From contig JAFXVZ010000027.1 of assembly GCA_017534535.1 (NCBI GenBank), positions 1 through 61,509 on the forward strand: 61,509 nucleotides of DNA. The letters are read 5' to 3'. The stretch is from Bacteroidaceae bacterium. GTDB taxonomy: Bacteria > Bacteroidota > Bacteroidia > Bacteroidales > Bacteroidaceae. A program made the translations under genes and the position numbers. Position 1 is the stretch's first letter. Every line of letters starts with the position of its first letter. This document shows positions 1-61,509 of this stretch, in pieces. The notes beneath the pieces were generated by a model. That model did not search any database. It saw nothing but the letters and a program-made list of their open reading frames with translations, and was not told where the DNA came from.

Positions 1-375
1 CTGAACGGAGTGACGAAGTACTGGACCACCTTCTACCACCCTGCGCTGAGCTATCAATTGCCGGCAGGGGCGATGGCTCTCTATATGAAGGAAGATATGG
101 CGCTGTATATGCTGGGCGATGGGAATGTGGTGCCTGCAGGCACACCGGTGATCATCATGGGGGATACCAGCAGCATCAGCATCACGAAGCTCGACAGCAC
201 TTCGGTGACTAACCCAACCGACAACAAGCTAAGCGGCACAGCCGTTGCCACTGCTGCTTCGTCACTTACCACGGGTGGAAAGAAGGTGTATGTGATGAGT
301 AAGGTTAATGAAACATTAGGCTTTTACGAATTCTCAGGCACAACCATCCCTGCGAATAAGGCGTACTACTATTAA
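1..375 (+). CDS. C-terminal part of a secreted protein (5' end outside window)
   Basis: The frame is open from base 1 and ends at TAA 373-375, so only the last 124 residues are present. They are rich in Thr, Ser, Gly and Asn and end in IPANKAYYY, a terminal pattern common in large exported Prevotella proteins whose C-terminal modules are beta-rich. No catalytic motif is visible in this part, so no function can be given. Codons 69-80 carry a 35-bp stretch that is duplicated at 868-902, showing that a paralogue once lay next door. Confidence 0.7.
   Translation: MNGVTKYWTTFYHPALSYQLPAGAMALYMKEDMALYMLGDGNVVPAGTPVIIMGDTSSISITKLDSTSVTNPTDNKLSGTAVATAASSLTTGGKKVYVMSKVNETLGFYEFSGTTIPANKAYYY
206..240 (+). 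repeat. 35-bp perfect direct repeat, copy 1 (copy 2 at 868-902)
   Basis: The stretch starting TGACTAACCCAACCGAC is identical at 206-240 and 868-902. Copy 1 lies inside the gene at 1-375 and encodes TNPTDNKLSGT. Copy 2 keeps that reading frame in a short orphan fragment. The DNA between the copies (a repeat array and a broken ATPase gene) is unrelated to either. Confidence 0.9.
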
Positions 376-377
376 AA

Positions 378-516
378 AGCAGTGCAATTATTCGTGGCTA
401 CTAAAAGAAAGCAGTGCAAATGTTTGGCTATATCGATTGAAAAGTGTAGTTTTGCGGTACGATTTTATATTGAAAAGTGTAGTTTTTAATTGCCAAAACA
501 TATTGAAAAGTGTAGT
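378..516 (+). repeat. Iteron-like tandem array, period 31-33 bp, upstream of an AAA ATPase remnant
   Basis: The 15-mer ATTGAAAAGTGTAGT occurs at 436-450, 469-483 and 502-516, exactly 33 bp apart. Two weaker relatives (AAGCAGTGCAA) precede it at 378 and 409, 31 bp apart. The last copy ends 5 bp before the ATPase start. Three-turn periodicity next to a start codon suggests a cooperative protein-binding or autoregulatory site rather than CRISPR: the spacers are only 18 bp and there are no cas genes. Confidence 0.75.
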
Positions 517-521
517 AGTCC

Positions 522-845
522 ATGCTGTATAGGAAGATAACATCATACATTGAAAACTATTTGAATTCCGATACTGACGAGATCCTAATATTGGAAGGAG
601 CCCGTCAAATCGGTAAGTCGTTTAGTATCCGCGAGGTGGGGAATCGTTTGTATCCGAACTTTGTAGAGATCAACTTTGTGGAGGATGACGAGGGTGAGCA
701 GCTGTTCAAGAACATCCATAAAAAGGATGATTTCTATCTGGTCCTTAGCATGGTTGCCGGTGACAAACTCAGCAATCGCAATGATACTCTTTTATATGCC
801 AGTCTATTTCGTGATGTTCATGAAAGCCGATATACATCAAACTGA
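522..845 (+). pseudogene. Truncated AAA ATPase (AAA_14/DUF4143 type)
   Basis: The 107 residues begin like the N-terminus of the AAA_14/DUF4143 ATPases common in Bacteroidales. Residues about 20-35 hold the P-loop GARQIGKS, followed by the typical region ending in NRNDTLL. Full proteins are about 400 residues and have a Walker B LDEIQ immediately after this point. Here the frame diverges (YASLFRDVHES) and stops, so Walker B, sensors and the DUF4143 domain are all missing. The gene is a remnant that kept its upstream repeat array. A functional short protein is unlikely. Confidence 0.7.
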
Positions 846-867
846 CGAAGCAGAGTATATCTTCTAA

Positions 868-944
868 TGACTAACCCAACCGACAACAAGCTAAGCGGCA
901 CAAATAATCCAACAGGTGTCTCATCAGAGCAGAACCATTACTAA
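868..944 (+). pseudogene. Orphan fragment of a paralogue of the 1-375 gene
   Basis: The fragment starts with the 35-bp repeat in the same reading frame (TNPTDNKLSGT), continues NNPTGVSSEQNHY, and stops at TAA 942-944. It has no start codon or upstream coding sequence, because what precedes it is the ATPase remnant. It is best read as debris of a second secreted-protein gene after deletion or insertion. Confidence 0.6.
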
Positions 945-1014
945 CAGATTTAAACCATTTAGTGATGAAAGATACAAATAAATATAAGACAAGAGCGAAA
1001 AAAAGTGAAAAACA

Positions 1015-1046
1015 TTTGGAAAACGTCAAATTGTTTTGTATCTTTG
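1015..1046 (+). promoter_or_regulatory. Bacteroidetes-type promoter for the fimbrillin-like gene
   Basis: TTTG at 1015-1018 and TATCTTTG at 1039-1046 are separated by 20 bp, matching the -33/-7 consensus of the primary sigma factor of Bacteroidetes. The predicted start of transcription near 1053 leaves a leader of about 130 nt that contains the heptamer repeat. Confidence 0.7.
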
Positions 1047-1080
1047 TGCTTTAATAGGAAGAATGTTCAATGAAGAAAGA

Positions 1081-1164
1081 ACAATGAAGAATGAACAATG
1101 AACAATGAAGAATGAACAATGAACAATGAAGAATGAACAATGAACAATGAAGAATGAACAATGA
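1081..1164 (+). repeat. Four perfect 21-bp units = twelve (A[C/G]AATGA) heptamers
   Basis: The unit ACAATGAAGAATGAACAATGA is repeated four times without a mismatch at 1081, 1102, 1123 and 1144, and is itself three 7-mers. Degenerate copies precede it from about 1067. The array fills the leader between the promoter and the start of the lipoprotein gene. Slippage in 7-nt steps would move upstream ATG triplets between frames and change leader length. Confidence 0.9.
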
Positions 1165-1186
1165 AGAATTAATGAATAATAAAAAA

Positions 1187-2167
1187 ATGAAAGATAATAT
1201 GAAAACTAAGTCAATTTTTGGGATTGTCCTAACGGGGGTTATGTGCCTCTGTCTGATAGGATGCCAGAACGATGATTTTATGGAGAAGACCAATCCACTT
1301 CGCACAGCACAGAAGGGAGTGGTTACGGGCGACACCTGGAGCCTTAACTTAGAGGCAACTATAAGTGATGTGGCTGATACCAGGGTTGTGAAGTTGGAGA
1401 AAGATGACTCTAATAATGATGTACTGAACGGCTATTGGGTAGAAGGTGAGAAAATAGGCGTGTATCTGAAAGGCGTCAAACTGGGGTTCTTTGAGATTAC
1501 TGAAGTGATTGAAGGCTCCAATGGCAAGAGTGCCAAGTTCTACGGCACAGGCTTGTTAGATACAGGTATGGTGGATGGTGATAATGTGCTGACGCTGATC
1601 TATCCAGACAATGACAACGTGTGGGACTATACGGGTCAAAACGGAACGCTTGACGCTATCTCCAAAACATACGATTATATGCTGGCTTCGCTTACTGTAA
1701 ACAAAGAAGGCAGTAAGGTAAAGGTTACAGACAGCAGTACAAGCTTTTCTAGCCAACAGAGCGTTTACCGCTTCGGCCTTAAGGATGGCGATAATAATGC
1801 CATCAGTGTGAAGCAGCTTATGATAAGCTCCGCAAAGAAGATGATTGTTAAGCAGCTAACTTTAGGAACCGATGACAAGTGGACTCGCACCTATGGTTCT
1901 TTGACCATTACTCCTCCTGAGAACCCTACTACCGACTTGCTGTATGTGGCAATACTCAACGAGCAGGCGGAAACAGCGGGACAAGAAGACACTTATGAAT
2001 TGTCCGCCATAGGAAGCGACAATGCACTCTATATGGGTACGAAAGCTACCAAAGGAACCGAATATGATTTCCTGGCAAGCAAAGTACAGTTCAACAGTGC
2101 AAGGGAAGTGGCAATGAAACAGGCGAAGCTGACACCGAATGCTTCCGCAACTGGCGATGCGTGGTGA
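1187..2167 (+). CDS. Fimbrillin-like (Mfa_like_1) lipoprotein
   Basis: The protein has 326 residues if started at 1187. In-frame ATGs also exist at 1154, 1172 and 1199, but the first lies in the repeat, and 1187 or 1199 puts the signal peptide at the N-terminus. The lipobox CLIGC gives an exported lipoprotein. The mature part shows the fimbrillin-family pattern near the start (TR...GYWVEGEKIGVYLKG) and all-beta composition. Such proteins form the stalk or tip of Bacteroidales type V pili, or decorate the surface. No pilus partner genes are in the window, only two tiny genes directly downstream. Expression may vary through the upstream heptamer array. Confidence 0.7.
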   Translation: MKDNMKTKSIFGIVLTGVMCLCLIGCQNDDFMEKTNPLRTAQKGVVTGDTWSLNLEATISDVADTRVVKLEKDDSNNDVLNGYWVEGEKIGVYLKGVKLGFFEITEVIEGSNGKSAKFYGTGLLDTGMVDGDNVLTLIYPDNDNVWDYTGQNGTLDAISKTYDYMLASLTVNKEGSKVKVTDSSTSFSSQQSVYRFGLKDGDNNAISVKQLMISSAKKMIVKQLTLGTDDKWTRTYGSLTITPPENPTTDLLYVAILNEQAETAGQEDTYELSAIGSDNALYMGTKATKGTEYDFLASKVQFNSAREVAMKQAKLTPNASATGDAW

Positions 2168-2177
2168 TGGCATTCGT

Positions 2178-2312
2178 ATGAACCTGATAAAAACAGATGC
2201 TGTGATGGAAAAGGAGAATTACGAACAGCCCGCCGTTAGGGTGGTAGAGATGGAGCCTGTGATGCTTCTTCAGTCAAGCAGAGACTCTTATGGCCCTGCA
2301 CATGAAGGATAA
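2178..2312 (+). CDS. Tiny protein A (44 aa) downstream of fimbrillin gene
   Basis: Starts at ATG 2178, 10 bp after the lipoprotein stop, and ends at TAA 2312. The N-terminal half is charged (ENYEQPAVRVVEMEP). A hydrophobic MLLQSS patch follows, then a polar glycine-containing tail (RDSYGPAHEG). It shares its layout with the next tiny gene: Y..PA(V/M).V, then an acidic or basic residue and a hydrophobic patch, then a variable tail. Small proteins of this shape are frequent after surface-protein genes in Prevotella but have no assigned function. It resembles a precursor-peptide layout, but no processing enzyme is adjacent. Confidence 0.55.
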   Translation: MNLIKTDAVMEKENYEQPAVRVVEMEPVMLLQSSRDSYGPAHEG

Positions 2313-2341
2313 GTAAATAACTCATAAAAAAATAGAAAAAC

Positions 2342-2452
2342 ATGGAAAAAAAGAAGTATGTAAAGCCCGCCATGCAGGTGATTAAGCTGCAAAAACATGC
2401 ACCTTTGATTTGCTGGTCAGACGGTGGTCAAGGCGGCAGACCTAGCTATTAG
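2342..2452 (+). CDS. Tiny protein B (36 aa), same family layout as protein A
   Basis: ATG 2342 to TAG 2452. The sequence begins MEKKKYVKPAMQVIKL, matching protein A in the Y..PA(V/M).V pattern, and ends in a short Gly/Ser/Tyr tail (SDGGQGGRPSY) after a CW pair. It is followed 22 bp later by a strong terminator, so it closes the transcript that starts with the fimbrillin-like gene. Coding status rests on the shared pattern with its neighbour. Function unknown. Confidence 0.5.
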   Translation: MEKKKYVKPAMQVIKLQKHAPLICWSDGGQGGRPSY

Positions 2453-2473
2453 ATATGACAGTGGTTGTTCCAA

Positions 2474-2506
2474 AAAGAAAGCGTTACAAATTGTAACGCT
2501 TTCTTT
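2474..2506. terminator. Bidirectional intrinsic terminator
   Basis: A 16-bp perfect inverted repeat (arms 2474-2489 and 2491-2506, AAAGAAAGCGTTACAA) has A-rich and T-rich flanks and lies between the tiny genes (+) and the DUF1648 gene (-), which converge here. A second small palindrome, CATGATTAAATCATG, follows at about 2516-2530. Confidence 0.8.
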
Positions 2507-2593
2507 CCTTTGAGACATGATTAAATCATGAAACGAGTCGGGTTGTCTTGCTCCTCTGGTAAGATAACATTTGATGCTTATGGTGCCATACTA

Positions 2594-3097
2594 TCACTTC
2601 CCTGCCCTTCTAATCAAAATGCTAAAGACCATGACTTCGATGGCCAGAAGTATGGCAGGGATGATTACCAGAATAGGAGCATCGTTCAGCATCGCCAGCA
2701 GAATGCAGATGCCCATGATTCCCATGATGATGTTCATGGCACGTGTCTGCGTTACCAACAGCTTCAACTGCTTCAGCGTGGTGATGGTTGTGGGTGGATT
2801 CAGCAAACGTGGACGGTAAGCCGAGAAGCCTATCAGGAACATCAGGAGAGTCCAAAAGCCCGATATGACAAACAGAGCCGTGGGACCCGACATTTGATCC
2901 ACCTTCCCTTCCAGATTCCAGTGTGTGGGCACTAAATCGCCAGATGCCTCACGCCACAGTACGGCAGCCACTACCCAGATGGCGAGCAGCAATACCAATG
3001 CTACGAACTCCATGATGCGGTCGGTCCACGTCACAGGCAGCCGCACGTTGTAGATTTTATTCGTACGTTTCTCGTTAAACAGTCTCTTCCAGTTCAT
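2594..3097 (-). CDS. DUF1648-type integral membrane protein
   Basis: The protein has 167 residues. Hydrophobic segments lie at about 27-47, 70-90, 118-138 and 142-160. The conserved PTHWNLEGKVD element, which follows the first segment, marks the DUF1648 family, whose members are small membrane proteins found beside transport or regulatory genes. Its start overlaps the preceding ribbon-helix-helix gene by 23 bp, so the two are translated together in the SPFH operon. Its biochemical role is unknown. Confidence 0.7.
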   Translation of the reverse strand: MNWKRLFNEKRTNKIYNVRLPVTWTDRIMEFVALVLLLAIWVVAAVLWREASGDLVPTHWNLEGKVDQMSGPTALFVISGFWTLLMFLIGFSAYRPRLLNPPTTITTLKQLKLLVTQTRAMNIIMGIMGICILLAMLNDAPILVIIPAILLAIEVMVFSILIRRAGK

Positions 3098-3269
3098 TGT
3101 TCTTTGCTTTTTTCAGCCTTCCGCTTTTGCGCAACGCCTCGTTGATAATCCATAGCAGCTGTCCGTTGGTAGAGCGAAACTCATCGGCAGCCCACGCCTC
3201 GATGGCGTCCATGGTCTTCGCATCGACACGCAGCACAAAGCTTTTGGTCACATTATCCTTCTTTGACAT
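3075..3269 (-). CDS. Arc-like ribbon-helix-helix DNA-binding protein
   Basis: The protein has 64 residues. The first strand (SFVLRVDAKTMDAIEAWA) and the following helices (RSTNGQLLWIINEALRK) match the Arc/MetJ fold, with the usual S/T-N-x-x-L turn. It lies 19 bp after the SPFH gene and overlaps the DUF1648 gene. Proteins of this kind usually repress their own operon. The paired GATATC half-sites at 4263-4279, over the predicted transcription start, are the obvious candidate operator. Confidence 0.75.
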   Translation of the reverse strand: MSKKDNVTKSFVLRVDAKTMDAIEAWAADEFRSTNGQLLWIINEALRKSGRLKKAKNNELEETV

Positions 3270-3288
3270 GCTAAGGTCGATTAAATGA

Positions 3289-4242
3289 TTAATGATTCAA
3301 CGTACCGGTATTCACCACTGGCTGTGCAGCATCGTCGCCACAGAGCACCACCATGAGGTTGCTCACCATAGCAGCCTTCTTCTCGTCGTCAAGTTCTACC
3401 ACACCTTCGTTAGAGAGTTTGTCGAGTGCCATCTTCACCATCGATACGGCTCCTTCCACAATCTTTTCGCGGGCAGTGATAATAGCAGCAGCCTGCTGAC
3501 GACGCAGCATCACAGCTGCAATCTCAGGTGCGTATGCCAGGTAGTTGATGCGGGCTTCCACCACCTCAATGCCAGCCAAAGCCAGGCGATCGTTCAGCTT
3601 GTTCTCCAACTGCTGGTTGATCTCCTCACCTCCACCACGAAGTGTCAGCTCATCGTTCTTCTCGTCGGTATCGTCATAAGCATATTGCCCGGCTACCTGA
3701 CGCAAGGCAGCATCGCTCTGCACCTGCACGAACTGCTCCAGAGCCTTCATGATGCCTGATACGCTTGCAGTGATCTGGTCAGCCCTCACATTACCCATTG
3801 CCATAGTCTGAGCATCAATCTCAAACATAGCTTTATAGGTGTCTTTTAATTTCCATACCAGCACGAGGCCAATCATGATGGGGTTACCTGTCTTGTCATT
3901 CACCTTAATGGGCTGAGCATCGAGATTCCTGGCACGGAGAGAGAGCTTTTTGGTGCTCATGAATGGGTTGATCCAATAGTAGCCCGTCTTAGTGAATGTG
4001 CCACGATACTTGCCAAAGAATGTCAGCACGCGAGCCTCATTGGGTTCCAGCATGATGAAGCCTGCCCAAAGGAAGAATGACACCAGCAAAGCCAAAGGAC
4101 CAGCCACGATGAGCCACCAATTCCCATAGATGATGAACAGCACAATGGCAGCAATACCAGCCAAAGTGAGCAGCAGATTGAAGAACAGCATGGCGAAGCC
4201 GTTCAACGTTGTTCCTTGATAGTTAAATTCTTTTGTTCCCAT
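3289..4242 (-). CDS. SPFH (stomatin/prohibitin-like) membrane protein
   Basis: The protein has 317 residues. Two N-terminal hydrophobic segments (about 15-38 and 43-65) are followed by an SPFH domain (EPNEARVLTFFGKYRGT, about 72-250) and a helical C-terminal part that contains Ala-rich coiled coil and a region resembling flotillin-type tails. The family forms large membrane rings that scaffold microdomains and proteases. It is the first gene of a three-gene unit (SPFH, ribbon-helix-helix, DUF1648), a recurring Bacteroidales combination. It is read from its own promoter and so is separate from the secretion locus upstream. Confidence 0.85.
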   Translation of the reverse strand: MGTKEFNYQGTTLNGFAMLFFNLLLTLAGIAAIVLFIIYGNWWLIVAGPLALLVSFFLWAGFIMLEPNEARVLTFFGKYRGTFTKTGYYWINPFMSTKKLSLRARNLDAQPIKVNDKTGNPIMIGLVLVWKLKDTYKAMFEIDAQTMAMGNVRADQITASVSGIMKALEQFVQVQSDAALRQVAGQYAYDDTDEKNDELTLRGGGEEINQQLENKLNDRLALAGIEVVEARINYLAYAPEIAAVMLRRQQAAAIITAREKIVEGAVSMVKMALDKLSNEGVVELDDEKKAAMVSNLMVVLCGDDAAQPVVNTGTLNH

Positions 4243-4260
4243 AATTCTTGAGTATTTAAG

Positions 4261-4312
4261 TTGATATCATTTTGATATCGCAAAGATAACAAAATAATTC
4301 TTATATCTCCAA
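4261..4312 (-). promoter_or_regulatory. Promoter and candidate operator of the SPFH operon
   Basis: Read on the minus strand, TATCTTTG (4288-4281) has a TTG 21 bp upstream (4312-4310). Just past it, two GATATC palindromes at 4263-4268 and 4274-4279 are spaced 11 bp, one helical turn, across the predicted start of transcription. That arrangement suits a ribbon-helix-helix repressor such as the second gene of the operon. Confidence 0.6.
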
Positions 4313-4331
4313 ATATTCGGGGAACTTTTTT

Positions 4332-6797
4332 TCAATAATCTTTCTCTACATAAGTAAAGAAGGTATTGCCGATGGTGAAAGTAACGCCGTGACTCAAAGG
4401 TTCTGAATCGCCTTCCTGTAAAGGATTGTCTCCCAACAGTACGCCTTTCTCCAAAGCCTTGAGGCAAACAACGCCTCGACGTTGGAAGATTTCTGCATGA
4501 ACAGGTGCCACATCACCGGCGATATCCCAAGAAAGCTGGATGGAGCAATCAACACTCTGACCCAATGTTACCACAGCCGACGGATCAGCACGCAGCCATT
4601 TGTAGAGGGCAATCTCCAGCGGCTTGATGGCTCCCCGAACCTGCAGGAAATAATGCTCACTCTTAGGTGCCTCGAAGGCGATGCAGACGGCTATCACTGT
4701 AGATGTAAACAGGAAACTGAGCAATACGAACAGTCGGAAATCAACCAATGTGTCCTGATAGAACAGCATCCAGATATACATGGAAAACAAACCCAAGAAA
4801 CAGGCTATGATAAACCACAACAGACGGATGCGTACACGGGTGTGCCATGTAACACAGTACATAATGACAATTGTCATCAGAATCCAGGGCAAGCAGTCGA
4901 GTAACAAGGAGTTAGTCTTGATATCCATCATAATCGCCAGCATACAGCCTGTTGCAAAGCTCTGATATCCCAAGATTCCAGCTATGACAGCTCGCAGGAA
5001 CATATTGACAATGCGTTTTCTCCACTTGACATGTCGCAGGGAAAGCATCGACAATACAAACGTAGTGAAGAAACTGATGCAAAAGCCAAACGAAGGCTGA
5101 AAATCCAAATGCACGGAATAGTTCAAGAGGAATTGCTCGGCCTCGAGAGTACCCTCCTTAATACCGAAGACGAAGAACACGATTTTGGTGACCAACGGAG
5201 TGGAGTCTAAATGCATGCGCCACATGAAGAACATCCATGCCAACAGTCCGGCTAAGATACCACCCAGGATCCAATCCATATAGAAGGTGGCATTGTTGTG
5301 GTCAAGCAGGTTATGGAAATTATAGTAGTGCGACCCATGTCGGCAATTCCTACCATGCTCCGGGCATTGATAGCCATTTTCATCCCAACAATCTTTATGC
5401 ATCACATGCTCGCATTTGGTAACAACCTCATCACCCACCTCAAAAGGTGCCTTGCAAAGATAGCAGCTTTCAGCAAGCATGATGCCATCTTTACTCATCT
5501 GTGAGCCAGTATAACGCACCACATGACGACGCAGGAAGATGCGATAACGTATCCAAGGAACCACAATCTGCAAGGTAAGCCAGATACCCATTAAAAGACA
5601 GATGGTTACCAAATAGCCACGCATAATTATCTCCGGGAGACTTTTGCCTCCGATGATGATGGGATAAAACACACTACCAAATGAGTAATCAACCTTGCAG
5701 GTTGTAACTTTCTCATTCGTGCGGCGGTTGAAGAAATCAAGGTTAAGCTCCATGTGGTTGCCACGGAACACCTTATTATCAGGCATCATAAGACTGATTT
5801 GGTAATCATCGAAGTCCATCTGGTGGTCTTTCATGAAGTCGTCACGCAGGGCAGGCCAGTCGAAAGAATTCTGTGCCAAGCCTGTTGTCTGACTTACCAA
5901 CAAACGCAACATGCCCAACTCTTGCTGAGAGCCAGAAGCCCCTTGCCGCGCCAACACATTGGCACTTGTGGATGGTGCCGGAACTGACGTAGAAGGCTGT
6001 TCAGCAACCAATGAGTAATATACAGAAAGGTACTGCTGCTGCAGCAATGGTACTATCTCCGCTAATCGTTGCTGCATATCAAAATGACGGGGATCAATCG
6101 GACGATCCTCATTGTAGGTCTTACCGTTTGTAAGCACAATGAGTCCCTTATGCACAGCATCGGAAAACACACTGGTTGAGTCGGTCATCTCCTGCAGTTT
6201 GGTTAACACAGAGCGATAGAGGTAGGTGAACTGGGCATTTTGATGCTTAAAATAGTTGTCGAGGATGTAGTCGGTGGCCTCATAGGTTTCACTCACCTGG
6301 TCGCCCTGCATGAAAGCAACATAGAGCTGATTGGCATTGAGCAGGGTACGCGCCTGCCTAACATCCTCCAGCTGACTATCCACCAGGGATTGGGGCAAGC
6401 TTAAATCTACAAGCATGAGCATCTTTACTGGCGAGGCAGCAATCTGTTCCTTAGCCACATTACGGATTCCCAAAAGGATAGGTGGACGCGAATCATCCAT
6501 CATCACTCCTCTTGACAAGCCTGCCTTTTGGCTGATACCCACTCTAACGGCAGCAGTATCAGAAAGCTCCAAGCCTCCTGTACTTCTACCCAGTTTCATG
6601 GTGATGTCCATATACTTGTAATCATTGGAAGTGTAGAGTTTCCTAACCTCGCACTCCACAGGCTTCTTGCTTACAGTACTGTCAAGTTTGGTAAGCATGG
6701 AATCCACATCGGGGATATCCTGCCCTGTGCAAGAAGACAGCATCAATGCCATCGTGCACAACCCAGTAAATGCTATATGTTTAATCACATTCTTCAT
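4332..6797 (-). CDS. Membrane lipoprotein with VWA-like, RING-H2 and FHA domains
   Basis: The protein has 821 residues. The signal peptide ends in a lipobox (MLSSC, Cys23). A periplasmic VWA-like region (about 105-260) has a degenerate metal site (DLSLP). A transmembrane helix at about 393-413 leads into the cytoplasm. A RING-H2 finger follows at 445-485: C445-x2-C448-x13-C462-x-H464-x2-H467-x2-C470-x7-C478-x2-H481, with C485 nearby. About six more helices span 508-708, and an FHA domain occupies 735-815 (LGQSVDCSIQL...PVHAEIF). RING-H2 fingers recruit E2 enzymes in eukaryotes, and FHA domains bind phosphothreonine and occur in T6SS control. It is the last gene of the locus, 14 bp after its neighbour. 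An E3-like role is inferred. Confidence 0.75.
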   Translation of the reverse strand: MKNVIKHIAFTGLCTMALMLSSCTGQDIPDVDSMLTKLDSTVSKKPVECEVRKLYTSNDYKYMDITMKLGRSTGGLELSDTAAVRVGISQKAGLSRGVMMDDSRPPILLGIRNVAKEQIAASPVKMLMLVDLSLPQSLVDSQLEDVRQARTLLNANQLYVAFMQGDQVSETYEATDYILDNYFKHQNAQFTYLYRSVLTKLQEMTDSTSVFSDAVHKGLIVLTNGKTYNEDRPIDPRHFDMQQRLAEIVPLLQQQYLSVYYSLVAEQPSTSVPAPSTSANVLARQGASGSQQELGMLRLLVSQTTGLAQNSFDWPALRDDFMKDHQMDFDDYQISLMMPDNKVFRGNHMELNLDFFNRRTNEKVTTCKVDYSFGSVFYPIIIGGKSLPEIIMRGYLVTICLLMGIWLTLQIVVPWIRYRIFLRRHVVRYTGSQMSKDGIMLAESCYLCKAPFEVGDEVVTKCEHVMHKDCWDENGYQCPEHGRNCRHGSHYYNFHNLLDHNNATFYMDWILGGILAGLLAWMFFMWRMHLDSTPLVTKIVFFVFGIKEGTLEAEQFLLNYSVHLDFQPSFGFCISFFTTFVLSMLSLRHVKWRKRIVNMFLRAVIAGILGYQSFATGCMLAIMMDIKTNSLLLDCLPWILMTIVIMYCVTWHTRVRIRLLWFIIACFLGLFSMYIWMLFYQDTLVDFRLFVLLSFLFTSTVIAVCIAFEAPKSEHYFLQVRGAIKPLEIALYKWLRADPSAVVTLGQSVDCSIQLSWDIAGDVAPVHAEIFQRRGVVCLKALEKGVLLGDNPLQEGDSEPLSHGVTFTIGNTFFTYVEKDY

Positions 6798-6811
6798 TCT
6801 TCTTTCCTCAT

Positions 6812-7672
6812 TTATATCGTAGGGTAGTTCTGTTGGCCACCCATCGTATTTTTCATCTTCTCAGCCTGAGACCTTAACTTCAGGAACGACTTGATACGAG
6901 TAAGCACCATATTGAAGAACATCAGCACAATGGATACGGCTGCAATATTCATCAGATAGTCCTTGATGCGCTGCAAAAGTGGCATATATGCTGCCTCCTG
7001 TATCTTGCCAGACACCACCTTCAGCTCCAAGTACTTGCTCTCCAGCCTTTCCATACGAGGCCTAAACTGCTCAAAGGCCTCAGCTGTCTGTTTGGCTTCA
7101 TCATAATGTTTCTGCACATCAGCAAACTGCAACTGCTCGGCAGCCTTGACCTTCTCCAGCTCTGCCTGCAGCTTGGCTGATATCGTCAGGCTCATGGCAC
7201 GGCGGTAAAGGCTGCTGTAGATGGAGTCTTGCCCAAACACGAACACCTCTGCCCTATTGAACGCAGCAATCTGGTCGAACTGCTGACGCAATTTAGCTAC
7301 AGACTCATTTACCGTTTGCTGCAGTGTTTGCACATCCGCTACCCTGTTAAGCAGGGAGTCATCCATAGCAATATAGTTTTGCGTCGCCTGCATGAAGGTG
7401 CTCAAACGGGTGCCAATAGACTGCATCGTCGCCTCCATCGAGCTAATGTCATTGGAAACCGACTGCAGCAAGCCTTCCGACATTGTTTCATCGTAGTCGA
7501 TGCTCAGCTGCTGAGTGCTACGCAAGTAAAGCTCATTGAGCTCTTCCTGAAATAACAGCACACGGGTCTCCAGTTCGTAAGTGTTGACATACTGTTCATC
7601 CACCAACGTCTGAGCAAGCAGAGCCAAAGGCCACCACAGCCACATCACCAACAGCCCTATCTTCCATCTCAT
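6812..7672 (-). CDS. Exported coiled-coil protein with C-terminal membrane anchor
   Basis: The protein has 286 residues. A start at 7672 is chosen because it makes an ATGA overlap with the preceding stop and places the signal peptide (MRWKIGLLVMWLWW...LLAQ) at the N-terminus. The body is almost wholly helical with heptad patterns (about 20-225), and one transmembrane helix at about 236-256 leaves a basic cytoplasmic tail of about 30 residues. The topology is a periplasmic rod tethered at its C-terminus. It is not recognisably TssN, TssO, TssP or TssQ. Its place between the two other envelope proteins suggests a part of the trans-envelope assembly. Confidence 0.65.
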   Translation of the reverse strand: MRWKIGLLVMWLWWPLALLAQTLVDEQYVNTYELETRVLLFQEELNELYLRSTQQLSIDYDETMSEGLLQSVSNDISSMEATMQSIGTRLSTFMQATQNYIAMDDSLLNRVADVQTLQQTVNESVAKLRQQFDQIAAFNRAEVFVFGQDSIYSSLYRRAMSLTISAKLQAELEKVKAAEQLQFADVQKHYDEAKQTAEAFEQFRPRMERLESKYLELKVVSGKIQEAAYMPLLQRIKDYLMNIAAVSIVLMFFNMVLTRIKSFLKLRSQAEKMKNTMGGQQNYPTI

Positions 7673-8826
7673 GGCTTTGTGCAATTGGTTTTAAAAAATT
7701 GCTGTGCCTGACGGAACACATCCAAAGCACGGCGTTGTTCATCTGTCTTGATGCCCTGTTGAGACACCAAGGCATCTACCTCCTGAATTACTGCCTCCCC
7801 CTTGGCAATGATGTCGCGACGTTCGATGACATCGTTGGTGAGCATCCAACGAGACACCATATTGTCAAGCTGACGAGCCTTTGTGAGCAACATACGGGCA
7901 TTGACACCATCACCGCCCACGCCAGCAGTACCCGTAAGGCTCACCTCGCACTCCAAGGCTGTGATTTCACTGACGGTGCGGTTATAATCCTCCCAAGCCT
8001 GGTTTACAGCAGGACAATTGCTGGTGCCCTCATGGGTAGGGAATTGCTGCACAAACAGGTTTTTCATCTCCTCAAAAATGGCAAGTAGCTCCTTGTTTGC
8101 CACCAATCCTGTGCCGAAACGGTTCTTGATGGCATCTGCACCCTTCTTGGCACTAGCAGCAGCGTTCTGTGCAGCAGCTACATCTTCATCCATGCCGAAA
8201 CATGGGTCACGGCTGATGAGGACCTGATACTGCATATTGAGATCGTTGCTGAATGTTATCTCGTAACGCTCAGCCTTGCCAACACGAGTAGGCAACTTAT
8301 CCATAAGAAGAATGTCACGCAGGGTCACCTTTACCATATCGCGTTTACCTGTTATGTCAAATTTCTGCTCAATAATATCGTTGACAAGCTTATAGGGTGT
8401 AGGCACAGGTTGCATGCCTTCTACGGTTATCCAACGGTTGAATACGTGGTTATTGCGAGGCAATGGTATCGAACGCTTGAACTTTCTACTGAGTTTGATT
8501 TTCGTGGCTGGGTTCCCCTCTGTGACGTATGGCAATAGCTGAGGACGCAATTTTCCGTTCCAAACGGCTGGTTTATAGCGCACCTGATCCCAAAATACGA
8601 AGAGTGAGCGATAGGAAATAAGGCTTACAGTCAGCGTATTCTCTCCTTCGTTAAAGATAAACTTCACCATCAAGTCTTTATCCCTGGCATCTTGTGACAA
8701 CGTCAAGTGGTCAGTATAAGGTGACTGCCCTCCGACAGTGATGGTTTTCATTGTCTGAGCGGCAACGCCCTGCATCAACAGGCACATACACCCTATCAAC
8801 CCTATTTTTTTTATCATTCCGTTCAT
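7669..8826 (-). CDS. Exported protein of the secretion locus, family not recognised
   Basis: The protein has 385 residues from ATG 8826, 8 bp after the E2 gene stop. An upstream ATG at 8859 would overlap the E2 gene and bury the signal peptide. The signal peptide ends GVAAQ. The first half (to about 220) looks beta-rich. The second half is helical, with an Ala-rich stretch (EDVAAAQNAAASAKKGADAIK) and few cysteines. No lipobox is present, so a soluble periplasmic location is expected. It is coupled to the next gene by ATGA. It is a candidate periplasmic component replacing TssR-type proteins; that is inference from position only. Confidence 0.6.
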   Translation of the reverse strand: MNGMIKKIGLIGCMCLLMQGVAAQTMKTITVGGQSPYTDHLTLSQDARDKDLMVKFIFNEGENTLTVSLISYRSLFVFWDQVRYKPAVWNGKLRPQLLPYVTEGNPATKIKLSRKFKRSIPLPRNNHVFNRWITVEGMQPVPTPYKLVNDIIEQKFDITGKRDMVKVTLRDILLMDKLPTRVGKAERYEITFSNDLNMQYQVLISRDPCFGMDEDVAAAQNAAASAKKGADAIKNRFGTGLVANKELLAIFEEMKNLFVQQFPTHEGTSNCPAVNQAWEDYNRTVSEITALECEVSLTGTAGVGGDGVNARMLLTKARQLDNMVSRWMLTNDVIERRDIIAKGEAVIQEVDALVSQQGIKTDEQRRALDVFRQAQQFFKTNCTKP

Positions 8827-8833
8827 TTTCAAT

Positions 8834-9388
8834 CTATTGATTAAAATAAATCCAACCATTCGGTTCGCCTTGCAAAATTACCCAGGATGCTACTTTCAAA
8901 TCCTCTGGATAAGGAGGCTCTTGTACCGCATGATATATATCGTACCGTAAATAGTCTGCCACTCTCATCACCCCCCACACCAAGTCGGTAAAAGTGTCTG
9001 CCATATTGATGCAGACGCGTCCGGCAAATGCACCGAAATACCGGATATTGGGATGCCACGGATGTGGTATCGGCCTACCCTGTTCATCCTCGGTAAGAAA
9101 CTGGAAGGCTGGAGGAGCATCCACTGACGGATAACCATCAGGCAGTTGGATACTCATCAAATACCCTGTGGCAAACTGCGGAGGATTGCATACACGTGGA
9201 TCATCCAATCGTTCCACATCGCTCACCCCACAGATACTTTTCAGCCGATAGTGCACCAGGTAACTTGTTGGCATCCCCGCTGCATTACGTTTCGTTATCT
9301 CGTAACTGATGTCCTCTCTGCCAGCAAGCCTTTTCTCCATGAGTTGCCACTCGGCAAGAAGCCTTCTGTTTCTACCGTTGACCATCAT
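8834..9388 (-). CDS. E2-like ubiquitin-conjugating enzyme (UBC fold)
   Basis: The protein has 184 residues. An N-terminal helix (RRLLAEWQLMEKRL, 8-21) is followed by four strands, then the UBC signature in order: LPDGYPSVDAPPAFQFL (82-98), HPN (112-114), the catalytic-type Cys126 in GRVCINM, a loop with Trp (TFTDLVWGV), and C-terminal helices. E2 enzymes carry an activated ubiquitin-like protein on this cysteine and pass it to a lysine or a RING E3. The HPN asparagine that helps aminolysis is kept, which argues for an active enzyme. The gene starts inside the stop codon of the ubiquitin-like gene (ATGA). Length and motif order fit well; substrate unknown. Confidence 0.85.
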   Translation of the reverse strand: MMVNGRNRRLLAEWQLMEKRLAGREDISYEITKRNAAGMPTSYLVHYRLKSICGVSDVERLDDPRVCNPPQFATGYLMSIQLPDGYPSVDAPPAFQFLTEDEQGRPIPHPWHPNIRYFGAFAGRVCINMADTFTDLVWGVMRVADYLRYDIYHAVQEPPYPEDLKVASWVILQGEPNGWIYFNQ

Positions 9389-9702
9389 CCTGGAAATGGG
9401 TCAGGTATCAGGAACAACTTATCCCCGTTGTTCACATTATAATCCTTCAACTTCTTGTCGGTCTTGCCAATGCGAGGCCTCAACACTCTCACTTCATTCA
9501 CTACAGGGTCTTCCTTACCAAAGAAATAATCCAAGGGAGCACCCGTCTGGTCAATGGAAGGAAAGTCGAATATCAATCTTCCATCGCTGCCCACAGCATG
9601 CCGCAAGTTCGTCATCAGCTGACTCAGTGGTGCATCAGGGTTCACTACCCTAAACCTCACCGTCTTGTTCTTATACGTTATATCCAAAAAGTAATCTTCC
9701 AT
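9385..9702 (-). CDS. Ubiquitin-like (beta-grasp) protein with C-terminal glycine
   Basis: The protein has 105 residues. It opens with a two-strand hairpin (YFLDITYKNKTVRFRVV), a helix (SQLMTNLRHAV), a middle insertion, and a final element KLKDYNVNNGDKLFLI that matches ubiquitin's TLSDYNIQKESTLHLV. From DYN to the end both proteins have 19 residues, so the last residue (PFPG) falls on ubiquitin Gly76. A mature C-terminus needs no processing peptidase, and none was found. YukD-type beta-grasp proteins of type VII systems are the alternative family, but the adjacent E2 and nearby E1 favour a conjugated modifier. It lies between tssF and the E2 gene. Confidence 0.8.
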   Translation of the reverse strand: MEDYFLDITYKNKTVRFRVVNPDAPLSQLMTNLRHAVGSDGRLIFDFPSIDQTGAPLDYFFGKEDPVVNEVRVLRPRIGKTDKKLKDYNVNNGDKLFLIPDPFPG

Positions 9703-9749
9703 CTCTAATTATATAATAATAAATAATGAAACGACATAGTTTTCATTGT

Positions 9750-11459
9750 TCATTGTTCAACTTTTATCAACACTGTTATAGGATAGACATTCGCACTGCG
9801 AACCTCCATCATCTTCTGTATCAATATCTCTACCTGCTTTATCTTATCACTAAAGCTACGAATCACGAACGAGTTGTTGGCCAGTGTAATCTCCACCACA
9901 ATCTCATATCCACAAGACCTCAACTCCGGCTTCTGTCGGCGACTCACTGTGATGCTCCTCACCATATCGCGAGTGATACCATAATGAGTGAGCAGTTCAT
10001 TATAACAGAAAAACTTAATGTCAGCTGGTGTCACCACACGATCTTGGGTAGCCAAGTAATAACGTGAGAGGCTTGCTTCAGCACTCTGTTCCCTGATTTC
10101 ATTCAGTCCCATCACCGGCTCGGCAATCTGACGCGTCTTGGTTGTATCAACTCCTGAAGGAGCCACAAACTTGCTGGAGCTATTGAGCAAGGTATTGATA
10201 ACAGCTCCGCTGGTGGTGAGGTATGAAACATCCACACTATAGGCCTCATGTGTCGAAGCTTTGATGGGACGAAGCATGAGATACACACCAGGCGTCACCT
10301 TCAGTCTATCTTTACCTATCACGTCTATCAGTGACACTAAAATATTCTGCAAAGACAACACGGTCTTATCATTGAAACCTTCAGGCAGGTTGCGATAAGC
10401 AATAAAGTCTGAACGATATCTCATCACCAACGAATTAAGCAATCCCATCAATCGACCTTGGTCGAAACGGTCGGCAGCTACACGGCGCACATCAATTAAC
10501 GCATCAGCAAAAATCTGTTCCTCAGCAGGACGTACTGCGTGCAAGAACTGTTGTCCCGTCTGTATTTCATCTGAGTTGGCACCCGTCACTCTCACCACGG
10601 GAGAAGCCTTCGAGAGTGTAGCTGTCTGCTTACGAGCATTCACCAATATTGTGGTGTTTAACAAGAAACTTTCCCTGTCTAACACAAATTGGTCATTGAT
10701 ACCAGAAAACTCCAATATCAAGTCAACAGATTCCATCTCCATCTGCATCATCGGCTTGCTCGCATCGTTTTTCTTTATATAAAACATCCTCACATTCTGA
10801 CGGGCAAACAGGTCCAAACACGTTGCCGAAGCATTGTAAGTCTGAGTACGATTATATAAGATAGAATCCAGACCAAAACATTCGTTTAGAGGGAGTTCGC
10901 TAAAGTCCCATGGTTTAACAAGTCGAAGTGTCTGTCCACCGACAGTGATCTTCAAATCCTGAAACCATGCGTTTCTGATAGTGAAGCACAGTCCTGACAA
11001 GTCGGATATTGCCTGCTTAAAGGTCAGTGAAACCTTCCAACGTCGGCCATCTATTCTTGATATCGAACGCACTCGCGCATTCAACAAGCGTGTCTCCAAC
11101 AATGGGATAAACGTATAGGCAGTTCCCTCCAGGGTGAACTCACTGTTCTCGTTAAGCACTATTTCTTGAACGCCATCTTCTAATGCCAGCTGAACTGCAG
11201 CAGTTGCTGGTACAGCATGTCCCACCTCATACGGCACCAACAAATTGGCGAAATCCTGCAGCACCTCCTGCTTGATCTCTTCCAAATCGCTGGCAGACTC
11301 ATTAGCCTGATATGCCAAAGCGGTGATCAGCAGTCGCATGACAGGGTCGTTCTCCAACCCCTCCAAAGCGTCGTTTCTATCGCTCTGTCTCCAAACATTC
11401 ACTGCTTCACGCAACAGTTCCTCTGCCCTCTGCCTGGTTTCAAACACAGTCTGTTTCAT
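9750..11459 (-). CDS. tssF: TssF-like baseplate wedge protein
   Basis: The protein has 569 residues. The start matches the Bacteroidetes TssF layout: an N-terminal helix, then ENDPVMRLLITALAYQ and LLVPYEVGHAVPA (about 37-90), which correspond to the DP.v..L and P....P..a elements of TssF/VasA. Beta-rich middle domains follow. In the baseplate TssF binds TssG and TssE and connects the sheath to the spike hub. The gene begins 1 bp after the TssE gene and is followed, 47 bp on, by the ubiquitin-like gene. It is the most likely cytoplasmic neighbour of the modifier. Confidence 0.75.
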   Translation of the reverse strand: MKQTVFETRQRAEELLREAVNVWRQSDRNDALEGLENDPVMRLLITALAYQANESASDLEEIKQEVLQDFANLLVPYEVGHAVPATAAVQLALEDGVQEIVLNENSEFTLEGTAYTFIPLLETRLLNARVRSISRIDGRRWKVSLTFKQAISDLSGLCFTIRNAWFQDLKITVGGQTLRLVKPWDFSELPLNECFGLDSILYNRTQTYNASATCLDLFARQNVRMFYIKKNDASKPMMQMEMESVDLILEFSGINDQFVLDRESFLLNTTILVNARKQTATLSKASPVVRVTGANSDEIQTGQQFLHAVRPAEEQIFADALIDVRRVAADRFDQGRLMGLLNSLVMRYRSDFIAYRNLPEGFNDKTVLSLQNILVSLIDVIGKDRLKVTPGVYLMLRPIKASTHEAYSVDVSYLTTSGAVINTLLNSSSKFVAPSGVDTTKTRQIAEPVMGLNEIREQSAEASLSRYYLATQDRVVTPADIKFFCYNELLTHYGITRDMVRSITVSRRQKPELRSCGYEIVVEITLANNSFVIRSFSDKIKQVEILIQKMMEVRSANVYPITVLIKVEQ

Positions 11460-11460
11460 C

Positions 11461-11916
11461 CTAACTCCAAATCTTCAGTATATTCGTATATTCATATTCT
11501 TTATTCGTAGAAGCAATCACTCCTTTTATAGTGACATACACTTGACGCTCCTCACGCATATAAGTCATACTGGCGGTAACATCACGCAGCCGTTTCTCGT
11601 TGGCAATAACGGCTTCCTTTAAGTCTGCCGCATAAGTATTCATATTCTTCGACGAACCCGTGATCTTCTTGTCATACAATCCCTGAATGCCATATACGCC
11701 ACCAGAATCGTTGCTGTCGAACACCACACCTTCATGCTCATCGAAGATTTCAAAGCGCACGTTATTGAACACAAAGCCGAACATAGGATCGGATGCCGAA
11801 CTGAACAATCGAGTGGTCAACAACAACTCTATCGAAGCATCAATGCTTCGTTTCAGGCTTCGCTCCTTGGCCAGTCCCGAACTCGTCACTCTCAATGGTA
11901 ATGCAATGTTCGTCAT
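11461..11916 (-). CDS. tssE: TssE-like (gp25) baseplate protein
   Basis: The protein has 151 residues, the length expected of gp25-like TssE. The first third has the helix that is followed by a short hydrophobic stretch (IDASIELLLTTRLFSSASDPMFG), a Bacteroidetes counterpart of the gp25 entry R..L..LL.T..GER. Beta strands and a helix (LKEAVIANEKRLRDV) follow. TssE starts sheath polymerisation on the baseplate. It sits in the order tssG, tssK, tssE, tssF, which supports the call more than any single motif. Confidence 0.7.
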   Translation of the reverse strand: MTNIALPLRVTSSGLAKERSLKRSIDASIELLLTTRLFSSASDPMFGFVFNNVRFEIFDEHEGVVFDSNDSGGVYGIQGLYDKKITGSSKNMNTYAADLKEAVIANEKRLRDVTASMTYMREERQVYVTIKGVIASTNKEYEYTNILKIWS

Positions 11917-11931
11917 TTTTTTATCATATTA

Positions 11932-13143
11932 TTATATCAGTGGCACGAACGGTTCTTCTTCCGGTTCTGGCACATACAATGCGTTATACAGGTTGTCGAA
12001 CAATTCGAAGTACATTCTCTCAAACAGGCTTTGACTGAGTTCATTACTCATCACAGCCACATGCTCATTCAAGTCATTGTCAAGCTGTATGCCTTTCTCC
12101 TGCAACAAACCAGTCAAATGCTTCTCCAACTCCATCCTAAGCGTTTCATTGATATAAGAGGTTATCTCCTCCGACTTTTGCTGCACCTCTGTCTTCAATT
12201 CTTCCTTCATGTCGGCCAACAACTTCTCTATCAACTCAGGATGCAAACGACTATAGAGTTCTGCTTTAGCTTGTGCTAACAATGCCTCATAGTCAATGGT
12301 ATTGTCTTCCAGCACAACAGCATCAAGAACTGTAGTTGTACCTGAAAAGAAATCATCCAGCCACTGCAACCACAATTGTATATCCACATAGCTCACCAGT
12401 GGCACTTCCACGGGGTTCTCCTGGTGACGCGACAGTATATAGTAGTCGATAGCCTGTGCTATTTCCTGCATCAACGTCACAAAACCTTCTACGCTACCGC
12501 GCATATCATAGCCTTTAAGAAGGAACAGGTAGTGTAACAGGGCACGTTTTCCCTCTCCTTCTTCCAGGTTAGGATGCTGTGCCAACCGCTGTACATGATC
12601 AGTAAATTTATTAGCATATGCTTTAAAACGATCATCAGTCTCAAGCACCAAACATGGGGGAATGAAGTCGGTATCTATGCTCAACAAACCATCTTTTGCT
12701 TTGAAACGCACCAAAGGTAGCATATCACCCTGCTCAATCTCCTCCTGAGTATGGATGCTGTAAACATAGCGGGGAGTAATATAAGGTATTCCTTCGCTCT
12801 CAAACTCACGCTGTTCGTCGGTAATACCTACAGTCAAGTAATAACGGTCGCCAAACAACATGGGTATATCTACTGACAAGTCCTCATCAGCATCTACCAA
12901 TTTACCAGAAGGGAGCAAAGCCATACACCTGAAGTTATCAGCTTCAAAATGATTCTTAACAAATACTCCTTTACAGACAAACGGCATATCAGGCAGTCGG
13001 CCCATGCGTACGGCTCCTATAGCTGCTCGCAAGGCAATGCGATGCTTTATATCACCTACAACAGCTACACCCCGCATAGCTTTTGCAGTGACCTCCATGC
13101 CTGGTTTCCAATTTACTCTTGCATTTATATCCATAATTATCAA
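11932..13143 (-). CDS. tssK: TssK-like baseplate/membrane adaptor
   Basis: The protein has 403 residues; a start at 13134 (MDINARV) is equally possible. The opening VNWKPGMEVT corresponds to the TssK entry V.W..GM, and IEQGDMLPLVRF...DFIPPCLVLE (about 137-170) to its shoulder motif. The C-terminal 130 residues are helical and acidic. TssK links the wedge (TssF/G) to the membrane complex, and its C-terminal head normally docks on TssL/TssM. Those are absent here, so the helical tail must contact something else, possibly one of the membrane proteins encoded downstream. Confidence 0.75.
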   Translation of the reverse strand: MIIMDINARVNWKPGMEVTAKAMRGVAVVGDIKHRIALRAAIGAVRMGRLPDMPFVCKGVFVKNHFEADNFRCMALLPSGKLVDADEDLSVDIPMLFGDRYYLTVGITDEQREFESEGIPYITPRYVYSIHTQEEIEQGDMLPLVRFKAKDGLLSIDTDFIPPCLVLETDDRFKAYANKFTDHVQRLAQHPNLEEGEGKRALLHYLFLLKGYDMRGSVEGFVTLMQEIAQAIDYYILSRHQENPVEVPLVSYVDIQLWLQWLDDFFSGTTTVLDAVVLEDNTIDYEALLAQAKAELYSRLHPELIEKLLADMKEELKTEVQQKSEEITSYINETLRMELEKHLTGLLQEKGIQLDNDLNEHVAVMSNELSQSLFERMYFELFDNLYNALYVPEPEEEPFVPLI

Positions 13144-13178
13144 TTGTCAATCGTCAATTGAGCTTAGCTCAATGTCAA
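13144..13178. repeat. Dispersed ATTGACAATTGACGATT-type repeat with small palindrome
   Basis: The spacer between the TssG-like and TssK genes carries copies of CAATTGACGATT, also seen at about 31738-31752, and an ATTGAGC-TTA-GCTCAAT palindrome. Similar AT-rich 7- to 8-mers recur in intergenic DNA of this window. No gene is present. Confidence 0.5.
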
Positions 13179-13967
13179 TCAGTATTTTGTTTCAGTATTA
13201 TAGTCCAGCACCAATCGTTTATCAATTTGTTGCGACGCCCCATATTCTTTCACCAAAATTCGGCACATCACCTCCATAGGCATGAGCCATTCTGTAATAA
13301 AGTTTCGTAGGGGTTCTAGCGACTCATTCTGTTGTTTATACCCCTCAGCGGTAAGTCCTGGAATGAGCACATCATAACGAACCATAGGCAACCACCTGAC
13401 AGTATTGTCGGTGTGGCTATACCGCCCTATCTCCATCTTTACCTCGCAGTGCAACACTGTTTCCAAGAGTTGACGTACAAAACCAAAGTCACCCCTCTTG
13501 TTGCTCACAAAGGGGAGCATTACCGCTACCTCTTTTACCAATGGGTCTTGTTCCTTACTCATATCGAACCCGAAATAAGTAAGCAACACATAATCCAATT
13601 TCTCTTCCAAAAGCTCACTTACCTGCCGTTCCACAAAGAGACTTTGTTTGAACCAATAGGTGTCAATCGGCATAAAAGCCTCCCTAAGCAAGTGGATGCG
13701 CTGTTCAAGTTCTTTAAACTTAGCTCGCATATCTTCACCCTTCAGTTCATCCTGTCGGTTGTACAGACCTTCCGGCAACAAGTTTAAGAATCCGTCACGG
13801 CTCATTTCCACTTCTTTTGCATCCTCATCAAGGAACAAAATGTCTTGGGTATAGTTCCGATAGAAAGAGCCCATATTACGAGCCTTCCATTGTTGCTCCA
13901 ATTCCGGATAGAGGTGGTTCAACAGCACCTCTGCCCTGATATGCGGTATGTTATTTTCTATATTCAT
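13179..13967 (-). CDS. Probable TssG-like baseplate protein
   Basis: The protein has 262 residues. The N-terminal 90 residues contain EMSRDGFLNLLPEGLY, a DG.....PEGL element seen in Bacteroidetes baseplate wedge proteins annotated as TssG, followed by long helices (about 75-140). The C-terminus is beta-rich. It starts within the stop codon of the E1-like gene (ATGA) and is followed by tssK, tssE and tssF. Position and element fit TssG, the partner of TssF. Overall similarity to proteobacterial TssG cannot be seen by eye, so the call is provisional. Confidence 0.5.
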   Translation of the reverse strand: MNIENNIPHIRAEVLLNHLYPELEQQWKARNMGSFYRNYTQDILFLDEDAKEVEMSRDGFLNLLPEGLYNRQDELKGEDMRAKFKELEQRIHLLREAFMPIDTYWFKQSLFVERQVSELLEEKLDYVLLTYFGFDMSKEQDPLVKEVAVMLPFVSNKRGDFGFVRQLLETVLHCEVKMEIGRYSHTDNTVRWLPMVRYDVLIPGLTAEGYKQQNESLEPLRNFITEWLMPMEVMCRILVKEYGASQQIDKRLVLDYNTETKY

Positions 13968-15121
13968 TTCATCTCAACATAACGGTCTTTCCCATCAACA
14001 ATAACACAGAGAACATCCTGTTCAGGTATCCCTAACGCAGCTAATGTCAATCCTTGATAAGGGAAGCCACTATCTATGCGTCTATACTCATGTTGGTACA
14101 GCCCACTCAAAGGAATACCAGACAATCGTTCATGCTGCTCTACAAAACTCTCAACTGCTCTGCCTGGAAGCATTACCTCCCATTGTTGGTCTGTGGCACG
14201 CTCTGAAACAAAGTCCACAAAACAGTCATTTCTCAGGCAGATTTCCACATCTTGAGCTTTCAGCTCCTTATAAAGCACTTGCAACGACTCGCCTACAGAC
14301 ATCTCTCGATGCACCTCGGTATGCTCCACTGGTTCCCAACATTCATGCTCTACACAATCATCATCCCAAGCCTGGAAATCCACCAACCGTGTTGTCAAAT
14401 GTTCTCCCTCATAGTAGAACATCTTACCACATAGGGACTCTAAACTGCCATCGTTCAAGGCATCGCGCTGCAGCAATTTAAGTGCCTCTTGTACCTGCAC
14501 AGCTCCAATTATTGAAGCAATCAGTGAGGTAGTAGGCGCAGTGCCAGCCTCTTCATGTCTTCGGATGAAACCCATGCATGGCGCTCTCCGTTTCAAATCT
14601 TTCAATCCTTCAGGTCCCAAGTTACATGCATAGCAGTTTACACCAGGCACGAAAACTCGAACAGTACCTTCCAGTTCATTGATGCCACCATCTACCCATG
14701 GTACCCCTGCCCTCATGCAGAGACGATTGATGCAGAAACGTGCCCATTGGCTATCTACACAGCCAATTACCACGTCCATCCGCCTGATCAACCCCAGACC
14801 TACATCATAAGCGACATCGCCCCTGATGGTCTTTATATCTAAATTTGCATTCAACTCTAAAAGCCTTTCCTCAATCACGTCAGTCTTGTATCGTCCTTCT
14901 AATGCATCAGTTTTTCTGAACAGCACTGAACGTGTCAAATTGCCAATCTCCACGTGATCAAAATCCACAGCCACAATATGCTGAACGCCCATTAATGTCA
15001 GGTTCTTTAACACCTCATTACCCAACGCGCCACAGCCGACAACCATGACATTAACCCCTCTATCTACTGACCATCGAGCTTCGCCCCTATTTCGTTGTGA
15101 CTCGTTATAGTTCACATTCAT
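13964..15121 (-). CDS. E1/ThiF-like ubiquitin-activating enzyme
   Basis: The protein has 385 residues. The ATP-binding loop is VVGCGALG (27-34). The adenylation core follows (VDFDHVEIGNLTRSVLF, about 52-68; the nucleotide-binding Asp-rich region; VDGGINELEG). One Zn pair is C163-x2-C166. The crossover loop holds Cys182 in RRAPCMGF just before TAPTTS (194-199), where E1 enzymes place their thioester cysteine. The last 140 residues are a separate domain that could bind the E2 or the baseplate. E1-like enzymes adenylate the C-terminal glycine of a ubiquitin-like protein. It is coupled to the TssG-like gene by ATGA and lies 52 bp after the RRF-like gene. Confidence 0.85.
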   Translation of the reverse strand: MNVNYNESQRNRGEARWSVDRGVNVMVVGCGALGNEVLKNLTLMGVQHIVAVDFDHVEIGNLTRSVLFRKTDALEGRYKTDVIEERLLELNANLDIKTIRGDVAYDVGLGLIRRMDVVIGCVDSQWARFCINRLCMRAGVPWVDGGINELEGTVRVFVPGVNCYACNLGPEGLKDLKRRAPCMGFIRRHEEAGTAPTTSLIASIIGAVQVQEALKLLQRDALNDGSLESLCGKMFYYEGEHLTTRLVDFQAWDDDCVEHECWEPVEHTEVHREMSVGESLQVLYKELKAQDVEICLRNDCFVDFVSERATDQQWEVMLPGRAVESFVEQHERLSGIPLSGLYQHEYRRIDSGFPYQGLTLAALGIPEQDVLCVIVDGKDRYVEMK

Positions 15122-15173
15122 TCAAACTCATTAATATATACATAACTCTCAACTCCCTACTCCCAAACCTTAA

Positions 15174-15878
15174 TCAATTATCAAAGTTCAGTGTTTTGGC
15201 AGCTTTCTCGTCCATCGCTTCATGCTTATCCTGTTGCTCTTTATCTTTTTCCTCTTGTTTTTTCTGCCAACGCTGATAAGCCTCCTCTATCTCCTTTTCT
15301 TTGTTCTCCCGATAGGTCTTAATAATGTCTTTATGTTGATTATACGCCTGCTCCAAGTTTTCTTTCGCCTCATCAACATCATTAGGGCTCTCACCCTCCA
15401 TCTTAGAAAGCAGTCTAACGGTATAATCGCTCTTTGTTTTATCCAACTGCATGCCACATTCATCATACAAAGAGGAAACGCCATCCATCAACAAGTCACG
15501 ACGATTTTTGTCAACCTCTGGCATGGTAATAATAATGTGTTTTTCCTCTTTATCATCTATATGCAATCTGTCCTCATCAGCAGATTTGATCACTTCTTGT
15601 TTGAATTCAGGATGGGCCTGAACGAAAGCCTTACAGATTGGGAAAAGAAATTCTTCTTCTTTAGGTACAACCTCAAACTGAAAATCATTTCTCTGCATCA
15701 CAAAAGCCGCTTTTTCAATGTCCAGCCTTTCTCCTTCCCTGTCTATCACTTCCAACGATAGTAATGAGGCAGGCTCTGCCTTGACACACATGTTCATATA
15801 TCTGTACTGCAGCAGCACAGCATAACCACCCATTTTATTTTTCATCTCACCTAACAGCGTTCCAACAGCCCTTCTCAT
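15174..15878 (-). CDS. Divergent ribosome-recycling-factor-like protein
   Basis: The protein has 234 residues. The pattern of RRF can be followed end to end: an N-terminal helix (LGEMKNKMGGY), EPASLLSLEVIDREGERL against RRF's ASP.LLDGI.VDYYG, FEVVPKEEEFLFPICKAF against the L.I.PWD..LL..IEKAI strand-helix, MPEVDKNRRDLL against PPLTEERRKEL, and a final helix ending KEKEI as in RRF. RRF is about 185 residues; a Lys/Glu-rich tail of about 40 is added. Conserved ribosome-contacting arginines of helix 3 (RNIRRD) are replaced (LDKTKSDY). It is therefore a paralogue with a changed job, not the housekeeping frr. It starts 6 bp after the exported PEGA-like gene ends. Confidence 0.65.
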   Translation of the reverse strand: MRRAVGTLLGEMKNKMGGYAVLLQYRYMNMCVKAEPASLLSLEVIDREGERLDIEKAAFVMQRNDFQFEVVPKEEEFLFPICKAFVQAHPEFKQEVIKSADEDRLHIDDKEEKHIIITMPEVDKNRRDLLMDGVSSLYDECGMQLDKTKSDYTVRLLSKMEGESPNDVDEAKENLEQAYNQHKDIIKTYRENKEKEIEEAYQRWQKKQEEKDKEQQDKHEAMDEKAAKTLNFDN

Positions 15879-15883
15879 AACCT

Positions 15884-17254
15884 TTATCTTCTTTTATGTT
15901 TTTTCATTTTCAATTCCACATCAGTAAGCGTGTTGCCAATCACCTTTACCTGTTTCTGCACATCTCGGAAGCCAGGTTTGCTTAACCTCACGCTATAAGT
16001 CTTACCAGCTAAGAGCTTCCCAGTCATACTAGGAGTACGCCCACTTGGCTCACCATTTATATATATATCAGCATCCACCTCATTGCTATGAATGCTCAAG
16101 TAACCATAATCAGCCATGGTAGCAGACAAATCCAATTGATGGTGCACCTCATCTTCAACCCATAGGTATTGAGGGGCTGACTCTATGCCATCTGCCCTTG
16201 TTGTCACCGCATAGAACCCCATCGCCAACAGACCTTCCCATCGACCCGTTCCCATTAACTCTCGATTCACCCATATCTCCGTAGAATCGTTGGGAGCTGT
16301 TATAGTCACCAAAGCCTTCTTATCCTTGGCATCAATTATGGTAGAATCTACTTGTTGCTCCACCACTGATCTATCTTCAATAACCCTTGCCGTTTCTCCG
16401 TCTGCCAATGCATAATCCACCGTCTTCCTCCTCCAGCGCGGATAAAACTCATCGGTAGTCAATATCAAAGTTTTCTTTTCCGCTTTTGTCATTATTACAT
16501 CAGACTCATACCAACACACATCATCCTTCATCACTGTCAGTCGATGTAAACCCTCAGCTAGTCGTCCACTGGTAGCTTCAGTATATCCGATAGTCTGACC
16601 ATCAATCAATATCTCGCAATCCTCCTGTGGAGTCTTCACCATCAGGTAAGAATAAGTAGGCTGCAATGACACTTTTACTGTGAGTTTCTCACTATCGGTC
16701 ACTTCCAACACACCATCTTCCTGTTCATGAAACGGAGACTCCACCCTATATGGATGCTTTCCTAACGCCAATTCCAATTGCACCCTACCATTGCGCGTGT
16801 TTATTTGTGTACTATCCACATACACTATCGCATTCTCTGGTATTATTTCAAACACCACCCACTGACTTGCCAACTTGAAATCCTTTTCAAGGCTCTCTGT
16901 CAGCAGCTGTGCCTCATACCTTTTCTTTTTCTTCAGTCCCTTGCTATCAGGCACCTTCCAATACAATTGTCCATATTCGTCATGTTTAATCAACAAGAAC
17001 TTGGTCTTGTGCGGAGCCTTAAGTGTAATACCCTTGTCTCCTTCTTCAGCTTCCAATTCCGTCACACCATCTGCCCAAAAAGAGAACCCTTTTTCCGTAG
17101 TCACCAAATCGAGCGTGGCCAGTCGTTTTTCTATCACCACATGACGCATATTCAAAGGTCCTTTCTTCACCTTGTGGAAGTCAGTCACCTTCATCTGTTG
17201 TGCCTGGACAGGCAATAGCATGAGTGACAATAGTATGGCAACAAGGTATCTCAT
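15884..17254 (-). CDS. Exported PEGA-repeat protein
   Basis: The protein has 456 residues from ATG 17254, which overlaps the PAAR gene stop (ATGA) and gives a clean signal peptide (MRYLVAILLSLMLLPVQAQ). Upstream ATGs lie inside the PAAR gene. After an N-terminal beta region come several PEGA-like beta-sandwich repeats with the I.(I/V)(D/N)G..(I/S)G pattern (CEILIDGQTIG, EIWVNRELMG, DIYINGEPSGRTPS). The basic C-terminus is KMKKHKRR. PEGA domains act in surface or periplasmic adhesion to sugars or proteins. It is a candidate periplasmic part of the envelope channel; its basic tail could face the membrane. Confidence 0.7.
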   Translation of the reverse strand: MRYLVAILLSLMLLPVQAQQMKVTDFHKVKKGPLNMRHVVIEKRLATLDLVTTEKGFSFWADGVTELEAEEGDKGITLKAPHKTKFLLIKHDEYGQLYWKVPDSKGLKKKKRYEAQLLTESLEKDFKLASQWVVFEIIPENAIVYVDSTQINTRNGRVQLELALGKHPYRVESPFHEQEDGVLEVTDSEKLTVKVSLQPTYSYLMVKTPQEDCEILIDGQTIGYTEATSGRLAEGLHRLTVMKDDVCWYESDVIMTKAEKKTLILTTDEFYPRWRRKTVDYALADGETARVIEDRSVVEQQVDSTIIDAKDKKALVTITAPNDSTEIWVNRELMGTGRWEGLLAMGFYAVTTRADGIESAPQYLWVEDEVHHQLDLSATMADYGYLSIHSNEVDADIYINGEPSGRTPSMTGKLLAGKTYSVRLSKPGFRDVQKQVKVIGNTLTDVELKMKKHKRR

Positions 17255-17637
17255 TTCCCTTCTGCCATCATGTTGCCGGGATTGGTAATGGATATCTGTC
17301 CACCCCACATACACATGCATTTACCGTTGTCCAACAAAGCAGGCTGATTCATCACTAGCACTTTGCTAGGAGGCATCCACGGAGCCGTGATAGCAGGTAT
17401 GCATGGCATGGGGGTTAACACACCCATCGCTGCAGAGGTGGCTGCCGCCACCTGCGGATTAGCCATCGACTGGCACATGCCAAAGGGCAATATGTTTGTC
17501 ATAGGCACCATATCCATCACTGTTGCCATCAACATATTCTGCGCTTTTGGTCGCAAGGGTACTGTAACCATCAAAGCCGATGGTGCCATACCGAAGCTGC
17601 ATTGCAGCATTGCGCCCATACATACAAACTTTCCCAT
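17251..17637 (-). CDS. PAAR-like (DUF4280) spike-tip protein
   Basis: The protein has 128 residues, about the usual DUF4280 size, with the family's N-terminal GAMLQCSFG, Met/Ala/Pro-rich middle (MANPQVAAATSAAMG), and late Cys/Gly region (NGKCMCMWGGQISI). DUF4280 proteins are PAAR-like caps that sharpen the VgrG spike. The gene follows the VgrG and spike-associated genes, as expected for a tip, and its stop overlaps the start of the PEGA gene. Confidence 0.85.
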   Translation of the reverse strand: MGKFVCMGAMLQCSFGMAPSALMVTVPLRPKAQNMLMATVMDMVPMTNILPFGMCQSMANPQVAAATSAAMGVLTPMPCIPAITAPWMPPSKVLVMNQPALLDNGKCMCMWGGQISITNPGNMMAEGK

Positions 17638-17693
17638 ATCTATCTTAATTTATTAGAATTTAAGGTATCAATCCCAAATTCAACATTATTCTT

Positions 17694-19664
17694 TTATTTT
17701 GCTTCTGGAGCATCATCTTCTTTCAATTTCGCACTTAGGCGAGCTGTTGACGGTGCACCTGGAATAGGAATACCGTCGCTTATATTTGAACTCTTAAATG
17801 AAGTCTTAGCCTCCAAATTGTCAGCCGTAAGCTTCGGAGCCTTCACGTCTGCCTTGAACTCAGCCTTAGCATTGACAGTAGTATCACCATAAAGCTGCGT
17901 CTTCGAGCCAGAAACCGACAGATTACCACCATCAAGCTGCACAACAGCCTTGCCTTCACCTTGCTGCACTTCCGCAGTAGATGAGCCATAAAGGCCTGTC
18001 TTTTCTGCCGATATCTGTACCTGCTTAGCGGTATTCTTCTTGGCAGTACGGCCAATGAACATCTTCTCAGCCGCTATTACCATATTACCGCCTGCAGCCA
18101 AATTCTTGTCTTTACCCTTGTCATCGGTATCCATTGACTTCACGAATACATTCTTGCCGTTCAGTACAATCTGACCCAAAGCCTTGCCGCTCTTATCCAC
18201 AGCAGCTACGCTTGTCTTTTCAACCATAATGTTGAACGAGCCTGTAGCATTCTTGTCTTTATCGACAGATGACATAGAAATATCTTTTGATAGTACATCA
18301 AACGAGCCTATTACATTACCATCTTTATCACCAGAGCCCATGGTCACCTTCTCAACTCCTACAGAAAGCATGCCCGTATTCTTTTTCTCCTTTACATCTT
18401 GAGAAAAAATAGTAGTATTCTCGCTACGGACTAAAAAAGAACTGTCTTTTGTCTGCCCTTTTACTTCCTTTTTCCCATCTTTTATAGTTTCATCAACCGC
18501 ATTAAATGAAACCGTCTTTGATAACACTTGGAAGGAACCCACTTTCGGCAAGTCTCCGTTGCCTTTATCGTCAAGTTTCGGGTTAGTAGTATCTATCAAT
18601 ACATTCTGGGTAGCTATGCGCACGCCACTATTATCAATCAATGAACTATCAGCTTTACGGGTGTTAATGGTTAAGTGGCCTGTTTGCATATTGATACTTG
18701 CTTCTTGGTTGTCGCGTATGTTGCCGTCGCCATCCACCGATTCCATATCAATGCGTTCACCACGCAAAGTAAGAGACGTATTGATCGCCTCTTTCTTAAA
18801 GTTGCTCTTGGCAGCATTCAGTATCTTCTGTTCTGCTTGCAAAGCTGTAATACGGCGATTGGTCTCTGCCAACTGTGAAAGAGCTTTGATGCAGCCATCC
18901 AGCGCATTGTGCAAGGCTGGAACCATCCCTTCAAACTTATCCTGTGCATCATCCAAATCAAGCACATTCGTACGTGTCAAAACCTCACTGCTATTTAAAA
19001 GATCTGCAGCATTTAACATCAATTCCATCTCTGTAGTGAGTTGTGTCACCGCAGCTATGCGACTGGTTGAATCTTTGGTGAGGCTAGTCTTATCTTTATT
19101 TAAATTCTTCAGTTGCTCATCAATAGCTTTCCCTCTCATCTCCACCGACTTAGAAGCATCTATCTCTAATCTTTCATCGGCATGGATACGTACGCCTGAT
19201 GCACCTGCAGCTACAGGTAACTGGGAAAAATAACCACTAGAATCATTGCTCTGTATCACAATATTCCTGGCCTGATTGATGATGGAGGAACCAGATAATA
19301 CTGCTTCCTGCACACCATCTGCACCTGGATCAACAGCTTTTTGAGAAATATGGGTGGCACGAGTGCTCACCGAGCCATTATCGCCCGAACCTTCTATGCT
19401 AACAGCACCACCTCGTATAATCACTGTACCAGTATCACCAAACAACATACCGTTGGCATCCACATTACCAATAACGACCTCAGGTGCAGAGAGGATGATA
19501 CGCTTGTCATTGTGAATAAACAAGTCCTCTGAAAGGCGGTTGTAAATATCGTCCTTCAGTTGCTGTATCTCCGCTTTCTGTTTGCGGATTTCAGCTAAAT
19601 CTTTTGTCACACTGGCTTGCAACTTTGTTAATGCTGCTGTCCATTCTGTCAATAGCGTTGCCAT
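17694..19664 (-). CDS. Beta-solenoid and coiled-coil spike-associated protein
   Basis: The protein has 656 residues. An N-terminal coiled coil (about 8-45) is followed by strand-rich repeats. A second coiled coil lies at about 175-290. Many imperfect 20-25-residue strands rich in Asp, Gly, Ser and Val follow at about 300-610 (GSFDVLSKDISMSSVD, GSFNIMVEKTSVAAVD, GQIVLNGKNVFVKS). A disordered Pro/Lys tail ends it. The repeats resemble the beta-helix at the end of VgrG and phage tail needles. Its start codon overlaps the VgrG stop by one base (TAATG), so the two are made in fixed ratio. It is likely a needle extension or cargo adaptor; no enzyme motif was seen. Confidence 0.6.
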   Translation of the reverse strand: MATLLTEWTAALTKLQASVTKDLAEIRKQKAEIQQLKDDIYNRLSEDLFIHNDKRIILSAPEVVIGNVDANGMLFGDTGTVIIRGGAVSIEGSGDNGSVSTRATHISQKAVDPGADGVQEAVLSGSSIINQARNIVIQSNDSSGYFSQLPVAAGASGVRIHADERLEIDASKSVEMRGKAIDEQLKNLNKDKTSLTKDSTSRIAAVTQLTTEMELMLNAADLLNSSEVLTRTNVLDLDDAQDKFEGMVPALHNALDGCIKALSQLAETNRRITALQAEQKILNAAKSNFKKEAINTSLTLRGERIDMESVDGDGNIRDNQEASINMQTGHLTINTRKADSSLIDNSGVRIATQNVLIDTTNPKLDDKGNGDLPKVGSFQVLSKTVSFNAVDETIKDGKKEVKGQTKDSSFLVRSENTTIFSQDVKEKKNTGMLSVGVEKVTMGSGDKDGNVIGSFDVLSKDISMSSVDKDKNATGSFNIMVEKTSVAAVDKSGKALGQIVLNGKNVFVKSMDTDDKGKDKNLAAGGNMVIAAEKMFIGRTAKKNTAKQVQISAEKTGLYGSSTAEVQQGEGKAVVQLDGGNLSVSGSKTQLYGDTTVNAKAEFKADVKAPKLTADNLEAKTSFKSSNISDGIPIPGAPSTARLSAKLKEDDAPEAK

Positions 19665-22600
19665 TATTTTACATCTCCTAATATTCGTTTAATCTCCGCC
19701 TCAAATCTAGTTGAAATACTTTCCACGTTATTCTGTTCATGCATACCGTTACGAGCAAACGCAACGGTCTTTGTTGGGTTATCAGAGAAGAGTATCTGTC
19801 CTTTTACTTTTGGTCCCCACATTTCATGCTGACCAACAAACGGCAAAGAATTCCAAAACTCAACAGCATTCTTTGCATAATGGTCATAGGCCCACTCTTT
19901 TACTTTAGACTTTAGAGATTTATCTACATAAATTTTGCCAACAAATTTAGACCAAGCCTTATCATCTGTATAGGTTGGTTCTGTAAGACCATCCTTTACT
20001 TTGAAGACATCTTGCATTACCTGTAACGTCAGCATTTTATATACCATCTTTCGTCTTATAATTTTCTTTTCATCCTCGGCCAACTGTTGTTCAAATACAA
20101 AAACGTCACCACTTAATTGGAGGTTTTGAGCTTTGTTTAACTGGATAGTATCATTGACAAAGTCAACCTGTTGTGCTAAATGATTAAGCACATCCACCAG
20201 CATAATGTCTGCCCTATTCACTCCTTGAGCTACGGGAACCTCGTATCCTCTCCAGCGTACAGCAGCTTTACGCAATTCATTCATGGCACGGATAAGACTG
20301 GTTGCAGAATCCTTCACGCGGTTCTTCTTGTCTGTTTTACTTGCAATATCTTGTTCGCGTTGCTGTATCAAATTGAGCCTATTCATGTGAGCCTGATTCC
20401 AGTCCCCTATAGCTATTTGAAATTCAAGTTCATTGATTGCTCCCTCGCCGAAGTCTTCAGCCTTTGGTTCTGGACCTTCGTCTGCGTCTGGTATTGGGGG
20501 AGGGTCTTTAATTAAATCAGCATTTGCATTTAAATCTTCTACAGTAACACTTAATAAATCTGAATTATCATTTTGGCGAGCTATAGCCAGCTCTTTTATT
20601 CTGTCAAATGAAATGATCGTAAAGTTATGATCACCTTCATTATGCATAACTGTTTTAAACCGAGTAAGCGCAGTTGTATAATTATTAAAAGTTGTAACGT
20701 AATTGTTTATTAAGGTATCCGTCGCAATATTCACTTCAGCGATAGTTCTTGTAATCTTTTTGTAAAGATTGGACTTTTGCTCTAATTGATCATCAGTAAG
20801 ATAATCTTTCGGCTCTTTAGCATAAACGCCTCTTGGCACTTCCACCTTACCTGGACCAGCTTCAACCATAACAAAGGTAGATGACTTGATCTTTAGCGTA
20901 CCGTCAATAGGACGTGTGAAAATCTCCATTACAGTTCGCAGGAACGACAAATCTATAGCTTTCTCCACCACCTTTGATACACCTTCCAACAATCCCAAAC
21001 CAAAATCCTTTGCAAAGTCACTATCAACATATTTATCCTTTAAATTACTACCCGACGAAAAGCTCAGTTTATTGGCAGCTTTGATAGACACATTCTTGCC
21101 CGATATGCTAATGTCACCATTGGGTGCATTGATCTTGATACCCGTAAATGCACTGATAGAAACATCGCCCATAGGTGATGAAATATCAATTTTACGACCG
21201 TCTGACGAAGCACTAATCTTATAGAAACCATAGCGGTCAGTGATAGTTGTGCTACCTACCAAGTCAACAATATCCTTATCCTTCTTTTCTTTCAGCCATT
21301 CTGGCCATGTAGCATTAGGAATAAATCCTTTTAAAGTTCCCATCACAGGCAACCATCCCCAGAAGAAATTCATGCCGTCCAATCCATCACTAAAGGTAAC
21401 CGAGTGACCGTTTCTCGATATCATACCCCTCTCCGGCAAAACACTGGCGCCCCAATCTTCCTGGATGTAAGGTGATGGCATATAGCCTGCCACAAACGGC
21501 TTGTCAATGTTGCCGTTCTCATAATCAATCATCGCCTCGTCACCATCCTCTGGTCTGAAGTTAATGCCTCCACCATTGGTAACACCTGGTATGGCCACAC
21601 GTATCCAAGGCGATGACATTTCACTTTTATCCTGCCAAGGATAGCGGATACGCACTCGACCAATCTTCTCAGGGTCGTATTTCTTTACAGCGATATAGGC
21701 ACGTTGTGGCTTGGCTTCACGAATCAAGGGGATAGATGGCAAAGCCGGTGGTATAACCACATTGTCATAAAGAGGCACAGCCATCACTTTCTGTGTATCC
21801 TTATAAATCTCTTCTTCTTTCTCTGCCCTACCTTCAATCTCAACTATGATATAATCTGTGCCATCAATCTTGACCTTATCACCCAAAGAGAATGGCTGGG
21901 TTTGTTCACCAAACTCCAGATAAACAGCACCTTCAGCAACCCTTCTCTCTTTTGCCCTAATAATAGAATAATATTTGGATGTAAAGGTCACGATACTTTC
22001 TCCCACCTTGGTAGATAAAGCCGTATTATCATTAAAGATAGTAAACTGGTTCAGTTTATTGCCGTTTTTTTGGTCACTATACTCATCACCTTTGTAAGGC
22101 TCAATATTAGCTTCGTTATATTTGTGGTTTAAATTTTCTACCTTAACAAGTGCCTTGGCGGCGCGCATCCCTTCGGTAATAATAATACCGCTCAAAATAC
22201 CAGCCAGCGACTTACTTTCCAATATTTTGAAAAAATCTGCCATGATGAACTTTTCAAAATATTTGTATTGCATCCCAATTGAAGAATAACCATCTTTCTC
22301 AATAGTACCTAGCCATTCGTCAGCGGGCACAGGGTCTGGATTGTAGAAACGGTTGGTCGTTACGTTGTTTTCTGTAACGGATGCAGGAGAATAAATTGCT
22401 GTATCTTTAGTATTACGACTAACATAATTGAAATAATGATCCTCAACTGTAACTGCATTTGTGAGCATGCTCTCATAATAACGCATTACCAAGTCTGGAC
22501 TGGTAGCCCAGTCTTTGGCTTTATCCTTCTTTTGGGGATCTTCCCAGTAATGATCTTCTGAGGGATTTAATCCTAAATGCAATTTGCCCCCCTCGAAGAA

Positions 22601-23824
22601 TAGATACTCTCCATATCTCATAGCTATGCGCTTCATGAAATCATAGAATGACTCATCATATTGTACTGCATAAGGAATGCGCATCTCTCCATCGGCCAGT
22701 TTCAGAAACTGCATATCGTCAGTCAATCCCTCAATGGCCATACCATTGACAGTAAAGTTAGCTAATTCTGGAGTGAATATTCCTGCTCCCAACTTTTTAG
22801 CTGTATGCGCCTTACAATATTTATCGATTGTCATCAATTTGTCAAGGCTGAACATGTGAAGTTCCAAGTCCATTGATGAACCGCTTGACGTCTTCTTGTA
22901 ACAAGGATTCATTTGATAAACGAAGAAATTCTTCGCAATGATGCTGTCGAGCTTGGTAGCATCATTTTTTACTTTCATCTCTGCCTTTTTGTACATAAAT
23001 ACTTCAGTCAGAGTCTGATGTGAAGGAGGTGTATTGCTTGTCCATGTTAATGAAAGGACACAAGTAATTTCATTAGGTTGGAATATTTTTTTATGATAAT
23101 GCAGCGATTTCAACAAAACGTTGACACTTTTGCCATCACTACTTTTCAGAGCCTGACTAACAGTATGGGTAATACCACCTTCAATACCTTCTAATGGAGC
23201 AGACTTGCCTATGTAAAGGGCATACTTAGAGAAAGCCACCACAGGATCATCTTTCTTAGGGGGAGGAGTACCCTTATCTTCTCCATCTTCTCCGTCTTCT
23301 ATCTCTGGGTCACCACCTTTTTTATCATCTTGCCCTGAATCATCTCCACTATCAGAGTCCGAATCCTGCTTAAGTACTAATTTCTTCCATTGATTTTTAC
23401 CAACATATGTTATTTCGCTGATTAACAGTTTAATATGAACTTCAATTTGATTAGAGGAGCCGTCCTCATTAGGCTTAGCATCCAATGTTTCCTCTACATC
23501 AATGATATGTCCAACCACAATCATGGCTGACACAAAGTCCTTCAAGTTCTTTTTCCCAGTTAAAATAAACTCAGGATCGCAGATGAATGAATAAGAATAA
23601 GGATTATTATCATGCATTCGTTGATGAAACACCTTGCTATCTTCAGGCAGCTGTAGGCGAATAGTGAAATCCATAATAGTTGTAAGCACCGGACCATAAG
23701 GGAAACCAGCATCGTTACGACTTCTCATGCATGAATAAGAATATTGCTGTACTATAAGATATCTATCACGTGGAACAGACCTGAAATCTTGAGTATAGTC
23801 ACCAATGTAAATTACAGTTTTCAT
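19664..23824 (-). CDS. VgrG/TssI spike with N-terminal Hcp-like domain and long C-terminal extension
   Basis: The protein has 1386 residues; Bacteroidetes VgrGs are usually about 600. Residues 10-150 look like a TssD/Hcp unit (SYSCMRSRNDAGFPYGP, FHQRMHDNNPYSYSFI). An Asp/Glu/Gly linker follows at 153-193. The gp27-like hub is at about 200-700, a gp5-like OB domain at about 705-790 (DPEKIGRVRIRYPWQ, GDEAMIDYENGNIDKPFV), and beta-helix repeats at about 858-930 (NGDISISGKNVSIK). The last 450 residues are mainly helical with an unassigned terminal domain. A built-in ring unit would join spike to tube, and the extension may be an effector or a docking arm. Confidence 0.8.
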   Translation of the reverse strand: MKTVIYIGDYTQDFRSVPRDRYLIVQQYSYSCMRSRNDAGFPYGPVLTTIMDFTIRLQLPEDSKVFHQRMHDNNPYSYSFICDPEFILTGKKNLKDFVSAMIVVGHIIDVEETLDAKPNEDGSSNQIEVHIKLLISEITYVGKNQWKKLVLKQDSDSDSGDDSGQDDKKGGDPEIEDGEDGEDKGTPPPKKDDPVVAFSKYALYIGKSAPLEGIEGGITHTVSQALKSSDGKSVNVLLKSLHYHKKIFQPNEITCVLSLTWTSNTPPSHQTLTEVFMYKKAEMKVKNDATKLDSIIAKNFFVYQMNPCYKKTSSGSSMDLELHMFSLDKLMTIDKYCKAHTAKKLGAGIFTPELANFTVNGMAIEGLTDDMQFLKLADGEMRIPYAVQYDESFYDFMKRIAMRYGEYLFFEGGKLHLGLNPSEDHYWEDPQKKDKAKDWATSPDLVMRYYESMLTNAVTVEDHYFNYVSRNTKDTAIYSPASVTENNVTTNRFYNPDPVPADEWLGTIEKDGYSSIGMQYKYFEKFIMADFFKILESKSLAGILSGIIITEGMRAAKALVKVENLNHKYNEANIEPYKGDEYSDQKNGNKLNQFTIFNDNTALSTKVGESIVTFTSKYYSIIRAKERRVAEGAVYLEFGEQTQPFSLGDKVKIDGTDYIIVEIEGRAEKEEEIYKDTQKVMAVPLYDNVVIPPALPSIPLIREAKPQRAYIAVKKYDPEKIGRVRIRYPWQDKSEMSSPWIRVAIPGVTNGGGINFRPEDGDEAMIDYENGNIDKPFVAGYMPSPYIQEDWGASVLPERGMISRNGHSVTFSDGLDGMNFFWGWLPVMGTLKGFIPNATWPEWLKEKKDKDIVDLVGSTTITDRYGFYKISASSDGRKIDISSPMGDVSISAFTGIKINAPNGDISISGKNVSIKAANKLSFSSGSNLKDKYVDSDFAKDFGLGLLEGVSKVVEKAIDLSFLRTVMEIFTRPIDGTLKIKSSTFVMVEAGPGKVEVPRGVYAKEPKDYLTDDQLEQKSNLYKKITRTIAEVNIATDTLINNYVTTFNNYTTALTRFKTVMHNEGDHNFTIISFDRIKELAIARQNDNSDLLSVTVEDLNANADLIKDPPPIPDADEGPEPKAEDFGEGAINELEFQIAIGDWNQAHMNRLNLIQQREQDIASKTDKKNRVKDSATSLIRAMNELRKAAVRWRGYEVPVAQGVNRADIMLVDVLNHLAQQVDFVNDTIQLNKAQNLQLSGDVFVFEQQLAEDEKKIIRRKMVYKMLTLQVMQDVFKVKDGLTEPTYTDDKAWSKFVGKIYVDKSLKSKVKEWAYDHYAKNAVEFWNSLPFVGQHEMWGPKVKGQILFSDNPTKTVAFARNGMHEQNNVESISTRFEAEIKRILGDVK

Positions 23825-23842
23825 AGTTTCCGCGACCTTTGT

Positions 23843-24262
23843 TTAGTTATAATATATATTATCAAACTGGATTCCACTGATGGTAATTTTATCAGCAACA
23901 AAAGAAAGTTTCAACAACCTTTGCTCTGCCACGTCTATCCTATAGTCCTCAGCCAAAGAATAGCAATAGGCATCTTCAAAAGTAATAATCTTATTTGCAT
24001 CGGTGTTATCTGTTATGTTGACTGTATCAAAAACAATACGTCCAGACTGTACGCTATTGGTAATAAACCAGTCATAAATCGTAAGATTTTCCTTGCTGGG
24101 AGCCACAACAGAGAGGTCAACTCTTTCACATCGAGCGTCAGAGTCGGGTTGAGCATGATTGTGCCCTCTGATAAAATGACAATGGCAGTCCACTACCAAA
24201 TATTCATATGGGTAACGTCCGCTCTTATTATCTCCAAACTGTAATTTTGCAGTCAGAGCCAT
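23843..24262 (-). CDS. tssD: TssD/Hcp-like protein, third and most divergent copy
   Basis: The protein has 139 residues. The family layout is kept: MALTAKLQFGD, a strand ending in VVDCHCHFIRGHNHAQPDSDARCERVD (shortened reading of the R...D..G.P loop), the LTIYDWFI helix, strands FEDAYCYSLAEDY and a C-terminal strand. Three His residues and four Cys are unlike the other two copies. It is separated from them by a hairpin terminator and sits 18 bp before VgrG, so it may be the ring that contacts the spike rather than the bulk tube. Confidence 0.7.
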   Translation of the reverse strand: MALTAKLQFGDNKSGRYPYEYLVVDCHCHFIRGHNHAQPDSDARCERVDLSVVAPSKENLTIYDWFITNSVQSGRIVFDTVNITDNTDANKIITFEDAYCYSLAEDYRIDVAEQRLLKLSFVADKITISGIQFDNIYYN

Positions 24263-24283
24263 TTTACTGTCTTCATAAAGTTA

Positions 24284-24349
24284 TTTATAAAAAATAGGTA
24301 TGCCAATTAGCTCAGCAGTAAAAGACTGAGCCAATTGGCGCCACCTATT
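24284..24349 (-). terminator. Internal terminator/attenuator between second and third TssD genes
   Basis: Read on the minus strand, an imperfect 13-bp stem (24338-24326 with 24315-24303, CCAATTGGCTCAG) is flanked by an outer 7-bp stem (AATAGGT/ACCTATT) and runs into ATTTTTTATAA. It stands after tssC, tssD1 and tssD2, whose products are needed in hundreds of copies, and before genes for single-copy parts. Partial read-through would set the ratio. Confidence 0.7.
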
Positions 24350-24359
24350 GCCATTAAGA

Positions 24360-24758
24360 TTACTTCCAAGGATTTTCGTATGAAACTGGACCATTCTCCA
24401 ACTTCTGGCAAACGATCTCAATTTCCTCGTAGTGTTCCTCGCCGTCTGCCCAATACTCCTTATACTTTACACAGTAGCATCCTGTACCTTTGATTTGTTT
24501 CATGTCCTTACCATCAATGGTGTTCTGGAACTTGATGGTAAAGTCACGTGGATCTGTTGGAGCGAGCATCCAGCCAAGCAGCTCTGCATTACCGTCGTTG
24601 AGAGCCTTTACGCGAATGTCTACTCTTCCACCGCGTGGAATACCTGCAATCTGTCCTTCACGATCAGTTGCCTGATTGAACTTGTAATCTACTAAGATTA
24701 CCTCACGGGCTGCGAAATCTTTCACCTCGAGGGTTACTGGTGTTACATTTTCTGCCAT
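24360..24758 (-). CDS. tssD: TssD/Hcp tube protein, copy 2
   Basis: The protein has 132 residues, close in layout to copy 1: LEVKDFAAREVILVDYKFNQ, then ATDREGQIAGIPRGG, DVRVKALNDGNAELLGWM, and a KYKEYWADGEEHYEEIEI end. TssD forms hexameric rings stacked into the inner tube that is fired. Two bulk copies may allow mixed tubes or carry different cargo. It is transcribed after tssC and copy 1. Confidence 0.85.
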   Translation of the reverse strand: MAENVTPVTLEVKDFAAREVILVDYKFNQATDREGQIAGIPRGGRVDIRVKALNDGNAELLGWMLAPTDPRDFTIKFQNTIDGKDMKQIKGTGCYCVKYKEYWADGEEHYEEIEIVCQKLENGPVSYENPWK

Positions 24759-24827
24759 ATGTAATTTCCTTTCTTTTCTTTAAATAATTAATGTTTTATT
24801 TCTCAAATCTAAAAACTCTCAAATAGA

Positions 24828-25220
24828 TTAAGCCCATTCGTTCTCGAACTTCACTGAACCAACCTCGATATTCTTGCAGGTGATGACGATCTCCTCAAAG
24901 TGACCCATCTTGTCTTCCCACTTCTCTTCGAAATCTACACAGTAGCCATTGGTGAACTTGATAGTCTTCATTGCCTTGCCGGTCTTGGTCTCTAAGAACT
25001 CGATTGAACCATTCTTCGGCAGGTTACGCTCTACCATCCATGCCAGCAAATCTGGCGTACCATCGTTCAAAGCTTTCACGCGAACAACAATCTTACCACC
25101 ACGAGGAATTCCAGTCATCTGACCTTCCACATCAGTTGCCTGATCAAACTCGTAATATACCATCATTACTTCACGGTCCTTGTAACCGTCAACTTTCATT
25201 GTTACTGGTGTTTTTGCCAT
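24828..25220 (-). CDS. tssD: TssD/Hcp tube protein, copy 1
   Basis: The protein has 130 residues with the Bacteroidetes TssD pattern: VKVDGYKDREVMMVYYEFDQ-type opening, ATDVEGQMTGIPRGGK, ALNDGTPDLLAWM, KTIKFTNGYCVDFEE and a final strand ending in GSVKFENEW. It follows tssC by 47 bp, so sheath and tube are co-expressed. Copies 1 and 2 share most of these elements, pointing to a tandem duplication. Confidence 0.85.
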   Translation of the reverse strand: MAKTPVTMKVDGYKDREVMMVYYEFDQATDVEGQMTGIPRGGKIVVRVKALNDGTPDLLAWMVERNLPKNGSIEFLETKTGKAMKTIKFTNGYCVDFEEKWEDKMGHFEEIVITCKNIEVGSVKFENEWA

Positions 25221-25267
25221 AATTCTAAATATTAAAGGTTAATAATACAATGATTTATTTCTAATTA

Positions 25268-26635
25268 TTATGCGCTTGCCATAGCAGCCTCTTTATCTTT
25301 CTTGTCTGCAGCCACCTTAATGACAAAGTTCTTGGCAGCATAAAATGGAGTCAAGGTAATGTCACAGGTAATACGTTTGGTAACAGGATCTTGGCGAGGT
25401 TCGCCAATCTCATAGTTCTGGAACAAGTTACCATAGCCCTTATACATATTCAAGAATTCCTGAATCTTTGCCTTTAGGTTCTTAGGAGAGTTGTATGGAT
25501 CCCAGTTCTCCAGTGCCACCTCGTGAACAAAGTTCATCAGTACTTTCTTTACCCAGTCAAATACGCGAACGATAGGATATTCCTTCATAGCATCCAAGTC
25601 ACCATTATAAAGAGTGGTGTTATTAAATGCCATAACACGGCCTTCACTATAAACCATTGGAATTACCTGGTTATCCATCAGTGATGCGATTTCTGATTTC
25701 AGCAGGTCGAGTTTCACACCCTTCACGCCATCCAGTGTACCATACTTCTTACCACCGGCACCCTGTGCCATATTAGCGGTTTCGTCATACAGTTTTCCAC
25801 AGAGGGCAGCAGCCGGAGCAATATAAAATGCTTTGGAATCCTCTTCATCAGCTGACATCTTCTCGGCCTCACGACCTACAATCCAGTTAGCACACATCAC
25901 CACGTTCATCAGTTCCTGATCGCTGTCACGATAAACTTCAGTGTTGTCTTTCAAGTCATCGAATGAATATTCGTCAGCATGGTCAGTAATCAACATCACT
26001 TTGTACTTGAATGCCATTTTTGCCCACTGTAGCAGAGAAACCTTGTCCTTGAACACATCGCCAGGAACACAAACCAAGCTATAAGCATCCTTCAAGCTCA
26101 AACGATCGAAGCCATTACGCAACAAATTCTCCACCTCACCTGCGAAGCCAGAGTCTGGGTCTGCAATATCTTCCTTCAATACATTGATGATTCTCAGGTT
26201 CTTTACCTTGTCAGTACCACAAGTCTTGAAGAATGAGTCGAGTTCGCGATAAGAACGTTCCAAGTCCTTTGTAGCGTAAAGAGCATCGGTAATACCCTGC
26301 TTCAAAACACCCGTATATTTTTCCTCGTCTTTTTTGCAAGCATCTGCAAAACCTGTAGCGGAATCGATGTCGCTATCCAGCAACTCCAACCATCTAGAGA
26401 TTTCACGAGCCAAATCCTCTCGTTTGCCTTTGAACCTCTTATCAGACAAGAAAACATTCTTAGCCGCCTTCTTAGCAGGGTTCATATTGTCTGCATCTGG
26501 CATAAAGCCACGAATTGCATTAAAACCTCCAAATGCCGACAGCAATTTGGATACATCTTTTTGTTCAGCTTTTCCTTGAAGCTCACCAGCAGCCTGTCCA
26601 GCTACCTGCGCTTTCTGCATTTCAGTATCTGCCAT
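25268..26635 (-). CDS. tssC: TssC sheath large subunit (DUF5458 type)
   Basis: The protein has 455 residues, the usual length of Bacteroidetes TssC. It has the opening ending in NAIRGFMPDADNMNPAKKA, then SRWLELLDSD, ADPDSGFAGEVE and a C-terminus with strands (DPVTKRITCDITLTPFYAAKN is the sheath-interlock region). TssC with TssB forms the contractile sheath that ClpV takes apart. The gene has its own promoter 27 bp upstream, separating it from clpV, tssB and the regulator gene. Confidence 0.9.
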   Translation of the reverse strand: MADTEMQKAQVAGQAAGELQGKAEQKDVSKLLSAFGGFNAIRGFMPDADNMNPAKKAAKNVFLSDKRFKGKREDLAREISRWLELLDSDIDSATGFADACKKDEEKYTGVLKQGITDALYATKDLERSYRELDSFFKTCGTDKVKNLRIINVLKEDIADPDSGFAGEVENLLRNGFDRLSLKDAYSLVCVPGDVFKDKVSLLQWAKMAFKYKVMLITDHADEYSFDDLKDNTEVYRDSDQELMNVVMCANWIVGREAEKMSADEEDSKAFYIAPAAALCGKLYDETANMAQGAGGKKYGTLDGVKGVKLDLLKSEIASLMDNQVIPMVYSEGRVMAFNNTTLYNGDLDAMKEYPIVRVFDWVKKVLMNFVHEVALENWDPYNSPKNLKAKIQEFLNMYKGYGNLFQNYEIGEPRQDPVTKRITCDITLTPFYAAKNFVIKVAADKKDKEAAMASA

Positions 26636-26661
26636 AATACTTATTCTTTTATTTTCCGATT

Positions 26662-26747
26662 CAAATTTATTAAAAATTAAAATAGTTTTCCAAATAATTT
26701 GGATTATTTTTTATAAAATTGTTGCGACTGTGGCGGCATATTGCGAC
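26662..26747 (-). promoter_or_regulatory. tssC promoter with upstream TTGCGAC direct repeats
   Basis: Minus strand: TAAATTTG (26669-26662) with TTG 21 bp upstream (26693-26691). Upstream of this, TTGCGAC occurs (plus-strand reading) at 26722-26728 and 26741-26747, start to start 19 bp. AraC-type proteins often bind direct repeats about two turns apart, and an AraC-type gene begins just beyond. Confidence 0.55.
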
Positions 26748-26779
26748 AAATTATAACAATCATGCCATTTTATGTCGTT

Positions 26780-27322
26780 TCAACAATCTTTTTCCACTAA
26801 CATACGGAATTCAACAGCGGTTATTCCGATGGCTTCCCGCATGCGACGTTGGAATGTTCGCACTGAATTAAATCCAGCCAATTCACTTACTGCTACAATA
26901 CCATACTCCGGATGTTCGCGGAGTAGCTGCATGCCACGCAGCAATCGAAGGAAGAATAAATAGTCGTCAACTGATTTATAAATAGGTGTATGATGAAACA
27001 AACGTATGAGTCGAGCTTGTGACACACCGAGGAGTTCAGCAAGTTGTTTACTACTAAAGTCGGATGCCAAAATAGAGGGGTTCCGCTCCAATCGTAATTC
27101 CATAAGTGCCAAAAGCTCTGCATCATCAGCCAAGTCGGCACGCTGCTGGATTCGTTGTTTATTCTGCATCTCCTCTTTTAGCCAAGCCACTCGCTGGCGA
27201 AACTCATACCACATGCAGAGCTGGTCGCTCAGCTGTAAGTTACGGTTCACCAGTTGACGGTTCTCTTTCTCCAACTGCTCAATGGTGCCTTTTAACTGCC
27301 TAATTTCTTCAGCCTGCGCCAT
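26780..27322 (-). CDS. AraC-type DNA-binding protein with N-terminal coiled coil
   Basis: The protein has 180 residues. Residues 2-60 form a Leu/Glu/Gln coiled coil (LKGTIEQLEKENRQLVNRN). Residues about 85-178 carry the two helix-turn-helix units of AraC (SKQLAELLGVSQARLIRLFH and VAVSELAGFNSVRTFQRRMR). No sugar- or ligand-binding domain is present, so the signal may come from protein contacts or abundance. It sits between tssB and tssC and probably controls the tssC promoter next to it. Dimerisation through the coiled coil is inferred. Confidence 0.8.
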   Translation of the reverse strand: MAQAEEIRQLKGTIEQLEKENRQLVNRNLQLSDQLCMWYEFRQRVAWLKEEMQNKQRIQQRADLADDAELLALMELRLERNPSILASDFSSKQLAELLGVSQARLIRLFHHTPIYKSVDDYLFFLRLLRGMQLLREHPEYGIVAVSELAGFNSVRTFQRRMREAIGITAVEFRMLVEKDC

Positions 27323-27367
27323 AATATACCTTATTTATAAAAGAGAGGGTCTTCCAATTACAGAAAC

Positions 27368-27835
27368 CTATTTGTCAACCTCCTTCAACTCATCAAGCAT
27401 TGACTGAAGCACAGTCTTCAGTTCCTCACGAGATCCTGCTTCTTTAAGGATTTCACGCAGCTTACGATTCTGCTCAATGCTCTTGCGAATCTTCGCATTA
27501 GTCTCAATTTTCATCTTAACACCACTCAGGAACGGACTGTTCTCCACCAAGCGCCCCTTGCCACCATTGGCCTCAAAATCACGCAGTTCACCAAAACGCA
27601 GGGTTTCCTCAACAGCGCCACCCTCTTCATCAGTAAAAGTAACACCAACTTTCGGTTTGAAATGTTCAAAAGCGTCGTTGATGTTCTGGATGTCTTCCAC
27701 GAACTCTGGAGCACCAGCTTCCACATCTGTGGTGTACTGGTCCATCATCAGTGTCTTGTTCTGATCAATCAGACTGACTTTCGCACTGGACTCCTCATCT
27801 GGAGCCATGGAAATAAAGTTTTCTTTCATTGCCAT
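27368..27835 (-). CDS. tssB: TssB sheath small subunit
   Basis: The protein has 155 residues. The Bacteroidetes TssB pattern is clear: DAFEHFKPKVGVTFTDEEG, LRFGELRDFEANGGKGRLVE and a C-terminal helix (RKLREILKEAGSREELK). TssB pairs with TssC to make the sheath wall. It lies between clpV and the regulator gene; tssC follows separately, so TssB and TssC are not directly coupled. Confidence 0.85.
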   Translation of the reverse strand: MAMKENFISMAPDEESSAKVSLIDQNKTLMMDQYTTDVEAGAPEFVEDIQNINDAFEHFKPKVGVTFTDEEGGAVEETLRFGELRDFEANGGKGRLVENSPFLSGVKMKIETNAKIRKSIEQNRKLREILKEAGSREELKTVLQSMLDELKEVDK

Positions 27836-27883
27836 AGTCTTAAATATTTAAATGTTTATATTATTGTTTTATTTGTCAAACGT

Positions 27884-30115
27884 TTAATTATTAACTTCAA
27901 TTACAGGATTACCGTCGTCATCAACAGACACCACGATGTGGTCACCTGATTTAATCTTACCGGCAATCAACATCTTGGATATTGGGTGACGAAGTTCCTT
28001 ACGGATAATACCTAAAATAGGACGGGCACCATATTGTTGGTTATAACCACGCAAAGCAATGGTCTCGCGAGCCTCTGGGGTCAGTTCCAAAGTGATGTCC
28101 TGCTCAGCCAAAAGCTTTAACAATCCCTTCAAGTGGATATCGAAAATAGCTGTCACTGTCTTGTCGGTAATTGGTGAGAACGGAACAATCTCAGTCAGAC
28201 GAGCCAGGAACTCAGGACGGAAATAACCCTGCATGATATCCATCAACTCGTTATTCTCAGGAATCACACCACTATTGAATCTATCAACGATGGTTTTTGC
28301 ACCAATATTCGAAGTAAAAAGAATAAGGGCATTGGAGAAATCACCCACACGTCCCAAACGGTCATGTAACTTGCCTTCATCCAAAATCTGCAAGAAAAGG
28401 TCAAACACCGACTTGTGGGCCTTCTCAATCTCATCAAACAATACCACAGAATAAGGGGTCTGGCGAATCTTATTCACCAACAAACCACCTTCCTCATATC
28501 CTACATAACCCGGAGGTGCTCCATAGAGTAGAGCCACAGAGTGTTCCTCTTTAAACTCTGACATATCGAAACGCAACAGAGCACTTTCATCGCCAAACAG
28601 GAACTCAGCAAGTGCCTTTGACAATTCTGTTTTACCAGTACCTGTAGGACCCAGGAAGAAGAACGAACCCATCGGCTGGCCTTTTTTGCTTAATCCTGAA
28701 CGAGCCTCATAAACGGCATCAAGCACTTTCTTTACAGCATGATCCTGACCAACAACACGTTTCTTCAGGGTTTCCTCACCTCCCATGAGGCGGTCACGCT
28801 CCTGAGTCTGTACCTTTCCCAAAGGAATACCTGTCTGTTTAGCAACTACAGCGCTCAAGTCGTCTGTCTTCAACTCTGTATGCTTTTGCTCTTCATCACC
28901 CAAGTCATTCTCCACCTTAACATGCGCCATTGTACGGTCTATCAAATCAATGGCTGATGCTGGTAATGACTTGTCCGTCAAATAGCGCTTAGCCAGACGG
29001 ATTGCCTCAGTCATGACAGTCTCATCAGTGGTCAGTTCATGATATTCCTCATAAGCAGGCATGATGCCTTTCAAGATTTCTAATGTCCGATCAGCAGTAG
29101 GTTCTTCTACTGTAATTTTCTCCAAGTTAGAAATCATCTCCTTGTCGGTCTCGATATTCTTGGTATAGCCATCAATGCTGGCTGTACATAGTAATTGCAA
29201 GCGGCCTTTGTTTAGCTCGTTTTTCAAGAGTGTTGAACAACCGAACAGCGAACCTTGTTTATCGAACAACTTGTCAATTGTTTCAATAACCAGCACAGCG
29301 TTCTGCATATTCTCAACTTCTGTAATCACGCTCTTAAAACGGTCTTCCACTTCACCTTTGTACTGAGCATCTCCTCCTAACGCTGCCAAATCCAATTCAT
29401 AGACTACGGCGTCACTGAGAAAACCTGGTACACGATCTGCAGCCAGTTCTTGAATAAAGCCATTCACCAAAGAGGTCTTGCCAACGCCAGACTCACCAGT
29501 AATAAGCAAATTTGCCTTGGTCTTTCGGCCTAAAATTTCATATATAACGGAAATTTCTTTTTCAAAACCAATCACACGGTCAAGATTACCGGAACGGGCT
29601 ACCGCAGTCTTATCTGTACAGTACTTAGAGATGCTTCCTTTACCCCCACCTGAAGGGGTGCGTTTTGTTAATTCTGCACCCTCCATATAAGGAGCCTCCA
29701 CATTAACGCCTCCACCCATCTTGGCACTGATGTCAGAAGGAGTAAGAGGCAAAGTCTTCAGCTGGTCGAAAGAGAAGCCTACACCAGGCGTAACCAAAGA
29801 AGCGAGTACGCACACATCGGTACATTCATCAAGTCCGAACTTCACCATATAGTTCTCCGCTTCATCCAGCACAGCTTGAGAATCCGCACTGTATTCCAAG
29901 TCTCGCATCGGTCTAACAGCCCTTGGTGACATTTGCATTTGTACGTCAGCCCAATCTTGCAGATAATAATAGTCTTTATCCAAATCTTTCTCGATAAAGC
30001 GCACTAAACCAATTTCTTGGTGCAAAATCGCCTTGAATAAATGAGCAGGATAGATAGCATCGCTGCAGTACTCTTCGGCGTATGAATTTGCTATTGTTTT
30101 AAGCTTTTCGTTCAT
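27884..30115 (-). CDS. clpV: ClpV-like AAA+ sheath-recycling ATPase (TssH)
   Basis: The protein has 743 residues, shorter than ClpV/ClpB (about 850-880). Residues 1-140 are an N-domain. AAA1 has a sound P-loop (GESGVGKT, about 208) but a degenerate Walker B (VLVIET instead of hhhhDE). AAA2 has GPTGTGKT and the intact VLFDEIEKA. The linker (about 395-445) is too short for a full ClpB-type M-domain. ClpV dismantles contracted TssB/C sheaths. The gene opens the locus, 48 bp before tssB, behind its own promoter. Confidence 0.85.
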   Translation of the reverse strand: MNEKLKTIANSYAEEYCSDAIYPAHLFKAILHQEIGLVRFIEKDLDKDYYYLQDWADVQMQMSPRAVRPMRDLEYSADSQAVLDEAENYMVKFGLDECTDVCVLASLVTPGVGFSFDQLKTLPLTPSDISAKMGGGVNVEAPYMEGAELTKRTPSGGGKGSISKYCTDKTAVARSGNLDRVIGFEKEISVIYEILGRKTKANLLITGESGVGKTSLVNGFIQELAADRVPGFLSDAVVYELDLAALGGDAQYKGEVEDRFKSVITEVENMQNAVLVIETIDKLFDKQGSLFGCSTLLKNELNKGRLQLLCTASIDGYTKNIETDKEMISNLEKITVEEPTADRTLEILKGIMPAYEEYHELTTDETVMTEAIRLAKRYLTDKSLPASAIDLIDRTMAHVKVENDLGDEEQKHTELKTDDLSAVVAKQTGIPLGKVQTQERDRLMGGEETLKKRVVGQDHAVKKVLDAVYEARSGLSKKGQPMGSFFFLGPTGTGKTELSKALAEFLFGDESALLRFDMSEFKEEHSVALLYGAPPGYVGYEEGGLLVNKIRQTPYSVVLFDEIEKAHKSVFDLFLQILDEGKLHDRLGRVGDFSNALILFTSNIGAKTIVDRFNSGVIPENNELMDIMQGYFRPEFLARLTEIVPFSPITDKTVTAIFDIHLKGLLKLLAEQDITLELTPEARETIALRGYNQQYGARPILGIIRKELRHPISKMLIAGKIKSGDHIVVSVDDDGNPVIEVNN

Positions 30116-30155
30116 ATCACGTGTTTTTCATTGTTAAATATTGCATTAATTGGAG

Positions 30156-30186
30156 CAAAGTAAAACAAAAAACTTAAATTCTGCAA
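30156..30186 (-). promoter_or_regulatory. Promoter of the secretion locus (clpV)
   Basis: Minus strand: TTACTTTG (30163-30156), seven of eight matches to TAnnTTTG, with TTG 20 bp upstream (30186-30184). The predicted leader before clpV is about 35 nt. It stands right after the terminator of the nitroreductase gene. Confidence 0.55.
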
Positions 30187-30192
30187 GTGTTT

Positions 30193-30238
30193 ATAAAAAA
30201 AAATAACGCTCGTGAGTGTTTTTTAAACACTAGAGCGT
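30193..30238 (-). terminator. Terminator after nitroreductase gene
   Basis: Read on the minus strand, ACGCTC...AGTGTTT pairs with AACACT...GAGCGT (arms 30238-30223 and 30221-30206, with a bulge), then runs into TTATTTTTTTTTATAA. It isolates the secretion locus from upstream reading. Confidence 0.75.
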
Positions 30239-30263
30239 CATTGAAAAGATTATTATCGGCTAA

Positions 30264-30920
30264 TTAATCGATAATTCTTCCCTTGCTTTGATCACGATCT
30301 TTTATGGCAGGCTTCTCAGCTGGATGACCCATGATAATAATATTGATCAGCTCTGCATTCTCAGGGAAGCCAAAGACAGTTTTCAGATACTCTTTTGCCT
30401 CAGCACTGTCATTAATCATGCGAGCAGGAGCAGCCTGATAGGTCGCACCCAGACCCAATGCATGAGCTGCCAGCAAAATATTCTCACTCAGCAAAGCGGT
30501 ATCTTCACGATTATAGGCAGTTGCCTTCTCACCTGTCTCAGCAGCAATAAAAGCCACGGCAGGAGCATTGGCAAAAGCATTCTTGCCATTCAGACGGGCA
30601 ACCATGCCCTTACCCATTTCAGTATTGAGCATAAAACCTGACAGAGTATTGAGCATCTCTTGATTAGTAACTATTCGTACTTGCCAATCCTGTGCATTCA
30701 TAGCGCTAGGTGCCTGCAAGCCAGCCTTCAGAATTTCCTCCAATTCATACCTGGCAATGGGCTCGTCGGTAAACTGACGAACACTGACACGTGTCATAAT
30801 ATTATTCAAAACATAAAATGAAGGGTCAGCTGGTTCATCTGAAGTATCAATACGTTGCTGGTTGCAGCTTGCCAGTGTCATAACCCCGGCAGCGATTAAA
30901 AGACTTTTCAAAATTTTCAT
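30264..30920 (-). CDS. Nitroreductase-family lipoprotein
   Basis: The protein has 218 residues. The signal peptide ends in lipobox LASC (Cys19). The FMN-binding nitroreductase fold follows, with the opening MTRVSVRQFTDEPI, LKAGLQAPSAMNAQDW (about 66-82) and ALGLGATYQAAP (about 155-165), plus the terminal MGHPAEKP element. These enzymes reduce flavin-accessible substrates with NAD(P)H. Lipid anchoring in the envelope is unusual for the family but recurs in Bacteroidales. It is read alone, divergent from the SDR gene. Confidence 0.85.
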   Translation of the reverse strand: MKILKSLLIAAGVMTLASCNQQRIDTSDEPADPSFYVLNNIMTRVSVRQFTDEPIARYELEEILKAGLQAPSAMNAQDWQVRIVTNQEMLNTLSGFMLNTEMGKGMVARLNGKNAFANAPAVAFIAAETGEKATAYNREDTALLSENILLAAHALGLGATYQAAPARMINDSAEAKEYLKTVFGFPENAELINIIIMGHPAEKPAIKDRDQSKGRIID

Positions 30921-30959
30921 TTGCGTTAATATTTTTTGTTAAACATAATCATTTCGCCG

Positions 30960-30987
30960 CAAAGATAACAAATAATTTATAAATTTG
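30960..30987. promoter_or_regulatory. Divergent promoters for nitroreductase (-) and SDR (+)
   Basis: Minus strand: TATCTTTG at 30967-30960. Plus strand: TAAATTTG at 30980-30987. Both match TAnnTTTG and lie 12 bp apart, so the two genes compete for or share control. The plus start of transcription near 30994 rules out the ATG at 30985 and supports 31009 for the SDR gene. Confidence 0.6.
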
Positions 30988-31008
30988 CAGCATAAACCTA
31001 AAAAAGAA

Positions 31009-31740
31009 ATGAAAAGAGCAATTATTATCGGAGCCTCATCAGGACTGGGAAATGAAGTGAGTAAATTACTGCTGGCAGATGGATGGCACATTGGCATCGC
31101 AGCCAGACGTACAGAGGCATTGCAGGAGTTGAAGTCTTTAATGCCTAAGCAAGTGGTGACAGCAACTATTGACGTGATGACAAGCGATGCCCCCCGACGC
31201 ATGGAAAAACTGATAGTTGAGAATGGTGGCATGGATCTTTTCTTCTTGGCATCAGGCATAGGCAAACAAAATGCAAAACTAGAAAGTAATATAGAACTGC
31301 GAACTGTAGCTACCAACGGGATGGGTTTCACACGAATGGTGGATGCTGCATTCAACTGGTTTGCCACCCACGGAGGGAAAGGACAGATTGCCATTATCAG
31401 TTCCATCGCAGGTGTGAAAGGTTTGGGCATGGCACCCTCTTACTCTGCCACCAAAGCATTTCAAAACACTTATCTAGAAGCCTTGCAACAACTTGCAAAG
31501 ATGCGAAACCTTGACATTAGCTTTACCGATATACGTCCAGGTTTCGTGAAAACCGACCTGTTGAACGACGGCAAGAATTATCCTTTATTAATGAAAAAAG
31601 AAGAAGTATCCCATCAGATTGTCAAAGCCATCTATCACAAGAAGAGTGTACAGATCATCGACTGGCGTTACCGAATCCTGGTATTTTTCTGGCGACTTAT
31701 CCCTCGCTGGTTATGGGTGAGGTTGCCGATAAAGAATTGA
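31009..31740 (+). CDS. Short-chain dehydrogenase/reductase
   Basis: The protein has 243 residues from ATG 31009. The nucleotide loop GASSGLG (residues 8-14), the catalytic Ser region (AIISSIAG) and the YSATK catalytic pair are all present, followed by the PGFVKT element. The C-terminal 25 residues are hydrophobic and aromatic (RILVFFWRLIPRWLWVRL), suggesting membrane association as in SDRs acting on lipids or dolichol-like substrates. The substrate cannot be told. It stands alone in transcription. Confidence 0.88.
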   Translation: MKRAIIIGASSGLGNEVSKLLLADGWHIGIAARRTEALQELKSLMPKQVVTATIDVMTSDAPRRMEKLIVENGGMDLFFLASGIGKQNAKLESNIELRTVATNGMGFTRMVDAAFNWFATHGGKGQIAIISSIAGVKGLGMAPSYSATKAFQNTYLEALQQLAKMRNLDISFTDIRPGFVKTDLLNDGKNYPLLMKKEEVSHQIVKAIYHKKSVQIIDWRYRILVFFWRLIPRWLWVRLPIKN

Positions 31741-31810
31741 CAATTGACGATTACACTGAACAAAACTGGTGATTCGCTGAAAAGATTTCCAAGTAACATT
31801 CGTATTGCAT

Positions 31811-31818
31811 TACCTTTG
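31811..31818 (+). promoter_or_regulatory. -7 element upstream of the beta-helix lipoprotein gene
   Basis: TACCTTTG matches TAnnTTTG 31 bp before ATG 31849. A TTTCC at about 31787 is a weak -33 candidate. This element also argues against the ATG at 31744 as the true start. Confidence 0.5.
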
Positions 31819-31848
31819 CACCATCAAACAAATAAAGGTAAAATTATT

Positions 31849-33726
31849 ATGAAAAAAAGGATTTCAATTTTAGTGACGATGGCAGCAATGGCATTAGTAG
31901 CTACATGCTGCTCAGTTGACAACGACAACAATGGCTACCCTTCCTTGTCCGACTTTCCAAATAATGGCGGACAAATGTCAGGCGGAATGAGTACAGAGGG
32001 CATGGGACCTGGTGGTATGATGCCGGGCGGCATGGTAGGATCGGATACCAATGGCAATGATTTGCAGGACTTCGACATCAGTCTGAACACCGCTCCTCTG
32101 ACCAGTGACACAGAAACCATACCTACGGATGAGAACGACGAAAGTTTTGAAGATTATGTAGAGCATTCTGCTTTTTCAGAAACAGTGAGCATCGAGTACT
32201 CTGAAGACAAAGCTACTATAAGCACCCTTCCTGAAGGTATAGAAGCTACGATTGACGGTGCAGGTGTTATCATCAATTCTACCATCAAAGGGGTATCCTA
32301 TGAACTGAAGGGCAGTAGCTCCAACGGTTATTTCAAAATTTACAGCGAGAAAAAATTTCATTTGACAATGAATGGTGTGTCGCTAACCAACCCTACTGGT
32401 GCTCCTATCAACATTCAGAGTGGTAAGCGTGCATTTGTCACCTTAGCTGATGGCACCATCAACAGTTTAATGGATGGTAGCAGCTATAACACCCCTGATG
32501 GTGAAGACGAAAAAGGAACCTTCTTTAGTGAAGGGCAACTGATATTTAACGGTAAAGGTTCGTTGGAAGTAAAGAGTAACAAAAAGCACGGCATCGTGAG
32601 TGACGACTATATTCGCTTCCGTGCAGGTACCAACATTTTCGTAACAGCTTCTAAGGGGCATGGCATCAAAACCAACGACTATGTAGTGATTGGTGGTGGT
32701 GTATTGAATATTGAGGTAAGCGGTACTGCCAAGAAAGGCATCAGTACGGATGGTTATGTGTTAATAACTGGTGGACGTACTACCATCTTTACCTCTGGCG
32801 AGGGAGAATATGATGAAGACGAAAACGATGTTTCGGGTGCAGCAGGCATCAAGGCAGATGCCTATTTCCAGATGGATGGCGGACAACTGAACATCAAGAG
32901 TACTGGTGCTGGAGGAAAAGGCATCAACACTGATGGTGAAATCATCATCAACGATGGTGATATACAGGTAATTACCACAGGGAAAACATTTACCTATAAC
33001 AGTGACCTTGATTCGAAAGCCAAAGGCATTAAGAGTGATACAGATGTCACCATCAATGGAGGAACATTGAAGATTAAAACGATGGGTGGCGAAGGTAGCG
33101 AAGGATTGGAAGCCAAGGGTGTTATGAACATCAACGGCGGCGAAATAGAGATTGCCAGCTATGACGACTGCATCAACTCTGCTGGTGACATGACTATCAG
33201 CGGTGGCTATATATACGCTTTTGCAACTAACAACGATGCCATAGACAGTAATGGTAATCTCTTTATCAAAGGTGGTGTAATTGTAGCGTTGGGTAGCAGT
33301 GGAGCAGAATGCGCCATTGATGCAGCTGAAGGCAAAAACCTTTATATAAGTGGAGGCACAGTGATTGGTATAGGTGGAAGTAACGCCTCCTACCCTGCAT
33401 CCAGTAGCTCTCAGATGTCCGTAGCCTTCAGTACCAGCATACAGGCAGGCAACACCCTTACCCTTAGCGATGGTACAAAGGGCATTGTAAGCTTCACAAT
33501 CAACCGCAATTATCAAAACGGGTTATACTTGATTTCTTCACCCGATTTGAAGAATAACACAAGCTACACCATTTATAGCGGTTCGACCGTAGGCGGAGAC
33601 AATTGGCATGGATTCTATACCGCACCTACAGTCAATGACTTAGGCAATAGTTTGGGTACTGTTACGGCTCAAGCTACTGCCGGAGGCAACAACATGGGAC
33701 CTGGCGGCATGGGAGGTCGCCCCTAA
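31849..33726 (+). CDS. Cthe_2159-like beta-helix carbohydrate-binding lipoprotein
   Basis: The protein has 625 residues from ATG 31849. The signal peptide ends in VATCCS, a lipobox-like site. A Gly/Met/Pro-rich segment (GGMSTEGMGPGGMMPGGM, about 50-67) is followed by a right-handed beta-helix of about 450 residues with repeated I..G.G.(L/I).I.(S/T) turns (HGIKTNDYVVIGGGVLNI, KGINTDGEIIINDGDIQV). The end is again Gly/Met-rich (MGPGGMGGRP). The family includes polygalacturonate-binding proteins. The next two genes are a sensor kinase and regulator only 3 bp away, so it may be their extracytoplasmic partner. Confidence 0.78.
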   Translation: MKKRISILVTMAAMALVATCCSVDNDNNGYPSLSDFPNNGGQMSGGMSTEGMGPGGMMPGGMVGSDTNGNDLQDFDISLNTAPLTSDTETIPTDENDESFEDYVEHSAFSETVSIEYSEDKATISTLPEGIEATIDGAGVIINSTIKGVSYELKGSSSNGYFKIYSEKKFHLTMNGVSLTNPTGAPINIQSGKRAFVTLADGTINSLMDGSSYNTPDGEDEKGTFFSEGQLIFNGKGSLEVKSNKKHGIVSDDYIRFRAGTNIFVTASKGHGIKTNDYVVIGGGVLNIEVSGTAKKGISTDGYVLITGGRTTIFTSGEGEYDEDENDVSGAAGIKADAYFQMDGGQLNIKSTGAGGKGINTDGEIIINDGDIQVITTGKTFTYNSDLDSKAKGIKSDTDVTINGGTLKIKTMGGEGSEGLEAKGVMNINGGEIEIASYDDCINSAGDMTISGGYIYAFATNNDAIDSNGNLFIKGGVIVALGSSGAECAIDAAEGKNLYISGGTVIGIGGSNASYPASSSSQMSVAFSTSIQAGNTLTLSDGTKGIVSFTINRNYQNGLYLISSPDLKNNTSYTIYSGSTVGGDNWHGFYTAPTVNDLGNSLGTVTAQATAGGNNMGPGGMGGRP

Positions 33727-33729
33727 ATA

Positions 33730-34926
33730 ATGACAGATAAGATGAAGAAATACTGTGCAAAAATAGATAAGCTGCTACTTGAAGAGAAGCTATCCTACAT
33801 GGTGTTATGGGTGTTTGTGTTTGCCCTGCCAGTAATAGGTACCTACTATCGCACCATGGATCAGGCAGATGTTTCCTTCGAGTGGGAGCAAGTGCTGAGG
33901 AGTTGGAAAGACTATGTGCCTTTCCTACTCCTCTTCGTGGTACACGATTGGTTTATTGCACCCCTTCTCGTGCATGAAAACAAGAAGCTGACCTATCTGA
34001 GCATCGCTGGTGGAGCTCTGCTTCTCTTTGCCTTCTATACATGGAACCAAAGTCCTGACAGGCAAGGGCCACCACCTCGTGAACAGATGGAAATGAGGTT
34101 AGGAGAGCCAGGCAAGATGGGTATTCCACCAGGAAGACCGGATGGCAATATGGGCAATCCACCTCCCAAGCCCAATGGCGTACCACCAATCATGATACAG
34201 GAAAAGCTAACCAGCATATTCGTGGCGATGCTGATGATAGGCGTAAACTTAGGCATCATGCTGTATTTCAAGCAACGCCGTCGTGAAGAAGACCAGAAGG
34301 AATTGACGCGTCAAAAGCTACAGCAAGAACTGGATTACCTGAAATATCAGATCAATCCTCACTTCTTCATGAACACGCTCAACAACATTCATGCATTGGT
34401 GGATATCGACCCTGAGAAAGCGAAATCCACCATCATCGAACTGTCGAAACTCATGCGTTATGTACTATATGAAAGTTCTAGACCTACCATCTTGTTGAAC
34501 AAAGAAATAGACTTCCTACAACAGTACATCAACTTGATGCGTCTGCGTTATACAAACAGGGTAAACATCCAAGTGGATATGCCTGCCGAAGTGCCTGGTA
34601 TCGAGGTACCTCCGCTGCTATTCATCCCTTTTATCGAAAATGCCTTTAAGCATGGGGTTAGCTATGAGCATGAATCGTTCATCCGCGTTAAGATGCAGCT
34701 ACAAGACAGCTACCTGTGCTTCGCCTGCGAGAACAGTAAGAAACCACAGGAAAAGGCTACTAACACAAGCAACCCACATAGTGGTATTGGCTTGGAAAAT
34801 GTGCAGAAACGTCTGAAGCTGATATATGGGAATGACTATTTTTACCTCACGTCAGATAATGAAAAAAAATACGAAGTTTCACTCAAAATACCCGTAAACC
34901 ATGATACGTTGCCTGGCAATAGATGA
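33730..34926 (+). CDS. LytS-type sensor histidine kinase
   Basis: The protein has 398 residues. Four transmembrane helices (about 18-38, 57-78, 82-102 and 158-178) are followed by a short linker and the His_kinase domain with the phosphorylated His in YLKYQINPHFFMNTLNN (about 206-222) and an ATPase domain with FIENAFKHGV. The loop between helices 3 and 4 (about 103-155) is Pro/Gly/Met-rich (GKMGIPPGRPDGNMGNPP), echoing the same residues in the lipoprotein encoded just upstream. The gene overlaps the regulator gene by 26 bp. Confidence 0.9.
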   Translation: MTDKMKKYCAKIDKLLLEEKLSYMVLWVFVFALPVIGTYYRTMDQADVSFEWEQVLRSWKDYVPFLLLFVVHDWFIAPLLVHENKKLTYLSIAGGALLLFAFYTWNQSPDRQGPPPREQMEMRLGEPGKMGIPPGRPDGNMGNPPPKPNGVPPIMIQEKLTSIFVAMLMIGVNLGIMLYFKQRRREEDQKELTRQKLQQELDYLKYQINPHFFMNTLNNIHALVDIDPEKAKSTIIELSKLMRYVLYESSRPTILLNKEIDFLQQYINLMRLRYTNRVNIQVDMPAEVPGIEVPPLLFIPFIENAFKHGVSYEHESFIRVKMQLQDSYLCFACENSKKPQEKATNTSNPHSGIGLENVQKRLKLIYGNDYFYLTSDNEKKYEVSLKIPVNHDTLPGNR

Positions 34927-35644
34927 TGAGCCGTTGGCTCTGGAACAGTTAAAAACATACATCAGCAAGATTCCTTTTTTGACTTTGGAAGACTCTTGCA
35001 TGAGTGCACTTGCTGCCTCTAAGATACTGGCAGAAAAGCCCATTGACGCCATTTTCATCGACATTAACATGCCCGATTTGAATGGTATGGATTTCGTGAA
35101 GTCTCTTTATAATCCTCCAATGATAGTGTTCACCACGGCTTATTCAGAGTATGCCATTGAGGGGTATAAAGTGGATGCAGTGGATTACCTGCTCAAACCT
35201 TTTGGACTGAATGATTTCCAACGTGCAGCGAACAAGGTGCTTCGCCAGTATCAGCTCATGCATCCGCAAGCTTCTGACTCCGCTGAAACAGACAAGCCAA
35301 CCTCCGGAGAAGACAATGATGTACTGTTTGTAAAATCAGAATACCGTATGGTACGTATTAACATCAAACAGATACGTTACGTAGAAGCGATGAGTGAGTA
35401 TCTCCGCATCTATCTCACTGATGAGTCAAAGCCTGTAATTGCCTTGTTGAGCATGAAGAAGTTAGAAGAGCACCTACCCAAGAACTTCATGCGAGTACAT
35501 CGTTCATATATCGTCAACCTTCAACAGATCCAGCAGGTGGAGCGAGGACGCATTGTGATGGACAAGTCCACCTATATCCCAGTAAGCGACGGATACAAAG
35601 ATGCATTCAATTTGTTTTTAAGTGAAAACTCTCTTGAAAAGTAG
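34901..35644 (+). CDS. LytTR-family response regulator
   Basis: The protein has 247 residues. The receiver domain (about 3-115) has the acidic pair DDE (8-10), the phosphorylated Asp in IFIDINMPDLNG and the Lys in YLLKPF. The C-terminal LytTR domain (about 145-243) contains KQIRYVEAMSEYLRIYL and FMRVHRSYIVN. LytTR proteins bind direct repeats upstream of their targets. It pairs with the overlapping kinase and probably regulates the lipoprotein gene; no repeat site could be identified with confidence. Confidence 0.92.
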   Translation: MIRCLAIDDEPLALEQLKTYISKIPFLTLEDSCMSALAASKILAEKPIDAIFIDINMPDLNGMDFVKSLYNPPMIVFTTAYSEYAIEGYKVDAVDYLLKPFGLNDFQRAANKVLRQYQLMHPQASDSAETDKPTSGEDNDVLFVKSEYRMVRINIKQIRYVEAMSEYLRIYLTDESKPVIALLSMKKLEEHLPKNFMRVHRSYIVNLQQIQQVERGRIVMDKSTYIPVSDGYKDAFNLFLSENSLEK

Positions 35645-35663
35645 ATTATTAAAAATAAAATAG

Positions 35664-35671
35664 TAACTTTG
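35664..35671 (+). promoter_or_regulatory. -7 element of the first GH3 gene
   Basis: TAACTTTG, a perfect TAnnTTTG, lies 31 bp before ATG 35702. No clear TTG is found 19-21 bp upstream, so a helper regulator is possible. Confidence 0.5.
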
Positions 35672-35701
35672 CACAAATTTACTTACTAAACAACAAGAGA
35701 A

Positions 35702-38035
35702 ATGAAAAAACTGAGTGCAATGCTGTTTGCTGTCGCTTTGGGGTCATGCATGATTGGCATGAGCAGCTGCGACGGAAAGAAGTGGACTGAAGAGCAGAAA
35801 GGCTCTTACAATCTGATTGTTCAGAAGGGTGGACAGACCCTTGGTTACTCACCTTCGTCTGGTGTGACAATCCTCACCGACAAAGGCTATGCTTTCAAGG
35901 ACCTTAACCGCAATGGTGTATTGGATCCTTACGAAGACTGGCGTCTTGACCCTAAGACCCGTGCCACAAATTTGGCTGAACAGCTCTCAACTGAAGAGAT
36001 TGCGGGCTTAATGCTTTATAGCGCTCACCAGTCAATCCCTGCAGCCGCTATGGGTGGCAGAGGCGGAGGTGTTACCTATAACGGCAAGCCTTATGCAGAA
36101 AGTGGTGCTAAGGCATCAGACCTCTCTGACGCTCAAAAGAAGTTCCTCCAGGAAGACAACCTGCGTGCTGTGCTGGTTACTCGCGTTGAGAGCCCTGCTG
36201 TAGCTGCTGAGTGGAACAACAACGTACAGGCTTTCGTAGAAGGCTTGAATCATGGTATCCCTGCCAACAACAGTTCTGACCCTCGTCATGAAACATCTTC
36301 TGACGCTGAATACAACTACGGTGCAGGTGGTCAGATTTCCCTGTGGCCTTCATCATTAGGTATGGCTGCTACATTTGACCCAGCTTTGATGAAGAAGTTT
36401 GGCTACATCGCTGCAGAGGAATATCGCGCTTTAGGTATCGCTACGGCTTTGTCTCCACAAGTTGACTTGGCAACAGATCCACGCTGGAGCCGTTTCAGCG
36501 GGACTTACGGTGAAGGCACCAAGTTGGCTACTGACTTAGCCCGTGCTTACTGCGATGGTTTCCAGACCTCTCCAGAGGGTTTCCGCATCGATGGTGCTTG
36601 GGGTTACCAGAGTGTGAACGCCATGGTAAAGCACTGGTATGGTTACGGTGCTCAGGAAGCAGGCCGTGATTCTCATTACAACTACGGTAAATTTGCCGTT
36701 TATCCAGGTGAGAATCGTGAAGAGCATAAGTTGTCTTTCACCGAGGGTGCCTTTAAGCTGGAAGATGGTACTGGCATGGCTTCTGCTGTAATGCCTATCT
36801 ACAGTATTTTGTGGAATCAGGACCCAAGTGGTGACAACCGTGGTGGTAGCTATAGCAAGTGGATGATTGAGGATCAGCTGCGTAATGAGAACAACTTCGA
36901 CGGTGTGGTTTGCACCGACTGGATGATTACAGCCGACAACAAGGCTGTTGAAGCTTTCGATGGCAAGTGTTGGGGTGTAGAAACCTTGAGCGTGGCAGAG
37001 CGTCATTATGAGATTCTGAAGGCTGGTGTTGACCAGTTTGGTGGTAACAACGACAAGGGTCCTGTTTTGGAAGCTTATCAGATGTGGGTAAACGACTTTG
37101 GCAAGGAAAGTGCAGACGCACGCTTCCAGAAGTCTGCTTATCGTCTTTTGTTGAATGTATTCCGCACAGGTTTGTTCGAGAATCCATATCTTGACCCAGC
37201 AGAATCTACTGCAACTTTGGGCAAGAGCGAGTTCATGCAGGCTGGTTACGAGGCTCAGCTGAAGTCTGTGGTAATGTTGAAGAACCACAACAAAGCCCTG
37301 CCTCAGTCAGATAGCAAGAAGAAGGTATATATTCCAAAGCGTCACATGACTCAGAGCCAAGGTTTCTTCGGCATGACTGGCGAGGACAAGTGGGTTGACC
37401 CAGTGAACCTCGACCTCGTAAAGAAGTATTTCGAAGTGGTTGAGAGCCCAGCTCAGGCAGACTTCGCCATTGCTTTCATTCAGGCTCCAAACAGTGGTGT
37501 TGGTTATAGTACTGATGATGTGAAACGCGGTGGTAATGGCTATGTGCCTATCAGCTTGCAGTATAACGACTATACAGCTTCTTTCGCTCGTGCAACCTCT
37601 ATCGCAGGTGGTGACCCATTGGAGAAGTTTACTAACCGTACTTACAAAGGTAAGTCAGTAAAGACCAGCAACAAGGATGACCTGAAGATTATCCTTGACA
37701 CCAAGCGTCAGATGGGTAATAAGCCTGTTATCGTGGTGTTGAATACAGGCAAGCCTGTTGTTCCAGCAGAGTTTGAGGGTAAGGCAGATGCCATTCTGAT
37801 TTCTTTCGGCGTACAGAACCAGGCCATCTTCGACATCATCAGTGGTAAGAACGAGCCATCAGGCTTGCTGCCAATGCAGATGCCTGCTGACATGAAGACC
37901 GTTGAGCAGCAGAACGAGGATGTTCCTCGCGACATGGTCTGCTACAAGGATGCTGATGGCAACATCTACGACTATGCTTTCGGTATGAACTGGAGCGGTG
38001 TCATCAACGATGCTCGCGTGGCAGCTTACAAATAA
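35702..38035 (+). CDS. GH3 family beta-glycosidase, 777 aa
   Basis: The exported protein has a signal peptide ending in MSSC (lipobox-like). A calcium-loop-like FKDLNRNGVLDPYEDWR (about 62-78) opens the catalytic barrel. TDPRHE-like SDPRHETSSDAE, KHWYGYG and the nucleophile Asp in VVCTDWMI (about 405) follow. The second alpha/beta domain is present (AEFEGKADAILISFG). GH3 enzymes release terminal beta-linked sugars. A second gene at 50146 has the same opening. It has its own promoter and a terminator after it, so it is a single-gene unit beside the two-component system. Confidence 0.9.
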   Translation: MKKLSAMLFAVALGSCMIGMSSCDGKKWTEEQKGSYNLIVQKGGQTLGYSPSSGVTILTDKGYAFKDLNRNGVLDPYEDWRLDPKTRATNLAEQLSTEEIAGLMLYSAHQSIPAAAMGGRGGGVTYNGKPYAESGAKASDLSDAQKKFLQEDNLRAVLVTRVESPAVAAEWNNNVQAFVEGLNHGIPANNSSDPRHETSSDAEYNYGAGGQISLWPSSLGMAATFDPALMKKFGYIAAEEYRALGIATALSPQVDLATDPRWSRFSGTYGEGTKLATDLARAYCDGFQTSPEGFRIDGAWGYQSVNAMVKHWYGYGAQEAGRDSHYNYGKFAVYPGENREEHKLSFTEGAFKLEDGTGMASAVMPIYSILWNQDPSGDNRGGSYSKWMIEDQLRNENNFDGVVCTDWMITADNKAVEAFDGKCWGVETLSVAERHYEILKAGVDQFGGNNDKGPVLEAYQMWVNDFGKESADARFQKSAYRLLLNVFRTGLFENPYLDPAESTATLGKSEFMQAGYEAQLKSVVMLKNHNKALPQSDSKKKVYIPKRHMTQSQGFFGMTGEDKWVDPVNLDLVKKYFEVVESPAQADFAIAFIQAPNSGVGYSTDDVKRGGNGYVPISLQYNDYTASFARATSIAGGDPLEKFTNRTYKGKSVKTSNKDDLKIILDTKRQMGNKPVIVVLNTGKPVVPAEFEGKADAILISFGVQNQAIFDIISGKNEPSGLLPMQMPADMKTVEQQNEDVPRDMVCYKDADGNIYDYAFGMNWSGVINDARVAAYK

Positions 38036-38063
38036 TAACTTGTCTATTTAAGGCATAATTCAT

Positions 38064-38094
38064 GGGGAGGCTCCTTCACCAAGGTAGCCTCCCC
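38064..38094 (+). terminator. Terminator after first GH3 gene
   Basis: The arms GGGGAGGCT (38064-38072) and AGCCTCCCC (38086-38094) form a perfect 9-bp stem, followed by TATATTTTAG. Confidence 0.75.
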
Positions 38095-38456
38095 TATATT
38101 TTAGGGATAAATGTTTTTCAATAGCAAGCATAAAAGCAGTGTTTTTTTACAACATAGTATGCTGAGGGGCGAGACATTACTATGTTGATGGCTTGCAACA
38201 TACTAATGTGAAGGCAGAGAGATTACTAATGCAACAAGTAATGTCAAGTTTTCTTTCCTGCAATAGAAAGCTGAGCCTGCTAAGCTTATAAAGTTAAAAA
38301 ATGCACGTTTGTACCAAAAACGTGTCCAACGCAACTCCCAATACACCTATTATTACGGGCGGGCGGGCGAGAATAGAAAAGATAATATAAATATATGCGC
38401 GTAAAGCGCATAATACATGGAAAGTCATTAAATGTCATATCAGGTTTGGATTTAGC
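38095..38456. other. Gene-free stretch with degenerate repeats and GC-rich motif
   Basis: No coding sequence seen. Two related units of about 46 bp at 38150-38195 and 38196-38245 (CAACATAGTATGCTGAGG... and CAACATACTAATGTGAAGG...) each contain an inverted ATTACTA-type element. Further on, GGGCGGGCGGGCG stands at 38357-38369 and a TGCGC-GTAAA-GCGCA hairpin at about 38396-38410. The stretch separates the GH3 unit from the next operon. Confidence 0.6.
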
Positions 38457-38487
38457 TTGCAATTTCCAAAACTATGATTTATCTTTG
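38457..38487 (+). promoter_or_regulatory. Promoter of the Gfo/Idh-GH13-GH28-GH76 operon
   Basis: TTG at 38457-38459 and TATCTTTG at 38480-38487 with a 20-bp spacer, a consensus Bacteroidetes promoter, 35 bp before ATG 38523. Confidence 0.75.
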
Positions 38488-38522
38488 CAGGGTAGATAAT
38501 AGTAACATAAACGAAGTCGAGA

Positions 38523-39650
38523 ATGAAGAAAACAGTTTTTATGATGACAGCTGCTTTGGTTGCCGCTTGTAGTGGACAAGTGGATAATGGTTCTAAAGCC
38601 GATAAAGAACCGTTGCAAATGGACACCTCCAAGCCTTTGCGATTGGCGGTGGCAGGTGTGACCCACGGACATGTGGGTGAAGTTGCCGGCAGAGTAGGTA
38701 GAGGAGATTTTGAAGTGGTTGGTGTAAGTGAAGAAAATGACACCTACCGCGCAGACAATCCTTTGAGCAAGAAGGTAGCATCAGAGGTGTTCTACAAAAG
38801 CCTTACAGAAATGCTTGACCAGACAAAGCCAGAGGTGGTAGCAGCCTACGGCTCTATCAAAGACCACCTCGCAGTTGTCGAAGCAGCTGCTCCCAGAGGT
38901 ATTGACGTGATGGTGGAAAAACCACTTGCTGCTACGTTTGAAGATGCATTGCGCATCCAACAACTGGCTCAGCAATATGGCATCAAGGTGGTGACCAACT
39001 ACGAAACTACCTGGTACAGCACAAATCACTATGCCAAGCAGTTGATAGATGAAGGAAAGATAGGAGAAGTGAGGCGCATCAACGTGCAAGACGGTCATCA
39101 GGGCCCATTCGAAATTAATTGCGAGCCACGCTTCACCGATTGGCTTTGCGACCCTATACTGAACGGCGGTGGTGCTGTGATGGACTTTGGTTGCTATGGC
39201 GCTGACATCGTGACCTGGCTCCGCAAAGGCGAGCGTCCTCAAAGCGTGTATGCCGTGCTTCAACAAAACAAGCCCGACAAGTATCCGAAAGTGGATGATG
39301 ATGCGACCATCGTGCTCCAATATCCGGGTATGACTGCCCAGATCATGGCATCATGGTGCTGGCCCTGGAACCACAAGGACATGACTATCTATGGCGATAA
39401 CGGCTATATCTATCAACGCACAGGCACCCGTATGGATACCCTTATTGGTGAAGAGTTTTCTACTGATGTGGACGTTCCCAAGCTGGAACAGCCATACAAT
39501 GATGCTTTCCGTTACCTGAAGGCAGTGGTGAGGGGAGATATCAAAATGCAACCCTATGACCTTGGTGGATTGGAGAATAACGTACTGGTAGTGGAGATTC
39601 TGGAAGCTGCCAAGAAGAGTGCATCAACAGGAAGGAGTATTGAATTATGA
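38523..39650 (+). CDS. Gfo/Idh/MocA-family oxidoreductase lipoprotein
   Basis: The protein has 375 residues. The lipobox VAACS ends the signal peptide. A Rossmann domain follows (RLAVAGVTHGHVGEVAG; the usual GxGxxG is replaced), then the conserved EKPLA (about 139-143) and a C-terminal substrate domain (NGGGAVMDFGCYGADIVTWL). Family members oxidise or hydrolyse sugars with NAD(P) kept in the site. Envelope location suggests action on sugars freed by the neighbouring glycosidases. The stop overlaps the GH13 start (ATGA). Confidence 0.88.
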   Translation: MKKTVFMMTAALVAACSGQVDNGSKADKEPLQMDTSKPLRLAVAGVTHGHVGEVAGRVGRGDFEVVGVSEENDTYRADNPLSKKVASEVFYKSLTEMLDQTKPEVVAAYGSIKDHLAVVEAAAPRGIDVMVEKPLAATFEDALRIQQLAQQYGIKVVTNYETTWYSTNHYAKQLIDEGKIGEVRRINVQDGHQGPFEINCEPRFTDWLCDPILNGGGAVMDFGCYGADIVTWLRKGERPQSVYAVLQQNKPDKYPKVDDDATIVLQYPGMTAQIMASWCWPWNHKDMTIYGDNGYIYQRTGTRMDTLIGEEFSTDVDVPKLEQPYNDAFRYLKAVVRGDIKMQPYDLGGLENNVLVVEILEAAKKSASTGRSIEL

Positions 39651-41485
39651 AACATTTTCTACTAGCATTAATGTGCCTCGTTAGTTCCACCGCATTCGGT
39701 ATCGGGGTGGAAAGAGTGGAACCCGCAAACTGGTGGGTTGGTATGAAGAACCATGAACTGCAGTTGATGGTACATGGTGAAGATATTGCTAACGCCGACG
39801 TTTCTATCCAGTATCCAGGCGTTTATCTGAAAGAATCTGTAAAGACAGACAATCCTAATTATCTTTTCTTGTATTTGGACATTTCTGATGCTGCCCAAGC
39901 TGGCAAGATGGATATTGTGTTCGGAGAAGGCAAAAACAAACTATCCGTGCCTTATGAGCTTAGAGCCAGAGAAAAAAGGAAAATGGCACAAGGCGTTTCG
40001 ACGGCAGATGCCATCTACCTCATCACTCCCGACAGATTTGCCAATGCTGACCCTTCGAATGACGAACTCGATGATGTCAAGGTGAATAGAGCCCGCAGTG
40101 GGGCACGCCATGGGGGCGATATGAGAGGCATTATCAATCATTTGGACTATATTCAGGACCTCGGATTCACGGCCGTATGGCTCAATCCTGTACTTGAAAA
40201 CCGACAGCCTGGTGGCTCTTATCATGGCTACTCCACTACTGACTATTACAAGGTTGACCCCAGATTCGGCTCGAATGAGGAATACCGTGAACTGGTGGAT
40301 AAGGCGCATGGTATGGGCATGAAAGTGGTGATGGACATGATTTTCAACCATTGTGGCAGTGGGCATTGGTGGTTGAAGGATATGCCTGCAAAAGACTGGC
40401 TCAACTATAATGGAGAATTCAAGCCTACCAGTCATCTGAAATGGACGGTGATGGATCCTCATGCACCACAGACAGAAAAGGAGGCGTTCCTTGACGGATG
40501 GTTTAGTCGTGGCATGCCTGATCTGAATCAAAAGAACAGGCATATGGCGAGATATCTGATTCAGAACTGCATTTGGTGGATTGAATATGCCGGCATTGAC
40601 GCAGTGCGCCAGGACACACACTCCTATGTTGATTATGACTTCATGGCGCAGTGGTGCAAGGACGTGGAAGAGGAATTCCCCGAATTCAATATCATGGGTG
40701 AAGTATGGTATCCAAGGGGCACTAACTCAGCATGGTGGCAGCGTGGCAGCAAACTCAGCGACCGCAACTCTCATCTTAAGACAGTGATGGACTTCGAGCT
40801 TGCATTTGCTTCACAGCATGTATTTGATGAGGTAAGCGATGGTAATGATCTGCATGAGGCTGGTCTATTCAAGATCTATGAGATACTGGCTCAGGATTAT
40901 CAGTTTGCAGACCTGAGCAATGTGCTGATATTCCTGGACAATCATGACACCTCCCGTTTCATGCGCAAAGATGAGACTGACCTTAGGCGATACAGGCAAG
41001 GCATTGCTTTCTTGCTTACCACGAGAGGCATTCCGCAACTTTATTACGGCACTGAGATTCTGATGCATGGCACCAAGGAACAGGGAGATGGTGTGATACG
41101 AACAGATTTCCCTGGCGGATGGGAAGGAGATCCTGTGAATGCTTTCACAGCACAAGGCAGGACTGATTTGCAGAATGAAGCGTGGAACTATATGCAGAAG
41201 TTGCTGCAATGGCGTAAGAACAATGAAGCCATTATCCATGGCAAACTGCTGCATTATGCGCCTATGTCAGAAGGCTGCTACGTTTATGCCAGAATAAAGG
41301 ATAACAGAACCGTGCTGGTAATAATGAACGGAACGGATGATGACCAAAATCTGGACATGAACCGTTACAGGGAGGTCACCAAGGGATTCTCTCAGGGAAC
41401 GGATGTATGGACAGGAAAGACTATCCCAGTAACAGGAACTTTGTCTATACCTGCTAGAGAGACATTCGTGCTTGATTTGAAATAG
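39647..41485 (+). CDS. GH13 alpha-amylase/neopullulanase (SusA-like)
   Basis: The protein has 612 residues. A signal peptide (ending TAFG) is followed by an N-terminal Ig-like starch domain (about 20-120). The (beta/alpha)8 barrel has the four GH13 regions: DMIFNHCG, GIDAVRQDTH (nucleophile Asp), NIMGEVW (acid Glu) and FLDNHDTSR. This order and the GIDAVRQD spelling resemble neopullulanases such as SusA. It would cut alpha-1,4-glucans in the periplasm. It is the second gene of a four-gene operon without SusC/SusD, so uptake must rely on genes elsewhere. Confidence 0.93.
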   Translation: MKHFLLALMCLVSSTAFGIGVERVEPANWWVGMKNHELQLMVHGEDIANADVSIQYPGVYLKESVKTDNPNYLFLYLDISDAAQAGKMDIVFGEGKNKLSVPYELRAREKRKMAQGVSTADAIYLITPDRFANADPSNDELDDVKVNRARSGARHGGDMRGIINHLDYIQDLGFTAVWLNPVLENRQPGGSYHGYSTTDYYKVDPRFGSNEEYRELVDKAHGMGMKVVMDMIFNHCGSGHWWLKDMPAKDWLNYNGEFKPTSHLKWTVMDPHAPQTEKEAFLDGWFSRGMPDLNQKNRHMARYLIQNCIWWIEYAGIDAVRQDTHSYVDYDFMAQWCKDVEEEFPEFNIMGEVWYPRGTNSAWWQRGSKLSDRNSHLKTVMDFELAFASQHVFDEVSDGNDLHEAGLFKIYEILAQDYQFADLSNVLIFLDNHDTSRFMRKDETDLRRYRQGIAFLLTTRGIPQLYYGTEILMHGTKEQGDGVIRTDFPGGWEGDPVNAFTAQGRTDLQNEAWNYMQKLLQWRKNNEAIIHGKLLHYAPMSEGCYVYARIKDNRTVLVIMNGTDDDQNLDMNRYREVTKGFSQGTDVWTGKTIPVTGTLSIPARETFVLDLK

Positions 41486-41510
41486 AGTCATTAATTATTA
41501 GAATACGATT

Positions 41511-42893
41511 ATGAAAAGATATTTTGTATTTCTGCTGATGGCAGCTGTACAACTTGCATGTTTTGCACAGCAGACAGTTACTTACCCTGCTGTTCCAGGT
41601 ATGCGCACCAGCACCGATTTCAAGGCTACAGTCAATGGTCAGGAAGTATGGACAGAAGTAGTGGGTGCAGGTGGCATGGAAGACTTGAATATGGTGAATT
41701 TCTCCTGCCAAGGCGAGCAGAAAGTAGTAATTACCGTCAGCGAAGACATTACCAGTTACCAGATCCTGCCAAAGAGCGCAGGAATCAAGGGCGAGGCCAA
41801 TGGGCGTGAACTGACTTTCACCATCAATGGTCCGCAGAAGCTGTACATTGAAGTAAACAAGTTGCCTCATCTGGCTTTATTTGCCAATCCTTTGGAGAAA
41901 GATGCGCCCAAACCTAATGACAAGAAGATTACTTACTATGGTCCCGGCAACCATGAGGTAGGTAACATTGAACTGCAGAGTGGTCAGCAAATCTATATTG
42001 CTGGTGGCGCTAACGTAACGGCCAATATTACAGGCAGGAACGCCGATAATGTACGTATCTTTGGCAGAGGTTCACTGTCTGGCAATGTGAGGGTGAACAG
42101 CAGCGACAACTTCCAAGTGGACGGCATCACCGTGAGACATACCCGTGGATGGGCTAATACGCTCACCAATTGCACAAATTCTGGCTATAACAACGTAAAG
42201 GTGTTCACTTATCAAGGTGTGTGGGGACTAGATGGCATCGACCCTGTGTCATGCAAGGGTTTCACCATCAACGACTGCTTCATCCGCACGCGCGACGACT
42301 GTATCGCCATCAAGAGCAACGGTCGCAGGGGTACTGCCGATTATGACCTCAGCACACGCGACATCACCATCACTAAGTCTGTCTTTGTAGGATGGGACCA
42401 TGCTGACGGTGTGACCTTAGGTTTTGAGCTCAACGGCGGAGAAGTAAAGAACGTGCTGGTAAAGGATTGCGATATCCTGCGTGCATGGGGCAGTGGAAGG
42501 TCAGGAGGTCACTCGGCTTTCAGCATCGTGTGCGATGGTCCTTCACAGGTTTCCGACATCAGGTTTGAAGATGTACGCGTAGAAGGCGACATCGAATACA
42601 AGAACATGGAGATCATCCTCACCGAAGGCGAACGATATGGTAATGGCGAGATGGGTACTATCAATGGGGTACACATGAAGAATGTCACTTGGGAGAACCC
42701 TCTGAAGCCGTTTACCATCGTAGGCCATCCCAAACAGTCGGTTGAAAACATCACCTTCACCAACTGCTATGTGGGCGGCAAGCTCATGACGGGTCTTGAC
42801 GATGCTCAGTTCCAGATTGAGTTCGCACGCAACATCGTGTTTGTGCCAGGAGGGAAAGCTGTGCGTAACCGTTACCCTGAGCAGCCTGAGTAA
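41511..42893 (+). CDS. GH28-like right-handed beta-helix glycosidase
   Basis: The protein has 460 residues. After a signal peptide (ending CFAQQ) comes a beta-sandwich (about 25-135), then a beta-helix. The GH28-type active region is GLDGIDPVSCKGFTINDC...RDDCIAIKSNG, with acidic residues where GH28 has its three Asp, followed by GWDHADGVTLGFE. GH28 enzymes act on polygalacturonan; the related GH49 and GH110 folds act on dextran or galactosides, and the alternative cannot be excluded. A 50-bp piece of it is found, degraded, at 44125-44174. Confidence 0.7.
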   Translation: MKRYFVFLLMAAVQLACFAQQTVTYPAVPGMRTSTDFKATVNGQEVWTEVVGAGGMEDLNMVNFSCQGEQKVVITVSEDITSYQILPKSAGIKGEANGRELTFTINGPQKLYIEVNKLPHLALFANPLEKDAPKPNDKKITYYGPGNHEVGNIELQSGQQIYIAGGANVTANITGRNADNVRIFGRGSLSGNVRVNSSDNFQVDGITVRHTRGWANTLTNCTNSGYNNVKVFTYQGVWGLDGIDPVSCKGFTINDCFIRTRDDCIAIKSNGRRGTADYDLSTRDITITKSVFVGWDHADGVTLGFELNGGEVKNVLVKDCDILRAWGSGRSGGHSAFSIVCDGPSQVSDIRFEDVRVEGDIEYKNMEIILTEGERYGNGEMGTINGVHMKNVTWENPLKPFTIVGHPKQSVENITFTNCYVGGKLMTGLDDAQFQIEFARNIVFVPGGKAVRNRYPEQPE

Positions 42894-42926
42894 CTGATGA
42901 TTATAAAACCATAACCCACCCATATA

Positions 42927-44126
42927 ATGAGAAGACTATTAATGCTTATCTGTTGCCTGTTGACATTGGCTTCTTGCCAACAGCCTGCAGAGCAAACAAC
43001 AGCAAACTTGACAACTGCCGATGGTCAGTATGATTGGCAAGCCATTGCCGACGGCATGTCGCATGCCTTGATTGACCATTTCTGGGGAGCCAACTTTGAG
43101 GGGTACGAGCAACGATATTATTTCAACTACGGCAGTGACCTGACTGATATGACCACCATCCACTATTGGCCACAGGCACACGCTATGGATGTATTGGTGG
43201 ATGGCTACCTGCGCACAGGGCGAAAGGAGTATGTCGATTTGTTCCCCCTTTGGTGGCAGGGTGCCCCTACCTTTAATACGGGCGACAACGACAATGATCC
43301 GTGGTGGAATGTCTATGTAGATGATATGGAGTGGATTACGCTGGCGCAAATCCGCATGTTCGAGAGCACGGGCAATGACCTGTATTTCAAGAAAGCGCGC
43401 CAGCTATATGACAGTTGGATATGGCCCACATGGGGACCAGAGAACGAAGCCCCCTGGTATGGTGGCATCACTTGGAAGACTGATGTGAGCAAGTCGAAGA
43501 ACGCCTGCTCCAATGGTCCTGCCGCCATCATCGCAGCCCGTCTGTATCAGTTCTATGACAAGGCCAACCTGCATGGAGGCAAGGAGAAAGCTGCCTATCT
43601 GGAAGAGGCCAAGAAGATCTTCGCTTGGGAGCGAAAGACACTCTTTGATGCCGAGACGGGTGCCGTTTATGACAATATCAATCAGGAAGGACGCATCAGC
43701 CGTTCGGTTTATACTTACAACCCTGGCACTTTCATAGGAGCAGCCTATGAACTTTTCCGCATAACTGGTGACAAGCAGTATTTAGATGACGCCATCAAAG
43801 CAGCCGACTATGTGATTGACCGCATGACGCAGAACAACGGCGTCTTGAAGGATGACTCGCATGGCGATGGCGGACTCTTCCATGGCATCTTCTTCCGTTA
43901 CTTTGTAAAGGTGGTGAATGACGCAGCATTAGATGAGGCGCATCATGCCAAGTTCAAGGAGTTTATCACCCGTTGTGCCACCACTTTGGTGGAGCACGGC
44001 CTCAACCATCATACCATGCTGTATGGCGGTACTTGGTGGGAAGCACCTGCCGACGATGCCTCTGTATGCCTCACTGCCCACCTCACTGGCTGTATGCTGA
44101 TAGAAGCTATGTGCATTTTGAAATGA
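42927..44126 (+). CDS. GH76-family alpha-1,6-mannanase-like lipoprotein
   Basis: The protein has 399 residues. The lipobox TLASC ends the signal peptide. The (alpha/alpha)6 barrel carries the GH76 catalytic Asp pair in VYVDDMEW (about 129-136), with HYWPQAHAMDVLVDGY before it and TYNPGTFIGAAYELF after. GH76 enzymes open alpha-1,6-mannan backbones such as those of fungal walls. It is the last gene of the operon; its stop codon lies within a remnant of a GH28-like gene. Confidence 0.88.
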   Translation: MRRLLMLICCLLTLASCQQPAEQTTANLTTADGQYDWQAIADGMSHALIDHFWGANFEGYEQRYYFNYGSDLTDMTTIHYWPQAHAMDVLVDGYLRTGRKEYVDLFPLWWQGAPTFNTGDNDNDPWWNVYVDDMEWITLAQIRMFESTGNDLYFKKARQLYDSWIWPTWGPENEAPWYGGITWKTDVSKSKNACSNGPAAIIAARLYQFYDKANLHGGKEKAAYLEEAKKIFAWERKTLFDAETGAVYDNINQEGRISRSVYTYNPGTFIGAAYELFRITGDKQYLDDAIKAADYVIDRMTQNNGVLKDDSHGDGGLFHGIFFRYFVKVVNDAALDEAHHAKFKEFITRCATTLVEHGLNHHTMLYGGTWWEAPADDASVCLTAHLTGCMLIEAMCILK

Positions 44127-44174
44127 GGTTCATTATCTGGCAACGTGAGGGTGACGATTAGCGACAATTTCCAA
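44125..44174 (+). pseudogene. 50-bp degraded remnant of a GH28-like gene
   Basis: Bases 44125-44174 match 42067-42116 of the GH28-like gene at 42 of 50 positions, and the reading LSGNVRVTISDNFQ mirrors LSGNVRVNSSDNFQ. It starts at the stop codon of the GH76 gene. It shows a lost second copy of the beta-helix gene. Confidence 0.75.
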
Positions 44175-44184
44175 AATCGACACT

Positions 44185-44230
44185 GAAATAAACCCCGAAA
44201 ATTGTTTGTCTAATTTTCGGGGTTCATTTC
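44185..44230. terminator. Bidirectional terminator between GH76 and putA
   Basis: GAAATAAACCCCGAAAATT (44185-44203) and its near-complement (44212-44230) form a 13-bp perfect core stem (AACCCCGAAAATT) plus outer pairs. It serves the converging GH76 and putA genes. Confidence 0.8.
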
Positions 44231-44252
44231 AAATTCGGGAGGTCTCTATCTA

Positions 44253-47200
44253 TTATTCCACTTCAGGCACCTCTATCTGAGAGCCATAGCGATGATACTC
44301 GTTGGCGATGGACTGTTCCTGAATATAGAGAGCCAACTCTATGCGACCATCCTTGACAGGAGCCGACTTGGCAATATACTTGTCGTAGTTGGCAGCTGCC
44401 TCGCTCACCACATCCGGCATACGGGATGAGATAACACGCACACGTCCGTAGTTCTTGATGCTCTCCAAGAATGCAGCCATGTTTTCCTGCTTCTTCTCGC
44501 CCTCCAATTGAGCAAACAGTGGATTAGCGGCATCCATTGAAACGGTGAGCTGTGTGCCTACAGTCTTAGCAGCCAATTGTACCATCTGCACCTGCTCCAA
44601 TGTTTCGTCACCAAACAGACGGAGCACCATACCGCCATCCACAGGCAAGTAGCGGAACACATTCTGTTCGCCACGAATCTTAGGCTGGATATTGCGGGCA
44701 TGCTTGAATTCCTTCTCATACCACTCAGCATACGACTGCTTGTAATCGGTGGTAGAGTCGGGCTTGTCAGTGATGTACATAAACTGAATGCAGTAGTTAG
44801 GACCACCAGCTTTCAGACCAGGACCGAAGGCTGAGAGCTTCATGCCACCGAACGGCTGACGATTCACCACAGCACCCGTAATACCTCTATTAATATAAAG
44901 GTTACCAGCCTTGATATGGTTCTTCCAATATTTCTGCTCTTGTTCGTCAAGCGACTGCAAGCCTGAGGTCAAGCCATAGTCGAGACTATTTACGAGGTCA
45001 ACAGCCTCCTCCAAAGTATCGAACGGAGTAACAGCCAACAGCGGAGCGAACAACTCGGTGCGGAAGGTATAGGAATCTGGCTTCACGTTAATCTTCACCG
45101 TAGGCTTTAGGATGTACTTCTTCTCATCCACAAACTCTGGAGCGATGAGCCACTTCTCACCAGGCTCCAACTGACAAGCCTTCTCCAACTTCTCGTTATG
45201 GTTGGTAATCATAGGACCTACGATGTTGCCTGCATTCCAAACGCCACCCACCTTGAGAGAAGAAGCACAGTCCTTGAGTTTCTCCGTGAATTCAGGGTCT
45301 TTATAAACTGAGCGTTCTACTAACAAGATAGAGCAAGCCGAGCACTTCTGACCTGCATTGCCAAAAGCAGAACGGCAGGCATTCATGATAGCATGGTCAC
45401 GATCTCCCTTAGCAGAGAGAATCATGACATTCTTACCACCCGTCTCAGCTGACAATGACACATACGGGTTAGAATGGGCAATATTTTGGGCTGTCTCTGT
45501 GCCACCGGTCAAGATGATATGCTTAATCACAGGAGATGAAGTCAGCAAAGGCGTAGCCTCACGGTCAGCGATGATTACCTGCAAAGCTTCCTTAGGCACA
45601 CCAGCCTCCCAGAATGCCTTAGCGAAGAGCCAAGCCACAGGAGCTGCTACGGTTGCAGGTTTCAAAACACACGTATTACCCGATGCCAAAGCAGCCACCA
45701 CGCCACCACAAGGGATAGCGCAAGGGAAGTTCCAAGGAGAGAGCACCAAAACCGTACCCTTCGCCTTCATCTCAATATCGTCAAGAGCTGCATATTTCTT
45801 CATCGTTGTAGTATAGAAGCGGCAGTAGTCGATACCCTCTGATACTTCCACATCGGCTTCCTCCACCGTCTTGCCAGTAATGGCACACATTGACCCTATC
45901 AAGTCACCACGCATCTGCCCCATGATGTTAGCAGCCTTATACATGATACGATGACGCTCCTCAATGGTAGTATTCCTCCATCCTCCGGCATCCTCGTCAG
46001 CTATAGCCAATATTTGCTCCACCTGAGCCTTGTTGGCACGGCTCATCTCACACACCAGCACATCGCCATCCTGACTGCGGTCATAATAGCTTACCTTATC
46101 TTCATTATACACCAGTTCGGCACCTATCTGGGTAGGCAGCAGGTCACCTGGCTTCCAGTCGCCCCACCCTGCCTTTTCGTAATTCATCTTGCCAGTAGAT
46201 TTCCACTTGTCGAAAATCTTCTCAACCCACTGCTGGTTGCAGAAGCGGTCGAAGTCCGTATCGGGCTCGTTGATCATCTCATCCTGAGGTTCCTGCCCCT
46301 CGTAAGGCATGTTGCGGTCTTGTGTACGGGTAGGAATATGCGTGATGGTATCCTTCATGTTATACGCATCGATAAACTGCTGCTGCAACTCCTTCCACTC
46401 CTTAGTGTCAGGCTTCAATGAGAACGAATGTGTCAGGAAGTTGTCGGGAGCCGTATTCTCATCCATACGACGCACCAAGTATGAGATGGCATTCAGGAAA
46501 TGTTCCTTCTTCACCACAGGCGTATAGAGAATCACATGGTTGCCCAACTTACGCTGAGCCCTCCACACATGGTTTGCCATACCTTCCAGCATCTCGAAGC
46601 AGAAGCAATCCTTCGGCGTTTGATACATCTGGGTAAGCAGATACGCATACGAGATAGTAAACAGGTTATGTGAAGCCATACCGATGTGAAGCACCTTGGC
46701 ATTCTCAGGTTTTAAACCACGCTCAATCAGGTGCAAATAGTTGGCATCAACCTCCGTCTTATTGGGGCGAACAGGATTAGGCCAGCCACGCAAGTCGCTG
46801 ACAATGTTTTCCATATCGAGGTTACAGCCCTTCACGATACGCATCTTGATAGGAGAACCGCCTGCTGCCACACGCGCCTTGGCAAACTCCAGCAACTCCG
46901 TCTGGAAGTCCCATGCATCTGGCAAATAAGACTGTACCACAATACCTGCCTCATAGTTCTTAAACTGAGGCAAAGAGAGCACATCCTTGAAAAGCTTCAT
47001 GGTCAGATGAGCATCCTTGTACTCCTCCATATCAAGGTTGATGAACTTTGGTCTCGTCACCCCCTCAGGATCGGTATATGGATGGTCGATAGCCGTTTGA
47101 TAGAGTTCAGACATACGGCGAATCAGCTCAGGGAAGCACTCCTTGTAGTTCAAGGCATGTGTCTGGGCATAGATACCGGAAATCTTCACGGAGATGTAAT

Positions 47201-47732
47201 TGATGTCTGGCTCCTTCAGAGCTTCCAAATAAGAGTAATAACGTTTGTCGGCCTCGCCATCACCCAGCACCACCTCACCCAGGAGGTTCACATTCTGTCC
47301 GATGTTCTGCTGGAAACGGGTAGCCAAATGCTGCGTCAGATGCGGACGGGCTGCATCGATGATCACCCTACTGGTGTCGCGACGCAGACGCCACTTGATG
47401 ATGGGTACTGCCACCCAATTAAACAAAGGCTTATAGGCAAAGCCCTGGTACATTTTGAAGAGCATCCTGTCGCCAGTACCCAGGAACTTTGGAATTCCAT
47501 ACTGGTCAATCAGTTCCTTCACACGCAGGGCGAGCTTCTGGGTGTCTCTCACCTGAGAAGTCTCATCGAGCATACGCACCATGAATTTCTTGTCGTTGGG
47601 AGTAGTCACCATCGTACCATACATGTGCTGCTCGTTCTTTTCGGTTTTCGTGAGTCCCGAGTAACTCTCGTCGTACAGTTTCCTCATCCATGAGAAAACC
47701 TCATCGACAGTTGGCATTTTCTGTTCGGTCAT
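44253..47732 (-). CDS. putA: Bifunctional proline dehydrogenase / glutamate-semialdehyde dehydrogenase
   Basis: The protein has 1159 residues. An N-terminal region is followed by the FAD-binding proline dehydrogenase barrel (about 110-470; VQSYLPDAW, RIVKGCNLDMEN). The aldehyde dehydrogenase follows (about 590-1030) with LSPWNFPCAIPCGG, the Glu in SAETGGKN and the nucleophile Cys in GNAGQKCSAC. The C-terminal domain is about 100 residues. It converts proline to glutamate with channelling of the intermediate. No DNA-binding ribbon-helix-helix domain is seen at the N-terminus, unlike E. coli PutA, so it should be an enzyme only. Confidence 0.94.
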   Translation of the reverse strand: MTEQKMPTVDEVFSWMRKLYDESYSGLTKTEKNEQHMYGTMVTTPNDKKFMVRMLDETSQVRDTQKLALRVKELIDQYGIPKFLGTGDRMLFKMYQGFAYKPLFNWVAVPIIKWRLRRDTSRVIIDAARPHLTQHLATRFQQNIGQNVNLLGEVVLGDGEADKRYYSYLEALKEPDINYISVKISGIYAQTHALNYKECFPELIRRMSELYQTAIDHPYTDPEGVTRPKFINLDMEEYKDAHLTMKLFKDVLSLPQFKNYEAGIVVQSYLPDAWDFQTELLEFAKARVAAGGSPIKMRIVKGCNLDMENIVSDLRGWPNPVRPNKTEVDANYLHLIERGLKPENAKVLHIGMASHNLFTISYAYLLTQMYQTPKDCFCFEMLEGMANHVWRAQRKLGNHVILYTPVVKKEHFLNAISYLVRRMDENTAPDNFLTHSFSLKPDTKEWKELQQQFIDAYNMKDTITHIPTRTQDRNMPYEGQEPQDEMINEPDTDFDRFCNQQWVEKIFDKWKSTGKMNYEKAGWGDWKPGDLLPTQIGAELVYNEDKVSYYDRSQDGDVLVCEMSRANKAQVEQILAIADEDAGGWRNTTIEERHRIMYKAANIMGQMRGDLIGSMCAITGKTVEEADVEVSEGIDYCRFYTTTMKKYAALDDIEMKAKGTVLVLSPWNFPCAIPCGGVVAALASGNTCVLKPATVAAPVAWLFAKAFWEAGVPKEALQVIIADREATPLLTSSPVIKHIILTGGTETAQNIAHSNPYVSLSAETGGKNVMILSAKGDRDHAIMNACRSAFGNAGQKCSACSILLVERSVYKDPEFTEKLKDCASSLKVGGVWNAGNIVGPMITNHNEKLEKACQLEPGEKWLIAPEFVDEKKYILKPTVKINVKPDSYTFRTELFAPLLAVTPFDTLEEAVDLVNSLDYGLTSGLQSLDEQEQKYWKNHIKAGNLYINRGITGAVVNRQPFGGMKLSAFGPGLKAGGPNYCIQFMYITDKPDSTTDYKQSYAEWYEKEFKHARNIQPKIRGEQNVFRYLPVDGGMVLRLFGDETLEQVQMVQLAAKTVGTQLTVSMDAANPLFAQLEGEKKQENMAAFLESIKNYGRVRVISSRMPDVVSEAAANYDKYIAKSAPVKDGRIELALYIQEQSIANEYHRYGSQIEVPEVE

Positions 47733-48055
47733 AGATTTAAAGTTACAGTTAAAGTTATATTAGTGCCTCAAATTTACTGCATTTTTTTCGTATAACCATA
47801 ACTTTATGGCAAAAAATTTGGGAATAATCATCTACTCACTCCTACCCTAAGTCAGGGAGCCGTCGCAAAGCAACCGAGGATTGTGTTATGACAAGGATGA
47901 CCTATATATAAATAGGTATCGAAAAAAGTTGATAAAAATTTGCAAAATAATTTGGTTTATTTTATAAACTTATTTACATTTGCATCGTGATTAAACAATG
48001 AAGACATGAAAGAAGTTGTTTTAAGTATCAGTAAACCATTAAAAACATATAGCTT
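47733..48055. promoter_or_regulatory. Divergent control region of putA and the amidohydrolase gene
   Basis: No gene is visible. Minus strand: TAAATTTG (47776-47769) precedes putA. Plus strand: TTTG (47951-47954) and TACATTTG (47975-47982), 20 bp apart, precede the 48056 gene. An ACCTAT-ATATAA-ATAGGT hairpin lies at about 47899-47916. Confidence 0.6.
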
Positions 48056-49081
48056 ATGAAAAAAATAGTTCTTATCATCATCATCGCAATTGTTGCCATT
48101 ATAGGAATATTCCTCTATGGAGGTTACCAGATGTTCAGCAACGAAATCGCTGCGATGCAGTCGGTTCAAGAAGTGCGTGAGGGTGTCTATACCCTCCATT
48201 ACAAAGGAGACTACGGATTCAAAGGGTTCCTGGAGCAAGGAGGAGCCAAGACCGATGCTCAGATGGCCACTTACATCGCCGGCTTCCTCTCCCACGGCTA
48301 CTACAAGCCCAATGTGACTACTCCGGAGGGAGGATGCACCACCGTAACTGGAGGAAATATCTTCGCCCGCAACTTCGACTGGGATCAAGCAGGCAACTAC
48401 ATGATTCTCCATACCGAGCCTGATGACGGTTATGCATCCATCGCCACCAGCAACCTGTCGTTCTTAGGCTTTGGCGCCGACTGGAAACCCACCAGCAACA
48501 CGGAGAAGTTCATGTCGATGGCTTCGGTATATGTGCCACTGGATGGTATGAACGAGAAGGGTCTCTGCGTGGCAGACCTGATTGAGATTGATGGCGATAC
48601 CGACGTGCCTGATACCGACAAGCCCGACCTGACCATCGTGGGTGCCATCCGACTGGTATTGGACTATGCGGCTAATGTAGATGAAGCCGTACAATTACTC
48701 TCCCAGTACGATGTGTTCCCCTCAGTCAGCCGTATGCACCACCTCTCGCTGAGCGACCGTAGTGGCAACAGCGTAGTAGTGGAATGGGAAGGCGGTGAGC
48801 TGAAAGCAACCCCTACGAAGGTGGTTACCAACCACTGCCTGAGCCAGGTAGGCGATAGCGAATCCATTGCAGAGTCAATCCGTCGCTTCAACATGCTCAG
48901 CGCCGAACATCTTCCTGTTGCCAACAGACAGCAGGCAGAGGATGCCATCCAGGCTGCCAGCTACAGCGGCGAAACTAAATGGACGGTTGTCTTCGACCAG
49001 CAGAGACTCACTGCCACACATTACTTCGGATGCCAATGGGAGGAACCTTTGACATTCTCATTAACCCAGCATAATCATTAA
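48056..49081 (+). CDS. Ntn-type linear amide C-N hydrolase (choloylglycine hydrolase/acid ceramidase-like)
   Basis: The protein has 341 residues. A strongly hydrophobic N-terminus (KIVLIIIIAIVAIIGIFLYGG) anchors or exports it. EGGCTTVTG (about 92-100) supplies the N-terminal nucleophile Cys; the preceding residues would be removed by autocleavage as in acid ceramidase/NAAA rather than bile salt hydrolase, which exposes Cys2. IFARNFDWD follows, then GMNEKGLCVADL and the late Asn/Arg region. It would hydrolyse an N-acyl amide. It is first in a probable operon with a membrane protein and a regulator. Confidence 0.75.
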   Translation: MKKIVLIIIIAIVAIIGIFLYGGYQMFSNEIAAMQSVQEVREGVYTLHYKGDYGFKGFLEQGGAKTDAQMATYIAGFLSHGYYKPNVTTPEGGCTTVTGGNIFARNFDWDQAGNYMILHTEPDDGYASIATSNLSFLGFGADWKPTSNTEKFMSMASVYVPLDGMNEKGLCVADLIEIDGDTDVPDTDKPDLTIVGAIRLVLDYAANVDEAVQLLSQYDVFPSVSRMHHLSLSDRSGNSVVVEWEGGELKATPTKVVTNHCLSQVGDSESIAESIRRFNMLSAEHLPVANRQQAEDAIQAASYSGETKWTVVFDQQRLTATHYFGCQWEEPLTFSLTQHNH

Positions 49082-49100
49082 TTAAATAAGGAGGAAAACA

Positions 49101-49709
49101 ATGGAAACAAACAACGAATTAACTGCTGAGCGCAGTTTGGAAATCATCAGCAGGCACATTGAACAAAGCCGCAAAGACACCACCAAGAATGCAGGTATGC
49201 CCATGATACTCTGGGGCGGACTGGTCATCGTTACAGGCCTCGCCGTGGGTTATCTGTGGAAGGAAACAGGCACACCCAACTGGAACTTTCTATGGTTCGC
49301 CATGGCCATTATCGGATGGGCTATTACCATCTGGGCAAGCAAAAAGGAAAAGCAACAGAGACTGCCCGTAACCTTCATGTCACAAGTCATGGGTTCACTC
49401 TGGCTGTCTTTCGGCATCTTCGCATCAGCATTGGCAATACTGTTGTATGTCGTATCGCCTTTCGTTTTCAACACCTGGATTGTAAACATCAGTTATACCC
49501 CCATCATCATCCTGATTTTAGGAGTATGCACCACAGCTACCGGACTGATTCTAAAACAGGGTTGGATCACGGCAGGAGGCATCGTGGGTGGCTTGGCAGG
49601 AGCAGCTTTGGCATACGGCCTGCACGGACCATACGAGGCATTTGTGATGGCAGGTGTAGCTTTGGTAACCCTGTTGATACCAGGTATAATGATTAACAGG
49701 AGGAATTGA
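49101..49709 (+). CDS. Integral membrane protein, family not recognised
   Basis: The protein has 202 residues. A 30-residue soluble amphipathic N-terminus (RSLEIISRHIEQSRKDT) is followed by about six membrane helices, including WGGLVIVTGLAVGYLW and FASALAILLYVVSPFVF. The start has an unusually strong Shine-Dalgarno (AAGGAGGA at about 49088-49095) for Bacteroidetes. It is followed 3 bp later by a winged-helix regulator, a pairing typical of sensor-like membrane proteins controlled by that regulator. Confidence 0.6.
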   Translation: METNNELTAERSLEIISRHIEQSRKDTTKNAGMPMILWGGLVIVTGLAVGYLWKETGTPNWNFLWFAMAIIGWAITIWASKKEKQQRLPVTFMSQVMGSLWLSFGIFASALAILLYVVSPFVFNTWIVNISYTPIIILILGVCTTATGLILKQGWITAGGIVGGLAGAALAYGLHGPYEAFVMAGVALVTLLIPGIMINRRN

Positions 49710-49712
49710 GTT

Positions 49713-50003
49713 ATGTTTAAGCCGTTAGACCCTATCTTGCATTCCGAGCTCCGACTGGCGGTCATGTCGTTGCTCTTGGGTGTGGAGGAAGCCGACTTCA
49801 CCTACATCAAAGAGCAGACAGGCGCCACAGCAGGCAATCTGAGTGTGCAGATTGACAAGCTCACCACAGCCGGCTATGTGGAGGTCGAGAAGAAGTTTGT
49901 GGGCAAACGCCCCTGCACCACCTGCCGCATCACGCAAAAGGGTGTCGAGGCGTTCGACCAGTACGTGAAGAACCTGAAATCTTACTTAAAAGTAAAAAAA
50001 TAG
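49713..50003 (+). CDS. Winged-helix transcriptional regulator (HTH_34 type)
   Basis: The protein has 96 residues. The opening PLDPILHSELRLAVMSLLL, the recognition helix region TGATAGNLSVQIDKLTTAGYV and the wing KRPCTTCRITQKG identify the small one-domain MarR-related family that usually sits beside membrane proteins. It starts 3 bp after the membrane-protein stop. The wing holds a C-x2-C-like CTTC, which might sense redox or metal; that is a guess. Confidence 0.82.
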   Translation: MFKPLDPILHSELRLAVMSLLLGVEEADFTYIKEQTGATAGNLSVQIDKLTTAGYVEVEKKFVGKRPCTTCRITQKGVEAFDQYVKNLKSYLKVKK

Positions 50004-50011
50004 GATTGCCA

Positions 50012-50049
50012 AAGACTCCTCTTCCCTCAAAATTAGGGAGAGGAGTTTT
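50012..50049 (+). terminator. Terminator after the regulator gene
   Basis: ACTCCTCTTCCCT and AGGGAGAGGAGT (50015-50027 and 50035-50046) pair with one bulge, followed by TTTTAAG. Confidence 0.7.
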
Positions 50050-50103
50050 AAGTTTAAGCAGTATATGGTTCGCTAATTATGTGGATATGTCGGTATTTTT
50101 CAT

Positions 50104-50111
50104 TATCTTTG
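50104..50111 (+). promoter_or_regulatory. -7 element of the second GH3 gene
   Basis: TATCTTTG, a perfect TAnnTTTG, 35 bp before ATG 50146. No TTG is seen at the -33 position. Confidence 0.55.
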
Positions 50112-50145
50112 CTCCCAAATTATTAACCAAGGTTTTATTGAGATT

Positions 50146-52152
50146 ATGAGAAAATGGATGATGGCTGGCTGCGTGCTGGCACTGGCTCTTTCCAGTTGTA
50201 CGGAAGAGCAGAAATTCGAGCAGCCCGTTTTGGGTGCAAGGAAAGCACAGATTATCACTGTGGATGGTTACCAGTTCAAGGATCTGAACAAGAACGGCGA
50301 GCTGGATGCTTATGAAGACTGGCGACTGCCGATGCAGGATCGTATCGACAATCTGGTAAGCCTGATGACGCTGGAGGAAAAGGTTGGTTTGATGTTCCAC
50401 CCGAACATCGCCGTTCCTGCTGACGGTAAGGTGTTGTACGATGCAAAGGCTGAGCTGAGCCAGGAGGCATACGCTGGTCCTATCGGTCCTGGTGGCAACA
50501 ATGGCGGCGCTATGGGACAAGGTCAGATGAGAGCCGGTGCCGATGTAAAGACCTTCATAGAGGAGCGTAACTTCCGCAATATCCTGAACAACGGCATTGC
50601 CGAGCCTACCCTCTTCGCCAAGTGGAGCAACAGCCTGCAGGAATATGCCGAGGCATCCCGCCTGGGTATTCCAATCATGTTCTCTACCGACCCTCGTCAC
50701 GGAGCTACCCTGGGTGCTCACGTAAGTGGCAAGCAGTACTTCAGCCAGTGGCCCAGCAAGGAAGGTCAGATTGGTATCACAGCTGCCCGCAATGCTGAGC
50801 TGGTGAAGAAGTTTGGCGAGGCAGTGGCAGAGGAATACCGTGCCGTTGGCCTGCACATGATTTTAGGTCCTCAGATTGACGTAATCACAGAGCCACGTTG
50901 GAGCCGCAACATGGGATGCTTCAGCGAGGATGCCGACCTCACCATCGAGATGATGGAGGCTTTCATGGAAGGTGCACAGGGCGAGAACGTGGGTCCCAAC
51001 AAGGTACTGGTTCACCTGAAGCACTGGCCAGGTGCCAACCCTCATGAAGGCGGTAAGGGCAATTTCACTGTATATCCTGGCAACAATGTTGATTATCACC
51101 TCAAGCCATTCAAGGCAGGCATCGCCAAGGGTGCCTTGGCTGTGATGGGTTACTATAGCGGTACTTATATTGATACCTTGAACGTGAACTATTCTCCTTA
51201 CTGGAGCACAAAGGTACTCTATGATCAGCTGGGCTTCAAGGGTTCCATCTGCACCGACTGGGGTGTGGTAGGCAGAACAGGTCCGTTGAACCCTCGTTTG
51301 GCAGGCAAGACCACCCTGAAGGACAACATGGCAATGGTCATCAATGCCGGTGTTGACCAGATGGGTAGCGAGACAGAGACCAGCCTCGTGGTTGAGTTAG
51401 TGAAGGAAGGTCGTGTGACAGAAGAGCGCGTGAACCAGGCTGCAAGTCGCATCCTGCAGTGGCACTTCATCCTCGGCTTGTTCGAGAATCCATACGTTGA
51501 CCCCGACAATGCTGCCAAGGTTTGCCAGCGTGAAGACCTGCAGAAGAACGCTTTCCAGGCACAGTTAGAGTCAAACATCCTCTTGGTGAACGAGGGCAAG
51601 ACCCTGCCAGCCAAGGAAGGCAGCAAGATTTATGTGGAAGGCATCGATACCGACATTGCCAAGAATTATGGCACTTTGGTTGACAAGCCAGCACAGGCAG
51701 ATCTGATAATTGTCCGCACAGGCGTGACAGAGCCTCGTCAGGGTGGTTTCGGCTTTGGTGGAGGCAACATGACTCCTGCCCAGCGTGCCGCTATGCAGCG
51801 TCAACGTGAAATCGAGGCTGCCAAGCCAGTGAATATCGAGATTCCTGCATCTATCTGGAACAACATCAAGAAGCTCTCAGCTACGGGCAAGCCTGTAGTG
51901 GTAGCATTCAACCCCAGCGGCACCAGCATCGTCTTACCACAAGACCTGAAGAAGGTTGTCAAGGGTTGCTTCCTCACCTTCGACTGCCTCGACAATGCAT
52001 TCCTGGATGTAGTATTCGGCAAGTTCAACCCTGTGGGCAAGCTCCCGTTCGAGATTCCTGCTACCATGAAGGATGTGGAGGCACAGAAGGAAGATGTTCC
52101 ATTCGATGCTCCTAACAAGGCCTTCGAGTTTGGCTTCGGACTGAGCTATTGA
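50146..52152 (+). CDS. GH3 family beta-glycosidase lipoprotein, 668 aa
   Basis: The lipobox ALSSC ends the signal peptide. The opening FKDLNKNGELDAYEDWR (about 44-60) matches the GH3 at 35702 almost residue for residue. TDPRHGA, KHWPG and the nucleophile Asp in SICTDWGVV (about 369) are present. It lacks about 110 residues compared with its relative. A Gly/Phe-rich insert (GGFGFGGGN, about 528-536) with a Gln-rich helix stands in the second domain. The two paralogues differ in the loop around the nucleophile, so substrates probably differ. It is read alone. Confidence 0.9.
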   Translation: MRKWMMAGCVLALALSSCTEEQKFEQPVLGARKAQIITVDGYQFKDLNKNGELDAYEDWRLPMQDRIDNLVSLMTLEEKVGLMFHPNIAVPADGKVLYDAKAELSQEAYAGPIGPGGNNGGAMGQGQMRAGADVKTFIEERNFRNILNNGIAEPTLFAKWSNSLQEYAEASRLGIPIMFSTDPRHGATLGAHVSGKQYFSQWPSKEGQIGITAARNAELVKKFGEAVAEEYRAVGLHMILGPQIDVITEPRWSRNMGCFSEDADLTIEMMEAFMEGAQGENVGPNKVLVHLKHWPGANPHEGGKGNFTVYPGNNVDYHLKPFKAGIAKGALAVMGYYSGTYIDTLNVNYSPYWSTKVLYDQLGFKGSICTDWGVVGRTGPLNPRLAGKTTLKDNMAMVINAGVDQMGSETETSLVVELVKEGRVTEERVNQAASRILQWHFILGLFENPYVDPDNAAKVCQREDLQKNAFQAQLESNILLVNEGKTLPAKEGSKIYVEGIDTDIAKNYGTLVDKPAQADLIIVRTGVTEPRQGGFGFGGGNMTPAQRAAMQRQREIEAAKPVNIEIPASIWNNIKKLSATGKPVVVAFNPSGTSIVLPQDLKKVVKGCFLTFDCLDNAFLDVVFGKFNPVGKLPFEIPATMKDVEAQKEDVPFDAPNKAFEFGFGLSY

Positions 52153-52173
52153 TGGGTTTTCCATCGCTCTATT

Positions 52174-52215
52174 AACAAATCAGCCACGCCGTCAAAAGCG
52201 TGGCTGATTTTGTTA
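52174..52215. terminator. Bidirectional terminator between GH3 and hsdR
   Basis: AAATCAGCCACGC (52177-52189) and GCGTGGCTGATTT (52199-52211) form a perfect 13-bp stem with AACA/TGTT extension, between two converging genes. Confidence 0.8.
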
Positions 52216-52285
52216 TTAGATTCCTTCCTGAAAGTGCATCTTCCATGTTCCGAAATCAATACTCTGTTAATTGATAATAAAATAA

Positions 52286-55200
52286 TTATTCTTCAGCCGC
52301 TACCTTCAATTCAGAAGGCTCTTCTTCAACCAGTGAGTATGTCCGTGGTTGGTTCTCATAGATATTATCGGTGGTGTTGAGGAACTTTTGCAGGAACGCC
52401 TTCAGTTTCTCAATCACGGTCTGCTTCTTCTCGCCACTTGATTTGATGAAAGGATTCATGGCAGGCATGATCTTGGTAATGCCAGTACCTGTTTCAGTAA
52501 TATATCCATCAGCGAAAGCACGACGCATAAAGGCCTCGGTTTCTGCTGGTTTAAGGTTCTCTTGTTTGATAATTTCATCCAATTGAGATTTCTTTTCCTT
52601 TTCAATATAGCGTTCCCATTCATCGCCTACATCAGCATCCTTCTGAGGTCTCATCTGTTCGATAAACTTCTCAATCAGTTCACGCTTGTCACGCATATCA
52701 GGGCTGGCATCCACCAGCTTCATCATCCTCACGACAATCATTTTATCCGTGCAGTTGGTGTCATGATACTGCTGCACTTGGTCTAATATATAGCGTATAT
52801 TAACCTGCACCTGCTTTACCAATTCCATTTCAAAGACTATATCGTCATTGATAAACTCTTTTTCTCCAGGATGAGTAGGCTTGCGGAAATCTTCATAAAA
52901 TGTATTATACCAACCCAAATAATCCTGGAAGTGCAACTCATCCATTAACTTCATCTCATCAGTAAAGTCGTCGAAGGCACTCAGTATGTTTCGCACTCTT
53001 AATATCTCGCCCATCAACATCACAAACTCTTTCTTCTTTTCCTCATCCAAGATATTAGCCATACCCTCTACAGGGAACAAGCTGAGCAGCCTTTCTATCA
53101 GTGAAGTATAAGGTTCGTGCCATCTTTCTTTCTCGTCTTCATAGCCTTTTCGGTAGTATTCATCAAACGACTTCATGAACACCAATCCTGAAGCATTCTC
53201 ATCACCAAAGATGGCGAGGCTCTGCTTGGTATTCTCCTCCAGATTGCGGAAACAAACAATGTTGCCACAATTCTTCACGGCATTCAATATTCTGTTCGTG
53301 CGACTATAAGCCTGCAACAAGCCATGCAGCTTCAGGTTCTTATCCACCCAAAGCGTGTTCAGTGTCTTGGCGTCAAAACCTGTTAAGAACATGCCTACCA
53401 CAATCAGAATGTCCACATCCTTGTTCTTCATGCGTTGCGACACATCCTTGTAGTAACCTTGGAAGCTGTCACCATCCGTCGAATAGTTGGTATTGGGAAT
53501 CCACATCTCGTTATAGTCGTTAATGGCATTCTCCAATGCGTCACGACTCATCAGGTCTTTAGGTGTACCCACTTCTTCAGGGTTTTCATCACCTCCGAAG
53601 CCCCATTCATCCACCTCTTCCTCATTGGCGTTATAGGTAAAGATGGTAGCTACCTTCAGATTAGGAGCACCAGGCTCTGCCAGTTGCTTCTTGAACTCGT
53701 TGTAATATAGTATCGCAGCTTTTACGCTATCGACAGCAAAGATACTGTTGAAACCACGTGTCTTTACCTTTGTCTTTACCTCGTCAGCCTTGCGTTTTAT
53801 CACGTCAGCCACGTTGGTCAGTTTGTTCATGCTGTAGGCATCGGCACCCTGCTTGGTCTTATCGGCAAAGTGGTCAATGATGTATCGTGTCACGATGCTG
53901 ATACGTTGCGGAGCATGCAATGCTTCATCCGTATCAATGCCCCATACTTGTTTTCTGTCCACATCGCTTTTCATGCGCATGGTGGAGTTGTAATCCACAT
54001 GGAAAGGCAATACGTTCTTGTCTCTGATGGCATTGATAATGGTATAGGTATGCAGTGCTTTTGTTGGTCTGCCATCTTTATCAAGCTCGCCACCAAAGAG
54101 CTGTGCCGTTGTTGTATATTTGCTGCCAGCGCTGGCGTTAACAGCAAAGATTGGCGTACCCGTAAAGCCAAACATCAAGTAACGCTTAACGCGTTTGGTA
54201 ATCAGTTTGTGCATATCGCCAAACTGACTACGATGGCACTCATCGAATATCAGTACAATATTGTCCTTTGTCAGCACCTCACGTAGTTGCTCATCCTGCT
54301 CCCATGTTTTAGGCTTCAGCAAGTTCGACAACTTTTGTATGGTTGTAATAATAATATGACAATCATTATCTTTTATTTGCTGTTGCAAGATTCTTGAAGA
54401 ACTGTTGCTATTGGCACAGTCAGGTTCGAAGTTGTTATACTCCTTCATCGTCTGATAGTCCAAATCCTTCCTGTCCACCACAAACAGCACCTTACTGATG
54501 CCATCCATTCTTGAAGCCAGTTGAGCCGTCTTGAATGAGGTGAGTGTCTTGCCTGATCCTGTGGTATGCCAGATGTAGCCACCAGCCTTGATGCTACCTT
54601 GCCATTTATTGAAGAGAGCCGTCTGTATACGTTGCAGAATCTTCTCTGTTGCAGCTATCTGATAAGGTCGCATCACCAACAGCTGTTTATCCACATTGAA
54701 CACACAATACTTGGTCAGTATGTTCAGAATGGTATGCTTGGCAAAGAAAGTAGTAGTAAAGTCACGCAAGTCAGTCAGCAAGTTGTTTTCCTGGTCGCTC
54801 CAATAAGAAGTAAACTCAAATGTATTGCCATCCACCTTGTTCTTACGCTGACCACCTATGCTCTCCTGCTCTTTCGCAAATCGAGTTGTATTGCTGTAGT
54901 ATTTCGTTTCTGTGCCGTTGCTGATGACAAACACCTGCACATAGTCAAACATTGCCTTTCCAGCCCAGAAGCTGTCACGCAGATAACGGTCTATCTGGTT
55001 AAAAGCCTCCTTGATAGGCACACCCCTGCGCTTCAGTTCTATGTGCACCAAAGGCAGACCATTGACTAATATGGTCACATCATAGCGATTGTTATGCGCA
55101 CCATCAGGCACCTCATACTGGTTGATGACTTGCAGGCGATTGTTGTAGATATTCTGTTTATCTATCAGCTTGATGTTCTTGGTCTGACCATTATCCATCT

Positions 55201-55531
55201 TCAGCGCAATGATATATCCCTTGCCCTGAATCACCTCCGTCTTGTCCTGTATGGTCATCTGCTCGTTGCTGATGTGAGGCAACAGACGCTTCCATTCCGC
55301 ATCGCTCAGTTTCACATCATTCAGCTTTTCCAGTTGCAGGCGCAGGTTATTCAGTAACCCCTCTTCATTTTTCACCTTCACATACTCATAGCCCTGCCCT
55401 ACCAGCTGGTTGATCAATGCAGCTTCCAGCTTCGCCTCACTCTGGTAACCACCATCAGGCTTTGCCTGCACCTCGAAGTGCGCCATCACTGTCTGGTGCT
55501 CCTGCTCTACTATGATTTTATAGTCGTCCAT
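52286..55531 (-). CDS. hsdR: Type I restriction enzyme R subunit
   Basis: The protein has 1081 residues, the normal size. The PD-(D/E)xK nuclease is at about 150-172 (RYDVTILVN...VHIELKRRG). The translocase motor has the P-loop TTGSGKT (about 325), DECH (about 440) and helicase motifs after it (VVGMFLTGFDAKTLNTLWVD, YSRTNR). The C-terminal helical part docks on HsdM/HsdS. HsdR translocates and cuts DNA lacking the methyl mark. It is last in the operon, 7 bp after the Fic gene. Confidence 0.94.
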   Translation of the reverse strand: MDDYKIIVEQEHQTVMAHFEVQAKPDGGYQSEAKLEAALINQLVGQGYEYVKVKNEEGLLNNLRLQLEKLNDVKLSDAEWKRLLPHISNEQMTIQDKTEVIQGKGYIIALKMDNGQTKNIKLIDKQNIYNNRLQVINQYEVPDGAHNNRYDVTILVNGLPLVHIELKRRGVPIKEAFNQIDRYLRDSFWAGKAMFDYVQVFVISNGTETKYYSNTTRFAKEQESIGGQRKNKVDGNTFEFTSYWSDQENNLLTDLRDFTTTFFAKHTILNILTKYCVFNVDKQLLVMRPYQIAATEKILQRIQTALFNKWQGSIKAGGYIWHTTGSGKTLTSFKTAQLASRMDGISKVLFVVDRKDLDYQTMKEYNNFEPDCANSNSSSRILQQQIKDNDCHIIITTIQKLSNLLKPKTWEQDEQLREVLTKDNIVLIFDECHRSQFGDMHKLITKRVKRYLMFGFTGTPIFAVNASAGSKYTTTAQLFGGELDKDGRPTKALHTYTIINAIRDKNVLPFHVDYNSTMRMKSDVDRKQVWGIDTDEALHAPQRISIVTRYIIDHFADKTKQGADAYSMNKLTNVADVIKRKADEVKTKVKTRGFNSIFAVDSVKAAILYYNEFKKQLAEPGAPNLKVATIFTYNANEEEVDEWGFGGDENPEEVGTPKDLMSRDALENAINDYNEMWIPNTNYSTDGDSFQGYYKDVSQRMKNKDVDILIVVGMFLTGFDAKTLNTLWVDKNLKLHGLLQAYSRTNRILNAVKNCGNIVCFRNLEENTKQSLAIFGDENASGLVFMKSFDEYYRKGYEDEKERWHEPYTSLIERLLSLFPVEGMANILDEEKKKEFVMLMGEILRVRNILSAFDDFTDEMKLMDELHFQDYLGWYNTFYEDFRKPTHPGEKEFINDDIVFEMELVKQVQVNIRYILDQVQQYHDTNCTDKMIVVRMMKLVDASPDMRDKRELIEKFIEQMRPQKDADVGDEWERYIEKEKKSQLDEIIKQENLKPAETEAFMRRAFADGYITETGTGITKIMPAMNPFIKSSGEKKQTVIEKLKAFLQKFLNTTDNIYENQPRTYSLVEEEPSELKVAAEE

Positions 55532-55538
55532 AAAGCAT

Positions 55539-56705
55539 TTATTTAGTCAGTTCTTTATACAATGCCACCCCCTTTACTGTCAAAAGGTACTTCTGACGGG
55601 GATGGCGAGGTTTGTCTGGATAGAGCAGGCGTACATAACCTTCGGCAATTGCGGGATTCAAGTGATATTCTATGAAGTTAGGTCTATGCTTTAACCCCGT
55701 CTTCTCCATTATCTGAGAAACTGATAGTTCTTCATTACCTATCACCTTTACTAATTCAATAATCAAAGCATTATTTGTATGCAACAAATCATGAGCTTGT
55801 TCGGGTACTTGTTCGGGTACTTGTTCGGTACTTGTCGGGGTTGCAAAATTAGGTTGAACACTCCATTCTTCTGATGGATTTATATGCAGATAGCGGTTCC
55901 TCAAATCCCACTGCTCACCAAGCAGCAAGTTACGGAAGAAGCGTTCCAGATAGACGGGTGTATAGTCAATTCCCTTGAGAGCATTTTTATAATTAGCCCT
56001 TACCAAAGCATTGCGGAAATACCAGGAATGTTTGGCAAAGAGGTCGTTCTCAACATCAAAACCGATGGAGCGCAAATACTGAATAAGAAAAACAGCTGTA
56101 GTACGCGTATTGCCTTCACCAAAGGCATGTATTTGCCAAAGTCCAGATGTAAACTTGGTGATATGAGCTATTATTTCATCGCTGCTTAAACCCTTATAGC
56201 TGTAGTTACGTTCCTGTTCAATATCATAGTCAAGCGCCCTGCGTAAATCTTCCCAATTCAGATAGTTTATCGTGTCACCCTCGAGTACCCATTCCCGTTT
56301 GGTAATATCGTAGTCGCGCAGTTTTCCGGCATGTTTCATCACACCTTCAAAGATTCTACGATGTATGGAGATATAACCTTTGGTAGAGAAGTCACAGGTC
56401 TTGACAGACAGGATAATCTTAATATTCTTCGATGCCTTATCAGCTTCCTGCTTGTCATCGTCATCAGCTTCATGATGCGTTTTACTCTTATAGTAGCTAT
56501 CAAGCAGTTTACCCACCTCATCAATAGTAATCTCGCCTTCAATATTCTTACGAGCCAACTCGTTAAGATATTCCGAAGTCGTCAGGCCGTCCACTGCCTG
56601 CAAGCCTATGGCCGTACTCCATGCGTAGGCAGCTTCACGCTTTGCCGGTTCCCCCTGTCGAATATACTCGTCAAAATTCAAATATGTTTGTTTATTGTCA
56701 CTCAT
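55539..56705 (-). CDS. Fic-family protein with C-terminal winged helix
   Basis: The protein has 388 residues. The Fic core has HAFGEGNTRTT (about 218-228), the HxFxxGN(G)R motif with Thr in place of the second Gly. A Gln/Pro linker with VPEQVPEQ comes from a 12- to 15-bp DNA repeat near 55800-55835. The winged helix is at about 325-385 (LTVKGVALYKEL). Fic enzymes usually transfer AMP to proteins. No inhibitory alpha helix with (S/T)xxxE(G/N) was clearly seen. It sits between the kinase-like gene and hsdR, a frequent companion of type I systems in Bacteroidales. Confidence 0.85.
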   Translation of the reverse strand: MSDNKQTYLNFDEYIRQGEPAKREAAYAWSTAIGLQAVDGLTTSEYLNELARKNIEGEITIDEVGKLLDSYYKSKTHHEADDDDKQEADKASKNIKIILSVKTCDFSTKGYISIHRRIFEGVMKHAGKLRDYDITKREWVLEGDTINYLNWEDLRRALDYDIEQERNYSYKGLSSDEIIAHITKFTSGLWQIHAFGEGNTRTTAVFLIQYLRSIGFDVENDLFAKHSWYFRNALVRANYKNALKGIDYTPVYLERFFRNLLLGEQWDLRNRYLHINPSEEWSVQPNFATPTSTEQVPEQVPEQAHDLLHTNNALIIELVKVIGNEELSVSQIMEKTGLKHRPNFIEYHLNPAIAEGYVRLLYPDKPRHPRQKYLLTVKGVALYKELTK

Positions 56706-56707
56706 TA

Positions 56708-56738
56708 TTATTCAAATGTCAATAGTTTGTTTCGATAA
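56708..56738. repeat. 31-bp direct repeat A (repeat B at 57436-57466)
   Basis: Thirty of 31 bases match between 56708-56738 and 57436-57466. In B the bases encode the last residues of HsdS (RNKLLTFE). In A the same bases end the kinase-like gene in another frame (SKQTIDI). The two copies bracket the kinase-like gene, a 728-bp segment. Confidence 0.85.
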
Positions 56739-57317
56739 ATCCCACACTACAAATTCATCATTTGCATACCGACCTTTATCGTTCTGCTTCTCAAAACCCA
56801 AAGCAGCCATATAAGTATCAATCTCTATTGAAGTTGCTGGCACAGCATCCTGTACTAATAGTTGTTTCAACACAGGCATAATGGTACGTCCGTCAAAACC
56901 GGTAAAGGCATGCAAGGTATATGCTGTATCGTAGAAGAGATTATTATGCCATGTTATTCTCTCTAACAGATGTAGAATACTGCCATTAATATTTAGAAGA
57001 TTATTAACCTTATAGATTATGTTATTAGAGACATAAGTGTCGTTCTCGTTACCACTTGGGCCAGGAACACCCAAGTCGAAAACATCACTCATCGGGAGCC
57101 ACATACCATTATCTTTGGCATATTGCTCTGCCACGCGTTGTTCTACTTCGATACGACTTACATGGCCTTGGCCATCTCGAAGTTGCGCTTCATATACTTG
57201 GCAGCGTCTTTGGAGTTCATCGGCGATTTCATTGATTCGGCGATTTTCCGGAGTTTCCTCTCCACTGCCTCTTTGTGGAACTGATTTAGATATGTCATAA
57301 TCCATGTTTTTTTGCAA
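56712..57317 (-). CDS. Polyvalent-type protein-kinase-like protein
   Basis: The protein has 201 residues. Residues about 75-112 have the element MSDVFDLGVPGPSGNENDTY...NIIYKVNNLLN, like the glycine-loop and Lys strand of the phage/plasmid 'polyvalent' kinase-fold domains. No HxD..N catalytic loop or DFG is visible; the end is ...EFVVWDLSKQ. An incomplete or non-catalytic kinase fold is therefore likely. It lies between hsdS and the fic gene, bracketed by a 31-bp repeat derived from hsdS. Confidence in the family is moderate. Confidence 0.5.
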   Translation of the reverse strand: MQKNMDYDISKSVPQRGSGEETPENRRINEIADELQRRCQVYEAQLRDGQGHVSRIEVEQRVAEQYAKDNGMWLPMSDVFDLGVPGPSGNENDTYVSNNIIYKVNNLLNINGSILHLLERITWHNNLFYDTAYTLHAFTGFDGRTIMPVLKQLLVQDAVPATSIEIDTYMAALGFEKQNDKGRYANDEFVVWDLSKQTIDI

Positions 57318-57435
57318 AGATATATAAATAATTCAAATTCATTTCTTAATTCATGCCTTTTTTTGTAGTAAAAAGGGATACCAAAACTTGTATAGCCAAA
57401 CTAACATACAATATCGTTCACTTATAAAAGCCTCC

Positions 57436-58596
57436 TTATTCAAATGTTAATAGTTTGTTTCGATAATATTCATATTGCTTCTCTCGCTCTTTCAGCTGTT
57501 TCTCCAAATTTTGGATGCTGGCCTCAAAGGTATCGAGGATGCTGACAATGCGATGCTGTTCCTGTAAGGGAGGGAGAGGTATTTGTAATATCCTTAAATC
57601 TTTAACATTGATTTGCTTTAATGCAGTTCCGTTCGTTTTATCAGCAATAGATCTCTGCAATCTAAAAGATTTTAATTGATAATAAACAAACATCTTTGTT
57701 AATTCGTCCTCAAACGAAATCGGGACAATACCTCTCGTCACATTACAGCCTTTCAATCCTGGTGTTGCTAAACTCATAATTCCTGTAGTACCTCGTACAC
57801 AAAACAAAAGTTCATTGCCTTTTAAAATAGTTCTTTTATATGAGTTTGAGATTTCTTTTGTCGTCTTCTTTAATCCACCTTTGCTTACATAGATTCCAAT
57901 CAAATCAACAGGTCTTACTACAGGTATACCATCTATAACATCGTCGCCAGGCTGAACTATTCCATATGAAAGAGAACAATCTGAAGAGACTATCTCTCCT
58001 AGTGTCTTCATTTCCACCCCTGGCTTCCCTTCGAGGTCGAGCAGTTGGTCACGATAATACTCATACTGCTTGCGACGCTGTGCTATCTGCTCTTTCAGGT
58101 TGTCGATGCTGGAGGTGAAGGTATCGAGGGTGCCGACAATTCTTTGTTGCTCAATAATGTTTGGAATAGGCACTTCTATTTGCTTAATCATTGCTAAGTT
58201 CAAACTTGTCAAAGCACCTTGAGCAGAAGATTTTATTCTAAAATAGTCTTTAGCTAAAACATAATAAAGAAACTTATAATTTACAACTGACTCATCAGTC
58301 TCAATAGCACAAACAGATTGGTTTGCTGATGTTTCAAACTCAACAATTGCAGATTTTGCAACTGTTGCTCCCGTCATAGCCATCACTACACTTCCCTTCC
58401 GTATTAATTTTGCAGAAGAATTATCATATCCAGCTTTTGTAATATTTCTTTCGGCAGAAGAAATAACATTAAAATCTATTTCCCCCGATCTTATCCATGG
58501 TATATCACCATCATAATACTCTTCATGTTTTGTACTGGGTGTACCACCAGCAAACACATTCAAACTTATTTCTTCAATTCTCTTCCACTCCACCAT
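57436..58596 (-). CDS. hsdS: Type I restriction specificity subunit
   Basis: The protein has 386 residues, with two target-recognition domains (about 1-150 and 195-345), each followed by a long helix. The helices are near repeats of each other (RIVGTLDTFTSSIDNL...KQYEYYRDQLL and RIVSILDTFEASIQNL...KQYEYYRNKLL). HsdS sets the two-part DNA recognition sequence. The gene follows the RhuM-Fic gene by 12 bp. Its last 31 bases are duplicated downstream beyond the kinase-like gene, evidence of recombination at this gene end. No second hsdS copy is in the window. Confidence 0.93.
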   Translation of the reverse strand: MVEWKRIEEISLNVFAGGTPSTKHEEYYDGDIPWIRSGEIDFNVISSAERNITKAGYDNSSAKLIRKGSVVMAMTGATVAKSAIVEFETSANQSVCAIETDESVVNYKFLYYVLAKDYFRIKSSAQGALTSLNLAMIKQIEVPIPNIIEQQRIVGTLDTFTSSIDNLKEQIAQRRKQYEYYRDQLLDLEGKPGVEMKTLGEIVSSDCSLSYGIVQPGDDVIDGIPVVRPVDLIGIYVSKGGLKKTTKEISNSYKRTILKGNELLFCVRGTTGIMSLATPGLKGCNVTRGIVPISFEDELTKMFVYYQLKSFRLQRSIADKTNGTALKQINVKDLRILQIPLPPLQEQHRIVSILDTFEASIQNLEKQLKEREKQYEYYRNKLLTFE

Positions 58597-58608
58597 AATT
58601 CATTCCTC

Positions 58609-59598
58609 CTAATTCTCTTGATTAATCAAGTTCACCACTACTTTCACCATCACATCCTTTTCCTCAGTTTTGCTCTCGGCAATCATCAAAGTTAGTGCCA
58701 CAAGGGTATTGTCGGCAATGCGTTTGCTGCCATCAGCACGATAGAGTATGCCGTTATTGTTGAGGAACCACAGGAACAATGTAGCTGCTATGCGTTTGTT
58801 GCCATCACTGAAAGAATGGTTCTTGGTGACCAGATAAAGCAGCATAGCAGCTTTCTCCTCCACACTGGGATAAAGGTCTTCACCTCCAAAAGTCTGGTAG
58901 ATCTGTCCGATACTGCTCTTGAAAGAGTCATCTTTCTCGTTGCCAAACAGGCTGCTACCGCCAAACTTCTCACGAAGACCGTTGATGGCCTCCATAGCGT
59001 TATCGTATGTTGCATGGAAAGGCTCTTCCTTGGTAGTCTTATCGATGACAAGACGTTGGTAGTCGTAGTTGTCAAGGGTATCAAGGGCGTAGGTGTAGTC
59101 GGTCACTACCTCGAACAAGGCATTTGTCTCGTCATTGGATAGCAAAGGCTGATTCTGAATAGTACGCCCCAACATGCCAACCAGCTGGCGCAACTCACCT
59201 ATTTGCTCCTTATGGATGCGCTCGTTGACGGCATAGCCTTTGACAAGATAGTCTTTGATGATCTGTCTTGCCCAAATACGGAAAGCGGTACCACGCTTAC
59301 TATGAACACGATAGCCAACGGAGATGATGACATCAAGGTCATAGTATTTTTGAATTCTCTTAACAGTTCTCTTGCCCTCTGTTTGAACTTGTAAGTATTC
59401 CTTACAGGTTGAACTTTTATCCAATTCCCCCTCATTATACGCGTTTCGTATATGCATAGTGACATTTTGAGGTGTTTTTTCAAACAATTCCGCCATCTGA
59501 GCCTGTGTCAACCATACAGTATTATTCTCCAAGCGAACATCAATTTGTGTCTGTCCGTCTTCCGTCTGATATATTACTATCTTATTATTGTCATCCAT
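58609..59598 (-). CDS. RhuM-like / Fic-DOC fusion protein
   Basis: The protein has 329 residues. The N-terminal two-thirds is RhuM-like (WLTQAQMAELFEKTPQNV, a helix-turn-helix element; YYDLDVIISVGYRV; FRIWARQIIKDYLVKGY). The C-terminus is a Fic/DOC core with HSFSDGNKRIA (about 270-280), an intact HxFxDGN(K)R motif. This DOC form typically phosphorylates or AMPylates a partner. It lies between hsdM and hsdS, 3 bp and 12 bp from them, so it is co-expressed with the modification genes. Confidence 0.85.
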   Translation of the reverse strand: MDDNNKIVIYQTEDGQTQIDVRLENNTVWLTQAQMAELFEKTPQNVTMHIRNAYNEGELDKSSTCKEYLQVQTEGKRTVKRIQKYYDLDVIISVGYRVHSKRGTAFRIWARQIIKDYLVKGYAVNERIHKEQIGELRQLVGMLGRTIQNQPLLSNDETNALFEVVTDYTYALDTLDNYDYQRLVIDKTTKEEPFHATYDNAMEAINGLREKFGGSSLFGNEKDDSFKSSIGQIYQTFGGEDLYPSVEEKAAMLLYLVTKNHSFSDGNKRIAATLFLWFLNNNGILYRADGSKRIADNTLVALTLMIAESKTEEKDVMVKVVVNLINQEN

Positions 59599-59601
59599 AA
59601 C

Positions 59602-61161
59602 TTACTCTCCCAATTCTTTAACTATCGCCTCAATCTTGGAATTCAGCTCATTGCCCTCGGCTACCAAAGTCTCCAGCTTGGCATTGACCTCAGTGATGTT
59701 AATCACCTCGCGAGTATCTTCCTGCTCCACGTAACTTGAAACAGAGAGGTTGGCATCATTCTCCAAGATATCATCGTTCTTCACCAACTTGGCAAGGTAT
59801 TGTTCATCCTTGCGGTTGGCAAACAGCTCCATGATCTTGTCCTGATGCTCAGGCATGAGCTTGTTCTTGTTACCGTCTTTCTGGAACAACTTGCTGGCAT
59901 CGATAAAGAGCACACTGCTATCGCTTTTGGCACTCTTCTTCAGCACGATGATGCAAGTTGCTATGCCTACGCCAAAGAAGAGGTTGGCAGGCAACTGGAT
60001 AACGGTATCAACAAAGTTGTTCTTGATAAGATACTGACGAATCTTCTTCTCATCGCCTCCACGATACAAAACACCTGGGAACTCGACAATGGCTGCAGTG
60101 CCTTGTTCGGAAAGGTGCCACAACATGTGCATGGTAAATGCCAAATCGGCTGCACTCTTGGGTGCCAACACGCCTGCAGGAGCATAGCGTTCATCATTAA
60201 TCAAGATGGGGTTTTCCTTACCATCCCACTTCAAAGAATAGGGCGGATTGCTGACTATTGCATCAAAAGGTGCATCATCCAAGTGCTGGGGTTTCAGCAA
60301 AGTATCTTCCAGACGGATATCAAACTGGTCGAAGTTGACATTGTGCAGGAACATGTTGATGCGACAAAGGTTGTAGGTGGTGGGGTTTACCTCCTGACCA
60401 AAGTATTTCAGATGGGGGTTGGTCTTGCCCACCGTCTTGGCAAATTTCAACAACAACGAGCCTGAGCCACAAGCGGGGTCATATACCTTTTGGATATTGG
60501 GATTGTTATGCGATGCCAATCTTGCCAAGAGTTCACTTACCTGCTGGGGTGTGAAGAACTCGCCCCCACTCTTGCCTGCTTCTGAGGCATACATCTGCAT
60601 CAGGAACTCGTAGGTATCGCCAAAGGTATCGTTGTCGGTATCGTTGTATTTAGAGCCTAAATCCATTGTAGCCACCGTCTTGAGCACCTTTGCCAATAGC
60701 TGGTTGCGCTTGATGACGGTACTGCCCAATGCTGCACTATCTACAGAGAAATCGCTGAACAAGCCTCGCAGATCATCTTCTGACTCTGTGCCCTGTGCTG
60801 ATGCCTCAATGGCACGGAAAATGGCAGACAGGTGTTCGTTGAGGTTCTCATCGTTCTCGGCATTCTTCACTATATTCTGGAACAACTGCGAAGGCAGCAT
60901 GAAGAAACCTTTAGTCTGCACGGCATCATCCTTGCCACCAATGGCCTCGTCGTCTGGCATATCGGCGTAGTTGAAATTGGGATAGCCAGCCTCATGCATA
61001 CGGGCATTGAAATAGTCGCAAATATTCTCAGAGATGAAACGATAGAATATCGAGCCTAACACATAAGCCTTGAACTCCCAACCATCCACACTGCCTCGCA
61101 GGTCGTTAGCTATCTTCCATATTGTTTTGTGCAGTTCTGCACGCTCTTGCATTGTTGTCAT
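59602..61161 (-). CDS. hsdM: Type I DNA methyltransferase M subunit
   Basis: The protein has 519 residues. The N-terminal helical domain (about 8-150) is followed by motif I DPACGSGSLLLKFAK (about 233-247) and the amino-methyltransferase motif IVSNPPYSLKW (about 310-320). The C-terminal coiled coil contacts HsdS. It makes N6-methyladenine with two HsdM per HsdS. First gene of the operon, behind the promoter at 61262-61291. Confidence 0.95.
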   Translation of the reverse strand: MTTMQERAELHKTIWKIANDLRGSVDGWEFKAYVLGSIFYRFISENICDYFNARMHEAGYPNFNYADMPDDEAIGGKDDAVQTKGFFMLPSQLFQNIVKNAENDENLNEHLSAIFRAIEASAQGTESEDDLRGLFSDFSVDSAALGSTVIKRNQLLAKVLKTVATMDLGSKYNDTDNDTFGDTYEFLMQMYASEAGKSGGEFFTPQQVSELLARLASHNNPNIQKVYDPACGSGSLLLKFAKTVGKTNPHLKYFGQEVNPTTYNLCRINMFLHNVNFDQFDIRLEDTLLKPQHLDDAPFDAIVSNPPYSLKWDGKENPILINDERYAPAGVLAPKSAADLAFTMHMLWHLSEQGTAAIVEFPGVLYRGGDEKKIRQYLIKNNFVDTVIQLPANLFFGVGIATCIIVLKKSAKSDSSVLFIDASKLFQKDGNKNKLMPEHQDKIMELFANRKDEQYLAKLVKNDDILENDANLSVSSYVEQEDTREVINITEVNAKLETLVAEGNELNSKIEAIVKELGE

Positions 61162-61509
61162 ATTCTTCTAAAATTATTTGGTTTTAAAGCCCAGCTATTT
61201 TCACAAACCGCTGGGATATTTACGAACCACAAAAAGTGTTAAGGAAAACATATTTCGACTACAAATATAAGAAGATTATTTATCAATTCAAAAACTTTAG
61301 CACGGTTTTCCGTCTAAGGTAGTACACTTATCTAAAGACATTCAACCTATGGCTTGGTTATAGTTAAACCATTCAACTATTTCAGGGTAGAACAAGATAG
61401 GGAGTTCTTACAATTATAACTATCATTTCTTCGTGAAAGAAATACAGAAATACAGAATACAGTTTCTTTGGGGAGAGGTATCAACGGTAAGTAAAAAAGA
61501 GAATATTAA
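61162..61509 (-). promoter_or_regulatory. Upstream region of the restriction operon
   Basis: No coding sequence seen. Minus strand: TATATTTG (61269-61262) with TTG 19 bp upstream (61291-61289) is the likely promoter. A CCCAGC...GCTGGG hairpin (61190-61215) lies between it and hsdM and may act in the leader RNA. The remaining bases to the window end are AT-rich and uninformative. Confidence 0.55.

Follow-up and report, generated by a model that had tools for sequence, protein, structure and literature searches.

Why should a bacterial contractile injection locus carry a set of genes for ubiquitin-like conjugation, and could the machine itself be the target? The question is posed by the window analysed here, a stretch of 61,509 nt (contig JAFXVZ010000027.1, assembly GCA_017534535.1, Bacteroidaceae bacterium). 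The preliminary description had placed a cascade of modifier, E1, E2 and RING protein inside a contractile-injection locus of this window, and gene content and conserved synteny bear it out. The genes are the following.

4332..6797, minus strand: RING protein, probable E3/anchor, organized as VWA-TM-RING-6TM-FHA
6812..7684, minus strand: cc290, coiled-coil protein, signal at the N-terminus and TM at the C-terminus; present in 69/80 loci
7669..8859, minus strand: u396, signal-like N-terminus; present in 74/80 loci
8834..9388, minus strand: E2, UBC family; W111-H112-P113-N114 and Cys126
9385..9702, minus strand: Ubl, ubiquitin-like modifier of 105 aa, ending in PDPFPG; the last residue is a conserved Gly
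9750..11459, minus strand: TssF-like baseplate protein, by position and conservation (weak Pfam match, 0.039)
11461..11916, minus strand: TssE (gp25), Pfam match 2.8e-8
11932..13143, minus strand: TssK, matches 3.6e-4 and 1.1e-6, both below curated cut-offs
13179..13967, minus strand: TssG-like, by position and conservation, without Pfam match; 4-bp overlap with the E1 gene
13964..15121, minus strand: E1, ThiF/UBA family; GxGxxG 29–34, K79, D123 and putative catalytic Cys182
15174..15878, minus strand: RRF-like protein; in 44/80 loci
15884..17320, minus strand: PEGA-domain protein
17251..17637, minus strand: PAAR-like DUF4280 protein, 2.5e-33
17694..19664, minus strand: u656, between the VgrG and PAAR-like genes; in 39/80 loci
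19664..23824, minus strand: VgrG/TssI, 1386 aa
23843-24262, 24360-24758 and 24828-25220, minus strand: three Hcp/TssD genes
25268..26635, minus strand: TssC sheath protein, PF17541 5.7e-101
27368..27835, minus strand: TssB-like sheath partner, assigned solely from its position and conservation
27884..30115, minus strand: TssH/ClpV-like AAA+ unfoldase, 743 aa

The joint occurrence of TssB, TssC, Hcp, VgrG, PAAR and TssE, F, G, K and H identifies a predicted contractile injection machine with a T6SS core. Its tail genes had been assigned to T6SS-iii, and the machine is indeed T6SS-iii-like: it shares with the Bacteroidota systems GA1–GA3 TssC (PF17541), TssD (PF17642), VgrG, PAAR-like, TssE, TssK and TssH proteins, TssB-, TssF- and TssG-like genes, and Bacteroidales hosts. 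However, it is predicted not to be an ordinary T6SS-iii, because TssN (PF17555), our criterion for the TssNQOPR membrane complex, was found in 0/11 genomes tested with these two non-canonical TssC classes (the window's genome is 89% complete) and in 5/5 canonical T6SS-iii genomes. The canonical membrane complex of Bacteroidota is built around TssN as its core. In its place the window machine has E1, E2, Ubl and RING genes, none of which was detected in the canonical T6SS-iii genomes or loci tested. Phylum-wide both components are rare (E2 in 3/395, TssC in 25/395), the E2 search serving as positive control for the E2 negatives in canonical genomes. The related machines form a series of types: C with kinases and FHA (kinase/FHA genes seen in one type C locus), B with the cascade and a JAMM protein, and A, which includes the window, with the cascade and no JAMM.

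The modifier had been described as a ubiquitin-like protein, and its AlphaFold model agrees, predicting a ubiquitin fold with a free C-terminal Gly; fold assignments rest on VIA-align of the Foldseek ranking. The Gly is kept in 79/79 aligned relatives, and among nine proteins compared Ubl shows the highest conservation, with a mean identity of 0.77 over 66 loci. E2 is assigned a UBC fold by profile and carries HPN and Cys126, the latter kept in 81/81 sequences (window and 80 relatives). The equally complete count for HPN was dropped as independent support, since the scan pattern itself held this motif and 76/80 loci match the pattern alone; separate evidence for HPN and Cys takes its place. 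The E1 sequence has ATP-binding residues and a predicted catalytic cysteine, as a cascade requires: Cys182 is kept in 73/74 rows, the remaining one being a gap, and the ATP-site residues are conserved alongside it. The CYxC at 163–166 together with C256/H259 presumably forms a zinc site, judging by the motif. The E1 profile matches BubCD (type II Bil/Bub; 1.2e-10, 112 positions) well behind its matches to eukaryotic E1s. Although E1 also matches PADLOC E1-E2 models at 1.3e-15, a CBASS-type E1-E2 fusion was rejected, as E1 and E2 are separate genes and E2, like Ubl and the RING protein, has no match in that 2023 library. Pfam matches of the single Ubl, E2 and RING sequences fall below cut-off, which counts against the cascade model.

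The fourth component begins with a signal peptide bearing a conserved Cys23, followed by a periplasmic VWA domain (about 113–330, supported by an AlphaFold model), TM1 (395–413), a cytoplasmic RING-H2 (445–485), six further TM segments and a cytoplasmic FHA domain (743–810), according to predicted topology. Seven of the eight RING zinc ligands are kept in 80/80 loci and the last in 78/80. Motif and sub-threshold Pfam matches thus identify a putative RING E3, a candidate for E3 activity; the C-x6-C spacing of the last ligand pair counts against the cascade model. A weak match to TagH FHA was also recorded. Descent of this protein from TssR or TssN was rejected for lack of sequence homology (0.3% and 0.5%). 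TssR D2 has been likened to 5bv8 (PMC10781749), which is also among the structural matches of the RING protein; the VWA fold shared with TssR is an analogy only.

A genome scan with E2 found 144 relatives, 80 of which were kept for counts. Ubl is present in 79 of these loci, the RING protein in 79, E1 in 73 and a TssE/F/G/K gene in 79; Tss genes are interleaved with cascade genes in 79/80. Five of the seven loci without E1 lie at contig ends, and the other two (L084, L087) have E1 elsewhere in the genome, so true absence was rejected for them. These loci share ancestry (L088–L092 are near-identical), and the counts are not independent events. Distance matrices of cascade and Tss proteins correlate at 0.74–0.87, compared with 0.83–0.95 for Tss–Tss pairs, values that cover linked genes only. 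Accidental insertion is rejected because E2 relatives keep Ubl, RING, E1 and Tss genes, and the earlier claim that these are not chance neighbours holds in orthologous loci. The machine family occurs in gut and rumen bacteria. A viral origin of the module was rejected on the absence of relatives from the viral_contigs collection, and for that collection only.

A JAMM protein is encoded in 8/9 type B loci. No JAMM motif was found in six frames of the window, nor in the fetched stretches of 74 type A loci, and Prok-JAB has no match in the window's genome (89% complete), a model that scores type B JAMM proteins at only 3e-4 to 2.5e-3. The cascade as described, with modifier, E1, E2 and RING, stands with an addition: no deconjugase was found in the window's locus, and type B has a JAMM protein. 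Profile comparison gives only 0.8–2.7% for cc290 as a JAMM protein that lacks the JAMM domain, and that idea was rejected. In a distant family an E1-Ubl-E2-JAMM-VWA/TM/FHA module recurs beside eCIS genes (L148–L155, L172–L177, L179–L180). By Pfam and profile homology this is the same module, whereas its surroundings are an eCIS tail (sheath, CIS_tube, Pvc16, tape measure) or eCIS_core cargo, and a U-box-like region stands in place of the RING, as read by eye. By eye, too, the homologue of the RING protein has lost most zinc ligands, which counts against the cascade model. So does the finding that the stretch retrieved (3.5–40 kb) held no recognisable CIS gene in 5/12 distant-family genomes; the module there may not be bound to CIS. 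One of the five, G618, has the E2 Cys missing in the alignment. G624 was excluded from the tail count, its contig ending soon after E2, and in G675 and G737 the fetched stretch stops short of the Ubl end. The C256/H259 pair is not kept in two of the eight distant-family genomes checked for E1.

Known ubiquitin-type systems resemble parts of this set. With eukaryotic ubiquitin/SUMO pathways (UBE2K, UBA7/UBA6/SAE2, RING-H2 E3) it shares HPN and Cys in E2, adenylation residues and Cys in E1, RING-H2 ligands, a C-terminal Gly and the ubiquitin fold; however, the window's E1 is short, has a single ThiF unit and lies almost as near to MoeB/MccB, its E3 is a VWA/7-TM/FHA protein, and Ubl ends in a single Gly. 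The PpkA-Fha pathway of T6SS likewise places an FHA domain at the membrane, yet it acts by Thr phosphorylation and not by a protein tag. Bil (BilABCD) also has Ubl, E1 and E2 in one locus, and type B shares its JAMM protein; the window locus differs in lacking JAMM, in having a RING protein, in its position inside a CIS operon and in its one-domain Ubl, BilA being two-domain. The window's E2, with HPN and Cys, lacks the CEHH motif given for BilB in PMC11354881, and by this motif the system is predicted not to be of Bil type. BfUbb, the secreted ubiquitin of Bacteroides fragilis (PMC5705921; structure 8hm2), is by its title a secreted antagonist, and the part of that source consulted places it in no E1, E2 or T6SS context. 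The preliminary description knew of no such secretion system, and none appears in the literature searched, partly as excerpts and without the 2011 prokaryotic-RING survey and the 2024 Bil papers.

We hypothesize that the contractile machine has its own integral pathway dedicated to ubiquitin-like conjugation, the active cascade modifying the machine at its membrane anchor, and give this reading about even odds (roughly 0.5). Directly behind it stand the genes, their synteny, the conserved catalytic residues, the predicted Ubl and VWA folds and the predicted topology; we infer running chemistry, substrate and outcome as follows. E1 would adenylate the C-terminal Gly of Ubl and take it on Cys182, from which it would pass to Cys126 of E2. 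The RING protein, placed in the inner membrane so that VWA is exposed on the outer side while RING and FHA face the cytoplasm, would recruit charged E2 and act as E3. As this E3 would be located at the docking site of the tail, the best candidate acceptors would be cytoplasm-facing machine parts on the anchor side: the baseplate (TssK/F/G/E), parts of the tail, or the anchor. The FHA domain may select Thr-phosphorylated partners, and attachment of Ubl would switch assembly or firing, a role that Thr phosphorylation plays in other T6SSs. In type B and eCIS relatives the membrane JAMM protein would mature Ubl and/or remove it, and in the type A lineage of the window JAMM was probably lost, with Ubl encoded ready-made.

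The same genes could instead serve cargo or tip tagging, Ubl on effectors, PAAR, VgrG or Hcp being a loading or export tag that selects what is fired, not when. The type B Ubl gene follows the PAAR-like gene, and the module in eCIS loci adjoins PAAR and eCIS_core cargo. However, in the window and type A, Ubl and E2 follow TssF and E1 precedes TssG, a membrane E3 with periplasmic VWA suits an anchor more than a loader, and conservation of the cascade genes is probably far above that of a typical effector; we regard tagging of cargo as unlikely. It is quite improbable that Ubl serves as a label on contracted or misassembled tails that sends them to the TssH unfoldase or another protease. Unfoldases are often guided by labels of the ubiquitin type, and TssH is present in the window's locus and 4/5 relatives (the fifth contig ends before it), but type C loci have a TssH of the same size without any Ub gene, and no Ub-binding domain is among the TssH matches listed (best 25 of 46 and 47).

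Bacterial Ubl pathways of known role are defensive, as far as the consulted parts of the sources go (PMC10097602; Bil in PMC11354881), and together with the PADLOC match of E1 this invites a Bil-kind anti-phage system that merely shares the locus with the T6SS and modifies incoming phage tails. The interleaving with Tss genes, the HPN motif and the missing PADLOC and viral matches noted above speak against it and make it very unlikely. A scaffold without conjugation, in which Ubl would be a structural component with a beta-grasp resembling the cytoplasmic domain of TssN/EccD, and E1 and E2 would be its docking partners, would hardly account for the conservation of E1 ATP-site residues, Cys182, Cys126 and the free Gly, nor for JAMM proteins accompanying the module elsewhere, and seems to us extremely improbable.

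More tentatively than modification of the machine in the window, and at somewhat less than even chances, we suggest a whole class of contractile machines in Bacteroidota, both T6SS-like and eCIS-like, that is run by the cascade, with a transmembrane RING E3 as the anchor replacing TssNQOPR. If the cascade modifies the machine, bacterial ubiquitin-like signalling would reach beyond phage defence to the regulation of a secretion weapon, and a candidate anchor would become available for a T6SS-like class that lacks the known membrane complex. The compact E1-E2-RING-Ubl set, with or without a JAMM protein, occurs in cultured commensals, Xylanibacter ruminicola D31d (L019) and Mediterranea massiliensis (L051) among them, and offers a direct route to substrate choice, with types C, B and A as a natural series. 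If the class-wide reading is true, ubiquitin-like marking would be a means by which the attacking cell controls its own secretion nanomachine. The presence of the complete gene set in the injection locus suggests that these bacteria may govern a weapon by a kind of switch usually associated with animals and plants.

An operon on the minus strand, running from about 30.1 to 4.3 kb, encodes in order TssH, a TssB-like protein, an AraC-like protein, TssC, three Hcp, VgrG, u656, a PAAR-like protein, PEGA, an RRF-like protein, E1, a TssG-like protein, TssK, TssE, a TssF-like protein, the ubiquitin-like modifier (Ubl), E2, u396, cc290 and a large membrane protein; u656 and u396 are unassigned proteins, and cc290 is a coiled-coil protein. 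The preliminary description had proposed a Ubl/E1/E2/RING cascade inside this contractile injection locus, and all four parts were found where it had placed them:

13964..15121, minus strand, E1
9385..9702, minus strand, Ubl
8834..9388, minus strand, E2
4332..6797, minus strand, RING protein (VWA-TM-RING-6TM-FHA)

Single-sequence Pfam matches are strong for E1 (9.9e-46) and FHA (8.8e-6). Those of E2 (0.002), Ubl (0.0099) and RING (8.6e-4) lie below the cut-off, so these were tested by conservation, profiles and structure.

Several neighbouring genes have features of their own. TssH (27884–30115; 743 aa) aligns with ClpA end to end and with ClpB/ClpV in two pieces, suggesting at the sequence level that its middle domain is missing; the TssH-looking ORF of a canonical locus (L123, by eye) has 827 aa. 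An AraC-type HTH gene (26780–27322) separates the TssB-like gene from TssC, and these two are adjacent in G034 and in three genomes (G113, G033 and G122) of type B, a variant described below. VgrG (19664–23824) is long (1386 aa), with an OB domain near residue 714 and no assignment for most of its N-terminal portion. The RRF-like protein (15174–15878, minus strand) has weak similarity to ribosome recycling factor (1.7e-6, just under cut-off) and is common in related T6SS loci (44/80). An SPFH/Band 7 protein (3289–4242) comes next after the RING gene; a homologue turned up in just two of the 80 fetched loci, L016 and L017.

Counting the window itself, 6 of 201 genomes sampled from its family carry an E2 relative. 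A named genome collection scanned from the E2 alignment gave 144 relatives, the best 80 of which were analysed; their titles give either a higher taxon (Bacteroidales, Bacteroidia, Bacteroidaceae, Prevotellaceae or Paludibacteraceae) or a genus, among them Prevotella, Xylanibacter, Bacteroides, Mediterranea, Parabacteroides, Alistipes and Millionella. Among these best 80 of 144, we found Ubl in 79, RING in 79 and E1 in 73, together with TssK (76/80), TssG (76/80), TssF (74/80), TssE (73/80), u396 (74/80) and cc290 (69/80). At least one of TssE/F/G/K is present in 79/80, and the contig of the sole exception (L094) starts at E2. In five of the seven E1-less loci the contig ends before the expected E1 place; for L084 and L087, E1 is located elsewhere in the genome (4.6e-120 and 2.8e-122). 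Absence of the four genes from orthologous loci was thus looked for and not found: the cascade is kept in relatives, since it lies next to Tss genes in all five other E2-bearing family genomes and is complete in 72 of the 80 collection loci, the E1 gaps being mostly contig ends.

A different family of the same class (the distant family) carries E2 in 12 of 150 genomes, and a module ordered E1-Ubl-E2-JAMM-VWA/TM/FHA recurs there. In G264 it adjoins PAAR and an eCIS_core cargo (PF13699, 5.2e-17), with a full tail of an extracellular contractile injection system (eCIS; PMC8213781) about 20 kb away. This layout is shared by G358, whose cargo and PAAR ORFs were recognised by eye. An eCIS tail is present in G732 and G690, PAAR and cargo in G675 and G703, and TssB/TssC-like genes plus a TssK-like ORF (by eye) in G706; no CIS gene was recognised within the stretch fetched from G597, G624, G737, G677 and G618. 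Hsp70-like genes lie beside the E1-Ubl-E2 module in L185–L187 and L183 (G737, G677, G624; by eye). The eCIS loci of this distant Bacteroidota family (L148–L155, L172–L177 and L179–L180) bear the module as E1-Ubl-E2-JAMM-VWA/FHA, and an nSTAND NTPase is encoded upstream of E1 in several of them. A U-box-like stretch (DPITQDAFEEGD...) with few zinc ligands kept takes the RING's place in L154:4347-6725 and L155:9325-11673 (by eye).

In alignments of the window and the best-80 loci, the E2 cysteine C126 is present in 81/81, and 73 rows keep E1 C182, K79, D123, C163, C166, C256 and H259; the one other row, the fragment L079, has a gap. Ubl ends in Gly, without extension, in 79/79 loci, and RING ligands are kept in 80/80 save the last one (78/80). 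The E2 HPN motif is found in 81/81, but by construction, because the scan used a WHPNI pattern and 76/80 match that pattern alone; HPN and Cys are present in all six loci of the family comparison, which is free of this bias. Twelve distant-family E2s from a whole-protein search have HPN in 12/12 and Cys in 11/12, G618 having Gln in the catalytic Cys column; this divergent relative lies in a 520-aa frame (L189:546-2108) and keeps HPN. E1 Cys182 is found in 8/8 distant-family proteins checked, two of which do not keep C256/H259. The E2 profile alignment with UBE2K covers HPN, Cys and further, and the E1 profile best matches UBA7 (6e-32), then UBA6, Uba1 and SAE2, with MoeB/MccB not far behind (3e-25). 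Across the 66 loci with all nine compared genes, Ubl is the slowest-evolving (mean identity 0.77), as would be expected for ubiquitin; the other values are E2 0.59, E1 0.57, TssE 0.51, TssK 0.48, TssF 0.47, TssG 0.44, u396 0.41 and RING protein 0.38. Distance-matrix correlations, for linked genes only, are 0.74–0.87 for Ub versus Tss and 0.83–0.95 for Tss versus Tss.

The window's branch, type A (74/80 loci, defined by u396), usually has the order E1-TssG-TssK-TssE-TssF-Ubl-E2-u396-cc290-RING. Type B (L010, L012, L015, L085, L088–L092) reads PAAR-Ubl-E2-...-RING-E1-TssG-..., where visible in the fetched stretch. Between the E2 and RING genes, a protein with a JAMM motif is encoded in 8/9 type B loci (L088–L092 being near-identical; the exception is L085) and in 0/74 type A loci as fetched. 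Prok-JAB matches one type B JAMM protein below the cut-off (0.0039), has no match at E 0.01 anywhere in the window's genome and exceeds the cut-off in two of nine type A genomes tested (behind L019 and L064). Type B and distant-family JAMM proteins are homologous (99.8% in a profile comparison). In midpoint-rooted trees (38 E1 and 41 E2 sequences, type A thinned) the distant family is monophyletic with support 1.0 for both proteins, type A is monophyletic (0.75 and 0.87 for E1 and E2) and type B paraphyletic, a topology by which the JAMM gene was probably lost on the way to type A. The end of Ubl could be read in 16 loci with JAMM. In six of these, all from the distant family and the sampled loci being related, two to four residues (GK, KE, ID, FNA, KKMK, CFKR) follow the conserved Gly; such a tail is found in 0/75 loci without JAMM (73 type A, the window and L085). 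Since a tail means that the Gly needs freeing before use, extension only with JAMM is the direction that a working C-terminal conjugation system would predict.

TssC (PF17541) occurs in 16/201 family genomes, in three score classes. TssN, the core of the canonical Bacteroidota T6SS-iii membrane complex, was searched in these 16 genomes; it is present in 5/5 top-class genomes and in 0/11 of the other classes. By this measure the window's machine departs from the canonical Bacteroidota T6SS. E2 is found in 6 of these 11. In the ten TssC-positive genomes without E2, its profile gave 0/10 (the same profile recovered G000, G264 and G358), and no cognate E1 was found, the best match (1.4e-25) being at generic ThiF level versus ~1e-120. 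Among the five TssN-less, E2-less genomes, G196, G013 and G168 carry a T6SS locus without any Ub gene (type C), the contigs of G041 and G098 being too short for this call. The G196 locus encodes an M23 peptidase, a Zn-ribbon/FHA protein, a peptidoglycan-binding protein, a kinase-FHA and a kinase, and ORFs of G013 and G168 are similar in size and order. TssC of the type C loci (L114–L115, L116–L117, L118) falls in the score class of type B.

In titles and abstract openings, we found no published account of the association between the cascade and contractile injection; an earlier mention may exist in a survey of prokaryotic RING proteins from 2011 and in two papers that Nature published in 2024 on Bil, the BilABCD anti-phage Ubl system (a Bil account is PMC11354881). 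Prokaryotic ubiquitin systems were surveyed in 2006 (PMC1779556). The main text of the GA1-3 papers (PMC4714493, PMC8102008) does not contain the words ubiquitin or ThiF. For TssNQOPR, TssN has been compared to EccD with a ubiquitin-like domain (PMC10781749).

Given the parts, their order, the conserved chemistry residues, two predicted folds and the predicted topology, we hypothesize that Ubl would be passed from E1 through E2 and the membrane RING to a machine component that faces the cytoplasm, and that FHA would pick phosphorylated partners. Activity of the predicted cascade is likely, and that the machine is its target seems somewhat better than even; for both together we estimate a probability of roughly 0.5. 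The strongest rival is tagging of cargo by Ubl. We favour a switch at the anchor, because the putative E3 is predicted to lie in the inner membrane, TssN is lost and type C has a kinase/FHA alternative.
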